A DNA stretch of 64,000 bases. It comes from Paraphaeosphaeria minitans. Its lineage: Eukaryota > Ascomycota > Dothideomycetes > Pleosporales > Didymosphaeriaceae. The position numbers were made by a program, and so were the translations under genes. The DNA lies in assembly GCA_015832175.1 (NCBI GenBank), contig WJXW01000001.1:62001-126000 (forward strand), written 5' to 3'. Shown one piece after another: positions 1 through 64,000 of this stretch; the first letter of the stretch is position 1, and every line of letters begins with the position of its first letter. The notes beneath the pieces are model-generated. The model did not search any database and was not told the origin of the DNA. It was given only the letters and a program-made list of their open reading frames with translations.

Positions 1-1436
1 CCTTTTTCTATAGGAACATCTCCTGCGCGTCCTTTATAGGATTAACTTTAACTTAGCAACCTATATAGGCCTTAGGCGGGCTCTTATTACTATAGTCGCT
101 ACTACTACTACTATTACTATTACTACTATTATTAGTGCTACTGCCCTTACTACTCTTTATATTCTTACTCTCCTTATCTGCTTCTTTAGTAGCAATAATA
201 CGTAGGACATAGTATATAAATATTATAATATACCTAGTATAGCGCGCCTAGCTCTCTAGATTCTATAGTTAGGCTATTAGCTACTAGTAGATCTTATCAG
301 CCTACGCACTCTTTACCTATTATTAGGTCTTACGTAGTAGCGAGGATAGCCTTTAGACGCTCTACTCCACTAGCTACTCTATAGCCTACGTAGCTTTTTA
401 CAGCTTAGGCTTATTCTAGCGTAGTAGCTAGATCGCGTAGGTAAGGTATACACAGTTATAGTTTATAAAGTGCTCTAGCTACTCTATAAACTTCTACTAG
501 CCTATTTTATTTATCTTTATAACTTTTATATTTATTACCTACTCTTACTGCTTCCTCTCCTCCTACGTTTATATATACTCTGCTAGAATGTCTTCCACCT
601 CTTCTTTATATGCCCGAGCGTCTACTCCGCTGTCCGCTATATTAGGGACGTAAACTATAAAGTACCGCTACTATCCTAAAGTAGGGAAGAAAAACTATAT
701 TTTTATCTTCTAGTAGAGCGCATTTAATCCTGTCTTAAACGCTAACCTATAACTATTATAGTGTAGTTATATCTGGCCCTTATTTCGCGTAAGATAGTTA
801 TATACTGGCTACTTATATTAGAAACTATCTAATAGCACTTCTAGAACCTAGATTAGTAGTCTACTAGTGTCTAGTAGCGTAACACTATTTACCCCTTATC
901 TTCTTAAAAGAGCGTAGCTTTTAATAAATTTCCTCTATTTATTAACTAGTATACTATACTTTTAATAGAGATATATATTAAGATTTTCTATACTAGCTTT
1001 GTGCTTACTACAGTAAAGCACGCTATACTTCTTAATAAAATAAATATACTTTTATATATCAGCTTACGCTAAGTTTTCTCCTGCTAGTTACTATTACTGC
1101 TAAAAGTTCTATTAATGTGGTAATATTAGTACTCTATTAGCTAGGCTTAACGCGGAAGCTTAAGCGTCCTAGTAGAACTCTATTATAAATTAGTAGTAAA
1201 AAGTAATAGCTAAACCCTGCGCTACTACTATCCTATTTTATAAATAAGAGATGGTAGATTAGTATAAGAGGTTACGTTAAGATGAATTAGAATAAGAAAG
1301 AAATAGAAATAGCTAGGGAATAGAATTGTTTCTGCCCCTAGTCTAACGCGTTTCTGGTATTAAATCCTACCTAATTTGTTAACTCTACCCCTAACGCTAA
1401 GCCAATCTTAGCGCGTCTGTGACCACCGACGCCTCT
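1..1436. repeat. Unassigned RIP-degraded repeat at left edge
   Basis: AT-rich, TpA-rich and CpA-poor sequence with no intact reading frame. On the minus strand, roughly 850 to 400, a stop-riddled frame still reads like a protein (fragments such as FKTGLNALY and YVPNIADSGVDARAYKEE), so this is probably the relic of a coding transposon. I could not assign a family: none of the Gypsy motifs seen elsewhere in the window (YIDD, zinc knuckle, chromodomain) is present. A CTA/TAC-rich microsatellite-like stretch lies at about 103-140. The region ends where recognisable Gypsy integrase sequence starts, near 1437. Confidence 0.5.
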
Positions 1437-1566
1437 TCCTCTTGGATAGGAAGACATTACTATAGATTTTGTTACAGGAATTCTAAACTCTAAAGATTTA
1501 ATAATAGGAATTAAATATAATAGTATATTAGTAATAGTCTGCTAACTAACTAAGTATGTTAAGCTT

Positions 1567-1977
1567 TGTTACGTACTAAATAACAACGTGGGACTTAGGC
1601 GCTTATAAAGGTGTAATAAAGTGACAATAGGGTTATAAACGTAATAAAGAGACGCTAAGTAACTTAGATTAGGTTACGTAATGTGCTTAGTTGCTTAGCA
1701 GCACTAAGTAGTAGAGTAGGTTACGTAAAGTGCTTAATTACTTAGTGGCACTAAGTAGCGGAGTAGCCTTAGTATATAGCAACGTAAGGATGGGCTCTCT
1801 ATACTTATATTTAATCTGTTTATTAATCTATTATTTAGATTCTAGTAGACTAAATTATTAACTTGTTACACTTTGTAAGATACTATTATATTAATAAGAC
1901 CTTCTACCTTCTATAAGTACTCCTGCCTAAGAACTAACTTTAACCCTTTAGAACTAGCTACCTTCTTAGATTTAACA
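1567..1977 (+). repeat. 5' LTR, family C (411 bp)
   Basis: Starts TGTTACGTACTA and ends TTTAACA. The 5' half is specific to family C; the 3' half, from about AGTATATAG onward, is shared with families A and B. Confidence 0.92.
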
Positions 1978-1979
1978 TC

Positions 1980-3850
1980 TTAAACACCTTTAATATAAGT
2001 ACTTTATAAATTCCTACCTTTTCTACAGCTTTAGGTGCCGCTAAGATTACTCTTATAAAGGATGGCAGTAAGGCGCATAAACCTAATCTTTACTTTAGCG
2101 AATAATCTTAAACTAACGTCTAGATTCTCTAGTTAAACCTCTACTTCTTTAACTTAGATAAACCCCTTAAAGATAAAAAGAAGGTTATCTTCGCAGTAAT
2201 ATATATGTAAAGAGATATAGGATTATAGATCTATCCCTATCTTAAAAAGTACCTAGGAATAGACTATAATAATAATAACAACAATTACGCAAATAAGTAC
2301 GCTAATGTAGTTAATATTATTAAAGATTATAATAACTTTAAGAAATGCCTTAAACAACTCTTTAGGATTACTAATAAGGACTCTATTGTAAAAGTAAAGA
2401 TTTAGACTATAACTTAGAAATAATTAGTAGCTAAGTATATAGCTAAGTTTTGTAAATACGCTATGTAACTTAACTAGGATAATAAATCTCTTTAAGACAT
2501 ATATAAATAAGGACTTAAATAGAAACTATATAAAGAACTCCTGCGTAGTGGTGCACAAATTGCTAATTTTAAAGAACTATATAAAGAAACTATTAGGATT
2601 AATAGAGAGTGGTTTTTATTATAATAGGAGCTCTACTAAAACCCTAGGGCGATAAGCTTTAGACAACTAGTAAAAGTGGTTTATAAGAACCCTATTAGAA
2701 TTGTCTAAAAGTAATAGCTAAGGAACTACTAGAGATACGAACTAATAGAAGATGTCTAGTTTAACTACTTAGGCAAAGGAAAAGGAGGAAGGATAGGCCC
2801 TAAGCAGCCTAATAAACGCGTCTCTAATAGAAGTTAATAACTAATAACTAAGACCTATAAATGCTTTATATGTGGTAAACTAGGCTATATAGCCAGGAAC
2901 TATAGATTAAAGAACAAAGTCTATTAAACTAAGTTAAATATACTAACTATTAAGGACTAAGAACCTAATAAGGAATAGGAAGTTATTATAACGCTATTTA
3001 GTTACTAACGCGTTACACTAGAGTAAAGTAAGTAATTAGATTTACTTAACTTATAACTATACAAAGATTTAGAAGATAACTCTAATATATACTACAACGT
3101 AGAAGATATAGAAGAGATACTAAGATCTCTTACTTCTTACCTATAAAGTAGGCAGGAAGAAGATAACCCTATGTCACCTAAGTATAAACTAAATGTTTAG
3201 GACTACATAGAACCCTACTAGGCACTAAAAGAAATGCAACCCTATAAAAATAAGAAGTTAGACTACGTACTAAAGTACTACCTAAACTACTGAAATTCTA
3301 TATACTAATTCTATATATAGACGTATTACAAAGAACTAATATGCACATAATATAAGGTAGAGAAAGAGGAGAATAAAAAATAACCTAAAAGGAAACTGCG
3401 CTGTAGATAGATATAGACAGACTACCCTATCGCAGCTTATAATAAACACCTCTAGAATAAATAATAAGTAAAATACTTTCCTTACCTCACGCTAAAGGGC
3501 AACAAATGCTATAATATACTTATTAATAGAGACTATATATAACTGTACTAGTACACGTGTCTAAACTAAGACTACAAATACTACTATATAGCTAAATATT
3601 TAGACAGCTTTGTAAACTGCCCTATATAAGAAGTAATAATAGAACTACTAATTTAACTAGTACATAGGAACAGTGAAGACTACAGGAGGAAAAATAGAAG
3701 AACATCTTTATAGGAAGAAGAAGAAGATAATCTACATAAGCTACGTACTTAAGAATAATAATAGAAGCGGATGCTTAGTAACGTATACTAGGTACTAGAA
3801 CTTAACTATAACCTATATAAATAAATGTCTTTTTTAGGCCTAAACTTAGA
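1980..3850 (+). pseudogene. gag remnant of family C element
   Basis: Degenerate capsid-like frame starting just after the LTR. The only diagnostic motif is a CX2CX4HX4C zinc knuckle at 2862-2903, readable as CFICGKLG..A with the histidine and terminal cysteine codons changed to Tyr, as expected of RIP on CpA (either strand). A highly charged linker follows. Many TAG/TAA codons interrupt the frame. Confidence 0.8.
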
Positions 3851-6800
3851 TAAGAAAACGCCTTTATTAAATTAAATGCTATAGTAAGTATAGTATTAGT
3901 TAAGCTACTAGTATAGCTTAAAGGAATATAGGCTTAAGCTCTTATAGACTTAGGAGTAGGAAGGAACTTTATATTTTATTAGATAATAAGATAAGTAGGA
4001 CTTATAATGTTAGAGAAAGAAGTACCCTATATTATTTATATTATAAATAGATCCCTAATGCCTAAGATACCTTAAATATACTAGGAGGTTACTACTATAA
4101 TAACAGTCTAAGGATATAGAGAGGAACCTACCTTAGATGTCTTACTAGGATTTAAGTATGAGTTAGTCTTAGGATTACCTTTGTTAATAATACATAACTT
4201 ACAAATTAACCAGGGTACAAAGAAAATATCGTTTAAACGCTGTAATTATATATTATAAGTAAAGCCTACGTATTAACTAAAGATAATAGTAGATAAGGGA
4301 GTTATTAACAATATAATACTGCGATAGATAGTTAAAAAACGGAAATACACTTTAGTAGACGCTGGTAGGAACTACTAGGTTAAGAAGTATAAGAAGGAGG
4401 ACAATAGCACACCTTTTACCTTACTAAGAGAGTATAGGAAATAGACATATATGTTTACAGAAAAAGAAGGAAAAGTAAACCTACCTAAATATTAACCCTA
4501 GGATCTTACGATAGACCTAGAAGAAGGGAAGACGCCACCCTTTAGACTACTATATAGTAAGATAGGAGAAGAACTCTTTAAAGAACGTGATTTTATTAAG
4601 ATAAACCTTAAGAAAGGATATATATAACTATTAAAGTTACTAGTAGTAAGCCCTTTTATATTTATTAAGAAAAAGGATGGATTAGATAGACTATGTGTTA
4701 ACTACTAATAACTTAATAATATAACAATAAAGAACTAATATCTACTACTAAATATTATATAGTTACGAGATCGACTATCTTAAGCTAAGATATTTATAAT
4801 AATAGATCTAAGAGACGGTTACCACCTTATACGAATTAAGAAAGGTGAAGAATAGAAAATAGTGTTTTAATTACGCTATAGACTATTTAAGTATAAGGTT
4901 ATGCTATTTAGACTTACAAATGCACCAGCAGCTTTTATAGTACTTATTAATAATGTACTCTGTAGATATCTAGATATATTTGTTATCGCGTATATAGACG
5001 ATATCCTTGTCTTTTCTAAAAACGAATTAGACCATACTAAGTATGTATAGATAGTACTAGAAGCACTAGACAAAGCATGCCTTTGTATTAAACTTAAGAA
5101 ATACAAGTTTAACGTTAAATAACTTAAATTCCTAGGACATATTATTACTACAGAAAGAATTAAGATAGCACTAAGTAAAGTTAAATATATTAAGAACTAG
5201 CTAATACTAAAGACAGCCAAGAATATCTAAGAATTCTTAGGATTCTATAGATTTAACTAATAATTTATCTAAGATTACGTAAAGGTCACAATACCTTTAA
5301 TAAATCTTATAAAGAAGGACGTACCCTTTAAATAGATAGATAAGTGTAGAATATTATTCCAACTTCTTAAGATAGTATATATTATAGAACCTATCCTTAT
5401 TTATTTTAGAAGCGATAAACTACTACGCTTTAAAATAGACGCTAGCGATCTTACGCTAGGCGCCTACGCTAAATAAGAATGTAATAGTAAATAGCACCTA
5501 ATTGCCTATTACTTATGTAAATTTAATAACGCTAAAACATAATACGATGTATATAATAAAGAACTCTACGCTATTATTAAAGCCTTAAAGCACTAGAGGA
5601 TCTACGCGCTTAGTTACTTAACGCTAGAAATCTATACAGATTATAAGAACCTTCTAAGGTTCACGATAATAAAAGAACTTACGCTATAATAACAAAAATA
5701 GTTATAAACTATAGGGCAGTATAAGTTTAAAATTATCTATATAGCTGGGAAAGAAAATGGCAGAGTAGACGCTTTTAGCTAACAAAGTAATCTAGTAGAA
5801 GAAAAGGTAAAAACCTTCTCCGCAATCCTTCGCAAAGCTAAAAATAGATCTCTAGAGCTAATAGTAGAACTAAATTAACTTTTAGTAATTAACTAAGAAG
5901 TTCTAGAATATCTATAGACTAAGATTATCTAACAATACCACGATAACCCTATGTACGGACACCTAGGCATCACAAAAATAATAGAACTTATCTAGAGGAA
6001 TTACACCTTTAAAGGAATTAAGGAAGCTATAACAACTTATATCTATAAATGTACAGAATGCTAGAGAAATAAACATAGTATATATTTTAAATATAGAGAG
6101 ATGCAAGCAATTAGAATACTAATAGCACTATAGAAAGACATTGCTATAGATTTTATTATAGGAATTCTAAACTCTAAGGATCTAATAATAGGAATTAAAT
6201 ACAACAGTATACTAGTAATAGTCTACTAACTAACTAAGTATATTAAGCTCATTCCATGTCTTAAAAGAATAATAGCAAAGGAACTCGCTTTTCTTATTCT
6301 AAACTAACTAGTTAGATACCACAGAATTCTAAAAATAATTATTAGCGATAGAGACAAGCTCTTTACATTAAATTATTAGATAACACTTATAGCACTACTT
6401 AGAACAAAACAAAAGCTATTAACAGCTTACTATCTATAAATAGATAGACAGACAGAACGTATAAACCAAACTATAGAAACGTACCTACGCATCTACTGTA
6501 ACAGTTAGAAGAATAACTAGGTTTTATTACTACCTATAGCACAGTTAGCCTATAATAACAAAGTATTAGTAGTATTAGGATATATACTGTTCTATGTAAA
6601 CTATAAAAGACACCTATATCTCTTTAATTAACAATTTCCTATAATAATTAAAGCAAAAGAAGCCATAGATATAGTAGAAAACATAAAGAAAATATACTAA
6701 TAACTCTGAGAGAATCTTAAGAAAGCTTAGCAGCAATTAATTTCATACTAAAACTAAAAACAAAAAATGGCACCTTAGCTAAAGAAGGGGGATAAAGTAT

Positions 6801-7160
6801 ATTTACTTATAAAGAACTTTTAAACTTAGAAGAAAAAACACAAGAAACTAGATTATATTAAAGTTAGACTATTTTACATTTCCAAGTAAATATTACTAGT
6901 GAACTATAAGTTGGAACTACCGCCAGATATAAAGATACACCTAGTATTCCACGTATTACTACTAGAACCAGCAGACCCTAATACACTAGTTAAAACCACC
7001 TTCTACCACTAGACTAAGAAAGAAAACAAATTTAAGGTTAAAAGAATTCTAGAATATAATTAGCATAATAACGCGTACTTTATTAAGTGGAAAAGTTACC
7101 CACATAGCAAAAACACTTAGGAACTAAAGAACTACCTAGGAAACTATTAATAAAAGATTA
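3850..7160 (+). pseudogene. pol remnant (PR-RT-RNaseH-IN-chromodomain), family C
   Basis: Degenerate polyprotein frame. Visible in order: a protease-like ALIDLG stretch near 3930; reverse transcriptase with GYHLIRI (about 4817-4840), LTNAPAAF (about 4912-4935) and YIDDILVFS (4991-5017); RNase H around 5450-5780; integrase zinc-binding region with MYGHLGI near 5950 and C..C near 6055; and a chromodomain with FKVKRILEYN near 7030. In-frame TAG/TAA codons make it non-functional. The antisense strand of the RT region happens to stay open but has no independent coding character. Confidence 0.88.
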
Positions 7161-7289
7161 AAGAATTCTATTAATAGACTTACCTAAGACGGTAATACTA
7201 AGGAATTATCCTAGAACTCTAAAGGCAGGTTGTCTATTATAGACTATATAGACGTGCTAAGTTTAGCCAGACTAGTAGGCTAAGTAGAA

Positions 7290-7640
7290 TAGGCTAGGTC
7301 CTCCTCTAACTCTAACTCTATTAGCGTAGCACTCTCTACTACAATAACCTTACTAGCACGCTTTTTATTCTGCGCTAATTATTTTAATAACTAATCCTCT
7401 TTTACGCGTACTATACGTAGGGCTTTAAATACTACGTCCTATTCTTTTTGCACCTCTAATATTTACGCCTCTAATTTTTTCTTCTTAGTAATTAACTATA
7501 AGAACTTGTTTCTAGTAACGCCTACATTATACTTTAAGTCTTATTTCTAACACTTACTACACTTCCCTAAGCTAATATAGACTTTATAAATGCAGGAATG
7601 CGACTTATAGAAGGAGCACTTTAACACTATAATTACTCTG
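7290..7640 (-). pseudogene. Antisense CxxC plus coiled-coil ORF relic in the 3' region of family C
   Basis: Between chromodomain and 3' LTR, the strand opposite to gag-pol carries a protein-like frame: a cysteine-rich start (GKCSKC, CxxC), then a Lys/Glu/Leu-rich heptad-like stretch (NKFL..LITKKKKLEA) predicting a coiled coil, then a basic tail. Stops in it are of the RIP type. Equivalent frames with the same CxxC-then-coil layout occur at the same place in families A and B. The function is unknown to me; position and layout suggest an accessory protein transcribed toward pol. Confidence 0.5.
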
Positions 7641-7739
7641 TAGTTTTTAATAGTAGAGATAAGGCTGTAATAACGCTTTATAAAATTATAGTTAGTAGGC
7701 ATAATTCTTTAGGACGAAGAATAGGAAGGGAGGAGATAA

Positions 7740-8150
7740 TATTACATACTAGATAATAACGTGGGACTTAGGCGCTTATAAAGGTGTAATAAAGTAATAA
7801 TAGGGTTATAAATATAATAAAGAGACGCTAAGTAACTTAGATTAGATTACGTAATATGCTTAGTTACTTAGTAGCACTAAGTAGTAGAGTAGGTTACGTA
7901 AAGTGCTTAGTTACTTAGTGGCACTAAGCAGCGGAGCAGCCTTAGTATATAGGAACGCAAGAATAGGCTCTCTATACTTATGTTTAATCTGTTTATTAAT
8001 CTATTGTTTAGATTCTAGTAGACTAAATTATTAACTTGTTACACTTTGTAAGATACTATTATATTAACAAGACCTTCTACCTTTTGTAAGTACTCCTGCC
8101 TAAGAACCAACCTTAACCCTTTAGGACTAGCTACCCTCTTGGATTTAATA
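7740..8150 (+). repeat. 3' LTR, family C (411 bp)
   Basis: Same length and layout as the LTR at 1567-1977; starts TATTACATACTAG (first G mutated to A) and ends TTTAATA. Followed by the duplicated target AGCTT. Confidence 0.92.
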
Positions 8151-9219
8151 AGCTTATTCTATATTTTAAAAGAATAATAGTAAAGGAACTCGCTTTTCTT
8201 ATTCTAGACTAACTAATTAGATACCACGGAATCCTAAAAATAATTATTAGTAATAGAGATAAGCTCTTTACGTTAAATTATTAGACAACGCTTATAGCAC
8301 TGCTTAGAATAAAATAAAAGCTATTAACGGCTTACTATCTATAAACAGACAGATATATAGAATGTACGAACTAAACTATAGAAACGTACCTACGCATCTA
8401 CTGCAATAGTTAAAAGAATAACTAGGTTTTATTACTACCTATAGCATAGTTAGCCTATAATAATAAAGTATTAGTAGTATTAGGACATACACTATTCTAT
8501 GTAAACTATAGAAGACACCTATATCTCTTTAATTAATAATTTCCTACGATAATTAAAGCAAAAGAAGCTATAGATATAGCAGAAAATATAAAGAAAATAC
8601 ACTAATAACTTTAAGAAAATCTTAAGAAAGCTTAGCAGTAATTAATTTTATATTAAAATAGAAAATAAAAAATAAAAAATAGCACCTTAGCTAAAGAAGG
8701 GGGATAAAGTATATCTGCTTACAAAGAACCTTTAGACTTAGAAGAAAAAACACAAGAAACTAGATTATATTAAGGCTAAACTATTTTACATTTCTAAGTA
8801 AATATCACTAGTAAACTATAAGTTAGAACTACCGCCAGATGTAAAGATACACCTAGTATTTCATGTATTACTACTGGAACTAGCAGACCCTAATATACTA
8901 GTTAAAACCACCTTCTACTACTAGACTAAAGAAGAAAATAAATTTAAGGTTAAAAGAATTCTAGAATACAATTAGTATAATAATATATACCTTATTAAAT
9001 AGAAAAGATACCTACACAGCGAAAATACTTAGGAACTAGGGAACTACTTAGGAAACTATCAATAAAAGATTAAAGAATTTTATTAATAGACTTACCTAAG
9101 ATAGTAATGCTAAAGAATTATCCTAGAACTTAGGAGGTAGGTTGTCTATTACTAACTATATAGACGTGCTAAGTTTAGCTAGACTAGTAGGCTAAGTAGA
9201 ATAAGCTAGATCCTCGTCT

Positions 9220-9560
9220 AACTCTAGCTCTACTAGAGCAGCACTTTCTACTGTAATAACCTTACTAGCACGCTTCTTATTCTGCGCTAACTATTTTACT
9301 AATTAATCCTCTTTCGCGCGCGCTACACGTAAGGCCTTAAATACTATATTTTATTCTTTTTACGCCTCTAATATTTACGCCTCTAACTTCTTCTTCTTAG
9401 TAATTAACTATAAAAACTTGTTTCTAGTAATAGCTATATTACACTTTAAGTCTTATTTTTAATACTTACTACACTTCCCTAAGCTAACGTAGACTTTGTA
9501 AATATAAAAGTGTAACTTATAGAAGGAGCACTTTAACACTATAACTACTCTATAGTTTTT
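9220..9560 (-). pseudogene. Antisense CxxC plus coiled-coil ORF relic, host family C copy
   Basis: Second family C copy of the antisense frame described at 7290-7640, in the same position between chromodomain and LTR. It differs from the first copy mainly by C/T and G/A transitions. Confidence 0.45.
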
Positions 9561-9651
9561 AATAGTGAAAATAAGGTTGTAACAACGCTTTATAGAATTA
9601 CGGTTAGTAGGCTTAATTCTTTAGGACGAAGAATAGAAAGGGAGGGGATAA

Positions 9652-10061
9652 TATTACGTACTAGATAATAATATAGGACTTAGGCGCTTATAAGGGTGTA
9701 ATAGAACAGTAATAGGGTTATAAATGTAATAAAGAGACGCTTAGTAACTTAGATTAAGTTACGTAATATGCTTAGTCGCTTAGTGGCACTAAGTAGTAGA
9801 TTAGGTTACGTAATGTACTTAGTTACTTAGTAACACTAAGTATTAGAGTAGCCCTATTATATAGGAACATAAGGATGGACCTCTATACTTGTGTTTAATC
9901 TATTTATTAATTTATTATTTGGATTCTAGTAGACTAAATTGTTAACTTATTATACTTTGCAAGATACTATTATATTAATAAGACCTTCCACCTTCTGTAA
10001 ATACTTCTGCCTAAGGACTAACCTTAACCCTTTAGGACTAGCTACCCTCTTGGATTTAACA
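9652..10061 (+). repeat. 3' LTR of host family C element
   Basis: Starts TATTACGTACTAG and ends GATTTAACA. It is 410 bp, one base shorter than the other family C LTRs. It abuts a family B LTR fragment after CTTAC. Confidence 0.88.
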
Positions 10062-10099
10062 CTTACGCCCTACTACTTATACGTAGCTAGATCCTAACA
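10062..10099 (-). repeat. Truncated 3' LTR, family B (38 bp)
   Basis: Matches the last 38 bp of complete minus-oriented family B LTRs (compare 35783-35820), ending GATCCTAACA. The missing part lies beyond the family C insertion. Confidence 0.75.
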
Positions 10100-10269
10100 T
10101 TATTCTTCCCCTCTAAGCTTAATGTCCTTATAAGTTAACTACTTATAAAGTTATTATCTTGTTCTATTTAATATCGCCACAGTTAAGCTAATTATCTTAA
10201 GAAAGACTATATTTTTATAATAGTTACCTATTTATACTACGCTAAGAAGAAATATACTTATTATTTTTC

Positions 10270-10680
10270 TTCTTTACACTCTTAGTGTACTAACTGCGTT
10301 AGGTAGGGAAACTAAAAGTGCGAGCCTAAGGAGATCCCTTTACTAGATTATTTAAAAATAGATGCTAAAATAGAGAGGTTAGAGAAGTTAGAGGCTAAAG
10401 AGGAGGTAAAGCTTTATATTAAAGAAGAGCTAGCTAAAGTAGCTCTCCTTCGCGCTTATTAGGCGTAAGAGAAGATAGCGCGTTTACGTAATTAGTAAAA
10501 AAAATTATATTAAAAGGAATAAAAATTATTTAATTATAGCATAAGTACTATAGATAGGTTAAAAGCGCTTAAGGCGCAGAAAGAGTTAGCGTAGGCTACT
10601 ACGTTAATAAATTCTAACACGCTATTAGGCGCTAAGGTAATTAACTAGTCTATTTTATAGGCTAGCCCTTATACTAGTAG
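10270..10680 (+). pseudogene. CxxC plus coiled-coil ORF relic, antisense to family B pol
   Basis: Plus-strand frame within a minus-strand element. It begins with a cysteine cluster of CTNC-x7-C form near 10285-10320 and continues into a strongly charged stretch (KIDAKIERLEKLEAKEE near 10365-10410) with coiled-coil character. A few TAG/TAA stops replace probable Gln codons. Same architecture as the frames at 7290-7640 (family C) and 23040-23510 (family A). Confidence 0.5.
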
Positions 10681-13600
10681 TAATTCCTAGGTGCGTCCTA
10701 GTTGTCTCTTTATAATTTCTAGCGTTTAATTATAGAAGTCGTTTATCTGTTGTTAATAGTTAAATAGGTTTTTTTTAGGTTCCTATATATTTTTACTAGA
10801 TAAATACCCTTTCCACTTAATAATGTATTCTTTAGTGTCTGTGTACGCATTACGTCCTTATAGGATTTATTCTACTTTAAACTTAGTTTCTTCCTAAGCT
10901 TAGTAACAAAAGGTGGTTTTAACTAGTGTTTTAGGGTCTGCTAGTTCCAGTAGTAATATATAGAATACTAGGTGTATCTTTACATCTAGCGGTAGTTCCA
11001 ACTTATAGTACTAGTGATATTTACTTAGAAATATAAAATAGTCTAACCTTAATATAATCTAGTTTCTTGTGTTTCTTCTTCTAAGTTTAAAGGTTCTTTG
11101 TAAGTAGATATACTTTATTCCCCTTTTTTAGCTAAGGTGCTATTTTTCGTTTTCTATTTTAATATGAAATTAATTGCTGCTAAGCTTTCTTAAGATTCTC
11201 TTAGAGTTATTAGTGTATTTTCTTTATATTTTTTGCTATATCTATGGCTTCTTTTACTTTAATTGTCGTAGGAAATTGTTAATTAAAGAGATGTAGGTGT
11301 CTTCTATAGTTTATATAGAATAGTGTATATCCTAATACTACTAATACTTTGTTATTATAGGCTAACTGTGCTATAGGTAGTAATAAAACCTAGTTATTCT
11401 TCTAACTATTATAGTAGATGCGTAGGTATGTTTCCATAGTTTAGTTTATACGTTCTGTCTATCTGTCTATTTATAGATAGTAAGCTATTAATAGCTTTTA
11501 TTTCGTTCTAAGTAGTGCTATAAGCGTTATCTAATAATTTAACGTAAAGAGCTTGTCTCTATTGCTAATAATTATTTTTAGGATTTTATAGTATCTAATT
11601 AGTTAGTCTAGGATAAGAAAAGCGAGTTCCTTTCCTATTATTTTTTTAAGACATAGAATAAGCTTAATATACTTAGTTAGTTAGTAGACTATTACTAGTA
11701 TACTATTATATTTAATTCCTGTTGTTAGATTCTTAGAGTTTAGAATTCCTATAATAAAATCTATAGCAATATCTTCCTATAGTGCTGTTAGTATTCTAAT
11801 TGCTTACATCTCTCTATATTTAAGATGTGTACTGTGTTTATTTCTCTAGTATTCTATATATTTATAGATATAAGTTATTACAGCTTCCTTAATTCCTTTA
11901 AAGGTGTAATTTCTTTAGATAAGTTCTATTATTTTTGTAATGCCTAGGTGTCTATACATAGGGTTATTATAGTATTGTTAGATAATCTCGATCTGTAGAT
12001 GTTCTAAAACTTCTTAGTTAATTACTAAAAGTTAATTTAGTTCTACTATTAGTTCTAGAGATCTATCTTTGGCTTTGCGAAGGATTATAGAGAAGGTTTT
12101 TACTTTTTCTCTTACTAGATTACTTTGTTAGCTAAGAGCGTCTGCTCTGCCATTTTCTTTTCTAGCTATATAGATGATTTTAAACTTATACTACCCTGTA
12201 GTTTATAACCATCTTTATTGTTATAGCGTAAATCCTCTAGTGCTTTAAGGCTTTAACAATAGCGTAGAGTTTTTTATTATATATATTATATTATGTTTCA
12301 GCGTTATTAAATTTGCATAAGTAATAGGTAATTAGGTGCTATTTACTATTACGTTCTTATTTAGCGTAGGCGTCTAGCGCAAGATCGCTAGCGTCTATTT
12401 TAAAGCGTAGTGGTTTATCACTTCTAAAATAAATAAGAATAGGTTCTATAATACATGCTGTCTTAAGGAGTTAGAATAACATTCTACACTTATCTATCTA
12501 TTTAAAGGGTACGTCCTTCTTTGTAAGATTTATTAAAGGTATTGTAACCTTTACATAATTTTAGATGAATTGTTAGTTAAATCTATAAAATCCTAAGAAT
12601 TCTTAGATATTCTTGGCTATTTTTAGTATTAGCTAGTTCCTAATACATTTAACTTTACTTAGTGCCATCTTAATTCCTTCTATAGTTATAATGTGTCCTA
12701 GGAATTTAAGTTATTTAACGTTAAACTTATATTTCTTAAGTTTAATACAAAGGTATACTTTATCTAGTACTTCTAGTACTGTCTATACATGCTTAGTATA
12801 GTCCGATTTGTTTTTAGAAAAGACAAGAATATTGTTTATATACGCGATAATAAATATATCCAGATGTTTATAGAGTACGTTACTAATAAGTGCTATAAAA
12901 GCTACTAGTACGTTTATAAGTCTAAAAGGTATAACCTTATATTTAAATAGTCTATAGCGTAATTAAAACGCTATTTTCTATTCTTCACGTTTCTTAATTT
13001 GTATAAGGTGGTAGCCGTCTCTTAGATCTATTATTATAAATATCTTAGCTTAAAATAGTTAATCTTGTAACTCTATAATATTTAGTAGTGAATATTAGTT
13101 CTTTATTATTATATTATTAAGTTATTAGTAGTTAACGCATATTCTATCTAATCTATCCTTTTTCTTAATAAATATAAAAGGGCTTACTGCTAGTAACTTT
13201 AATAGTTATATATATCCTTTCTTAAAGTACTTCTTAATAAAATTACGTTCCTTAAGGAGTTCTTCTCCTATCTTACTATATAGTAGTCTAAAGGGTAGCG
13301 TCTTCCCTTCTTCTAGGTCTATTATAAAATCCTAGGGTTAATATTTAGGTAGGTTTGCTTTTCCTTCCTTTTCTATAAATATATATGTCTATTTCCTGTA
13401 CTCTCTTAGTAAGGTAAGGAGTGTGCTATTATTCTCCTTTTTACACTTCTTAACCTAGTGGTTCCTACTAGCGTCTGCTAAAGTGTACTTCTGTTTTTTA
13501 ACTATCTATTATAGTATTATGTTATTAATAACTTCCTTATCTACTATTATTTTTAGTTAATGCGTAGGCTTTGCTTATAATATATAATTGCAGCATTTAA

Positions 13601-15855
13601 ATAATATTTTCTTTATACCCTAGTTAATCTGCGGGTTGTGTATTATTAACTAAGGTAATCCTAAGACTAACTTATGCTTAGATCCTAGTAAGATATCTAA
13701 GGTGAGTTCCTCTCTATGTCCTTAGACTATTATTATAGTAGTAACCTCCTAGTATATCTAAGGTGTCTTAGGCATTAGGGATCTATTCGCAATATAGATA
13801 ATATAGAGTACTTTTTTCTCTAATATTATAAGTCCTACTTATCTTACTATCTAATAAGATATAAAGTTCTTTCCTACTTCTAAGTCTATAAGAGCTTAAG
13901 CCTATATTCCTTTAAGCTATACTAGTAGCTTAACTAATACTATGCTTACTATAGCATTTAATTTAATAAAGGCGTTTTCTTATCTAAGTTTAGGCCTAAA
14001 AAAGACATCTGTTTATATAGGTTATAATTAAGTTCTAGTGCCTAATATACATTTCTAAGCATCCGCTTCTATTATTATTCTTAAGTATATAGCTTATGTA
14101 GATTATTTTCTTCTTCTTCCTGTAAGGATGTTCTTCTATTTTTTCTCCTACAGTCTTTACTATTCCTATATACTAGTTAAATTAGTAGTTCTATTATTAC
14201 TTTTTATATAGGGCAGTTTACAAAGCTATCTAAGTGTTTAGCTATATAGTAGTATTTGTAGTCTTAGTTTAGACATATATACTAGTATAGTTGTATATAG
14301 TCTCTATTAATAAGCATATTATAGTATTTATTACCCTTTAGCGTAAAGTAAGGAAAGTATTTTACTTATTATTTATCCTAGAGGTGTTTGTTATAAGCTG
14401 TAATAGAGTAGTCTATCTATATCTATCTATAGCGCAGTTTCCTTCTAGGTTATTTCTTATTCTCCTCTTTCTCTACTTTATATTGTGTGTATATTAGTTC
14501 TTCGTAATACGTCTATATATAGAATTAGTATATAGAATTTCAGTAGTTTAGGTAGTACTTTAGTACGTAGTCTAACTTCTTATTTTTATAGGGTTGCATT
14601 TCTTTTGGTGCCTAGTAGGGTTCTATGTAGTCCTAAACATTTAGTTTATACTTAGGTGACATAGGGTTATCTTCTTCCTGCCTACTTTATAGGTAAGAAG
14701 TAAGAGATCTTAGTATCTCTTCTATATCTTCTACGTTGTAGTATATATTAGAGTTATCTTCTAAATCTTTGTATAGTTATAAGTTAAGTAAATCTAATTA
14801 CTTACTTTACTCTAGTGTAACGCGTTAGTAACTAAATAGCGTTATAATAACTTCCTATTCCTTATTAGGTTCTTAGTCCTTAATAGTTAGTATATTTAAC
14901 TTAGTTTAATAGACTTTGTTCTTTAATCTATAGTTCCTGGCTATATAGCCTAGTTTACCACATATAAAGCATTTATAGGTCTTAGTTATTAGTTATTAAC
15001 TTCTATTAGAGACGCGTTTATTAGGCTGCTTAGGGCCTATTCTTCCTCCTTTTTCTTTGCCTATATAGTTAAACTAAATATCTTCTATTAGTTCATATCT
15101 CTAGTAGTTCCTTAGCTATTACTTTTAGACAATTCTAATAGGGTTCTTATAAACTACTTTTACTAGTTATCTAAAGCTTATTACCCTAGGGTTTTAGTAG
15201 AGCTCTTATTACAATAAAAACCACTTTTTATTAATCCTAATAGTTTCTTTGTATAGTTCTTTAAGGTTAGTAATTTGTGCACTACTACGTAAGAGTTTCT
15301 TATATAGTTTCTATTTAAGTTCTTATTTATATATATCCTAAAAAGATTTATTATCCTAGTTAAGTTGCACAGCGTATCTGCGAAACTTAGCTATATACTT
15401 AGCTACTAATTATTTCTAAATTATAGTCTAAATCTTTGCTTTTGTAATAGAGTCCTTGTTAGTAATTCTAAAGAGTTATTTAAAGCATTTCTTAAAGTTA
15501 TTATAATTTTTAATAATATTAACTATATTAGTGTACTTGTTTGCGTAATTGTTATTATTATTATTATAGTCTATTTCTAGGTACTTTTTAAGGTAGAGAT
15601 AAATCTATAATCCTACATCTCTTTATATATATATCGCTGTAAAGATAACCTTTTTTTTATCTTTAAGGGGTTTATCTAAGTTAAAAAAGTAGAGGTCTAA
15701 CTAAAGAATCTAGATATTAGTTTAAAATTAATTTCTAAAGTAGAGATTAGGTTTATACGCCTTACTACTATTCTTTATAGAAGTAATTTTAGTAGTACCT
15801 AAAGCTGTAGAAGAGGTAGGAGTTTGTGAAGTACTTATATTAAGAGTGTTTAAGA

Positions 15856-16311
15856 TATTAAATTTAAAAGGGTAGCTAGTCCTAAAGGGTTAAAGTTAGT
15901 TCTTAGGCAGGAGTACTTATAAAAAGTGGAAGGTCTTATTAATATAATAGTATTTTATAAAGTATAATAAGTTAATAATTTAGTCTACTAGAATCTAAAT
16001 AATAGATTAACAAATAGATTAAATATAAGTATAAGAAGCTTATTCTCGCGTTCCTATATACTAAGTAGTCCTACACTTCCTAGAATCCTATATATCCTAG
16101 AGTCCTATATGTCCCAGAGTCCTATACGTCTTATAGTCCTGTACGGGTGAGTCCTACGCGTCCTAGAGTTTCTGTATAGGCGAGGCCTGTGCGGTCCTTA
16201 GAATCCTTAGGACCTGTGACCTATTATCTAACTGCCTAGTTAGCTAACTCTAGTGGACTAGTAGTCTAATAAGCTCGCGCCCCGCTGCTCGCGCGCGGCC
16301 GGATTCTAATA
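15856..16311 (-). repeat. 5' LTR, family B (456 bp)
   Basis: Reads TATTAAATTT...TTCTAATA on the plus strand, a complete minus-oriented family B LTR. It contains the family B array of near-repeats of CCTAGAGTCCTATA and the GC-rich GCTCGCGCGCGGCC end. Confidence 0.9.
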
Positions 16312-17612
16312 GGGCCCTTACCCTAAGGCCGCCTTAGGGCCGCCTCTACACTACTACCTTACTATAGCACAATACTTCTAAGATCTCTAAAGCTTACTTT
16401 ATAACTATAAGACGTTTTAAACTAAGTAAGGTCTAGGGTATATAATAGGCTAGGGCATAGCCCTAGCCTTTAGAAAGATCTTAAGGAAAAGAACTACTCT
16501 AAAGAAGTAGACCTACTAAAGAAAACTCTTTTTATAAGCAGCACACCCCCTTATAGAGACTTAATACCTAGAACTTATCCTTTACACTTAGCACTTATAG
16601 TTCTGTTCACTCTCTAAGGCTAGCCCATAATAATAAGTAATAATAGAAAGTTAAAGAAATATAGAGCTAATTAGCTATTATTTATATAACTAATTAGGGA
16701 ATACACATAAAAGACACCTATAGAAAAAGAGACCTAATATACTCTTAGAGTGGTTAGATTAATATAATAGATTTTAAATAGAATAACTTAACTTATTTTT
16801 TAATACTTTTTACTTAAGGCACACTATAAACACAATACTATAAAACTATAAGAATCTAGGTTACAAAGACTTCTACTATAGAAAGTAATTAAGGTACTAG
16901 TAGTAGTAAATACTTAAGCTATAGAATAAGACATAGAGAAAAGACGTTTTAAATAGTAGCTAGAAACTATAAGCTCTTAGCGTTCTTAAAAGCGCGTTTA
17001 AATAGATATAAATTAACGCTTTATAGAGATTAAGACTATTAGGAAGGCTATATATACTACTAAGGCTCTAGTAGCTTAGTAGTATAGACCTACTATATTA
17101 AGTACTATAAAGAGGGTTATAATAGTTACTATAGCTATAGCGCTTAAATCTATATATACTTAGTAGTAATTTTAGTAACTATTAGTAGAGATATCGCGTG
17201 TTCTGTACAGGAGTCGCGTTTTGCTAAGGTGGCCGGAAACCCTAGGTGGCCGGCATCTATATACGCTAGCTTACCCCTACTCCTAATACTACTTTAGGTT
17301 AGAGCATGCCACCTCTTAGCGCGTCCATGTTTAGGTGGACTGCCACCACCCAGACTAAGGGAAACTATCTAGGGCGCAGCCGATAACATATACTTTGTCC
17401 AAAAGTACATAATCTAACAATTAAACAAGCCCCGTGAAGAAGTAGAAACGCAGCCATAAAGAATATGGCTCATATTTATTCAACAACACGCCCGTATTAT
17501 CTAGTACAGTTTTATTAACAGAGGATTACAGAAGCTTCTTGCTCCTACCCCTTGCCTCTGGGGACTTTAAAGTACAAATGCTTTATTCCTATGAAAGCAG
17601 ATCAACTGCCAC
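16312..17612. other. AT-rich relic passing into normal-GC sequence; no gene seen
   Basis: 16312-17210 is RIP-like AT-rich sequence with no recognisable RT, LTR or transposase motif; it may be a degraded DNA transposon. Composition shifts to normal at about 17210, where a 10-bp motif AGGTGGCCGG occurs twice (17227-17236, 17245-17254). 17260-17612 is the 3' flank of the minus-strand UstYa-like gene and holds no open frame that I would call. Confidence 0.5.
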
Positions 17613-18369
17613 CTACGCATTTGTCCACAGTGTCGGCCTCCCATGATTTTGATCCCAACCAACATTGTATCCGCCAGGCTTCCCGCAATACGGAAACTTG
17701 GTATAGGACAGCTGTATAGCGTCTGCCCGCCACCTAGGATTTTGGATCACCTTAAGCGTCTGCTCCCCGCAGTGCAACGTATGATGCGTTGGCATGATCT
17801 GCCCGTCAATCATCCGTCCACTCGTTTGCGCGCGGTGCAACTTCCGCAGAAGAAACTGACAATGGGTTACGTGGTATTGCTGGCGCACAAAGACTGGTAA
17901 GGTTCAGTGACGTCTGGGAGGGGAAATACTTGGAGTGCCTACAGCCTGGCCCGTTGCCGAGACGGACTTCCTCGATGGGCACAATGTCCGTGTAGTTTGT
18001 GTCGCGGTAGATGTTCAAGTCGTTCTCAGCGAGATAATTGAGAAACTCCACCTCGGTCTCGGTATCCTGGCACTCTTTAGGTAGCCATGTGAAGCCAGTA
18101 ATCTCAAACACACAACCACGCGCACGCGCTTCCGCAGCTGTAGTGCCGCATTGGTCGTACTTCAGTTCCCTCCTGGGTGTTACAACCGTGAAGTAAATGA
18201 GCGGGATTAGGACTATGATGGCTAAGAGTATGATGACGGCTGGGCACAAAAATCGAGATCTTGAGTGGAGCTTTACCAAAGATGTGTCGTCGGAGTCAAT
18301 ATCGGAAAGGTCTTTGAATTTCTCCTCGTCGCACAGCGTTGTGCGTGCTGAGTGATCGGGGGAGTCCAT
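17613..18369 (-). CDS. UstYa-family (DUF3328) membrane protein 1, probable RiPP-modifying oxidase
   Basis: Two exons, 18369-17943 and 17893-17613, separated by a 49-nt intron (GTAGGC...ACTGAAC...CCAG); 708 nt, 235 residues. The N-terminus is polar and cytosolic-looking. A single transmembrane segment lies at about residues 41-63, followed by a lumenal domain with both HxxHC signatures of the family: HVTHC at 150-154 and HHTLHC at 179-184. The first motif appears only after splicing across the intron. Characterised relatives (UstYa/UstYb of ustiloxin biosynthesis, homologues in phomopsin and asperipin clusters) catalyse oxidative cyclisation of ribosomal peptides, and the HxxHC residues are required. 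It is co-oriented with the second UstYa-type gene 605 bp upstream and divergent from the repeat precursor. The start is the first Met of the frame and gives the expected short cytosolic tail. DUF3328 proteins also occur in other cluster types, so the RiPP role rests on context. Confidence 0.85.
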
Positions 18370-18974
18370 GTTGCTCTCAGCCGGGGAATAGGAGAGCAGA
18401 GAGTGACGTTGGACTCAATGGTGTCAATCTGGGTGCGGCAGGCTATCGAGAGCGCAATGGGTCAACGACGCACTCCGGCCAGGAGCATGAGAAGTCGAAT
18501 CCTTCTCGGAGTCTTTAAGATCCCGAAGGCGATGACCTACCGCTGATTGGGAGTGTCAAGAAGGTTCCACTTGAAATGGTGCGGGATCTTCGATCAGCGT
18601 TGCTTTCGAGTACCCCGCTGCATCCATGCAACTAGTAATGACATTTCTGATAAGTAACCGGTTTGATATGCTCTCGTATCCGTGCGCACAATGGTCCGGA
18701 CTAAAACAAGGATTCATGTTGGGCTGTAGGATTCACTTGCCCGAAGCAGCGTGCAGATCGTGTCCGTATTAGGAAGGTACAGTCAGATTATTGACCTACA
18801 TGTGGCCCGGTGCGGGGCTACTGTACTGTAAGGATTCAATCTCGAAACGCGATCAACGCCCTGGTCGGAGAATGGTGCCGCACGGAACTACACAGTATTC
18901 CAGCATCACGATAGCTCAGTGCACGATGATCCAGCGGATGTTTCAGCACAAAGAGCGAATATCTTCGATTCATT
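18370..18974. other. Intergenic region between the two UstYa-type genes
   Basis: 605 bp between the start of the distal minus-strand gene and the stop of the proximal one; it must hold the promoter of the former and the terminator of the latter. Normal GC, no RIP signature. Short plus-strand frames here lack coding character and are not called. Confidence 0.6.
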
Positions 18975-19934
18975 CTATATATCGTAAACTACCTGATCAC
19001 CCAATGGATCATGGACTTGAGTGTGTTCATCAACCTTGCCGGCACGATGCTCCTTTGCCCAGTCTCGGATGGCTTCAAAGTCACGACATGTGTGTGTGAC
19101 AGCGGTTGTCGGCATGAGCTGGTTATACTTGCGCCACCACACATATGGAAGCGGGGTCACGTCAGCCGAGCACATGAGACTCTGGCGAATTGAGTCGACA
19201 CAGTGATCAAGGTGCTTCATAGCCAGACCTTCAACTTCATCTGGAGAACCTTGTTCGGTTTCGTTCCAGAATAGTCGCCTGCGAAGGTGTTGCTGAATCG
19301 TATGTTAGCAGTAAAATATTTACATGGAACGCGGTGTAACTCACTAGGCAGTGAAGTTGATGGAAAACTTCAAGGATCACGACATAGTGACCTTCGTCTC
19401 CGGGGATGGGTGAAGTTCGGTTGGCAAGCTGGGCCGCGTCGCTCATTGGGATCCTACTGACTCCATCTAGTGATAGTAGCATTAGTCGCTGTGGTTTTTG
19501 GGCATGATTCTTTACTTACATTTGTGAAGTTCTTCCCATTCATGATCGAGTTCTTCGGAAGGTTTGCCTTGGTATGGGCTGGTATCGCTATCAATGCCAG
19601 CTTGAAAAATGACGTTTTTGTATTGAATGGCTGATTCCGCTGGTGCTGTCGTCCAATGTTAGCTCCAGGTTGAAGGACAGAATGGTAGAGGTGACCCACA
19701 GAAGATGGAATCAGGGAAAGGCGTTGATCTAGTTGCCATCCACGCATACCAGTTGGTGATTGTCAGAACTGCTACGAGCACCCATGGTAGCCAGCGATAA
19801 CATATCGCCCAAGGCGATGGAATCGGTGAACTTAAATAATTACGTTCTTCCGATGAGGGTTGACTTGATTTTCCATCGCTTTCTTCCTGCTCAACCCTTC
19901 GGTAGCCTCGTGCAAATGAAAATTCCATCTTCAA
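18975..19934 (-). CDS. UstYa-family (DUF3328) membrane protein 2, probable RiPP-modifying oxidase
   Basis: Four exons: 19934-19700, 19645-19520, 19466-19345 and 19292-18975; introns of 54, 53 and 52 nt with GTGGGT, GTAAGT and GTGAGT donors and CTAAC/CTAAT branch sites. 801 nt, 266 residues. A transmembrane helix at about residues 43-66 follows a polar N-terminus. The lumenal domain shows the family in order: SPAESAIQY (79-87), the SPYQGKPSEELDHEW stretch (101-115), YGVSRIP (121-127), LEVFHQLHC with the first HxxHC at 156-160, and HLDHC, the second HxxHC, at 188-192, followed by RQSLMCSADVTP. All are placed as in UstYa. Splicing restores each conserved block in frame, which strongly supports the model. 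It starts 717 bp from the divergent precursor gene. Expected role: copper-dependent-type oxidative cross-linking of the Tyr-containing core in the secretory pathway, inferred from family and context. Confidence 0.93.
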
Positions 19935-20035
19935 CTCTACGAAAAGGTTGGAAGAGAGGGACGGTTAAGAAAGTAAAGCACTTGAAGTGAGTGCAAGAAC
20001 AATGCCGTTCGGGTTGACAGTCGGACTTGGGTGTC

Positions 20036-20084
20036 CTGCGGGAGGGGCCAGTTGAGTGCCTTGCGAGAGGGGCTAGTTGCGCGC
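20036..20084. repeat. Imperfect 25-bp direct repeat in the divergent promoter
   Basis: Two adjacent copies of a motif of the form TGCGGGAGGGGCCAGTTG, at 20037 and 20062 (the second reads TGCGAGAGGGGCTAGTTG). A tandem GC-rich motif in a shared promoter could be a binding site for a cluster-specific zinc-cluster regulator; that is inference only. Confidence 0.4.
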
Positions 20085-20551
20085 CGTCAAAACAAGCTCC
20101 CGGGCCAAGCTGTGATCGGCAACCAGGCAACCCGTCCAAGTCTTGATTATGCTGCCGCGTGTCACTTGCATGCATGCACAGGGTATATATCGTCTTACAC
20201 GGTGCGCTACGGCACCATTATTCCGGGTACTCTGAACGATAGATAGCTTGGGTGACCACATGACCACTAATCTGTCCAATGAGCATTAAGGCGCAGCGAA
20301 CGATCAACGTTGCACTCCACCAAGTAGAATCCTTGCGAACATTCACTCAGTTATGTGTCCTTGTTACCTTCCTCTATAGTGTTCTTAGCGTGCTCCTACG
20401 CCTATCGCATGGAATTCGGTTTGGTGTCGCTTTTGACGCTTTGGTAGATGGTCGTACTCGGCAACTGATCAGAGCAATCGAATTTGTTCCTGTCGTCAGA
20501 CATGCAGCCGTGCGACTCCCCACAGTTCTGCTGTCAAACGTGGAGCTGCTG

Positions 20552-20559
20552 TATAAGTA
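20552..20559 (+). promoter_or_regulatory. TATA-like box of the RiPP precursor gene
   Basis: TATAAGTA, 93 bp upstream of the start codon, a plausible distance for a short 5' UTR. The start context is CACCATGA, close to the fungal consensus. Confidence 0.5.
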
Positions 20560-20651
20560 GCGTGGTTCCTACCGTCCTGTATAGCTAGGCCGGTGTCTTT
20601 GTATCAAGTCAATCTCTCACCCTCGTCGCACAAAATCGTCACATTACCACC

Positions 20652-21252
20652 ATGAAGTACTCCAGCAGCATTATTTCCGCCCTTTTCGCGGCTTCCGTGC
20701 TCGCTGCCCCGGTTCCAACACCTGACACTGTAAGCTTCCTCTAGACATTGATCTTGCTCTGCCTGTCATAAAGCATCGCTCACCATTCAGGAGAGCTCCG
20801 CGTCTGTCGACCAAGCATTTTACAACGCTGCGTACTATGGATTGAAGGATAGAGAGGCTGAGTCAGAGAAGGCTAAGCGTGAGGAGGACAGCTCGGCGTC
20901 TGTTGACCAAGCATTTTACAATGCTGCCTACTATGGATTGAAGGAGAGAGAGGCTGAGTCAGAGAAGGCTAAGCGTGAGGAGGACAGCTCGGCATCTGTC
21001 GACCAAGCCTTCTACAATGCTGCCTACTATGGATTGAAGGATAGAGAGGCTGAGTCAGAGAAGGCTAAGCGTGAGGAGGACAGCTCGGCATCTGTCGACC
21101 AAGCCTTCTACAATGCTGCCTACTATGGATTGAAGGATAGAGAGGCTGGGTCAGAGAAGGCTAAGCGTGAGGAGGAGACCTCCGCTTCTGTTGACCAGGC
21201 CTTTTACAATGCTGCCTACTATGGACTCAAGGAGAGAGATGCCAAGGCATAG
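20652..21252 (+). CDS. Secreted Kex2-processed repeat precursor, probable fungal RiPP (dikaritin-type) precursor
   Basis: Two exons, 20652-20729 and 20791-21252, with a 61-nt intron (GTAAGC...TTCAG) just after the signal region; 540 nt, 179 residues. A signal peptide (residues 1 to about 19) ends at VLA-AP. From residue 28 the protein is five head-to-tail repeats of 32 residues (28-59, 60-91, 92-123, 124-155, and a 24-residue last copy 156-179). Copies 1-4 each end in a Lys-Arg Kex2 site (55-56, 87-88, 119-120, 151-152) followed by an acidic EED/EEE. The invariant part is SASVDQAFYNAAYYGLK; variation is confined to the D/E, E/G and S/T flanks, and codons inside the core differ only silently between copies. 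Signal peptide, KR-separated repeats and invariant Tyr-containing cores are the hallmarks of UstA/PhomA-type precursors, and two UstYa-type genes lie next door. The mature peptide, and whether it is toxic, are unknown. The other reading is an unmodified Kex2-processed secreted repeat peptide. Confidence 0.9.
20794..21249 (+). repeat. Five tandem 96-bp coding repeats (last copy partial)
   Basis: Copies start at 20794, 20890, 20986, 21082 and 21178, with period 96 bp (32 codons). Copies 3 and 4 are almost identical; copies 1 and 5 are the most divergent. The repeats carry no RIP mutations although the neighbourhood is saturated with them, as expected for an array whose unit is far below the length RIP recognises. 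Confidence 0.95.
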
Positions 21253-21366
21253 CAGACTACGGATTAGGACAATAGTTATAATAGTAACTTAACGTTTATT
21301 CACGTTACTTGTTCTACAATTAACAAAACAACTCTCTAAATAAAGGACTTTAACTTCTTAGAACAA
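21253..21366. other. 3' flank of precursor gene up to the retrotransposon insertion
   Basis: 114 bp of AT-leaning sequence (several TAATAGTTATAATAG-like words) that must contain the precursor terminator. The target-site duplication CTTAT (21367-21371) follows, so the insertion lies only about 115 bp beyond the stop codon. Confidence 0.6.
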
Positions 21367-21371
21367 CTTAT

Positions 21372-21782
21372 TGTTAAGATCCGAAGCCTAGGCCTCCTAG
21401 GATCTTTATATGTATCTACATTCGTTGTTTGAGCGGCACAGCACAAGAGGTCACGTAACCTAATTAGTGTGATTAGAGCGCCAAGACAACTAATTAGACT
21501 AAGCACTTAATATACTAAGCAACTAATTAGTGCTTAATTAGTTTAATTAGAGTAATTAGTGGACTAATCACGTAAAGTATATAGGAACGTAAAGATAGGC
21601 TCTTTATACTTATATTTAATCTATTTATTAATCTATTATTTAGATTCTAGCAGACTATATTATTAACTTGTTATACTTTGTAAGATACTATTATATTAAC
21701 AAAACCTTTTACCTTCTATAAGTACTCCTACCTAAGAACTAACTTTAACCCTTTAGGACTAGCTACCCTCTTAGATTTAACA
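21372..21782 (+). repeat. 5' LTR of level 0, family A (411 bp)
   Basis: TGTTAAGATCC...GATTTAACA. The left half contains family A-specific ACTAATTAG-rich palindromic sequence; the right half is shared with families B and C. Confidence 0.93.
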
Positions 21783-22463
21783 TCTTAAACACCCTTAATA
21801 TAAGTACTTTATAAACTTCTACCTTTTCTATAGCTTTAGGTGCCACTAAGATTACTCCTATAAAGGATAGTAGTAAGGCGTATAAACCTAATCTCTACTT
21901 TAGTAAACAATTTTAAACTAACGTCTAGATTCTCTAGTTAGACCTCTACTTCTTTAACTTAGATAAACCCCTTAAAAATAAGAAAAAAGTTATCTTTATA
22001 GTAATATATATGTAAGGAGATATAGGATTATAGATTTATCTCTACCTTAGAAATTACCTAGGAATAGACTATAATAATAATAACAATAATTACGTAAATA
22101 AGCACGCTAATACAATTAATATTATTAAGAATTATAATAACTTTAAGAAATACTTTAGACAACTCTTTAGAATTACTAATAAGAACTCTATTATAAAAGT
22201 AAAGATTTAGACTATAACTTAGAAATAATTAGTAGCTAAGTATATAGCTAAGTTTTATAGATACGCTGTGCAACTTAACTAGGATAATAAATCTCTTTAG
22301 GATATATATAAATAAGGACTTAAATAGAAACTACGTAAGAAACTCTTATATAGTAGTACGCGAATTACTAACTTTAAGGAACTATATAAAGAAACTATTA
22401 AAATTAATAAAGAATAGTTTTTATTATAATAGGAGCTCTACTAAAACCCTAAGGCGATAAGCT

Positions 22464-22874
22464 TGTTAAATCCAAGAGGGTAGCTAGTCCTAAAGGGTTA
22501 AGGTTGGTTCTTGGGCAGGAGTACTTACAGAAGGTGGAAGGTCTTATTAATACAATAGTATCTTACAAAGTGTAACAAGTTAACAACTTAGTCTGCTAGA
22601 ATCTAAACAATAGATTAATAAACAGATTAAACATAAGTATAGAGAGCCTATCCTTGCGTTCCTATATACTTTAAGCGATTAGTGGACTAATCGCTCTAAT
22701 TAAACTAATTAAGCACTAATTAGTTACTTAGTATGTTAAGTGCTTAGTCTAATTAGTTGTCTTAGCGCTCTAATCACACTAATTAGATTACGTGACCTTT
22801 TGTGCCGTGTTACTTAAACAATAAATATAGATACATATAAAGATCCTAGGAGGCCTAGCCTTTAGATCTTAACA
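22464..22874 (-). repeat. 3' LTR of level 1a, family A (411 bp)
   Basis: TGTTAAATCC...GATCTTAACA on the plus strand; inverse orientation to the LTR at 21372-21782. Its target duplication AAGCT lies immediately to the left. Confidence 0.92.
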
Positions 22875-23039
22875 TTATCTCCCTCCTTGCTAGGATTTAT
22901 CCTTAAATTATGTAACTATATCTTGTGCTTAGTTATAACTAGAGCTCGCCCTGCGTTATAAGTAGTGTTAGCTTACTTACACTATGCCCTAACAACCTTC
23001 TAAGTCTAGCACTACTTATTACTATTACTTAACTAATTT

Positions 23040-23510
23040 TATTAACTCCTTTAGTAAAGTTATAGTTAAGAAATGCTTAACGTGTATAAAACATAATTAT
23101 GTTTACAAGATTCACGTTTAGTCTAGAAGATGTAGAGAATATATTTATTAAAGTTAATATTATAATATGCGCGTTTTAGAGTCTAAGTTTAAGCGTTTAT
23201 TAGCGGAGAAAAAGAAATTACGTGTATAAATAAAAAAGTTAAGAGAAACGTAGGAGGCTGCATTTAAGGCCTATAAAGAGGCGTTAGAGAAATTATAAGT
23301 TATATATACATATAAAGATTAGTTGCGTTAGTAAATAGACTTACTAGATAAGTGTGCTAAAGATATAATAATAGTTAAGAAAAAAAATATTAAGGAGGCT
23401 AAATCTTATAAGGCTGTTAATCTAGTAGTTAATAAGACTCCTTTAGGTCCCTTCTTGTCCCCTACGACATAGAGCGCTTTTGAGGATTTCCTATTAGAAT
23501 TCTAGGATAA
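23040..23510 (+). pseudogene. CxxC plus coiled-coil ORF relic antisense to level 1a pol (family A)
   Basis: Plus-strand frame opposite to pol: KCLTC (CxxC) near 23070, further cysteines to about 23130, then a long charged stretch (ESKFKRLLAEKKKLRV near 23170-23220) with coiled-coil character, reading on to about 23510. RIP-type stops interrupt it. Same architecture as the frames in families B and C. Confidence 0.5.
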
Positions 23511-26500
23511 TCTGGTGCCTTTACTATCTTAGGTATAAATGTTATTATGCTATGTAGGTTATTAGTAGAATTCTTTAATCTTTTGTTAATAGTTTCTTAG
23601 GTAGTTCTTTAGTTCCTAAGTGTTTTTGCTGTGTAGGTAACTTTTCTACTTAATAAGGTACGCGTTGCTATACTAATTATATTCTAGAATTCTTTTAACC
23701 TTAAATTTATTTTCTTTCTTAGTTCTGTAGTAGAAGGCGGTTCTAACTAGTATATTAGGGTCTACTAGTTCTAGTAGTAATACGTAGAATACTAGGTGTA
23801 TCTTTGCATCTGGCGGTAGTTCTAACTTATAGTTTACTAGTAATATTTACTTAGAAATGTAAAATAGTCTAACTTTAATATAATCTAGTTTCTTGTGTTT
23901 CTTCTTCTAAGTTTAAAGGTTCTTTGTAAGTAGATATGCTTTATCCCCCTTCTTTAGCTAAGGTGCTATTTTTTGTTTTTAGTTTTAATATAAAATTAAT
24001 TGCTACTAAGCTTTCTTAAGATTCTCTTAGAGTTATTAGTGTATTTTTTTTATATTTTCTGCTATATCTATAGCTTCTTTTGCTTTAATTATTGTAGGAA
24101 ATTGTTGATTAAAGAGATATAGGTGTCTTCTGTAGTTTGTATAGAACGGTGTATGTCCTAATGCTGCTAATACTTTGTTATTATAGGCTAACTATACTAT
24201 AGGTAGTAATAAAACCTAGTTATTCTTCTAACTATTGTAGTAGATGCGTAGGTACGTTTCTATAGTTTGGTTTGTATGTTCTGTCTATCTGTCTGTTTAT
24301 AGATAGTAAGCTATTAATAGCTTTTGTTTTGTTCTAAGTAGGGCTATAAGCGTTATCTAATAATTTAATGTAAAGAGCTTATCTCTGTCGCTAATAATTA
24401 TTTTTAGGATTCTGTGGTGTCTAATTAGTTAGTCTAGAATAAGAAAGGTGAGTTCCTTTGCCGTTATTCTCTTAAGGTATAGAATGAGCTTGATATACTT
24501 AGTTAGTTAGTAGACTATTACTAGTATACTGTTGTATTTAATTCCTGTTGTTAGATCCTTAGAGTTTAGAATTCCTGTAATAAAATCTATAGTAATATCT
24601 TCTTATAGTGCTGTTAGTATTCCAATTGCTTACATCTCTCTATACTTAAGATATATACTATATTTGTTTCTCTAGTATTCTATATATTTATAGATATAAG
24701 TTATTACAGCTTCCTTAATTCCTTTAAAGGTGTAATTCCTTTAGATAAGTTCTATTGTCTTTGTGATGCCTAGGTGTCTGTACATAGGGTTATTGTAGTA
24801 TTGTTAGATAATCTTAGTCTGTAGATGTTCTAGAACTTCTTAGTTAATTACTAAAAGTTAATTTAGTTCTGCTGTTAGTTCTAGAGATCCATCTTTAGCT
24901 TTATAAAGGATTGTAGAGAAGGTTTTTACCTTTTCTCTTACTAGATTACTTTGTTAGCTAAGAGCGTCTACTCTGCCATTTTCTTTTCTAGCTATATAGA
25001 TAATTTTAAACTTATACTGCCTAGTGGTCTGTAACTATCTTTGTTATTATGGCGTAAGTTCTTTTATTGTCGTGAACCTTAGAAGGTTCTTATAATCTAT
25101 ATAGACTTCTAGCGTTAAGTAGCTAAGCGTATAAATCCTCTAGTGCTTTAAGGCTTTAATAATAGCGTAGAGTTTTTTATTATATATATTGTATCGTGTT
25201 TTGGCGTTACTAAATTTACATAAGTAATAGGTAATTAGGTGCTATTTACTATTACGTTCTTATTTAGCGTAAGCGCCTAGCGCAAGATTGCTAGCGTCTG
25301 TTTTAAAGCGTAGTAGTTTATTACTTCTAAAATAAACAAGGACAGGTTCTATAATACATACTGTCTTAAGGAGTTAGAATAACATTCTGCACTTATTTGT
25401 CTATTTAAAGGGTATGTCCTTCTTTATAAGATTTATTAGAGGTATTGTAACCTTTACGTAATTTTAGATAAATTGTTAGTTAAATCTACAGAATCTTAAG
25501 AATTCTTAGATATTCTTAGCTATTTTAAGTATTAGCTAGTTCTTAATGTATTTAACTTTACTTAGTGCCATCTTAATTCCTTCTATAGTAATGGTGTGTT
25601 CTAAGAATTTAAGTTATTTAACGTTAAACTTACATTTCTTAAGTTTAATGTAAAGGCATGCTTTGTCTAGTACTTCTAGTACTATTTATACATGCTTAGT
25701 GTGGTCTAATTCGCTTTTAGAAAAGACGAGGATATTGTCTATATACGTAATAATAAATATGTCTAGATATTTGCAGAGTACGTTATTAATAAGTGCTATA
25801 AAAGCAGCTAGTACATTTGTAAGTCTAAAAGGCATAACCTTATATTTAAATAGTTTATAGCGTGATTAAAACGCTGTTTTCTATTCTTTACCTTTCTTAA
25901 TTTATATAAGGTGGTAACTATCTCTTAGATCTATTATTATAAATATCTTAGCTTAAGATAGTTAATCTTGTAACTCTGTAATGTTTAGGAGTAGATATTA
26001 GTTCTTTATTATTATGTTGTTAAGTTATTAGTAGTTAACGCATAGTCTATCTAATCTATTCTTTTTCTTAATAAATATAAAAGGGCTTACTGCTAGTAAC
26101 TTTAATAGTTATATATATCCTTTCTTAAGATTTGTCTTAATAAAATTACATTCTTTAAAGAGTTCTTCTCCTATCTTACTATATAGTGGTCTAAAGGGTA
26201 GTGTCTTCCCTTCTTCTAGGTCTATCGTAAGATCCTAGGGTTAATATTCTAGTAGGTTTACTTTTCCTTCCTTCTCTGTAAACATGTGTATCTATTTCCT
26301 ATACTCCCTTAGTAAGGTAAGGGGTATACTATTGTCCTCCTTTTTACACTTCTTAACCTAGTGGTTCCTACTAGCGTCTGCTAAAGTGTACTTCTGTTTT
26401 TTAACTATCTATTATAGTATTATGTTATTAATAACTTCCTTATCTACTATTATTTTTAGTTAATGCGTAGGCTTTGCTTATAATATATAATTGCAGCATT

Positions 26501-28758
26501 TAAATAATATTTTCTTTATACCCTAGTTAATCTGCGGGTTGTGTATTATTAACTAAGGTAATCCTAAGACTAACTTATGCTTAGATCCTAGTAAGATATC
26601 TAAGGTGAGTTCCTCTCTATGTCCTTAGACTATTATTATAGTAGTAACCTCCTAGTATATCTAAGGTGTCTTAGGCATTAGGGATCTATTCGCAATATAG
26701 ATAATATAGAGTACTTTTTTCTCTAATATTATAAGTCCTACTTATCTTACTATCTAATAAGATATAAAGTTCTTTCCTACTTCTAAGTCTATAAGAGCTT
26801 AAGCCTATATTCCTTTAAGCTATACTAGTAGCTTAACTAATGCTGTGCTTGCTATAGCATTTAATTTAATAAAGGTGTTTTCTTATCTAAATTTAGGCCT
26901 AAAAAAAACATCTGTTCTTATAGGTTGTAATTAAGTTCTAGTGCCTAGTATGCGTTTCTAAGCATCTACTTCTATTATTATTCTTAAGTATATAGCTTGT
27001 GTAGATTGTCTTCTTCTTCTTCCTATAAGGATGTTCTTTTGTTTTTTCTCCCGTAGTCTTTACTATTCCTATGTACTAGTTAAATTAGTAGCTCTATTAT
27101 TACTTCTTACGTAGGGCAGTTTGTAAAGCCATCTAAGTGTTTGGCTATATAGTAGTATTTGCAGTTTTAGTTTAGACATATATACTAGTATAGTTATATA
27201 TAGTCTCTATTAATAAGTATATTATAGTATTTATTACCCTTTAGCGTAAGGTAAGGAAAGTATTTTACTTATTATTTATCTTAGAGGTGTTTGTTGTAAG
27301 CTATAATAGGGTAGTTTATCTATACCTATCTACAGCGTAGTTTCCTTCTAAGTTGTTTCTTATTCTCTTCTTTTTCTGCCTTATATTATACGCATATTGG
27401 TTCTTCGCAATACGTCTACATATAGAATTAGTATGTAGGATTTTAGTAGTCTAGGTAGTACTTTAGTACGTAGTCTAATTCCTTATTTTTATAGGGTCGC
27501 ATTCCTTTTAGTGCCTAGTGGGGTTCTATGTAGTCCTAAACATTTAGTTTATACTTAGGTGACATAGGGTTATCTTCTTCCTGCCTACTTTATAGGTGAG
27601 GAGTAAGAGATCTTAGTATCTCTTCTACGTCTTCTACGTTGTAGTATACGTTAGAGTTATTTTCTAGATCTTTATATAGTTGTAAGTTAAGTAAATCTAA
27701 TTACTTACTTTACTCTAGTGTAACACGTTAGTAACTAAATAGCGTTATAATAACTTTCTATTCCTTATTAGGTTCTTAGTCCTTAATAGTTAGTATATTT
27801 AACTTAGTTTAATAGACTTTGTTCTTTAATCTACAGTTCCTAGCTATGTAGCCTAGTTTGCTACATATAAAGCATTTATAGGTTTTAGTTATTAGTTATT
27901 AACTTCTATTAGAGACGCGTTTATTAGGCTACTTAGGGCCTATCCTTCCTCTTTTTCCTTTACCTATATAGTTAAACTAGACATCTTCTATTAGTTTATA
28001 TCTCTAGTAGTTCCTTAGCTATTACTTTTAGACGATTCTAATAGGGTTCTTATAAACCACTTTTACTAGTTATCTAAAGCTTATCGCCCTAGGGTTTTAG
28101 TAGAGCTCCTGTTATAATAAAAACTATTCTCTATTAATCCTAATAGTTTCTTCGTACAGTTCTTTAAAGTTAGTAATTTACGTACTACTACGTAGGAGTT
28201 CCTTACATAGTTTCTGTTTAAGTTCTTGTTTATATATATCCTAAAGACATTTATTGTCTTAGTTAAGTTGCATAGCGTATTTGCAGAACTTAGCTATATA
28301 CTTAGCTACTAATTGTTTCTAACTTATAGTCTAAATCTTTGCTTTTATAATAGAGTCCTTATTAGTAATTCTAAAGAGTTATTTAAGGCATTTCTTAAAG
28401 TTACTGTAATCCTTAATAATATTAACTATATTAGCGTGCTTATTTGCGTAATTGTTATTATTATTATTATAGTCTATTCCTAGGTACTTTTTGAGGTAAA
28501 GATAGATCTATAATCTTATATCTCCTTACATGTATGTTGCTGCAAAGATAACTTTCTTTTTGTCTTTAAAAAGTTTGTCTAAGTTAAAGAAGTAGAGGTC
28601 TAGTTAGAGAATCTAGACGTTAGTTTAAAATTATTTACTAAAGTAGAGATTAGGTTTATACGCCTTACTACTATCTTTTATAGGAGTAATCTTAGCGGCA
28701 CCTAAAGCTGTAGAAGAGGTAGGAGTTTATAAAGTACTTATATTAAGGGTGTTTAAGA

Positions 28759-29214
28759 TGTTAAATCTAAGAGGGTAGCTAGTCCTAAAGGGTTAAGGTT
28801 AGTTCTTAGGTAGGAGTACTTACAGAAGGTAGAAAGTCTTATTAATATAATAGTATCTTACAAAGTGTAATAAGTTAATAATTTAGTCTGCTAGAATCTA
28901 AATAATAGATTAATAAATAGATTAAATATAAGTATAAGAAGCTTATCTTTACGTTCCTATATACTAAGTAGTCCTATATATCCTAGAATTCTATATGTCC
29001 TAGAGTCCTATATATCCTAGAGTTCTATACGTCCTAGAGTCCTGTGCAGGCGAGTCCCACGCGTCCTAGAGTTCCTATATAGGCGAGGCCTATGCGGTCC
29101 TTAGGATCCTTAGGACCTATAACCTGTTACCTAACTACCTAGTTAGCTAACTCTAGCAGACTAGTAGTCTAATAAACTCGTGCCCCGCTGCTCGCGCGCG
29201 GCTGGATTCTAACA
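28759..29214 (-). repeat. Internal family B LTR inside level 1a (456 bp)
   Basis: TGTTAAATCT...GGATTCTAACA. To its right, CTATA and gag sequence of the host; to its left, the start of a second gag copy rather than the continuation of the interrupted one. By eye it is the exact reverse complement of the LTR at 30540-30995. Confidence 0.9.
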
Positions 29215-30009
29215 CTATATAGTTAAACTAGACATCTTCTATTAGTTTATATCTCTAGTAGTTCCTTAGCTATTACTTTTAGACGATTCTAATAGGGTTC
29301 TTATAAACCACTTTTACTAGTTATCTAAAGCTTATCGCCCTAGGGTTTTAGTAGAGCTCCTGTTATAATAAAAACTATTCTCTATTAATCCTAATAGTTT
29401 CTTCGTACAGTTCTTTAAAGTTAGTAATTTACGTACTACTACGTAGGAGTTCCTTACATAGTTTCTGTTTAAGTTCTTGTTTATATATATCCTAAAGACA
29501 TTTATTGTCTTAGTTAAGTTGCATAGCGTATTTGCAGAACTTAGCTATATACTTAGCTACTAATTGTTTCTAACTTATAGTCTAAATCTTTGCTTTTATA
29601 ATAGAGTCCTTATTAGTAATTCTAAAGAGTTATTTAAGGCATTTCTTAAAGTTACTGTAATCTTTAATAATATTAACTACATTAGCGTGCTCGTTCGCGT
29701 AATTGTTATTATTATTATTATAGTCTATTCCTAGGTACTTTTTAAGGTAAAGATAAATCTATAATCCTATATTTCCTCGCATGTATATTACTATAAAGAT
29801 AACTTTCTTTTTGTCTTTAAGGGGTTTATCTAAGTTAAAGAAGTAGAGGTTTAACTAGAGAATCTAAACGTTAGTTTAAGATTGTTTACTAAAGTAGAGA
29901 TTAGGTTTATACGCCTTACTACTATCTTTTATAGGAGTAATCTTAGCGGCACCTAAAGCTGTAGAAGAGGTAGGAGTTTATAAAGTACTTATATTAAGGG
30001 TGTTTAAGA

Positions 30010-30420
30010 TGTTAAATCTAAGAGGGTAGCTAGTCCTAAAGGGTTAAGGTTAGTTCTTAGGCAGGAGTACTTACAGAAGGTAGAAGGTCTTATTAATATA
30101 ATAGTATCTTGCGAAGTGTAATAAGTTAATAATTTAGTCTACTAGAATCTAAATAATAGATTAATAAATAGATTAAACACAAGTATAGAGAGCCTATCCT
30201 TGTGTTCCTATATACTTTAAGCAATTAGTGGACTAATTACTCTAATTAAACTAATTAAGCACTAATTAGTTGCTTAGTATGTTAAGTGCTTAGTCTAATT
30301 AGTTGTCTTGGCGCTCTAATCACACTAATTAGATTACGTGACCTTTTGTGCCGTGTCACTTAAATAACGAATGTAGATACATATAAAGATCCTAGGAGGC
30401 CTAGCCTTTAGATCTTAATA
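30010..30420 (-). repeat. 5' LTR of level 1a, family A (411 bp)
   Basis: TGTTAAATCTAAG...GATCTTAATA; last C mutated to T. Followed by the duplicated target AAGCT. Confidence 0.92.
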
Positions 30421-30539
30421 AAGCTTTAGATAACTAGTAAAAGTAGTTTATAAGAACCCTGTTAGAATTGTCTAAAGATAATAGCTAAGGAGCTACTAGA
30501 GATATAAACTAATAGAAGATGTCTAGTTTAACTATATAG

Positions 30540-30995
30540 TGTTAGAATCCAGCCGCGCGCGAGCAGCGGGGCACGAGTTTATTAGACTACTAGTCTGCTA
30601 GAGTTAGCTAACTAGGTAGTTAGGTAACAGGTTATAGGTCCTAAGGATCCTAAGGACCGCATAGGCCTCGCCTATATAGGAACTCTAGGACGCGTGGGAC
30701 TCGCCTGCACAGGACTCTAGGACGTATAGAACTCTAGGATATATAGGACTCTAGGACATATAGAATTCTAGGATATATAGGACTACTTAGTATATAGGAA
30801 CGTAAAGATAAGCTTCTTATACTTATATTTAATCTATTTATTAATCTATTATTTAGATTCTAGCAGACTAAATTATTAACTTATTACACTTTGTAAGATA
30901 CTATTATATTAATAAGACTTTCTACCTTCTGTAAGTACTCCTACCTAAGAACTAACCTTAACCCTTTAGGACTAGCTACCCTCTTAGATTTAACA
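30540..30995 (+). repeat. 5' LTR of level 1b, family B (456 bp)
   Basis: TGTTAGAATCCAGCCGCG...GATTTAACA. Appears to be an exact inverse copy of 28759-29214, RIP mutations included. Confidence 0.93.
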
Positions 30996-33464
30996 TCTTA
31001 AACACCCTTAATATAAGTACTTTATAAACTCCTACCTCTTCTACAGCTTTAGGTGCTACTAAGATTACTTTTATAAAAGATAGTAGTAAGGCGTATAAAC
31101 CTAATCTCTACTTTAGTAAACAATCTTAAACTAACGTTTAGATTCTCTAGTTAAACCTCTACTTCTTTAACTTAGATAAACCCCTTAAAGACAAAAAGAA
31201 AGTTATCTTTATAGTAATATACATGCGAGGAAATATAGGATTATAGATTTATCTTTACCTTAAAAAGTACCTAGGAATAGACTATAATAATAATAATAAC
31301 AATTACGCGAACGAGCACGCTAATGTAGTTAATATTATTAAAGATTACAGTAACTTTAAGAAATGCCTTAAATAACTCTTTAGAATTACTAATAAAGACT
31401 CTATTGTAAAAGCAAAGATTTAGACTATAACTTAGAAATAATTAGTAGCTAAGTATACAGCTAAGTTCTGTAGATACGCTATATAACTTAACTAGGACAA
31501 TAAATCTCTTTAGAATATATATAAATAAGGACTTAAACAGAAACTACGTAAAGAACTCTTACGTAGTAGTGCACAAATTACTAACCTTAAGGAACTATAC
31601 AAAGAAACTATTAGAATTAATAGAGAATAGTTTTCACTGTAATAAGAGCTCTACTAAAACCCTAGGGTAATAAGCTTTAGACAACTAGTAAAAGTGGTTT
31701 ATAAGAATCCTATTAGAATTATCTAAAAGCAATAGCTAAGAAACTACTAGAAATATAAATTAATAGAAGATGTCTAGTTTAACTACTTAAGTAAAGGAAA
31801 AGGAGGAAGAATAGGCCCTAAGTAGCTTAACAAACGCGTCTCTAATAGAAGTTAATAACTAATAACTAAAACCTGTAAATACTTTATATATAGTAAACTA
31901 GGCCACATAGCCAGGAACTATAGATTAAAGAACAAAGTCTATTAAACTAAGTTAAATGTACGAACTATTAAGGACTAAGAACCTAATAAGGAATAGGAAG
32001 TTATTATAACGCTATTTAGTTACTAACGCGTTACACTAGAGCAAAGTAAGCAATTAGATTTACTTAACTTACAACTATATAAAGATCTAGAAAATAACTC
32101 TAACGTATACTACAACGTAGAAGACGTAGAAGAGATACTAAGATCTCTTACTCCTCACCTATAAAGTAGGCAGGAAGAAGATAACCCTATGTCACCTAAG
32201 TATAAACTAAATGTTTAGGACTACATAGAACCCCACTAGGCACTAAAAGGAATGCGACCCTATAAAAATAAGGAATTAGACTACGTACTAAAGTACTACC
32301 TAGACTACTAAAATCCTACATACTAATTCTATATGTAGACGTATTGCGAAGAACCAATATGCGTATAATATAAGGCAGAAAAAGAAGAGAATAAGAAACA
32401 ACTTAGAAGGAAACTACGCTGTAGATAGGTATAGATAAACTACCCTATTATAGCTTACAACAAACACCTCTAAGATAAATAATAAGTAAAATACTTTCCT
32501 TACCTTACGCTAAAGGGTAATAAATACTATAATATACTTATTAATAGAGACTATATATAACTATACTAGTATATATGTCTAAACTAAAACTGCAAATACT
32601 ACTATATAGCCAAACACTTAGATGGCTTTACAAACTGCCCTACGTAAGAAGTAATAATAGAGCTACTAATTTAACTAGTACATAGGAATAGTAAAGACTA
32701 CGGGAGAAAAAACAAAAGAACATCCTTATAGGAAGAAGAAGAAGACAATCTACACAAGCTATATACTTAAGAATAATAATAGAAGTAGATGCTTAGAAAC
32801 GCATACTAGGCACTAGAACTTAATTACAACCTATAAGAACAGATGTTTTTTTTAGGCCTAAATTTAGATAAGAAAACACCTTTATTAAATTAAATGCTAT
32901 AGCAAGCACAGCATTAGTTAAGCTACTAGTATAGCTTAAAGGAATATAGGCTTAAGCTCTTATAGACTTAGAAGTAGGAAAGAACTTTATATCTTATTAG
33001 ATAGTAAGATAAGTAGGACTTATAATATTAGAGAAAAAAGTACTCTATATTATCTATATTGCGAATAGATCCCTAATGCCTAAGACACCTTAGATATACT
33101 AGGAGGTTACTACTATAATAATAGTCTAAGGACATAGAGAGGAACTCACCTTAGATATCTTACTAGGATCTAAGCATAAGTTAGTCTTAGGATTACCTTA
33201 GTTAATAATACATAACCCGCAGATTAACTAGGGTACGAAGAAAATATTATTTAAACGCTATAATTATATATTATAAGTAAAGCCTACATATTAACTAAAA
33301 ATAATAGTAGATGAGGGAGTTATTAATAACATAATACTATAATAGATAGTTAAAAAACAGAAGCACACCTTAGTAGACGCTAGTAGGAACCACTAGATTA
33401 AGAAGCGTAAGAAGGAGGACAATAGCACACCTCTTACCTTACTAAGAGAGTATAGGAAATAGAC

Positions 33465-33920
33465 TATTAGGATCCAGCCGCGCGTGAGCAGCGGGGCACG
33501 AGCTTATTAGACTACTAGTTCTCTAGAGTTAGCTAACTAGGCAGTTAGGTGATAGGTTATAGGTCCTAAGGGTCCTAAGGACCACACAGGCCTCGCCTAT
33601 ATAGGAACTCTAGGACGCGTAGGACTCGCCCGCACAGGACTCTAGGACATATAGGACTCTAGGACATATAGGACTCTAGGACATATAGGATTCTAGGATA
33701 TGTGGGACTACTTAGTATATAGGAACGCGAGAATAAGCTTCTTATACTTGTGTTTAATCTATTTATTAATTTATTGTTTAGATTCTAGTAGACTAAATTG
33801 TTAACTTATTACACTTTATAAGATACTATTATATTAATAAGACCTTCTACCTTCTATAAGTACTCCTGCCTAAGAACTAATCTTAACCCTTTAGGACTAG
33901 CTACTCTCTTAGATTTAACA
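33465..33920 (+). repeat. 5' LTR of level 2, family B (456 bp)
   Basis: TATTAGGATCCAGCCGCG...GATTTAACA; TG start mutated to TA. Confidence 0.92.
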
Positions 33921-35364
33921 TCTTAAACACTCTTAATATAAGTACTTTATAAACTCCTACCTCTTCTACAGCTTTAGGTGCCGCTAAGATTACTCCTATA
34001 AAAAATAGTAGTAAGGCGTATAAACCTAATCTCTACTTTAGTAAACAATCTTAAACTAACGTCTAGATTCTCTAGTTAGACCTCTACTTCTTTAACTTAG
34101 ACAAACCCCTTAGAGACAAAAAGAAGGTTATCTTTATAGTAATATATATGCGAGGAGATATAGGATTATAGATCTATCTCTACCTTAAAAAGTACCTAGA
34201 AATAGACTATGATAATAATAATAACAATTATATAAATAAGTACGCTAATGCAGTTAATATTATTAAGAATTATAATAACTTTAAAAAATGCCTTAAGTAA
34301 CTCTTTAGGATCGCTAATAAGGACTCTATTATAAAAGTAAAGATTTAGACTATAACTTAGAAACAATTAGCAACTAAGTATATAGCTAAGTTTTATAGAT
34401 ACGCTGTGTAACTTAACTGGGATAATAAATCTCTTTAGGATATATATAAATAAGGACATAAATAGAAACTATATAAGAAACTCTTATATAGTAGTGCATA
34501 AATTGCTAACCTTAAAGAACTATATAAATAAACTATTAGAATTAACAAAGAGTAGTTTTTACTATAACAGGAGCTCTACTAAAACCTTAGGGCGATAAGC
34601 TTTAGACAGCCAGTAAAAGTAGTTTATAAGAACCCTATTAGAATTATCTAAAAGTAACAGCCAAGGAACTACTAGAGATATAAACTAATAGAAGATGTCT
34701 AGTTTAACTACTTAGGCAAAAGAAAAGGAGGAAGGATAGGCCCTAAGCAGCCTAATAAACGCGTCTCTAATAGAAGTTAATAACTAATAACTAAAACCTA
34801 TAAATGCTTTACATATAGTAAACTAGGCCACATAGCCAGAAACTATAGATTAAAGAACAAAGTCTATTAAACTAAGTTAAATGTACTAACCATTAAGGAC
34901 TAAAAACCTAATAAGGAATAGAAAGTTATTATAACGCCATTTAGTTACTAACGTGTTACACCAGAGTAAAGTAAGTAATTAGATTTACCTAACTTATAAC
35001 TATACGAAGATCCAGAAAATAACTCTAACGTATACTATAATATAGAAGATATAAAAGAGATACTAAAATCTCCTACTCCTTACCTATAAAGTAGGCGGGA
35101 AGAAGACAACCCCATGTTACCTAAGTATAAACTAAATGTTTAGGACTACATAGAACCCTACTAGGCACTAAAAAGGATGCAACCCTATAAAAATAAGAAG
35201 TTAGACTACGTACTAAAGTACTACCTAGACTACTAAAATCCTACACACTAATTCTATATATAGATATATTACGAAGAACCAACATGCGTATAATATAAAA
35301 TAGAGAAAGAGGAGAATAAGAAATAACTTAGAAGGAAACTACGCTATAAATAGATATAGATAGA

Positions 35365-35820
35365 TGTTAAATCCAAGAGGGTAGCTAGTCCTAAAGGGTT
35401 AAGGTTAGTTCTTGGGCAGGAGTACTTACAGAAGGTGAAAAGTCTTATTAATATAATAGTATCTTACAAAGTGTAATAAGTTAATAATTTAGTCTACTAG
35501 AATCTAAACAATAGATTAATAAATAGATTAAATATAAGTATAAGAAGCTTATTCTCGCGTTCCTATATACTAAGTAATCCCACACATCCTAGAATCCTGT
35601 ACGTCCTAGAATCCTATGCGTCCTAGAATCCCATACGTCCCAGAATCCTATATAGGCGAGTCCCACGTGTCCTAGAGTTCTTGTATAGGCAAGGCCTATA
35701 TGGTCCTTAGGACCCTTAGGACCTGTAACCTATTACCTAACTACTTAGTTAGCTAACTCTAGCAGACTAGTAGTCTAATAAACTTATGCCCTACTACTTA
35801 CGCATAGCTAGATCCTAATA
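35365..35820 (-). repeat. 3' LTR of level 3, family B (456 bp)
   Basis: TGTTAAATCCAAG...GATCCTAATA on the plus strand. Confidence 0.93.
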
Positions 35821-35999
35821 TTATCCTCCCCCTCTAAGCTTAATATCCTTATAAGTTAATTACTTATAAAGTTATTATCTTGTTCTATTTAATATTGCTA
35901 TAGTTAAGCTAATTATCTTAAGAAAGACTACGTTTTTACAATAGTTATCTATTTGTACTATACTAAGAAGAAATATACTTATTATCTTTTTTTTTTGCA

Positions 36000-36430
36000 C
36001 TCTTAGTGTACTAACTACGTTAAATAGGGAAACTAGAAGTGCAAGCCTAAAGAGATCCTTTTACTAAATTATTTAAAAATAGATACTAAAATAGAGAGGT
36101 TAGAAAAGTTAGAGGCTAAAGAGGAGGCAAAGCTCTATATTAAGAAAGAGCTAGTTAAGGCAGCTCTTTTTCGCGCCTATTAGGCGCGAGAGAAGATAGC
36201 GCGCTTACGTAATTAGTAAAAGAAATTATGTTAGAAAGAACAAGAATTGTTTAATTATAGTATAAGTATCCTAGACAAGTTAGAAGCGCTTAAGGCGTAG
36301 GAGGAGTTAGTATAAGCTACTATGTTAATAAATTCTAATGCGCTATTAGGCGCTAAGGTAATTAACTAGTCTATTCTATAGGCTAGCCCCTATACTAGTG
36401 GTGATTCCTAGGTGTGTCCTAGTTATTTCT
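36000..36430 (+). pseudogene. CxxC plus coiled-coil ORF relic antisense to level 3 pol (family B)
   Basis: Same frame as at 10270-10680, in the level 3 element: cysteine cluster near 36000-36040 and a charged heptad-like stretch (KIERLEKLEAKEEAKLY near 36090-36140). RIP-type stops. Confidence 0.45.
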
Positions 36431-39400
36431 AGTAGAATTCCTTAATCTTTTACTAACAGTTTCCTAGATTGTTCTTTAGTTCCTAGGTGTTTTCGCTATG
36501 TGGGTAACCTTTCTACTTAACAAGGTACGTGTTATTGTGCTAATTATATTCTAGAATTCTTTTAACCTTAAATTTATTTTCTTCCTTAGTCTAGTAGTAG
36601 AAGGTGGTTTTAACTAGTGTATTAGGGTCTACTAGTTCTAGTAGTAATACGTGAAATACTGGGTGTATTTTTGCATCTAGCAGTATTTCTAACTTATAGT
36701 TTACTAGTGATATTTACTTAGAAATATAAAATAGTCTAACCTTAATATAATCTAGTTTCTTGTGTTTTTTCTTCTAAGTTTAAAGGTTCTTTGTAAGTAG
36801 ATATACTTTATCCCCCTTCTTTAGCTAAGGTGCTATTTTTTGTTTTTAGTTTTAGTATAAAATTAATTGCTACTAAGCTTTCTTAAGATTTTCTTAGAGT
36901 TATTAGTGTATTTTCTTTATATTTTCTATTATATCTATAGCTTCTTTTACTTTAATTATTATAGGAAATTATTAGTTAAAAAGATGTAGGTGTCTTCTGT
37001 GGTTTACATAGAATGGTGTATGTCCTAATACTACTAATACTTTGTTATTATAGGCTAACTATGCCATAGGTAGTAATGAAACCTAGTTATTCTTCTAACT
37101 ATTATAGTAGATACGTAGGTACGTTTCCATAGTTTAGTTCGTACGTTCTGTCTGTCTGTCTATTTGTAGATAGTAAGCTATTAATAGTTTTTATTTTATT
37201 CTAAGCAGTGCCATAAGCGTTATCTAATAATTTAACGTAAAGAGCTTATCTCTGTCGCTAATAATTATTTTTAGGATTCCGTAGTGTCTAACTAGTTAGT
37301 CTAGGATAAGAAAAGTGAGTTCTTTTACCATTATTCTTTTAAGGCATAGAATGAGCTTAATATACTTAGTTAGTTAGCAGACTATTACTAGTATACTATC
37401 GTATTTAATTCCTATTATTAGATCCTTAGAGTTTAGAATTCCTATAATAAAATCCATAGCAATATCTTCCTATAGTGCTGTTAGTATTCTAATTACTTAC
37501 ATCTCTTTATATTTAAAATGTATACTATGTTTATTTCTCTAGCATTCTACACATTTGTAGATATAAGTTATTACAGCTTCCTTAATTCCTTTAAAGGTGT
37601 AATTTCTTTAGATAAGTTCTATTGTCTTTGTAATGCCTAGGTCTCTGTACATAGGGTTATCGTGGTATTGTTAGATAATCTCAGTCTATAGATATTCTAG
37701 AACTTCTTAGTTAATTCCCAAAAGTTAATTTAGTTCTGCTATTAGCTCTAGAGATCTATCTTTGGCTTTACGAAGGATTACAGAAAAGGTTTTTACCTTT
37801 TCTCCTACTAGATTACTTTATTAGCTAAGAGTGTCTGCTCTGCCATTTTCTTTCCTAGCTACATAGATAATTTTAAACTTATACTACCTAGTAATTTACA
37901 ACTATCTTTATTGTTATAGCGTAAGTTCTTTTATTATCGTGAACCTTAGAAGGTTCTTATAATCTATATAGATTTCTAGCGTTAAGTAACTAAGCGTATA
38001 AATCCTCTAGTGCTTTAAGGCTTTAATAATAGCGTAGAGTTCTTTATTATATATGTTGTATTGTGTTTTAGCGTTATTAAATTTGCATAAGTAATAGGTA
38101 ATTAGGTGCTATTTACTATTACGTTCTTATTTAGCGTAGGCGCCTAGCGTAAGATTACTAGTGTCTATTTTAAAGCGTAGTAGTTTATCGCTTCTAAAAT
38201 AAATAAGGATAGGTTCTATAATACATGCTATCTTAAGGAGTTAGAATAACATTCCACACTTATCTATTTATTTAAAGGGTACGTCCTTTTTTGTAAAATT
38301 TATTAAAGGTATTATAACCTTTGCGTAATCTTAGATAAATTATTAATTAAATCCACAGAATCCTAAGAATTCTTAGATATTTTTGGCTGTCTTTGGTATT
38401 AGCTAGTTCTTAATATATTTAACTTTACTTAGTGCTATCTTAATTCCTTCTGTAGTAATAATGTGTCCTAGGAATTTAAGTTATTTAACGTTAAACTTAT
38501 ATTTCTTAAGTTTAATGCGAAGGTATACTTTATCTAGTGCTTTTAGTACTGTCTATATATGCTTGGTGTAGTCTAATTTGTTTTTAGAAAAGACAAGGAT
38601 ATTGTCTATATACATAATAATAAATATGTCTAGGTGTTTACAGAGTACATTGTTAACAAGTGCTATAAAAGCTGCTAGTGTGTTTGTGAGTCTAAATGGT
38701 ATAACCTTATACTTAAATAGTCTATAGCGTAATTAAAACGCTGTTTTCTATTCTTTACCTTTCTTAATTTGTATAAGGTGGTAACTGTCTCTTAGATCTA
38801 TTATTATAAATATCTTAGCTTAAGATAGTTAATCTTGTAACTCTATAATATTTAGTAGTAAATATTAGTTCTTTATTATTATGTTGTTAAGTTATTAGTA
38901 GTTAACGCATAGTCTATCTAATCCATCCTTTTTCTTAACAAACATAAAAGGGCTTACTACTAGTAACTTTAATAGTTATATATATCCTTTTTTAAGATTT
39001 GTCTTAATAAAATTACATTCTTTAAGGAGTTCTTCGCCTATCTTACTATATAGTAGTCTAAAGGGTAGCGTCTTCCCTTCTTCCAGGTCTATTGTAAGAT
39101 CTTAGGGTTAATGTTTAGGTAGGTTTACTTTTCCTTCCTTTTCTATAAATATATGTGTCTATTTCCTGTACTCTCTTAGTAAGGTAAGAGGTGTACTATT
39201 GTCCTCTTTCTTACACTTCTTAACCTAGTAGTTCCTACTAGCGTCTACTAAGGTGTGCTTCTATTTTTTAACTATCTATTATAGTATTATGTTGTTAATA
39301 ACTCCCTTATCTACTATTATTTTTGGTTAATGCGTAGGCTTTACTTATAATACACAATTACAGCGTTTAAACAATATTTTCTTTATACCCTAGTTAATTT

Positions 39401-41622
39401 GTAGGTTGTGTATTATTAACTAAGGTAATCCTAAGACTAACTTATACTTAGATCCTAGTAAGACATCTAAAGTAAGTTCCTCTCTATATCCTTAAACTAT
39501 TATTGTGGTAGTAACCTCCTAGTATATTTAAAGTGTCTTAGGCATTAGGGATCTATTCGTAATATAAATAATATAGGGTACTTCTTTCTCTAATATTATA
39601 AGTCCTACTTGTCTTACTGTCTAATAAGATATAAAGTTCCTTCCTACTCTTAAGTCTATAAGAGCTTAAGCCTATATTCCTTTAAGCTGTACTAGTAGCT
39701 TAACTAATACTATACTTACTGTGGCATTTAATTTAATAAAGGCGTTTTCTTGTCTAAGTTTAGGCCTAAAAAAGACATCTATTTATGTAGGTTGTAGTTA
39801 AGTTCTAGTGCCTAGTATGTGTTTCTAAATATCTACTTCTATTATTGTTCTTAAGTATATGTTTTATGTAGATTGTCTTCTTCTTTCTACAAGGATGTTC
39901 TACTATTGTTCCTCCTACAGTCTTCACCTTTTCTATGTACTAGTTAAATTAGTAGTTCTATTATTACTTCTTATATAGGGCAGTTTACAAAGCCGTCCAA
40001 ACATTTGGCTATATAGTAGTATTCACAGTCTTAGTTTAGACACGTATACTAGTACAGTTATATACAGTCTCTATTAATAAGCATATTATAGTATTTATTA
40101 CCCTTTAGCGTAAGGTAAGAAAAGTATTTTACTTATTATTTATCCTAGAGGTGTTTATTGTAAGCTGTAATAGGGTAGTCTATCCACATCTATCTACAGC
40201 GTAGCTTCCTTCTAGGTTGTTTCTTGTTCTCCTCTTTCTCTACCTTATATTGTGCGCATATTAGTTCTTCGCAATGCGTCCACATACAGAATTAGTGTGT
40301 AGGATTTTAGTAGTTTAGGTAGTACTTTAGTACATAGTCTAACTTCTTATTTTTGTAGAGTTGCATTCCTTTTAGTGCCTAGTAGGGTTCTATGTAGTCC
40401 TAAATATTTAGTTTATACTTAGGTGATATAGGGTTATCTTCTTCCTACCTACTTTATAGGTAAGGAGTAGGAGATCTTAGTATCTCTTCTACGTCTTCTA
40501 CGTTGTGGTATATGTTAGAGTCGTTTTCTAGATCTTTGTATAGTTATAAGTTAGGTAAATCTAATTACTTACTTTACTCTAGTGTAACGCGTTAGTAACT
40601 AAATGGCGTTATAATAACTTCCTATTCCTTATTAGGTTCTTAGTCCTTAATAGTTAGTATATTTAACTTAGTTTAATAGACTTTATTCTTTAATCTACAG
40701 TTTCTGGCTATATGGCCTAGTTTGCCATATGTAAAGCATTTATAGGTCTTAGTTATTAGTTGTTAACTTCTATTAGAGACGCGTTTATTAAGCTACTTAG
40801 GGCCTATCCTTCCTCCTTTTCCTTTACTTAAGTAGTTAAACTAGACATCTTCTATTAGTTTATATTTCTAGTAGTTCCTTAGCTGTTACTTTTAAATAAT
40901 TCTAACAGGGTTTTTATAAATTATTTTTACTAGTTATCTAAAGCTTATCGCCCTAGGGTTTTAGTAGAGCTCCTATTATAGTAAGAACTATTCTCTATTA
41001 ATCCTAATAGTTTTTTTATATAGTTCTTTAAGGTTAGCAATTTATGCACCACTACGTAAGAGTTCCTCACGTAGTTTCTATTTAAGTCCTTATTTGTACA
41101 TGTCCTGAAAAGATTTATTATCCTAGTTAAGTTACACAGCGTATCTGCGAAACTTAGCTATATACTTAGCTACTAATTATTTCTAAGTTATAGTTTAAAT
41201 CTTTACTTTTACAATAGAGTCCTTATTAGCGATCCTAAAGAGTTACTTAAGGTATTTCTTAAAGTTATTATAATTTTTAATAATGTTAACTATATTAGTC
41301 TGCTTGTTTACGTAATTGTCGTTATTATTATTGTGGTCTATTCCTAGGTACTTTTTAAGGTAGAGATAGATCCATAATCCTATATTTCCTTATATATATA
41401 TTACTGCGAAGATAACCTTCTTCTTATCTTTAAAGGGTTTATTTAAGTTAAAGAAGTAGAGGTCTAACTAGAGAATCTAAATATTAGTTTAAGATTATTT
41501 ACCAAAGTAGAGATTAAGTTTATACGCCTTACTGCTATCCTTTATAAAAGTAATCTTAGTAGCACCTAAAGCTGTAGAAGAGGTAGGAGTTTATAAAGTA
41601 CTTATATTAAGGGTGTTTAAAA

Positions 41623-42078
41623 TATTAAATCCAAGAGGGTAGCTAGTCCTAAAGGATTAAAGTTAGTTCTTAGGTAAGAGTACTTACAGAAGGTAGAAGG
41701 TCTTATTAATACAATAGTATCTTATAAAGTATAATAAGTTAACAATTTAGTCTACTAGAATCTAAACAATAGATTAATAAATAGATTAAATATAAGTATA
41801 AGAAGCTTATTCTCGCGTTCCTATATACTAAGTAATCCCACACATCCCAGAATCCTGTACGTCCTAGAATCCCATACGTCCTAGAATCCTATACGTCCTA
41901 GAATCCCGTATAGGCGAGTCCCACGTGTTCTAGAGTTCCTGTACGGGCAAGGCCTGTGCGGTCCTTAGGACCCTTAGGACCTATAACCTATTACCTAACT
42001 ACTTAGTTAGCTAACTCTAGCGGACTAGTAGTCTAATAAACTCGTGCCCTACTGCTCGCGCGCAGCCAGATCCTAACA
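41623..42078 (-). repeat. 5' LTR of level 3, family B (456 bp)
   Basis: TATTAAATCCAAG...GATCCTAACA on the plus strand; followed by ATAGA and the resumed level 2 frame. Confidence 0.93.
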
Positions 42079-42083
42079 ATAGA

Positions 42084-45000
42084 CTACCCTATTATAGCTT
42101 ACAATAAACACCTCTAGGATAAATAATAAGTAAAATACTTTTCTTACCTTACGCTAAAGGGTAACAAATGCTATAATATGCTTATTAATAGAGACTGTAT
42201 ATAACTATACTAGTACACGTGTCTAAACTAAAACTGCAAATACTACTATATAGCTAAATGTTTAGACAGCTTTGTAAACTACCCTATGTAAGAAGTAATA
42301 ATAGAGCTACTAATTTAACTAGTATATAGGAATAGTAAAGACTGCAGAAGGAAAAATAGAAAAACATCCTTATAGGAAGAAGAAGAAGAAGACAATCTAT
42401 ATAAGCCATATACTTAAGAATAATAATAGAAGCGGATACTTAGAAACGCATACTAAGCACTAGAACTTAACTACAACCTATATAAATAGATGTTTTTTTT
42501 AGGCCTAAACTTAGATAAGAAAACGCCTTTATTAAATTAAATGTCCCAGTAAGTATAGTATTAGTTAAGCTACTAGTATAGCTTAAAGGAATATAGGCTT
42601 AAGCTCTTATAGACTTAGGAGTAGGAAGGAATTTTATATCTTATTAAATAGTAAGATAAGTAGGACTTATAATATTAAAGAAAGAAGTACCCTATATTAT
42701 CTATGTTGCAAATAGATCCCTAATGCCTAAGACACCTTAGATATACTAGGAGGTTACTACTATAATAATAGTCTAAGAACATAGAGAGGAACTTACCTTA
42801 GATGTCTTACTAGAATCTAAGTATAAGTTAGTCTTAGGATTACTTTAGTTAACAATACATAACCTATAGATTAACTAGGGTACGAAGAAAATATTGTTTA
42901 AACACTGTAATTATATATTATAAGTAAAGCTTACGCATTAACTAAAAATAATAGTAGATAAGAGAGTTATTAACAATATAATACTATAATAGATAGTTAA
43001 AAAACAGAAGCATACCTTAGTAGACGCTAGTAGGAACTACTAGATTAAGAAGTGTAAGAAGGAGGACAATAGTACACCCCTTACCTTACTAAGAGAGTAT
43101 AGGAAATAGACACACATATTTACAGAAAAGGAAAGAAAAGTAAACCTACCTAAATATTAACCCTAGGATTTTATAATAGACCTAGAAGAAGGGAAGATGC
43201 CACCCTTTAGACTACTATATAGTAAGATAGGAGAAGAACTCTTTAAAGAACGTGATTTTATTAAAACAAACCTTAAGAAAGGATATATATAACTATTAAA
43301 GTTACTAGCAGTAAGCCCTTTTATATTTATTAAGAAAAAGGATAGATTAGACAGACTATGCGTTAACTACTAATAACTTAATAATATAATAATAAAGAAT
43401 TAATATCTACTACTAAATATTATAGAGTTACGAGATTAACTATCTTAAGCCAAGATATTTATAATAATAGATCTAAGAGATGGTTACCACCTTATATAAA
43501 TTAAGAAAGGTGAAGAATAGAAAACAGCGTTTTAATTACGCTATAGACTATTTAAGTATAAAGTTATGCTATTTAGACTTACAAATGCACTAGTAGCTTT
43601 TATAGCACTTGTTAACAACGTACTCTATAAATATCTAGACATATTTATTATCGCGTATATAGACAATATCCTTGTCTTTTCTAAAAATAAATTGGACCAC
43701 ACTAAGTATGTATAGACAGTACTAGAAGTACTAGACAAAGCATGCCTTTGTATTAAACTTAAGAAATATAAGTTTAACGTTAAATAACTTAAATTCCTAG
43801 GACACATTATTACTACAGAAGGAATTAAAATAGCACTAAGTAAAGTTAAATGCATTAAGAACTAGCTAATACTAAAGATAGCTAAAAACATCTAAAAATT
43901 CTTAGGATTCTATAGATTTAATTAACAATTTATCTAAGATTACGTAAAGGTTATAATACCTTTAATAAATTTTACAAAGAAGGACGTACCCTTTAAATAG
44001 ATAGATAAGTGTAGAATGTTATTCTAACTCCTTAAGATAGTATGTATTATAGAACCTATCCTTATTTATTTTAGAAGTGATAAACTATTGCGCTTTAAAA
44101 CAGACACTAGCGGTCTTATGCTAGGCGCCTACGCTAAATAAGAACGTAATAGTAAATAGCACCTAATTGCCTATTACTTATGTAAATTTAATAACGCTAA
44201 AACACGATACAACGTATATAATAAAGAACTCTACGCTATTATTAAAGCCTTAAAGCACTAGAGGATTTATACACTTAGTTACTTAACGCTAGAAATCTAT
44301 ATAGATTATAAGAACCTTCTGAGGTTTATAATAACAAAAGAACTTACACTATAATAACAAAGATAGTTATAAACTACTAGGTAGTACAAGTTTAAAATTA
44401 TCTATATAGCTAAGAAAGAAAATAGTAGAGCAGACGCTCTTAGCTAATAAAGTAATCTAGTAGGAGAAAAGGTAAAAACCTTCTCTGTAATCCTTCGTAA
44501 AGCTAAAGATAGATCTCTAGAGCTAACAGCAGAACTAAATTAACTTTTAGTAATTAACTAAGAAGTTCTAGAATATCTACAGACTAAGATTATCTAACAA
44601 TACTACAATAACCCTATATACGGACACCTAGGCATTACAAAGATAATAGAACTTATTTAAAGGAATTACACTTTTAAAGGAATTAAAGAAGCTGTAACAA
44701 CTTATATCTATAAATATATAGAATGCTAGAGAAATAAACACAGTACACATCTTAAGTATAGAGAGATGTAAGCGATTAGAATACTAACAGCACTATAGGA
44801 AGATATTACTATAGATTTTGTTATAGGAATTTTAAACTCTAAGGATCTAATAATAGGAATTAAATACAATAGTATACTAGTAATAGTCTACTAACTAATT
44901 AAGTATGTTAAGCTTATTTTATGCCTTAAAAGAATAACAGTAAAAGAACTCGCTTTTCTTATCCTAGACTAACTAGTTAGACACCACAGAATCCTAAAAA

Positions 45001-45830
45001 TAATTATTAGCGATAGAGATAAGCTCTTTATGTTAAATTATTAGATAACGCTTATAGCACTACTTAGAACGAAATAAAAACTATTAACAGCTTACTATCT
45101 ATAAACAGATAGATAGATAGAATGTATAAACCAAACTATAGAAACGTACCTACGCATCTACTGCAATAGTTAGAAGAATAACTAGGTTTTATTACTACCT
45201 ATAGCACAGTTAGCCTATAATAATAAAGTATTAGTAGCATTAGGATATACACTGTTCTATGTAAACTATAGAAGACACCCACATCTCTTTAACTAACAAT
45301 TTCCTACGATAATTAAAGCAAAAGAAGCTATAGATATAGTAGAAAATATAAAGAAAATACACTAATAACTCTAAGAAAATCTTAAGAAAGCTTAGTAGCA
45401 ATTAATCTTATACTAAAATTAAAAATGAAAAATAGCACCTTAGCTAAAGAAGGGGGATAAAGCATATCTACTTATAAAGAACCTTTAAACTTAAAAAAAG
45501 AAATATAAGAAACTAGATTATATTAAGGTTAGACTATTTTATATTTCTAAGCAAATATCACTAGTAAACTATAAGTTGGAACTACTGCTAGATACAAAGA
45601 TACACTTAGTATTCTACGTATCACTACTAGAACTAGTAGACCCTAATACACCAGTTAAAACCACCTTCTACTACCAGACTAAGGAAGAAGATAAATTTAA
45701 AGTTAAAAGAATTCTAGAATATAATTAGCACAATAATATGTACCTTGTTAAGTAGAAAGGTTACCCACATAGCGAAAACACCTAGGAACTAAAGAATAAT
45801 CTAGGAAACTGTTAGTAAAAGATTAAAGAA
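42084..45830 (+). pseudogene. pol remnant of level 2 element
   Basis: Degenerate protease-RT-RNase H-integrase-chromodomain frame. The RT region around 43640-43690 reads as YIDN (GAC GAT mutated to GAC AAT), so the second catalytic Asp is lost in addition to the in-frame stops. The chromodomain reads from about 45695 (FKVKRILEYN) to 45830. Confidence 0.85.
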
Positions 45831-45859
45831 TTCTACTAGAAATAACTAGGACGTATCTA

Positions 45860-46300
45860 GGAATCACTACTAGTATAAGGGCTAGCCTATAAAATAGACT
45901 AGTTAATTACTTTAGCGCCTAATAGCGCGTTAGGATTTATTAACACAGTAGTTTATACTAACTCCTCCTGCGCCTTAAGCGCTTCTAACTTATCTATAGT
46001 ACTTATACTATAATTAAATAATTCTTATTCTTTTTAACACAATTTCTTTTACTAATTATATAAGCGCGCCATCTTCTCTTACGCCTAATAGGCGCAAAGG
46101 AGAGCTGCCTTAGCTAGCTCTTCCTTAATATAGAGCTTTGCCTCCTTTTTAGCCTCTAACTTTTCTAACCTCTCTATTTTAGCATTTATTTTTAAATAAT
46201 CTAGTAAAGGGATCTCTTTAGGCTTATACTTCTAGTTTCCCTATCTAACATAGTTAGTACACTAAGAGTATAAAGAAGAAAGATAATAAGTATATTTCTT
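45860..46300 (-). pseudogene. Antisense CxxC plus coiled-coil ORF relic, level 2
   Basis: Minus-strand copy of the family B antisense frame between chromodomain and 3' LTR, with the same charged coil stretch and cysteine cluster (near 46250-46290). Confidence 0.45.
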
Positions 46301-46447
46301 CTTAGCGTAGTATAAATAAGTAACTATTACAAAAACGTAGTCTTTCTTAAGATAATTAGCTTAACTGTAGCAATATTAAATAGAACAAGATAATAACTTT
46401 ATAGGTAGTTAACTTATAAGGACATTAAGCTTAAAAGGGGAGGATAA

Positions 46448-46903
46448 TATTAGGATCTAGCTATGTATAAGCAGTAGTGTATAAGTTTATTAGACTACTA
46501 GTTCTTTAGAGTTAGCTAACTAGGTAGTTAGGTAATAGGTTATAGGTCCTAAGGGTTCTAAGGACCGCACAGGCCTCGCCTGTATAAGAACTCTAGAACG
46601 CGTGGGACTCGCCCGCACAGGACTCTAGGACATATAGGACTCTAGGATATATAGGACTCTAGGATATATAGGATTCTGGGATATGTGGGACTACTTAGTA
46701 TATAGGAACGCGAGAATAAGCTTCTTATACTTGTGTTTAATCTATTTATTAATCTATTGTTTAGATTCTAGTAGACTAAATTATTAACTTATTATACTTT
46801 GTAAGATACTATTGTATTAACAAGACTTTCTATTTTCTGTAAGTACTCCTGCCTAAGAACTAACCTTAACCCTTTAGGACTAGCTACCCTCTTGGATTTA
46901 ACA
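46448..46903 (+). repeat. 3' LTR of level 2, family B (456 bp)
   Basis: TATTAGGATCTAGC...GATTTAACA, followed by TAGAC and the resumed level 1b frame. Confidence 0.93.
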
Positions 46904-46908
46904 TAGAC

Positions 46909-49545
46909 ACACATATTTATAAAAAAGGAAGGAAAAGTAAACCTACCTAAACATTAACCCTAGGATCTTATAATAGACCTAGAAGAAAAGAAGACGCTAC
47001 CCTTTAAACCACTATATAGTAAGATAGGAGAAGAACTCCTTAAAGAACATAATTTTATTAAGACAAACCTTAAAAAAGGATATATATAACTATTAAAGTT
47101 ACTAGCAGTAAGCCCTTTTATGTTTATTAAGAAAAAGGATGGATTAGACAGACTATACGTTAACTACTAACAACTTAACAATATAATAATAAAGAACTAA
47201 TATCTACTACTAAATATTATAGAGCTATAAGATTAACTATCTTAAGCCAAGATATTTATAATAATAGATCTAAGAGATAGTTACCACCTTATACAAATTA
47301 AGAAAGGTAAAGAATAGAAAATAGTATTTTAATTACGCTATAGACTATTTAAGTATAAGGTTATACTATTTAGACTTACAAATACACTAGCAGCTTTTAT
47401 AGCACTTATTAACAACGTACTTTATAAATATCTAGATATATTTGTTATCGTGTATATAGACAATATCCTCGTCTTTTCTAAAAATAAATCAGACCACACT
47501 AAGTATGTATAGACAGTACTAGAAGCACTAGACAAAGCATGCCTTCGTATTAAACTTAAAAAATGTAAGTTTAACGTTAAATAACTTAAATTCCTAGAAC
47601 ACATTATTACTATAGAAGGAATTAAGATAGCACTAAGTAAAGTTAAATATATTAAGAACTAGCTAATACTAAAGATAGCCAAGAACATCTAAGAATTCTT
47701 AGAATTCTATAAATTTAATTAACAATTTATCTAAAATTATACAAAGGTTATAATACCTTTAATAAATTTTATAAAGAAGGACATACCCTTTAAATAGATA
47801 AATAAGTGTAGAATGTTATTCTAACTCCTTAAGACAGTATGTATTATAGAACCTATCTTTATTTATTTTAGAAGTGATAAACCACTACGCTTTAAAACAG
47901 ACACTAGCGATCTTACGCTAGGCGCCTACGCTAAATAAGAACATAATAGTAAATAGTACCTAATTACCTACTACTTATGCAAATTTAATAACGCTAAAAC
48001 ACAATACAACGTACATAATAAAGAACTCTACGCTATTATTAAAGCCTTAAAGCACTAGAGGATTTACGCGCTTAGTTACTTAACGCTAGAAATCTACATA
48101 GATTATAAGAACCTTCTAAGGTTTATAATAATAAAAGAACTTACGCTATAATAACAAAGATAGTTACAAACCACTAGGTAGTACAAGTTTAAAATTATCT
48201 ATATAGCTAGGAAAGAAAATAGCAGAGTAGACGCTCTTAGCTAACAAAGTAATCTAGTAGGAGAAAAGGTAAAAACCTTCTCTACAATCCTTCGCAAAGC
48301 CAAAGATAGATCTCTAGAGCTAATAGTAGAACTAAATTAACTTTTAGTAATTAACTAAGAAGTTCTAGAACATCTATAGACTGAGATTATCTAACAATAC
48401 CACGATAACCCTATATACGGACACCTAGGCATCACAAAAATAATAAAACTTATCTAAAGGAATTATACCTTTAAAAGAATTAAGGAAGCTGTAATAACTT
48501 ATATCTATAAATATATAGAATACTAGAGAAATAAACACAGTATACATTTTAAATATAGAGAGATATAAGCAATTAGAATACTAACAGCACTATAGGAAGA
48601 CATTACTATAGATTTTGTTATAGGAATTCTAAACTTTAAGGATCTAATAACAGGAATTAAATACGACAGCATACTAGTAATAGTCTACTAACTAACTAAG
48701 TATATTAAGCTCATTCTATACCTTAAAAGAATAATAGCAAAAAAACTCGCTTTTCTTATCCTAAACTAACTAATTAGACACCACAGAATCCCAAAAACAA
48801 TTATTAGCGATAGAGACAAGCTCTTTACATTAAACTATTAAATAACGCTTATAGCACTACTTAGAACGAAATAAAAGCTATTAACAGCTTACTATCTATA
48901 AATAGACAGACAGACAGAACGTATAAACTAAACTATAAAAACGTACCTACGCATCTACTATAATAGTTAGAAGAATAACTAGGTTTTACTACTACCTATA
49001 GCACAGTTAGCCTATAATAACAAAGTATTAGTAGTATTAGAATATACACTATTCTATGTAAACTACAGAAGACACCCACATCTCTTTAATTAACAATTTC
49101 CTACAACAATTAAGGCAAAAGAAGCTATAGATATAGCAAAAAATATAAAGAAAATACACTAATAACTCTAAGAGAATCTTAAGAAAGCTTAGTAGTAATT
49201 AATTTTATATTAAAACTAAAAATAAAAAATGGCACCTTAGCTAAAGAAGGGGGATAAAGCATATCTACTTATAAAGAACCTTTAAACTTAGAAGAAAAAA
49301 TACAAGAAACTAGATTATATTAAGGTTAGACTATTTTATATTTCTAAGTAAATATTACTAGTAAACTATAAGTTAGAACTACCGCTAGATACAAAGATAC
49401 ACCTAGTATTCTACATATTACTACTAGAACTAGCAGACCCTAATACACTAGTTAAAACCACCTTCTACCACTAGACTAAGGAAGAAAATAAATTTAAGGT
49501 TAAAAGAGTTCTAGAATACAATTAGTATAACAACACGTACCTTAT
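46909..49545 (+). pseudogene. pol remnant of level 1b element (chromodomain truncated)
   Basis: RT, RNase H and integrase frame resumed after the level 2 insertion. The RT catalytic box near 47455-47465 reads as YIDN. The chromodomain begins near 49495 but stops at about 49545, where the sequence jumps to the antisense ORF region, about 250 bp being absent relative to level 2. Confidence 0.82.
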
Positions 49546-49549
49546 CTAT

Positions 49550-49840
49550 AGTACTTATGCTATAATTAAACAATTCTTATTCCTTCTAATGTAATTTCTT
49601 TCGCTAATTGCGTAAGCGCGCCATCTTCTCTTACGCCTAATAGGCGCGAAGGAGAGCTACTTTAGCTAGCTCTTTTTTAATATAGAGCTTTGCCTTCTCT
49701 TTAGCCTCTAACTTTTCTAACCTCTCTATTTTAGTATCTATTTTTAAATAATCTAGTAAAGGAATCTCTTTAGGCTTATACTTCTAGTTTCCTTATCTAA
49801 TATAGTTAGTACACTAAGAGTGCAAAGAAGAAAGATAATA
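49550..49840 (-). pseudogene. Antisense coiled-coil ORF relic, level 1b (partial)
   Basis: Family B antisense frame, retained here from the coil to the cysteine cluster; its distal end is lost in the deletion that removed the end of the chromodomain. Confidence 0.4.
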
Positions 49841-49999
49841 AGTATATTTCTTTTTAGCGCAGTATAAATAGGTAACTATTATAAAAACGTAGTCTTTTTT
49901 AAGATAATTAGCTTAACTATAGTAATATTAAATAGAATAAGATAATAACTTTATAGGTAGTTAACTTATAAAGATATTAAGCTTAGAGGGGAAGGATAA

Positions 50000-50455
50000 T
50001 ATTAGGATCTAGCCGCGTATAAGTAGTAGGGCACAAGCTTATTAGACTACTAGTCCGCTAGAGTTAGCTAACTAGGTAGTTAGGTGACAGGTTATAGGTC
50101 CTAAGGATCCTAAGGACCGCATAGGCCTTACCTATATAGAAACTCTAGAACGCGTAGGACTCGCCTACACAGAACTCTAGGACGTATGGGACTCTAGGAC
50201 ATATAGGACTCTAGAATATATGGGATTCTGGGACGTGTGGGACTACTTAGTATATAGGAACGTAAGGATAAGCTTTTTATACTTATATTTAATCTATTTA
50301 TTAATCTATTATTTAGATTCTAGTAGACTAAATTATTAACTCGTTACACTTCGCAAGATACTATTGTATTAATAAAACCTTCCACCTTCTATAAGTACTC
50401 CTACCCAAGAACTAACCTTAACCCTTTAGGACTAGCTACCCTCTTAGATTTAACA
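50000..50455 (+). repeat. 3' LTR of level 1b, family B (456 bp)
   Basis: TATTAGGATCTAGCCGCG...GATTTAACA, followed by the target duplication TATAG. Confidence 0.93.
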
Positions 50456-50460
50456 TATAG

Positions 50461-53400
50461 GTAAAAGAAAAGGAGGAAGAATAGGCCCTAAGTAGCCTAA
50501 TAAACGCGTTTCTAATAGAAGTTAATAACTAATAACTAAGACCTGTAAATACTTTATATGTGGCAAACTAGGCTATATAGCTAGGAACTATAGATTAAAG
50601 AATAAAGTCTATTAAACTAAGTTAAATATACTAACTATTAAGGACTAAGAACCTAATAAGGAATAGGAAGTTATTATAACGCTATTTAGTTACTAACGCG
50701 TTACACTAGAGTAAAGTAAGTAATTAGATTTACTTAACTTATAACTATACAAAGATTTAGAAGATAACTCTAATATATACTACAACGTAGAAGATATAGA
50801 AGAGATACTAAGATCTCTTACTTCTTACCTATAAAGTAGGCAGGAAGAAGATAACCCTATGTCACCTAAGTATAAACTAAATGTTTAGGACTACATAGAA
50901 CCCTACTAGGCACTAAAAGAAATGCAACCCTATAAAAATAAGAAGTTAGACTACGTACTAAAGTACTACCTAAACTACTGAAATTCTATATACTAATTCT
51001 ATATATAGACGTATTACGAAGAACTAATATGCACATAATATAAGGTAGAGAAAGAGGAGAATAAAAAATAATTTAAAAGGAAACTGCGCTGTAGATAGAT
51101 ATAGACAGACTACCCTATCGCAGCTTATAATAAACACCTCTAGAATAAATAATAAGTAAAATACTTTCCTTACCTCACGCTAAAGGGCAACAAATGCTAT
51201 AATATACTTATTAATAGAGACTATATATAACTGTACTAGTACACGTGTCTAAACTAAGACTATAAATACTACTATATAGCTAAACATTTAGACACCTTTG
51301 TAAACTGCCCTATATAAGAAGTAATAACAGAACTACTAATTTAACTAGTATATAGGAATAGTGAAGACTGTAGGAGGAAAAATAGTAGAATATCTTTATA
51401 GAAAGAAGAAGAAGACAATCTATATAAGCTATATACTTAAAAATAATAATAGAAGTAGATACTTAAAAACGTATACTAAGCACCTAAACTTAACTACAAC
51501 CTATATAAATAGATGTCTTTTTTAGGCCTAAACTTAAACAAGAAAATGCCTTTATTAAATTAAATACTATAGTAAGTATAGTATTAGTTAAGCTACTAGT
51601 ACAGCTTAAAGGAATATAGGCTTAAGCTCTTATAGACTTAGGAGTAGGAAGGAACTTTATATTTTATTAGATAATAAAACAAGTAGGACTTATAATATTA
51701 GAGAAAAAAGTACCCTATATTGTTTATATCGCAAATAGATTCCTAATACCTAAGACAACTTAGATATACTAGGAGGTTACTACTATAATAATAGTCTAAG
51801 GACATAGAGAGAAATTTACCTTAGATGTCTTACTAGGATCTAAGCATGAGTTAGTCTTAGGATTATCTTAGTTAATAATACACAACCTATAGATTAACTA
51901 GGGTATAAAGAAAATATTATTTAAACGCTGCAATTATATATTATAAGTAAAGCCTACGTATTAACTAAAAATAATAGTAGATAAGGGAGTTATTAATAAT
52001 ATAATACTGTAATAGATAGTTAAAAAATAGAAGCACACCTTAGTAGACGCTAGTAGGAACTACTAGGTTAAGAAGTGTAAGAAGGAGGACAATAGCACAC
52101 CCTTTACCTTACTAAAAGAGTATAGGAAATAGACATATATATTTATAGAAAAGAAAGGAAAAGTAAACCTACCTAAACATTAACCCTAGGATCTTACAAT
52201 AGACCTAAAAGAAGGGAAGATGCCACCCTTTAGACTACTATATAGTAAGATAGGAGAAGAACTCCTTAAGGAACGTAATTTTATTAAGATAAACCTTAAG
52301 AAAGAATATATATAACTATTAAAGTTACTAGTAGTAAGCCCTTTTATATTTGTTAAGAAAAAGGATGGATTAGACAGACTATACGTTAACTACTAATAAT
52401 TTAATAACATAATAACAAAGAACTAATATCTACTACTAAGTATTATAGAGTTATAAGATTAACTATTTTAAGCTAAGATATTTACAATAATAGATCTAAG
52501 AGACAGTTACTACTTTATATAAATTAAGAAAGGTAAAGACTAGAAAACAGCGTTTTAATTACGCTATAGACTATTTAAATACAAGGTTATACCTTTTAGA
52601 CTTATAAACGCACTAGCAGCTTTTATAGCACTTATTAATAACGTACTCCGTAAACATCTAGACATATTTGTTATCGCGTATATAGATAATATCCTTGTCT
52701 TTTCTAAAAACGAATTAGACTACACTAAGTATATATAAATAGTACTAGAAGCACTAGATAAGCATGCCTTTGTATTAAACTTAAAAAATATAAGTTTAAC
52801 GTTAAATAACTTAAATTCCTAGGACACATTATTACTATAGAAGGAACTGAGATAGCACTAAGTAAAGTTAAATGTATTAAGAACTAGCTAATACTAAAAA
52901 TAGCTAAGGATATTTAAGAATTCTTAGGATTCTATAGATTTAACTAATAATTTATCTAAAATTACGCAAAGGTCACGATACCCTTAATAAATCTTATAAA
53001 AAAGGACGTACCCTTTAAATAGATAAATAAGTGCAGAATGTTATTTTAACTCCTTAAAATAGTATGTATTATAGAATCTATTCTTATTTATTTTAGAAAT
53101 AATAAACCACTACCCTTTAAAATAGACGCTAGCGATCTTACGCTAGGCGCCTACGCTAAATAAGAATATAATAGCAAATAGCACCTAATTACCTATTACT
53201 TATGTAAATTTAATAACGCCGAAACACGATATAACGTATATAATAAAGAACTCTACGCTATTATTAAAGCTTTAAAGCACTAGAGGATTTACGCGCTTAG
53301 CTACTTAACACTAGAAATCTATATAGATTATAAGAACTTTCTAAGGTTTACAACAACAAAAGAACTTACGCTATAATAATAAAGATAGTTGTAGACTACT

Positions 53401-54840
53401 AGGCAGTATAAGTTTAAAATTATCTATGTAGCTAGAAAAGAAAATGGCAGAGTAGACGCTCTTAGCTAATAAAGTAATCTAGTAAGAGAAAAGGCAAAAA
53501 CCTTCTCTATAATTCTTTACAAAGCTAAAGATAGATCCCTAGAACTAACAGTAGAACTAAATTAACTTTTAGTAATTAACTAAGAAGTTCTAGAATATCT
53601 ATAGACTAAAATTATCTAATAATACCACAATAACCCTATATACGGACACCTAGGTATCACGAAAACAATAGAACTTATCTAAAGGAATTACACCTTTAAA
53701 GGAATTAAAGAAGCTGTAATAACTTATATTTATAAATGTGTAGAATGCTAGAGAAATAAACATAGTATACATCTTAAATATAGAGAGATGTAAGTAATTA
53801 GAATACTAATAGCACTATAAGAAGATATTACTATAGATTTTGTTATAGGAATTCTAAACTCTAAGAATCTAATAATAGGAGTTAAATACAATAGTATACT
53901 AGTAGTAGTCTACTAACTACTTAAGTATATTAAGCTTATTCTATGCCTTAAAAGAATAACAGCAAAGGAACTTACTTTTTTTATTCTAGACTAACTAATT
54001 AGACACCACAGAATCTTAAAAACAATTATTAGCGATAGATATAAGCTCTTTACGTTAAATTATTAGATAATGCTTATAGCCCTACTTAGAACAAAATAAA
54101 AGCTATTAACAGCTTACTATCTATAAATAGACAGATAGACAGATCGTATAAACTAAACTATAGAAACGTACCTACGCATCTACTGTAACAGTTAGAAGAA
54201 TAACTAGGTTTTATTACTACCTATAGTATAGTTAGCCTATAATAACAGAGTATTAGTAGTATTAGGACATCCACTGTTCTATATAAACTATAAAAGATAC
54301 CTACATCTCTTTAATTAATAATTTCCTATAATAATTAAGGCAAAAGAAGCTATAGATATAGCAGAAAATATAAAGAAAATACACTAACAACTATAAGAGA
54401 ATCTTAAAAAAGCTTAGTAGTAATTAATTTCTTACTAAAATTAAAAACGAAAAATAGCACCTTAGCTAAAAAAGGGGGATAAAGTATATCTACTTATAAA
54501 GAACCTTCGAACTTAGAAGAAGAAACACAAGAAACTAGATTATATTAAGGTTAGACTATTTTACATTTCTAAGCAAATATTACTAGTAAACTATAAGTTA
54601 GAACTACTACTAGATACAAAGATATACCTAGTATTCTACGTATTACTACTAGAACTAGTAGACCCTAATACACTAGTTAGAACCGCCTTCTACTACAGAA
54701 CTAAGGAAGAAAATAAATTTAAGGTTAAAAGAATTCTAGAATATAATTAGTATAGCAACGCGTACCTTTTTAAGTGGAAGGGTTACTTAGATAGTAAAAA
54801 CACTTAGGAACTAAAGAACTACCTAAGAAACTATTAATAA
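50461..54840 (+). pseudogene. gag 3' part and pol remnant of level 0 element
   Basis: Resumes the level 0 gag just upstream of the zinc knuckle (about 50545-50590), then protease (about 51620-51670), RT (catalytic box near 52677-52690 reads YIDN), RNase H, integrase and chromodomain (about 54715-54830). In-frame stops throughout. Confidence 0.85.
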
Positions 54841-54909
54841 AAAATTAGAGAATTCTACTAATAACCTACATAGTATAATAATATTTATACCTAAGATAGT
54901 AAAGGCACT

Positions 54910-55380
54910 AGATTATTCTAGAATTCTAATAGGAAATCCTTAAAAGCGCTCTATATTATAGGGGATAAGAAGGGACCTAAAGGAGTCTTATTAACTACTA
55001 GATTAACAGCCTTATAAAATTTAGCCTCTTTAATATTTTTTTCTTTAACTGCTATTATATCTTTAGTACGCTTATCTAGTAAGTCTATTTACTAACGCAA
55101 CTAATCTTTGTGTATACGTATAACTTATAATTTCTCTAACGCCTTTTTATAGGCCTTAAACGTAGCCTCCTGCGTTTCTTTTAACTCTTTTATCTATACA
55201 CACAATTTCTCTTTCTCTACTAATAAACGCTTAAACTTAGACTCTAAAACGCGTACATTATAATATTTAACCTTAATAAATATATTTCCTATATTTTCTA
55301 AACTAAACATGAACTTTATAAATATAATTATATTTTATATACATTAAGTATTTCTTAACTATAACTTCGCTAAAGGAGTT
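54910..55380 (-). pseudogene. Antisense CxxC plus coiled-coil ORF relic, level 0 (family A)
   Basis: Minus-strand counterpart of the frame at 23040-23510, between chromodomain and 3' LTR of the level 0 element, with the same long charged stretch. Confidence 0.45.
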
Positions 55381-55548
55381 AATAAAATTAGTTAGATAAT
55401 ATAATAAGTAGTGCTAGACTTAGAAGGTTGTTTAGGTATAATATAAGTAAGCTAATACTACTTATAACGTAGGGCAAGCTCTAGTTATAACTAGGCATAA
55501 GACATAGTTATATAATTTAAGGACAAATCCTAGTAAAGAGAGAGATAA

Positions 55549-55959
55549 TATTAAGATCTAAAGGCTAGGCCTGCTAGGATCTTTATATATATCTACATTT
55601 ATTATTTTTAGGGCACAGCATAAGAGGTTATATAACCTAATTAGTGTAATTAGAGCGCTAAGATAACTAATTAGACTAAGCACTTAATATACTAAGTAAC
55701 TAATTAGTGCTTAATTAGTTTAATTAGAGCGACTAGTGGACTAATTGCTTAAAGTATATAGGAACGTAAGGATAGGCTCTCTATACTTGTGTTTAATCTA
55801 TTTATTAATCTATTGTTTAGATTCTAGTAGACTATATTGTTAACTTATTATACTTTATAAAATACTATTATATTAATAAGACCTTCCACCTTCTGTAAGT
55901 ACTCCTGCCCGAGAACCAACCTTAACCCTTTAGGACTAGCTACCCTCTTGGATTTAACA
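55549..55959 (+). repeat. 3' LTR of level 0, family A (411 bp)
   Basis: TATTAAGATCTAAAGG...GATTTAACA, followed by the duplicated target CTTAT (55960-55964), which pairs with 21367-21371. Confidence 0.94.
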
Positions 55960-55964
55960 CTTAT

Positions 55965-56792
55965 ATACATAGGGTTTTATTAAATAGCTCAATGAAACTA
56001 AAAATAGAAGTTATTATAATTTCCATTTCTATTAAAATTAAGTATTTGTACGAGATTGAAATGTTCTAGTTTATAACATGAAATAAAGATTATATAATAG
56101 AAGTTTATAGTGTAATAGTGTAATAGAAAGCTTAATCCTGTTATAGTCTGCCTTTTACTATAAAGAAAAGAAATTATTCTTTTATATAGTTGCTAGCTAG
56201 CAGCCTTTTCTATATAGGATTGGGCTATTGAAAATAAAAAGTTAGATAAATGAGTCAGAGTCTTAATTTATAGGATTTTACTAACGGTAATTGCGCACAC
56301 TTCACTGGTAAGCCGCATCTAACACGAATTAACGTTGAATAGAAAAGACCCCAATCTTGTTCAGAACTAGTAGAGCACAAAAACGACCGGCTCCTGAGTA
56401 TTAACGTATGCTCCCGCTGAGTTAAATCAATTCTAATTTTCAGACGTACAGTGGTCTCCATGCAGAAGAAGACAATGCAGTAGAACTTTTCGAGCCAACC
56501 AAACGCAAGAAGTCATTCCATAGCACTCAATCCGGCGATGATGGACACCTAGAAATATTGTGCATGATCGGACACGTAGAGATTCATAACCCTGGGAAAG
56601 AAAAATATTAGCACGGCACAGGGATAAGCCGGGCTTCAAAACATCTAGATGGGGAAAAAAAACGCTGTGAATTAAGCGTCGTTCAGTAGCTAATGCATGA
56701 GGAACCCGCGTCCCTCAGAGCGGAAAGCAAGCCAGAAACGCAACACAGCCTGGGGCCACGCGCTGCCCAGCCGGGCCGATACCTCCCTCGCC
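55965..56792. other. Region between nested insertion and MFS gene; no gene seen
   Basis: The first ~300 bp are AT-rich but not clearly RIP-mutated and not related to the LTR elements; composition becomes normal by about 56260. It is the original continuation of the sequence that ends at 21371. Short minus-strand frames (56255-56639) have no recognisable features. The 3' end of the MFS gene is at 56793. Confidence 0.5.
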
Positions 56793-58525
56793 TTACACCT
56801 TCTTCAGTACCCTATCCAGCACCCTATACCTACAAACCCAGCTCCTCGCCCTCTTCCCCCAGATGTACATCGGAATAGTCGTCACCGTTACCGCCACGGT
56901 CGTTCCCCCGATGACAAAGAAGCAATCTCGCACACCCTGCACTGCAATCCAGTCGTTAGCGTAGAACGTCAGCCCAAACGCGAACATGTTCTTGATGAAG
57001 TTCATGATGGCGAATGCTTCGGCGGACTGCTCGCGATGGCAGTCGCTGACGTAGGTTACTACGGATGTTGTGCCGAGCTGAACGCCCAGGTTGATCAGGC
57101 CCATGCAGACTATCACGGGTATTGGCCAGGGGTCTTGCTTGTAGAGAGACTCGCCCCAGGCGAAGAAGCCGGTGGCGGTGAATATGAGGTAGGTGATCAT
57201 TACTGGGAGGCGGAATTCAGGTTCTGTAAATATAAGCGACAGTGTTGAGCATGTGGTGAGATACAACCTACCGAAGACTCCGTTGTTACGCTTCGCCATC
57301 CACGTTGCGACGCCATCGACAACATAACCTGCGACTAGCGTAGCCAATACGGACGCGACGAATGACGATACGTTAGTGGCACCGACTGCACTGACGGAGA
57401 AGTTGTACGGCGGTGCGGAGAATATTTGCGAGAGCGTGATGGAAATCAATACGAGCCAGGAGACGCAGATGGTGAAGAGAAGCGTAGCCCACATGACGAT
57501 GGGTGACAAGATGAGGACGAAGGGCCGGATGAGTGTCCGCCAGAACGACACAGTGTCGAAGTACCCACTGTATGGCTTGAGCTGCTGTGCATATGATAAC
57601 CTAGGCTCAGAAGACGTGGAAGTGACAGCCACCCGATTTTCAATCTGCACTGTCTTCTCTTTCTCGGCATCGTCGATGTCAATGGTCTTGTCGCTCGTAT
57701 CGATGTTGATGGCGTCGTGTCGTACGAAACCCGACTCGGGCATGAAGAATATAACCAGGATGAGCATCACGACCATGGCCCCACCCATAGCATGCATCGC
57801 AATGCGGAAGGAGCCTTTCTCGATTATGGAACCCGCGATGGGACCCGCGAGGTTGATGCCGCCCAGCACACCAAGGTTGAAAATTGCCATCCTGAAGCCA
57901 CGCTCGTGAACATGCCAAATATCTGATACTGATGCCGGGATCAAAGCCTCGAAGGGAGCCATGCAGAAGCCTTGAAGGGCTCTTGCGCCAGCCAGTGATC
58001 CAAAGCTTTTCGCCTCTGCGCCCCAAAAGGATGACACCGCAAGCCCGAGGGTAGTGATGAGGTACACTGGCCGCTTTCCGACCTTCACAGCGATTGTGTT
58101 GCAGAGAAGACTGCCGACAGAGATGGCGACGATGCAGGAGCCGTTACAACCGAGCGTGAATGTCTGGAGTGGTACGTTGAACTGAGTAGCGAGCGGGACG
58201 AAAGCAGGTGTCAGAAGAGGACCGATAGCTGTCTGCTGTTAGGTGGAGCGCATCAGGTGGGTACGCAAGAGTCCAGACCTCCCACACAACCACACCCATA
58301 CGCAATCACCAGTGTGAACATCTCCTTCTTCCATCTCGGCCAGTTGTACGGATCGTTGGGTGAGTCGGAGGGCTGCGGTACAAGGACAACTTGTCCGCTC
58401 AGATCGTGCTTGAGCAGGCCATGATCTGTGCCAGCGAGTTCGGCGTCTACCCTCCCAATTTCGCTCAAGGGAGCTGTTCCCGGAACATGTTCGAGCTTGT
58501 TGTCGTCAAGTATTCCCAACGGCAT
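56793..58525 (-). CDS. Major facilitator superfamily (DHA1-type) transporter
   Basis: Three exons, 58525-58279, 58228-57272 and 57223-56793; 1,635 nt, 544 residues. The second intron (57271-57224, 48 nt, GTAGGT...CTCAAC...TTTACAG) is a multiple of three without a stop, so a naive model would keep 16 false residues; splicing gives the typical NGVFEPEFRLP. The first intron (50 nt) has a weak GTCTGG donor and is the least certain part. Family marks: PYNWPRWKK before the first helix, the GKRPVY loop after helix 2-3, a MPESGF end to the first half, a long cytosolic acidic loop in mid-protein, and about 12 hydrophobic segments. The start is the Met of MPLGILDD; an upstream Met would add a non-conserved basic leader. 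Such proton antiporters export small molecules, including cluster products (ustT/phomT types). Before the retrotransposon insertion it was the next gene after the precursor, so a link to the RiPP cluster is possible but unproven. Confidence 0.88.
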
Positions 58526-60596
58526 GGTGATGATGACGCTGCCGTATCCGTACGATCGGGTCTGAAGAGGTTTCAGATGGTGAGAAACTCTCCAGATTAA
58601 TATTTTTGGTGGCCTGGAGAGCTTGAAGCGCCAACACACTAAAATGTGGAGATACCCCCATGGTTGCAGGGATGCATCCCGTGTGGCATGCGGGGAACAT
58701 TTTCGCGGGGAGGACGTTCTACGAAAATGGGCAAATCTTAGGGTGTCTTTTGCGGCCTAACGTCTTCCGACACGAGATCGCCATCGGCATGTCTGAACGT
58801 GGACAGCTATTAGGGGTTCGCGTGTCAAGCCATGCGTCTCTCAGCCTCGCCGTGTTCTACCCCACACGCGGCTGTTGCATGCGCATGCTGCGATTAAGAT
58901 GCGTTGTGTTGAGCCTCACCATGTTCTAGATCTTTGTGGCTGGAGGGACAGGCCTTTTGACCATCTCTTGGATATCTACTGCTACCTACGCAACTTGTAG
59001 GGTAGATACCGGATGTTAGACATGCATACGATGACTGATGCCGTTAATACGACGACTCGATCCGATGCGAGCGAGATTGTGTAGAATGGATAGGTAGGTA
59101 TTGGTCACGATTGGCGGGCCTGGTTTCTAGACTTATGCGCCTAACGCGCACAAGAAGCGCTCTGCCAGCTGAGGACGTAGTCCGTTCAATGTCATACTAC
59201 TGGCGCGTAAGTCACATCTGGCACTTGGCCTGAGTTCCGTAGCTTCGATTGCGATGAACAAGTCAAACGAGGCACCCAGATCAAGTGGTTTTCCGACCTC
59301 GGTGAGCAGACTGAAGACAACACCGTGTACTTTGATTGTCCCGGACACGGGAAAGTGTTTGATGGACCCTGCAACTCCACAGATTACATGTTCGAGACTT
59401 CCAGACAGGCACAAAAAGAGTATGACAACAGATAATTTCCACCAGAATCATCATAGTCACCCTGCGATTTTTCTCGCTCCCAGCAGCATCATCGGCATCA
59501 CGCTAGTCCACATCCTCCACCTTGATCGCGTAATCCCCACAAATGGACCAGAAAACATTGCCTGTTCTGTTGTCCTGGCTTCAGGTGGGAATTGTTGCCA
59601 GCCTCTTCTGCCTCTTGAAGAGTGATTTCGAACGCCTTTCTGATGGAAAGACCATTCACCCTTCAGTTTGTGAGACCCAACCTGATTCTGCCGGGCACTT
59701 GGTGAAGGGCTGAACGCCCCCTTCTCCTCGCATTTTTTCTCTTTCTCTCCTTACCCCTCTTACTCCTCTTCGTCGACTTCGTCATCAACTTCTTCATGCA
59801 TCACATACACCGTGGCCCTAGGACGCAAGGCAGGATTTTGCACGGGCGCTTAATTATCGATCTGCTCCGATGCCTAGCAGGTTGACTATTGCTACAGCGA
59901 CGTCTGCAAGTATCTTGTGTTCTCATTCAACCTTAACCCCTAGTCTGAGTCATTAGAATGGAATGACGTGAGTTCTAGAATCGCGACGTAGTTTGATACC
60001 TCTGGGCAATATGCGCCGAACGAGGCTGGCGTTCTCGACCAGGTAATGGCATGGTGGTTGCAGCGCGGGATCGTGAACTCTGCACTCGGCGAAACAGCAG
60101 CTCCTTTTCTGATCGACCCATGGAAAGAGGATTGGTATGGTAGTCAAAGTTTCTAGTAGAAGCTGGCTCAATAGCCTGCATTTCTAGTTGGGCAGATAAC
60201 TTCTACATGATTGAGCTGGTATGAAGCTGGATATAGCACGTAGTCAGTTGATGTAACAGTAAAAGTACTCAATACTTCCGTGCAGAGTGAGCCTAGCGTT
60301 GGGGGTAGGGCTAGATAGCTTCTCATTACAGTACAACTGATAGGCCCGGCGGTCATGCTTCCACAACTATGCAATGTCATCAAGTACTAAAGCTTAGAGT
60401 CAAGGATAGTGAGCATCCGCACCTTATACATTGATGTCTTTCATATTTTCCGCATTACAGAAATAGGGGGTATTTACATGGAAGAGTAAAAGCACACGCG
60501 CAAGCACACGCCCCAGCGCCCTCCGTCTACTTTTCATGAACATGTTGCTTACAATGCAAGAAAGCTAAGTACAGCATGTCCAGAAAGCGAAGCAGT
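58526..60596. other. Long intergenic region, MFS promoter and possible small exons
   Basis: About 2 kb of normal-GC sequence between two minus-strand genes; it includes the promoter of the MFS gene and the 3' flank of MAK21. Most open frames are short and lack coding character. Two stretches look protein-like: 59211-59435 on the plus strand (listed separately), and about 59515-59585 on the minus strand, reading NVFWSICGDYAIKVEDVD then stop. I could not build a complete gene for either. Confidence 0.45.
59211..59435 (+). CDS. Possible terminal exon of an unrecognised small protein
   Basis: Open frame without its own plausible start, ending at TAA 59433-59435. The translation is hydrophilic and protein-like (GTQIKWFSDLGEQ, then VYFDCPGHGKVFDGPCN, ending QKEYDNR) with three cysteines, reminiscent of a small secreted protein, and splice-like AG acceptors lie near 59234 and 59242. 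No upstream exon with a signal peptide could be found by eye, so it may be a relic or chance frame. No function assigned. Confidence 0.25.
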   Translation, partial: VTSGTWPEFRSFDCDEQVKRGTQIKWFSDLGEQTEDNTVYFDCPGHGKVFDGPCNSTDYMFETSRQAQKEYDNR

Positions 60597-63395
60597 TTAC
60601 TCGCTGTCGTCGCCAGCAAGGAGCTTGGCGTAATCGTCTGCTGAAGCAAAGGTGGGGAGGTGCTTGAGTTTCCTCTTCTTGGCCTTCTTCTTGTCCTTTA
60701 CTTTCGACTTGGCTGCCGTCTCGTCGACGTCGGTCTCGTCGTCCATGTCGATGTTGACGGGGACGTCGTCGTCACTGTCGATAAAAGCTTCTTCGTCGTC
60801 GAGGTCGAAGCCATCCATACCATCATCGGATTCATCCGCGCCGGCAGCAGCACCGTCCTCTTCGTCAACGTCACTTCCAAGATTGAGCTCGACGCCCTCG
60901 TCCATGCCGATTCCGCCTTCGTCGTCGTCGTCGTCGCTCATCATGTCTTCCATGTCGATGTCGCTGAAGCCTTCGTCGTCGTCCTGGGGACCTTCGACCT
61001 CTGGCCTGCTGTTCACGAGCGCCTTCCAAATCTCCTCTTCGCCCGAGTCGTCGCTCTCCTCGCCGTCCTTCTTCCGCTTCTTCTTCTCCTTCTTGGTTGC
61101 TTGCTTGGCCTTGCCCGCCTTCTCGAAATAGGTGTGAAAAAAGACCTCGTCCTCACGGACGTCGTCGACCTTCTTGCGCCAAAAAATTTCCGAGTTGAGT
61201 GCGCCGTTCGTTTTATCTCCATCGCGAGTGGCGATGAGGTAGTCAGCGGCTTTTGCAGTGCCTGCCATAGGCTGCATGATGGACGTTCCATGTATAGCTG
61301 AAGCCTTGGCCTTCGCATTCTTGAAGGCGAACTTGTCGAGGAAGTTCATGAGAGTGTAGATCGTCGGGTCCGGCTTCTCTTTGATCTGGTCTTGATTGAC
61401 AAGCTTGGTGGCGAGCACATGGACGGAAGGGTGGTAGTGAGCTTGCAGGGGAAGAAGCTCCCAGAGACAAGACAAGTCCGCATCTGCGTACGAAGGATCG
61501 CGTTTCCTTGCGTCGTAATGCGGGCGGTTAGTCTCGGATTGCTTCTTCGGTGCGGTGGTCTCGCCATCTTCCGGTACATCATCGTAATGCTCGTCACCGC
61601 TGTCATCCGCGTTGTCTTCGGGCGCCGTTATCATGGTTCTGATACTTGGGAACTGAATAATCAACTCGTTGATCAGGTAAAGAACACCGCAGATGAAGGG
61701 CGGCTCGTGGAGATGGATAATCTGCAAGAGACGTTTGATGAAAGCCTGCACACGCTTGATGCTTGTGTCGGCCTTGAGTGCGCGATATAGAAGGTTCAAG
61801 TACATGATGTGTTTCGAGGTCTCAATGAGACGAGGGTCCAAGAGAGATTCGTAAAGTGTGCGATAGAAACGGTCGGTAGAAAAATGCTTGGTAGAAGAAA
61901 TTTGCTGTATCAAACTCATAGCCTGGATGCTTGTGTTGAAGTTGGCCGAATGGGTGATCTGAAAGATGGTGTCGATCTGTTCTCCGAATCTACAGCTGTT
62001 AGTCTCAAATGGATTACACCAGGGTGAAGAGCTTACTTCTCGTCATCCGTCTTAGCGAAGGGAAAAGCACGGTTCACTCCAGTCAAGATGGCAGAGATCA
62101 GCTTCTCACGGTTCTCATCGTCAACCTTGAAGGCCTGAGTCGCCGCCTTCTCCTGCTTCTTCAGAGCCGCCTTTCCAGGCTTGCCTCCTCCGCCTTGGAC
62201 GTGACCGTGCTTGTTGATCTTGAGCTTCTCGACCGCATCTCCCTTCTTGTCGTGTTCCTTCTGCTGCTTGAGTAGACCCACAAAGAGACTGAAATAGATC
62301 TCGAGCAGCTTGTTGGCCACGTCTTGTTCGCGACCACTCAAGACGGTCTGGTTCATGGTGATGACTCCATAGTACTTGGCGGTACCGCTCTGGTTCGGGC
62401 GGAACAACAAATCGGACTCGATGGAGCTGATGATGACGCTCTTCATGGCAGGATGGGTGATCTGCAGCTGCAGAAGCAAGTAGGAGGCGCGAGACGCCAC
62501 CTTCTTTTCCTTGTCGCCGAGCTTGTTGATAAGCAACCGGAGCAAGTTCTCTTCCTGTTCCGACTTCTCCTTCAACAGTTCCCACACCATGGTGACGGCT
62601 CGGTTGCGAGAGAATTCAACTTCATCGTTGGACCATCCTTCGATGATCTTGAGCATCTCGAAGTACTGCTTCTTCAGCCAGTCCTCGTATGCCCAGGCGA
62701 CAAGGTGAATCTTCTGGACCGCTCCTGGCAGCCGGTCGCCATACTTCCAAGTAGCCGCTTTGCCCTGCAGGGCAGAGATCAGGCCGGGTTGGCGCGCGAA
62801 GGCCTTCAGCTTTCGGTCCGGGGGCAGCACGACGCCCTGGCCCATCAAATCCTTGAGCGCCGCAAGCGCCATCATTGCCGCGCTCCTACTCTTCTTGCGC
62901 GACAAGCCCAGCAGCTGTTCGAAGGCCTTGGTGGTGTGCAGCGGCGACTCCTGCACCAGCAGCGTCAGGGCCGAGACCTTATCCTCCATGGTACCGGACG
63001 TCATGACGGTCGACATGAACTTGTGCGACGAGTCCTTGGACAGGTGCGAGGCGGCATACTCGTCGCCATCGGCGAGGAGCAGCTCGTCGGCATACTGGTG
63101 CAGCTCGTCGAGGACGTGGCGGGCGGGAACGGTCGGGTGGTCGACGATGGATAGCTGAGGCAGGGCGACGGCGTGCCATTCAGGCTGCGGGGTGAAGAAC
63201 TGGCGCGCACCGTCAGCATACATTCACCAGCATCGCATCTGCTCATGCGCCCGCTCTTACCAAAGCCGGACGCGTCTTGGGCGTGCCCTTGTTGCGAGCG
63301 TCCTTGAGGTCGTGTTTTGCGCTCAACCGGCTCTTGTCCGGGGGCGGCCGCGCAGGGCCATCTTTGGTCTCGGCATGGGTCCGCTTCTTCCCCAT
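60597..63395 (-). CDS. MAK21: MAK21/NOC1 ribosome biogenesis protein (CBF/Mak21 family)
   Basis: Three exons, 63395-63261, 63199-62037 and 61989-60597 (introns 61 and 47 nt, GTAAGA and GTAAGC donors); 2,691 nt, 896 residues. The short basic first exon starts MGKKRTHAE. An armadillo/HEAT-like region follows, then the CBF/Mak21 domain: FGEQIDTIFQITHSANF begins at residue 434, just after the second splice junction, and RPHYDARKRDPSYADADLS lies near residues 588-606. The C-terminal quarter is a very acidic Asp/Glu tract (about 740-850) ending in a Lys-rich nuclear-localisation-like segment. Mak21/Noc1 pairs with Noc2 in nucleolar pre-60S particles and is essential for large-subunit export in yeast. 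The protein is somewhat shorter than the ~1,000-residue yeast protein. Housekeeping gene, divergent from the TRP4 homologue with a 418-bp gap. Confidence 0.95.
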
Positions 63396-63813
63396 CTGGC
63401 GTGGGCGGGCGATGTGAGGTTGTTGCAAAACCAGTCAGAGATGTCTCTCCAACCCGTCATGACCTTCGTGTGCTCGCCTTCTGATCCACGATTTTCGGAG
63501 GCTTGGCAGAAAAGGCCCAGTCACAAGCGAAGGTTAGCGAACGCCTTGCAAAATCCGCCGTTGTGCGCTAGGCCGCATCGGGGAGGCGAGGGGAGCGGAG
63601 GGGGACAAGTGGGGAGGACAGTTCATCGGCATGCAGTGCACAACTGAGTCAACGCGGTTCCAACTCACGCCCATTGACGTACACCTACCCGTGACATCCA
63701 TCGAGGAATACCCCTTCGTTCTACTCTGGTGCAGACGCATCCCCATGACAATTGACTTGTTCGACTGGCTGACTGGAACCATCCTCCCCTCATAAGGGCA
63801 CATAATTTTCACC
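63396..63813. promoter_or_regulatory. Divergent promoter between MAK21 and TRP4
   Basis: 418 bp separating two divergent start codons. Pyrimidine-rich and GC-moderate, no TATA box obvious, as is usual for fungal housekeeping promoters. Frames overlapping it on both strands are not called. Confidence 0.5.
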
Positions 63814-64000
63814 ATGTCGACGAACAATGACGAAGAACCCAAAATCTCAATAACACCATTGCTCAAGCGGCTCTGGCACGAGTCTTCCGCCACAGCACCA
63901 GATGCCTCCGAGATTGCCGCCGCCATCTCTCTCATATTCACCAACAGCCTGTCCGAGGTCCAGATGGGCGCTCTCCTGACATGTCTGCATTTCACCGAGC
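63814..64000 (+). CDS. TRP4: Anthranilate phosphoribosyltransferase, N-terminal part (runs off the window)
   Basis: The first 62 codons of a plus-strand gene cut by the window end. After a short variable leader the sequence ITPLLKRLW...EIAAAISLIFTNSLSEVQ followed by GALLTCLHFTE matches the N-terminal helical region of fungal anthranilate phosphoribosyltransferases, which transfer phosphoribose from PRPP to anthranilate in tryptophan biosynthesis. The catalytic glycine-rich PRPP loop lies beyond the window. The start is ATG in the context CACCATGT, the first in-frame Met. No intron in the visible part. Confidence 0.88.
   Translation, partial: MSTNNDEEPKISITPLLKRLWHESSATAPDASEIAAAISLIFTNSLSEVQMGALLTCLHFTE

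Follow-up and report, generated by a model that had tools for sequence, protein, structure and literature searches.

A compact three-gene locus of probable dikaritin type near a chromosome end of Paraphaeosphaeria minitans

Introduction

Does a small island of three genes near a chromosome end of Paraphaeosphaeria minitans encode a ribosomally made peptide that is oxidised by UstYa-type enzymes? P. minitans, a biocontrol fungus, is a mycoparasite of sclerotia (PMC12859388). In a preliminary description, a secreted repeat precursor was placed divergent to two UstYa/DUF3328 genes, and this trio was likened to the logic of ustiloxin, phomopsin and asperipin biosynthesis. DUF3328 is the class-defining enzyme of the dikaritins or ust-RiPS; the original definition by Ding et al. 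also included a tyrosinase and a methyltransferase, which later definitions drop, and small gene sets occur in this class (PMC12048977). Such neighbourhoods are common, as 1758 of 7878 KEPs have DUF3328 neighbours (PMC7329392).

Results

A gene island without RIP signature in RIP-like DNA

The window, i.e. the whole stretch of 64,000 nucleotides analysed, corresponds to C1:62001-126000 of the 47.45-Mb, 30-contig genome of P. minitans. Telomere repeats open contig C1, and the locus lies 79.6-83.3 kb from the chromosome end. The island (17301-21300) has a G+C content of 50% and, with a composite RIP index of -0.42, carries no RIP signature, whereas the flanks are AT-rich and RIP-like, with indices of 1.10 to 1.73 in 25 two-kb bins (1-16000 and 22001-56000). 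Within the window, this RIP-like DNA amounts to about 17 kb on one side and 35 kb on the other. The flanks had been described as RIP-degraded retrotransposons, of which the RIP-like character is supported by the composite index. A retroelement origin is weakly indicated by a sub-threshold Tf2-1-type SH3 match (E 8.7e-4) in one of five flank ORF fragments tested, taken from the 25 longest listed. An Rfam search of the subtelomeric repeats returned no match. Past the 35 kb of RIP-like DNA follow an MFS_1 frame (56796-58238, minus strand), which is the nearest transporter-type frame found at 35 kb from the island, a CBF/Mak21 frame and others, for which we claim no link to the locus. Within the island, our gene models comprise the three genes described below.

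The precursor consists of five near-identical units joined by KR

The precursor gene (20652-21252, plus strand) is formed by two exons in our splice model. Exon 1 (20652-20729) contains the start codon and a signal-peptide-like segment (MKYSSSIISALFAASVLAAPVPTPDT), which was called by eye. A GT..AG intron of 61 nt (20730-20790) connects it to exon 2 (20791-21252), which encodes five KR-joined units and ends in a stop codon at 21250-21252. The product of 179 residues comprises five units of 32 residues at a spacing of 96 nt, the fifth being shortened. KR is present at 4/4 junctions, the first of these kexin-type sites lying at 20875-20880 and three more following at 96-nt steps. Residues 5-21 are the same in all five units and form a constant block of 17 residues (SASVDQAFYNAAYYGLK; an example stretch is QAFYNAAYYGLK), which lies at 20797-20847 in unit 1 and at 20893-20943, 20989-21039, 21085-21135 and 21181-21231 in units 2-5 (plus strand, counted from the codon alignment). 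Possible modification targets within it are F, Y and YY, around FYNAAYYG. The gene models and the KR at all four junctions bear out a putatively secreted precursor divergent to the enzyme genes. Its repeats had been called identical; the KR junctions and the five units stand, while the units are near-identical only, with varying spacers.

The block and the spacers differ in how they vary. Among the 17 codons of the block nine vary, with nine silent and no replacement columns across the five units, a pattern to be read with the caveat that repeat copies can be homogenised. By contrast, spacer columns 1-4 and 22-27 hold nine variable columns, eight of them replacement and one silent (Fisher p 4e-4, an optimistic value since the block limits were drawn from the same data). 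Columns 28-32 were not counted, since the fifth unit stops there. In unit 1, residues 1-4 are part of the post-signal region; without them, columns 1 and 2 are invariant and the spacer count is 6/7 (by hand). A DUF4090 match on the precursor (E 4.6e-4, under its cut-off) was set aside as a low-complexity chance match. Between the precursor and the UstYa gene, an intergenic region of 723 bp (19929-20651) separates the divergent genes and possibly serves as a shared promoter.

A search of 5.8 billion proteins, with 7995 candidates scored, yielded one relative of the precursor at E ≤ 1 (E 1.2e-7). It is a metagenome prediction of 138 residues with one readable unit (VDQAFVNVAYYGLKEREAEAE). Its units read ..SDVDQAFVNVAYYGLKEREAEAEQVKR and ..SDVDKAFSNAS.., and, judged by its letters, its later part resembles the unit read in a different frame. 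In the readable unit, V takes the place of the first Tyr, and unit 2 has AFSNAS ahead of the point where the reading frame is lost; thus, not every Tyr seems to be essential. None of the 7995 candidates scored is a relative from a named species, a count that unannotated small genes would escape. As no identical protein was among these candidates, the precursor seems to be absent from the public P. minitans annotation. In the literature, we found no occurrence of the strings AFYNAAYYG, FYNAAYY or NAAYYGL, and no report of the locus in titles and abstracts on P. minitans metabolites or on Paraphaeosphaeria RiPP/UstYa, supplements aside. KEP type G-8, which includes Paraphaeosphaeria, is described as a di-histidine type (PMC7329392) and was rejected as a match to this precursor.

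One enzyme is a UstYa family member and the other a probable remote relative

The gene adjoining the precursor (18975-19928, minus strand) consists of four exons with introns at 19699-19646, 19519-19467 and 19344-19293, and encodes a protein of 264 residues that is identical over its full length to public PMIN06_012999. This product matches PF11807 with an E-value of 8.1e-55 (186.5 bits vs a cut-off of 25). Its AlphaFold model (mean pLDDT 80.5) places the two HxxHC motifs on helices 151-168 and 180-199. For the family alignment and profile we chose 34 of 69 matches, and the double HxxHC is complete in 33 of these 34 sequences. Judging from the Pfam match, the N-terminal transmembrane helix and the two motifs, the protein is clearly a member of the UstYa family.

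The second enzyme gene (17613-18369, minus strand; cluster PMIN06_012998) has two exons, an intron at 17942-17894 and a product of 235 residues, which matches a public prediction over its full length and is one residue off the cluster representative. All four introns of the two enzyme genes are of the GT..AG type and 49-54 nt long. Both enzymes carry two HxxHC motifs in their sequence and one N-terminal, membrane-type helix of 23-29 residues in their AlphaFold models, in agreement with the anchor and paired motifs described earlier for each of them. Both had also been assigned to UstYa/DUF3328. The HMM comparison upholds this for the 19928-18975 product; the 18369-17613 product gave no PF11807 match at E ≤ 1, falls outside the family by the Pfam cut-off and looks like remote kin.

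This kinship is suggested by its family as a whole. The protein has 54 database matches, its own cluster included, of which we chose 26 for alignment and profile. PF11807 is matched by 18 of the 26 at E ≤ 1 (best 8.3e-4), and P0020, the sole score inspected, reached 17.5 bits, under the cut-off of 25. Aligning the divergent and UstYa families by hhalign yielded a probability of 83% with an E-value of 8.7e-6, for one pairwise comparison, over 47 columns spanning both HxxHC motifs. Of these 26 sequences, 24 retain the complete double motif, with its four His, its two Cys and a constant spacing of 30, and the remaining two (P0009 and P0053) have gaps there; a pattern count over all 54 matches gave two motifs in 36, one motif in 1 and none in 17. 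Moreover, three N-terminal cysteines (C74, C86 and C100) are invariant in 26/26 aligned sequences. In the AlphaFold model of the cluster representative P0002 (mean pLDDT 78.5), the motifs reside on helices 147-167 and 178-193. Compared by element order without superposition, both enzyme models share the arrangement E-H-H-E-H(HxxHC)-H(HxxHC)-E-E-E; the UstYa model has an extra strand and a last helix, and the divergent model a short first helix and an extra strand. A Foldseek search of both models against the PDB returned no match at E ≤ 0.001, and sequence searches with the UstYa protein and with its family profile gave no solved relative, the one match of the profile (E 0.85) being taken as chance. 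The fold of both enzymes is therefore deduced from predicted models and from how their elements are ordered. A search of NCBIfam was uninformative. Taken together, the divergent family looks like a remote relative of UstYa, as judged from profiles and predicted models.

The two enzymes co-occur in part of the species

Outside P. minitans, the closest relatives of both enzymes are found in P. sporulosa (86% and 84%). The divergent enzyme has relatives in 10 named species besides P. minitans, including eight other named genera, all of which we take to be Pleosporales. Three of the ten also appear in the UstYa list (E ≤ 1e-30; 317 candidates). Both relatives lie on contigs of 5,402,283 bases in P. 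sporulosa and of 3,027,279 bases in Periconia digitata and, judged from these equal contig sizes, share a contig there. The third species, Byssothecium circinans, has relatives of both on differing contigs. Karstenula rhodostoma, Kalmusia sp., Paraconiothyrium brasiliense, Bimuria novae-zelandiae, Neocucurbitaria cava, Periconia macrospinosa and Clathrospora elynae carry the divergent enzyme and are not in the UstYa list. With three of ten species overlapping, and contigs differing in one of them, either the pairing is not general or the UstYa search missed partners. The locus had moreover been likened to the lineage-specific settings of plant-associated fungi. This comparison needs amending on two points: the host is a mycoparasite, and the enzymes, both with 84-86% relatives in P. 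sporulosa and the divergent one with relatives in eight further genera, are not lineage-specific.

Further repeat precursors lie beside UstYa genes

PF11807 has 27 matches in the genome, which correspond to 20 genes when grouped by position. A second repeat precursor was found at C1 ~271.2-271.7 kb with units like TEFAPWYRATNILPASDD-KR, ~1.3 kb from a UstYa match at 269.2-269.9 kb. A third, at C16:660.9-661.4 kb with units like ADPQWYDITYV-DKR, is flanked by UstYa matches at 659.4 and 662.5 kb. The units of both are unrelated to those of the window. The scan reached ~1.5 kb from UstYa places, and ~20 kb for four of them, and so places at least three precursor loci in the genome. Repeat ORFs at the scan places L012/L025 and L052 were rejected as DNA minisatellites, since they show up in multiple frames of both strands; lower rows of the scan were set aside as telomere repeats (L033, L041, L022) or other frames of L046. 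A paralogue of the divergent gene (C13:472133-472528, 29%) has no repeat precursor in the surrounding 20 kb scanned.

Discussion

A probable dikaritin-type locus

The KR-joined repeat precursor, its Tyr-rich units and the adjoining UstYa genes lead us to regard the locus as most likely a compact dikaritin-type (ust-RiPS) RiPP locus of an already known kind. It holds a precursor with kexin-separated repeated units and a signal peptide called by eye, and directly beside it a DUF3328 gene with two HxxHC motifs; the DUF3328 match and the precursor layout thereby support the proposed likeness to ustiloxin, phomopsin and asperipin biosynthesis. Neither the tyrosinase nor the methyltransferase of the Ding et al. 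definition is among the three genes modelled in the island. That no tyrosinase is visible agrees with the genome search, in which none of 23 PF00264 matches falls on C1. The two further precursors beside UstYa genes, the silent-only variation of the block, the metagenomic relative, the double motif conserved in the divergent family, the apparent shared contig of both enzyme genes in P. sporulosa and Periconia digitata and the copper enzyme CctR as a DUF3328 precedent count in favour of the dikaritin-type reading. The long block and unit, the replaced Tyr, the lack of a precursor relative in named species among the candidates scored and the partial pairing of the enzymes count against it.

On this dikaritin-type reading, the precursor would enter the secretory pathway, where kexin would cleave after the KR pairs and release five near-identical peptides of ~30 residues. 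The kexin P-domain has one match in the genome (C5:219098-219358). The membrane-anchored double-HxxHC proteins may be copper- and O2-dependent oxidases of the secretory lumen, and by analogy with the hydroxylase CctR both should oxidise the released peptides there. They might cross-link or hydroxylate residues of the constant block in and near FYNAAYYG, a Tyr being the likeliest site; trimming, if any, would fall to peptidases encoded elsewhere. The two enzymes may act jointly, and a cyclic product would then be secreted. A block of 17 and a unit of 32 residues exceed the units of 8-14 residues in ustiloxin, phomopsin and asperipin (PMC7329392) and do not delimit the true core.

Alternative explanations

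The precursor could instead be a KEP giving unmodified linear peptides with a signalling, surface or effector role, its UstY-type neighbours acting on other substrates. We consider this unlikely. Among 7878 KEPs, 78% have no DUF3328 neighbour, although units with Tyr are more frequent beside DUF3328 genes (65.6% vs 38.2%; PMC7329392). For a cross-linked core the block would be long, and most relatives of the divergent enzyme have no such partner in the UstYa list; yet here two UstY-type genes directly adjoin the precursor, and two other repeat precursors of the genome likewise stand beside UstYa genes. The seven of ten species without a listed UstYa make us somewhat less confident in the dikaritin-type reading and slightly raise the chances of linear peptides and of a decayed cluster.

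A decayed cluster of this sort, formerly larger, broken up by transposons and RIP and now silent or dying with no product, would fit the RIP-like DNA that encloses the island, the 35-kb distance to the nearest transporter-type frame found and the missing tyrosinase match on C1. It is nevertheless improbable, as the three reading frames are open, the introns clean, the island free of a RIP signature and the constant block variable at silent positions only. An alpha-type mating pheromone precursor would share the signal-like start, the KR junctions and the repeated units. However, alpha pheromones of Pleosporales end in PYG[L/M]P[I/V]G (PMC6339444), a motif absent from all five units, and among KEPs, DUF3328 neighbours were reported for no annotated yeast mating factor and for three in the group of other fungal pheromones (PMC7329392), which makes a pheromone highly improbable.

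Significance and comparison with known systems

Two features of the locus are less ordinary: the length of the constant block and the divergent UstY-like family, which escapes the Pfam model. As a tentative and rather doubtful proposal, the divergent gene may represent a second clade of double-HxxHC copper oxidases that has gone unrecognised and is marked by an N-terminal three-cysteine module. It would be a specialised partner of canonical UstYa, perhaps in a heterodimer sharing an interface active site, and modify an unusually long core of ~17 residues; RiPP mining based on PF11807 would miss it. The family offers a concrete test case: do the DUF3328 copper enzymes reach past the Pfam model, and do two different subunits work together? 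Among the candidates scored, the public annotation holds the locus as two hypothetical proteins without a precursor. If the dikaritin-type reading is true, P. minitans would produce three or more distinct UstY-modified peptides, and the product could contribute to the antifungal action or the safety profile of this biocontrol fungus.

The DUF3328 protein CctR, a cyclochlorotine hydroxylase, is membrane-anchored, dimeric, binuclear in copper and O2-dependent, and its HxxHC residues are essential (PMC12435403). Like the enzymes described here, which are known from predicted models, it has a single transmembrane helix and HxxHC(x)nHxxHC on a helix pair; unlike them, it acts on a non-ribosomal peptide and so has no precursor gene (PMC12435403). 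Ustiloxin and phomopsin likewise combine a repeat precursor with DUF3328 genes, two and five, respectively. They differ in needing a tyrosinase, for which no match was found on C1, and in their cores (YAIG, YVIG and YVIP), which are unlike FYNAAYYG (PMC7329392). GigA, behind epichloecyclin, is an ustiloxin-type precursor (PMC7329392), and victorin is a Dothideomycete dikaritin (PMC12048977). Both pathways make ribosomal cyclic peptides in plant-associated fungi.

The asperipin-2a pathway has Tyr-rich units (FYYTGY) and includes a reductase and a transporter, neither of which is matched by a gene model in the island. Its units measure 8 residues vs 32 here, and it has one UstY gene compared with two here, one of them divergent (PMC7329392). 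Asperipin-2a (aprA/aprY) of Aspergillus flavus nevertheless shares with the P. minitans locus a KR-joined repeat precursor, Tyr-rich units and a UstY-type oxidase, and it is cited as a set without tyrosinase or peptidase (PMC7329392, PMC12048977).

Further repeat precursors and a UstY-like paralogue

Two further repeat precursors were found in the genome, both of them with UstYa (DUF3328) matches nearby. The second precursor lies on the same contig as the window, at approximately C1:271242-271690, and begins with a signal-like start followed by units of the type TEFAPWYRATNILPASDD that are separated by KR; UstYa matches are located about 1.3 kb from it, at C1:269226-269893. The third, at approximately C16:660880-661440 on another contig, carries units like ADPQWYDITYV-DKR and is flanked by two UstYa matches, one on each side. 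The divergent UstY-like gene has a remote paralogue (29%) at C13:472133-472574, which also contains two HxxHC motifs; no repeat precursor was found in the 20 kb examined around this paralogue.

Surroundings of the locus

Directly past the right-hand RIP-like block of the window, an MFS_1 transporter-like frame occupies positions 56796-58238 on the minus strand. Behind the telomere, at C1:1680-16078, a unit of about 4.99 kb occurs three times in tandem. The first and third units contain a 1475-aa frame, the second being split between the stretches read, and the first, the unit tested, showed DEAD, Helicase_C and OrsD matches. Since their G+C is mostly 0.57-0.64, these units have perhaps been spared by RIP despite being repeated.
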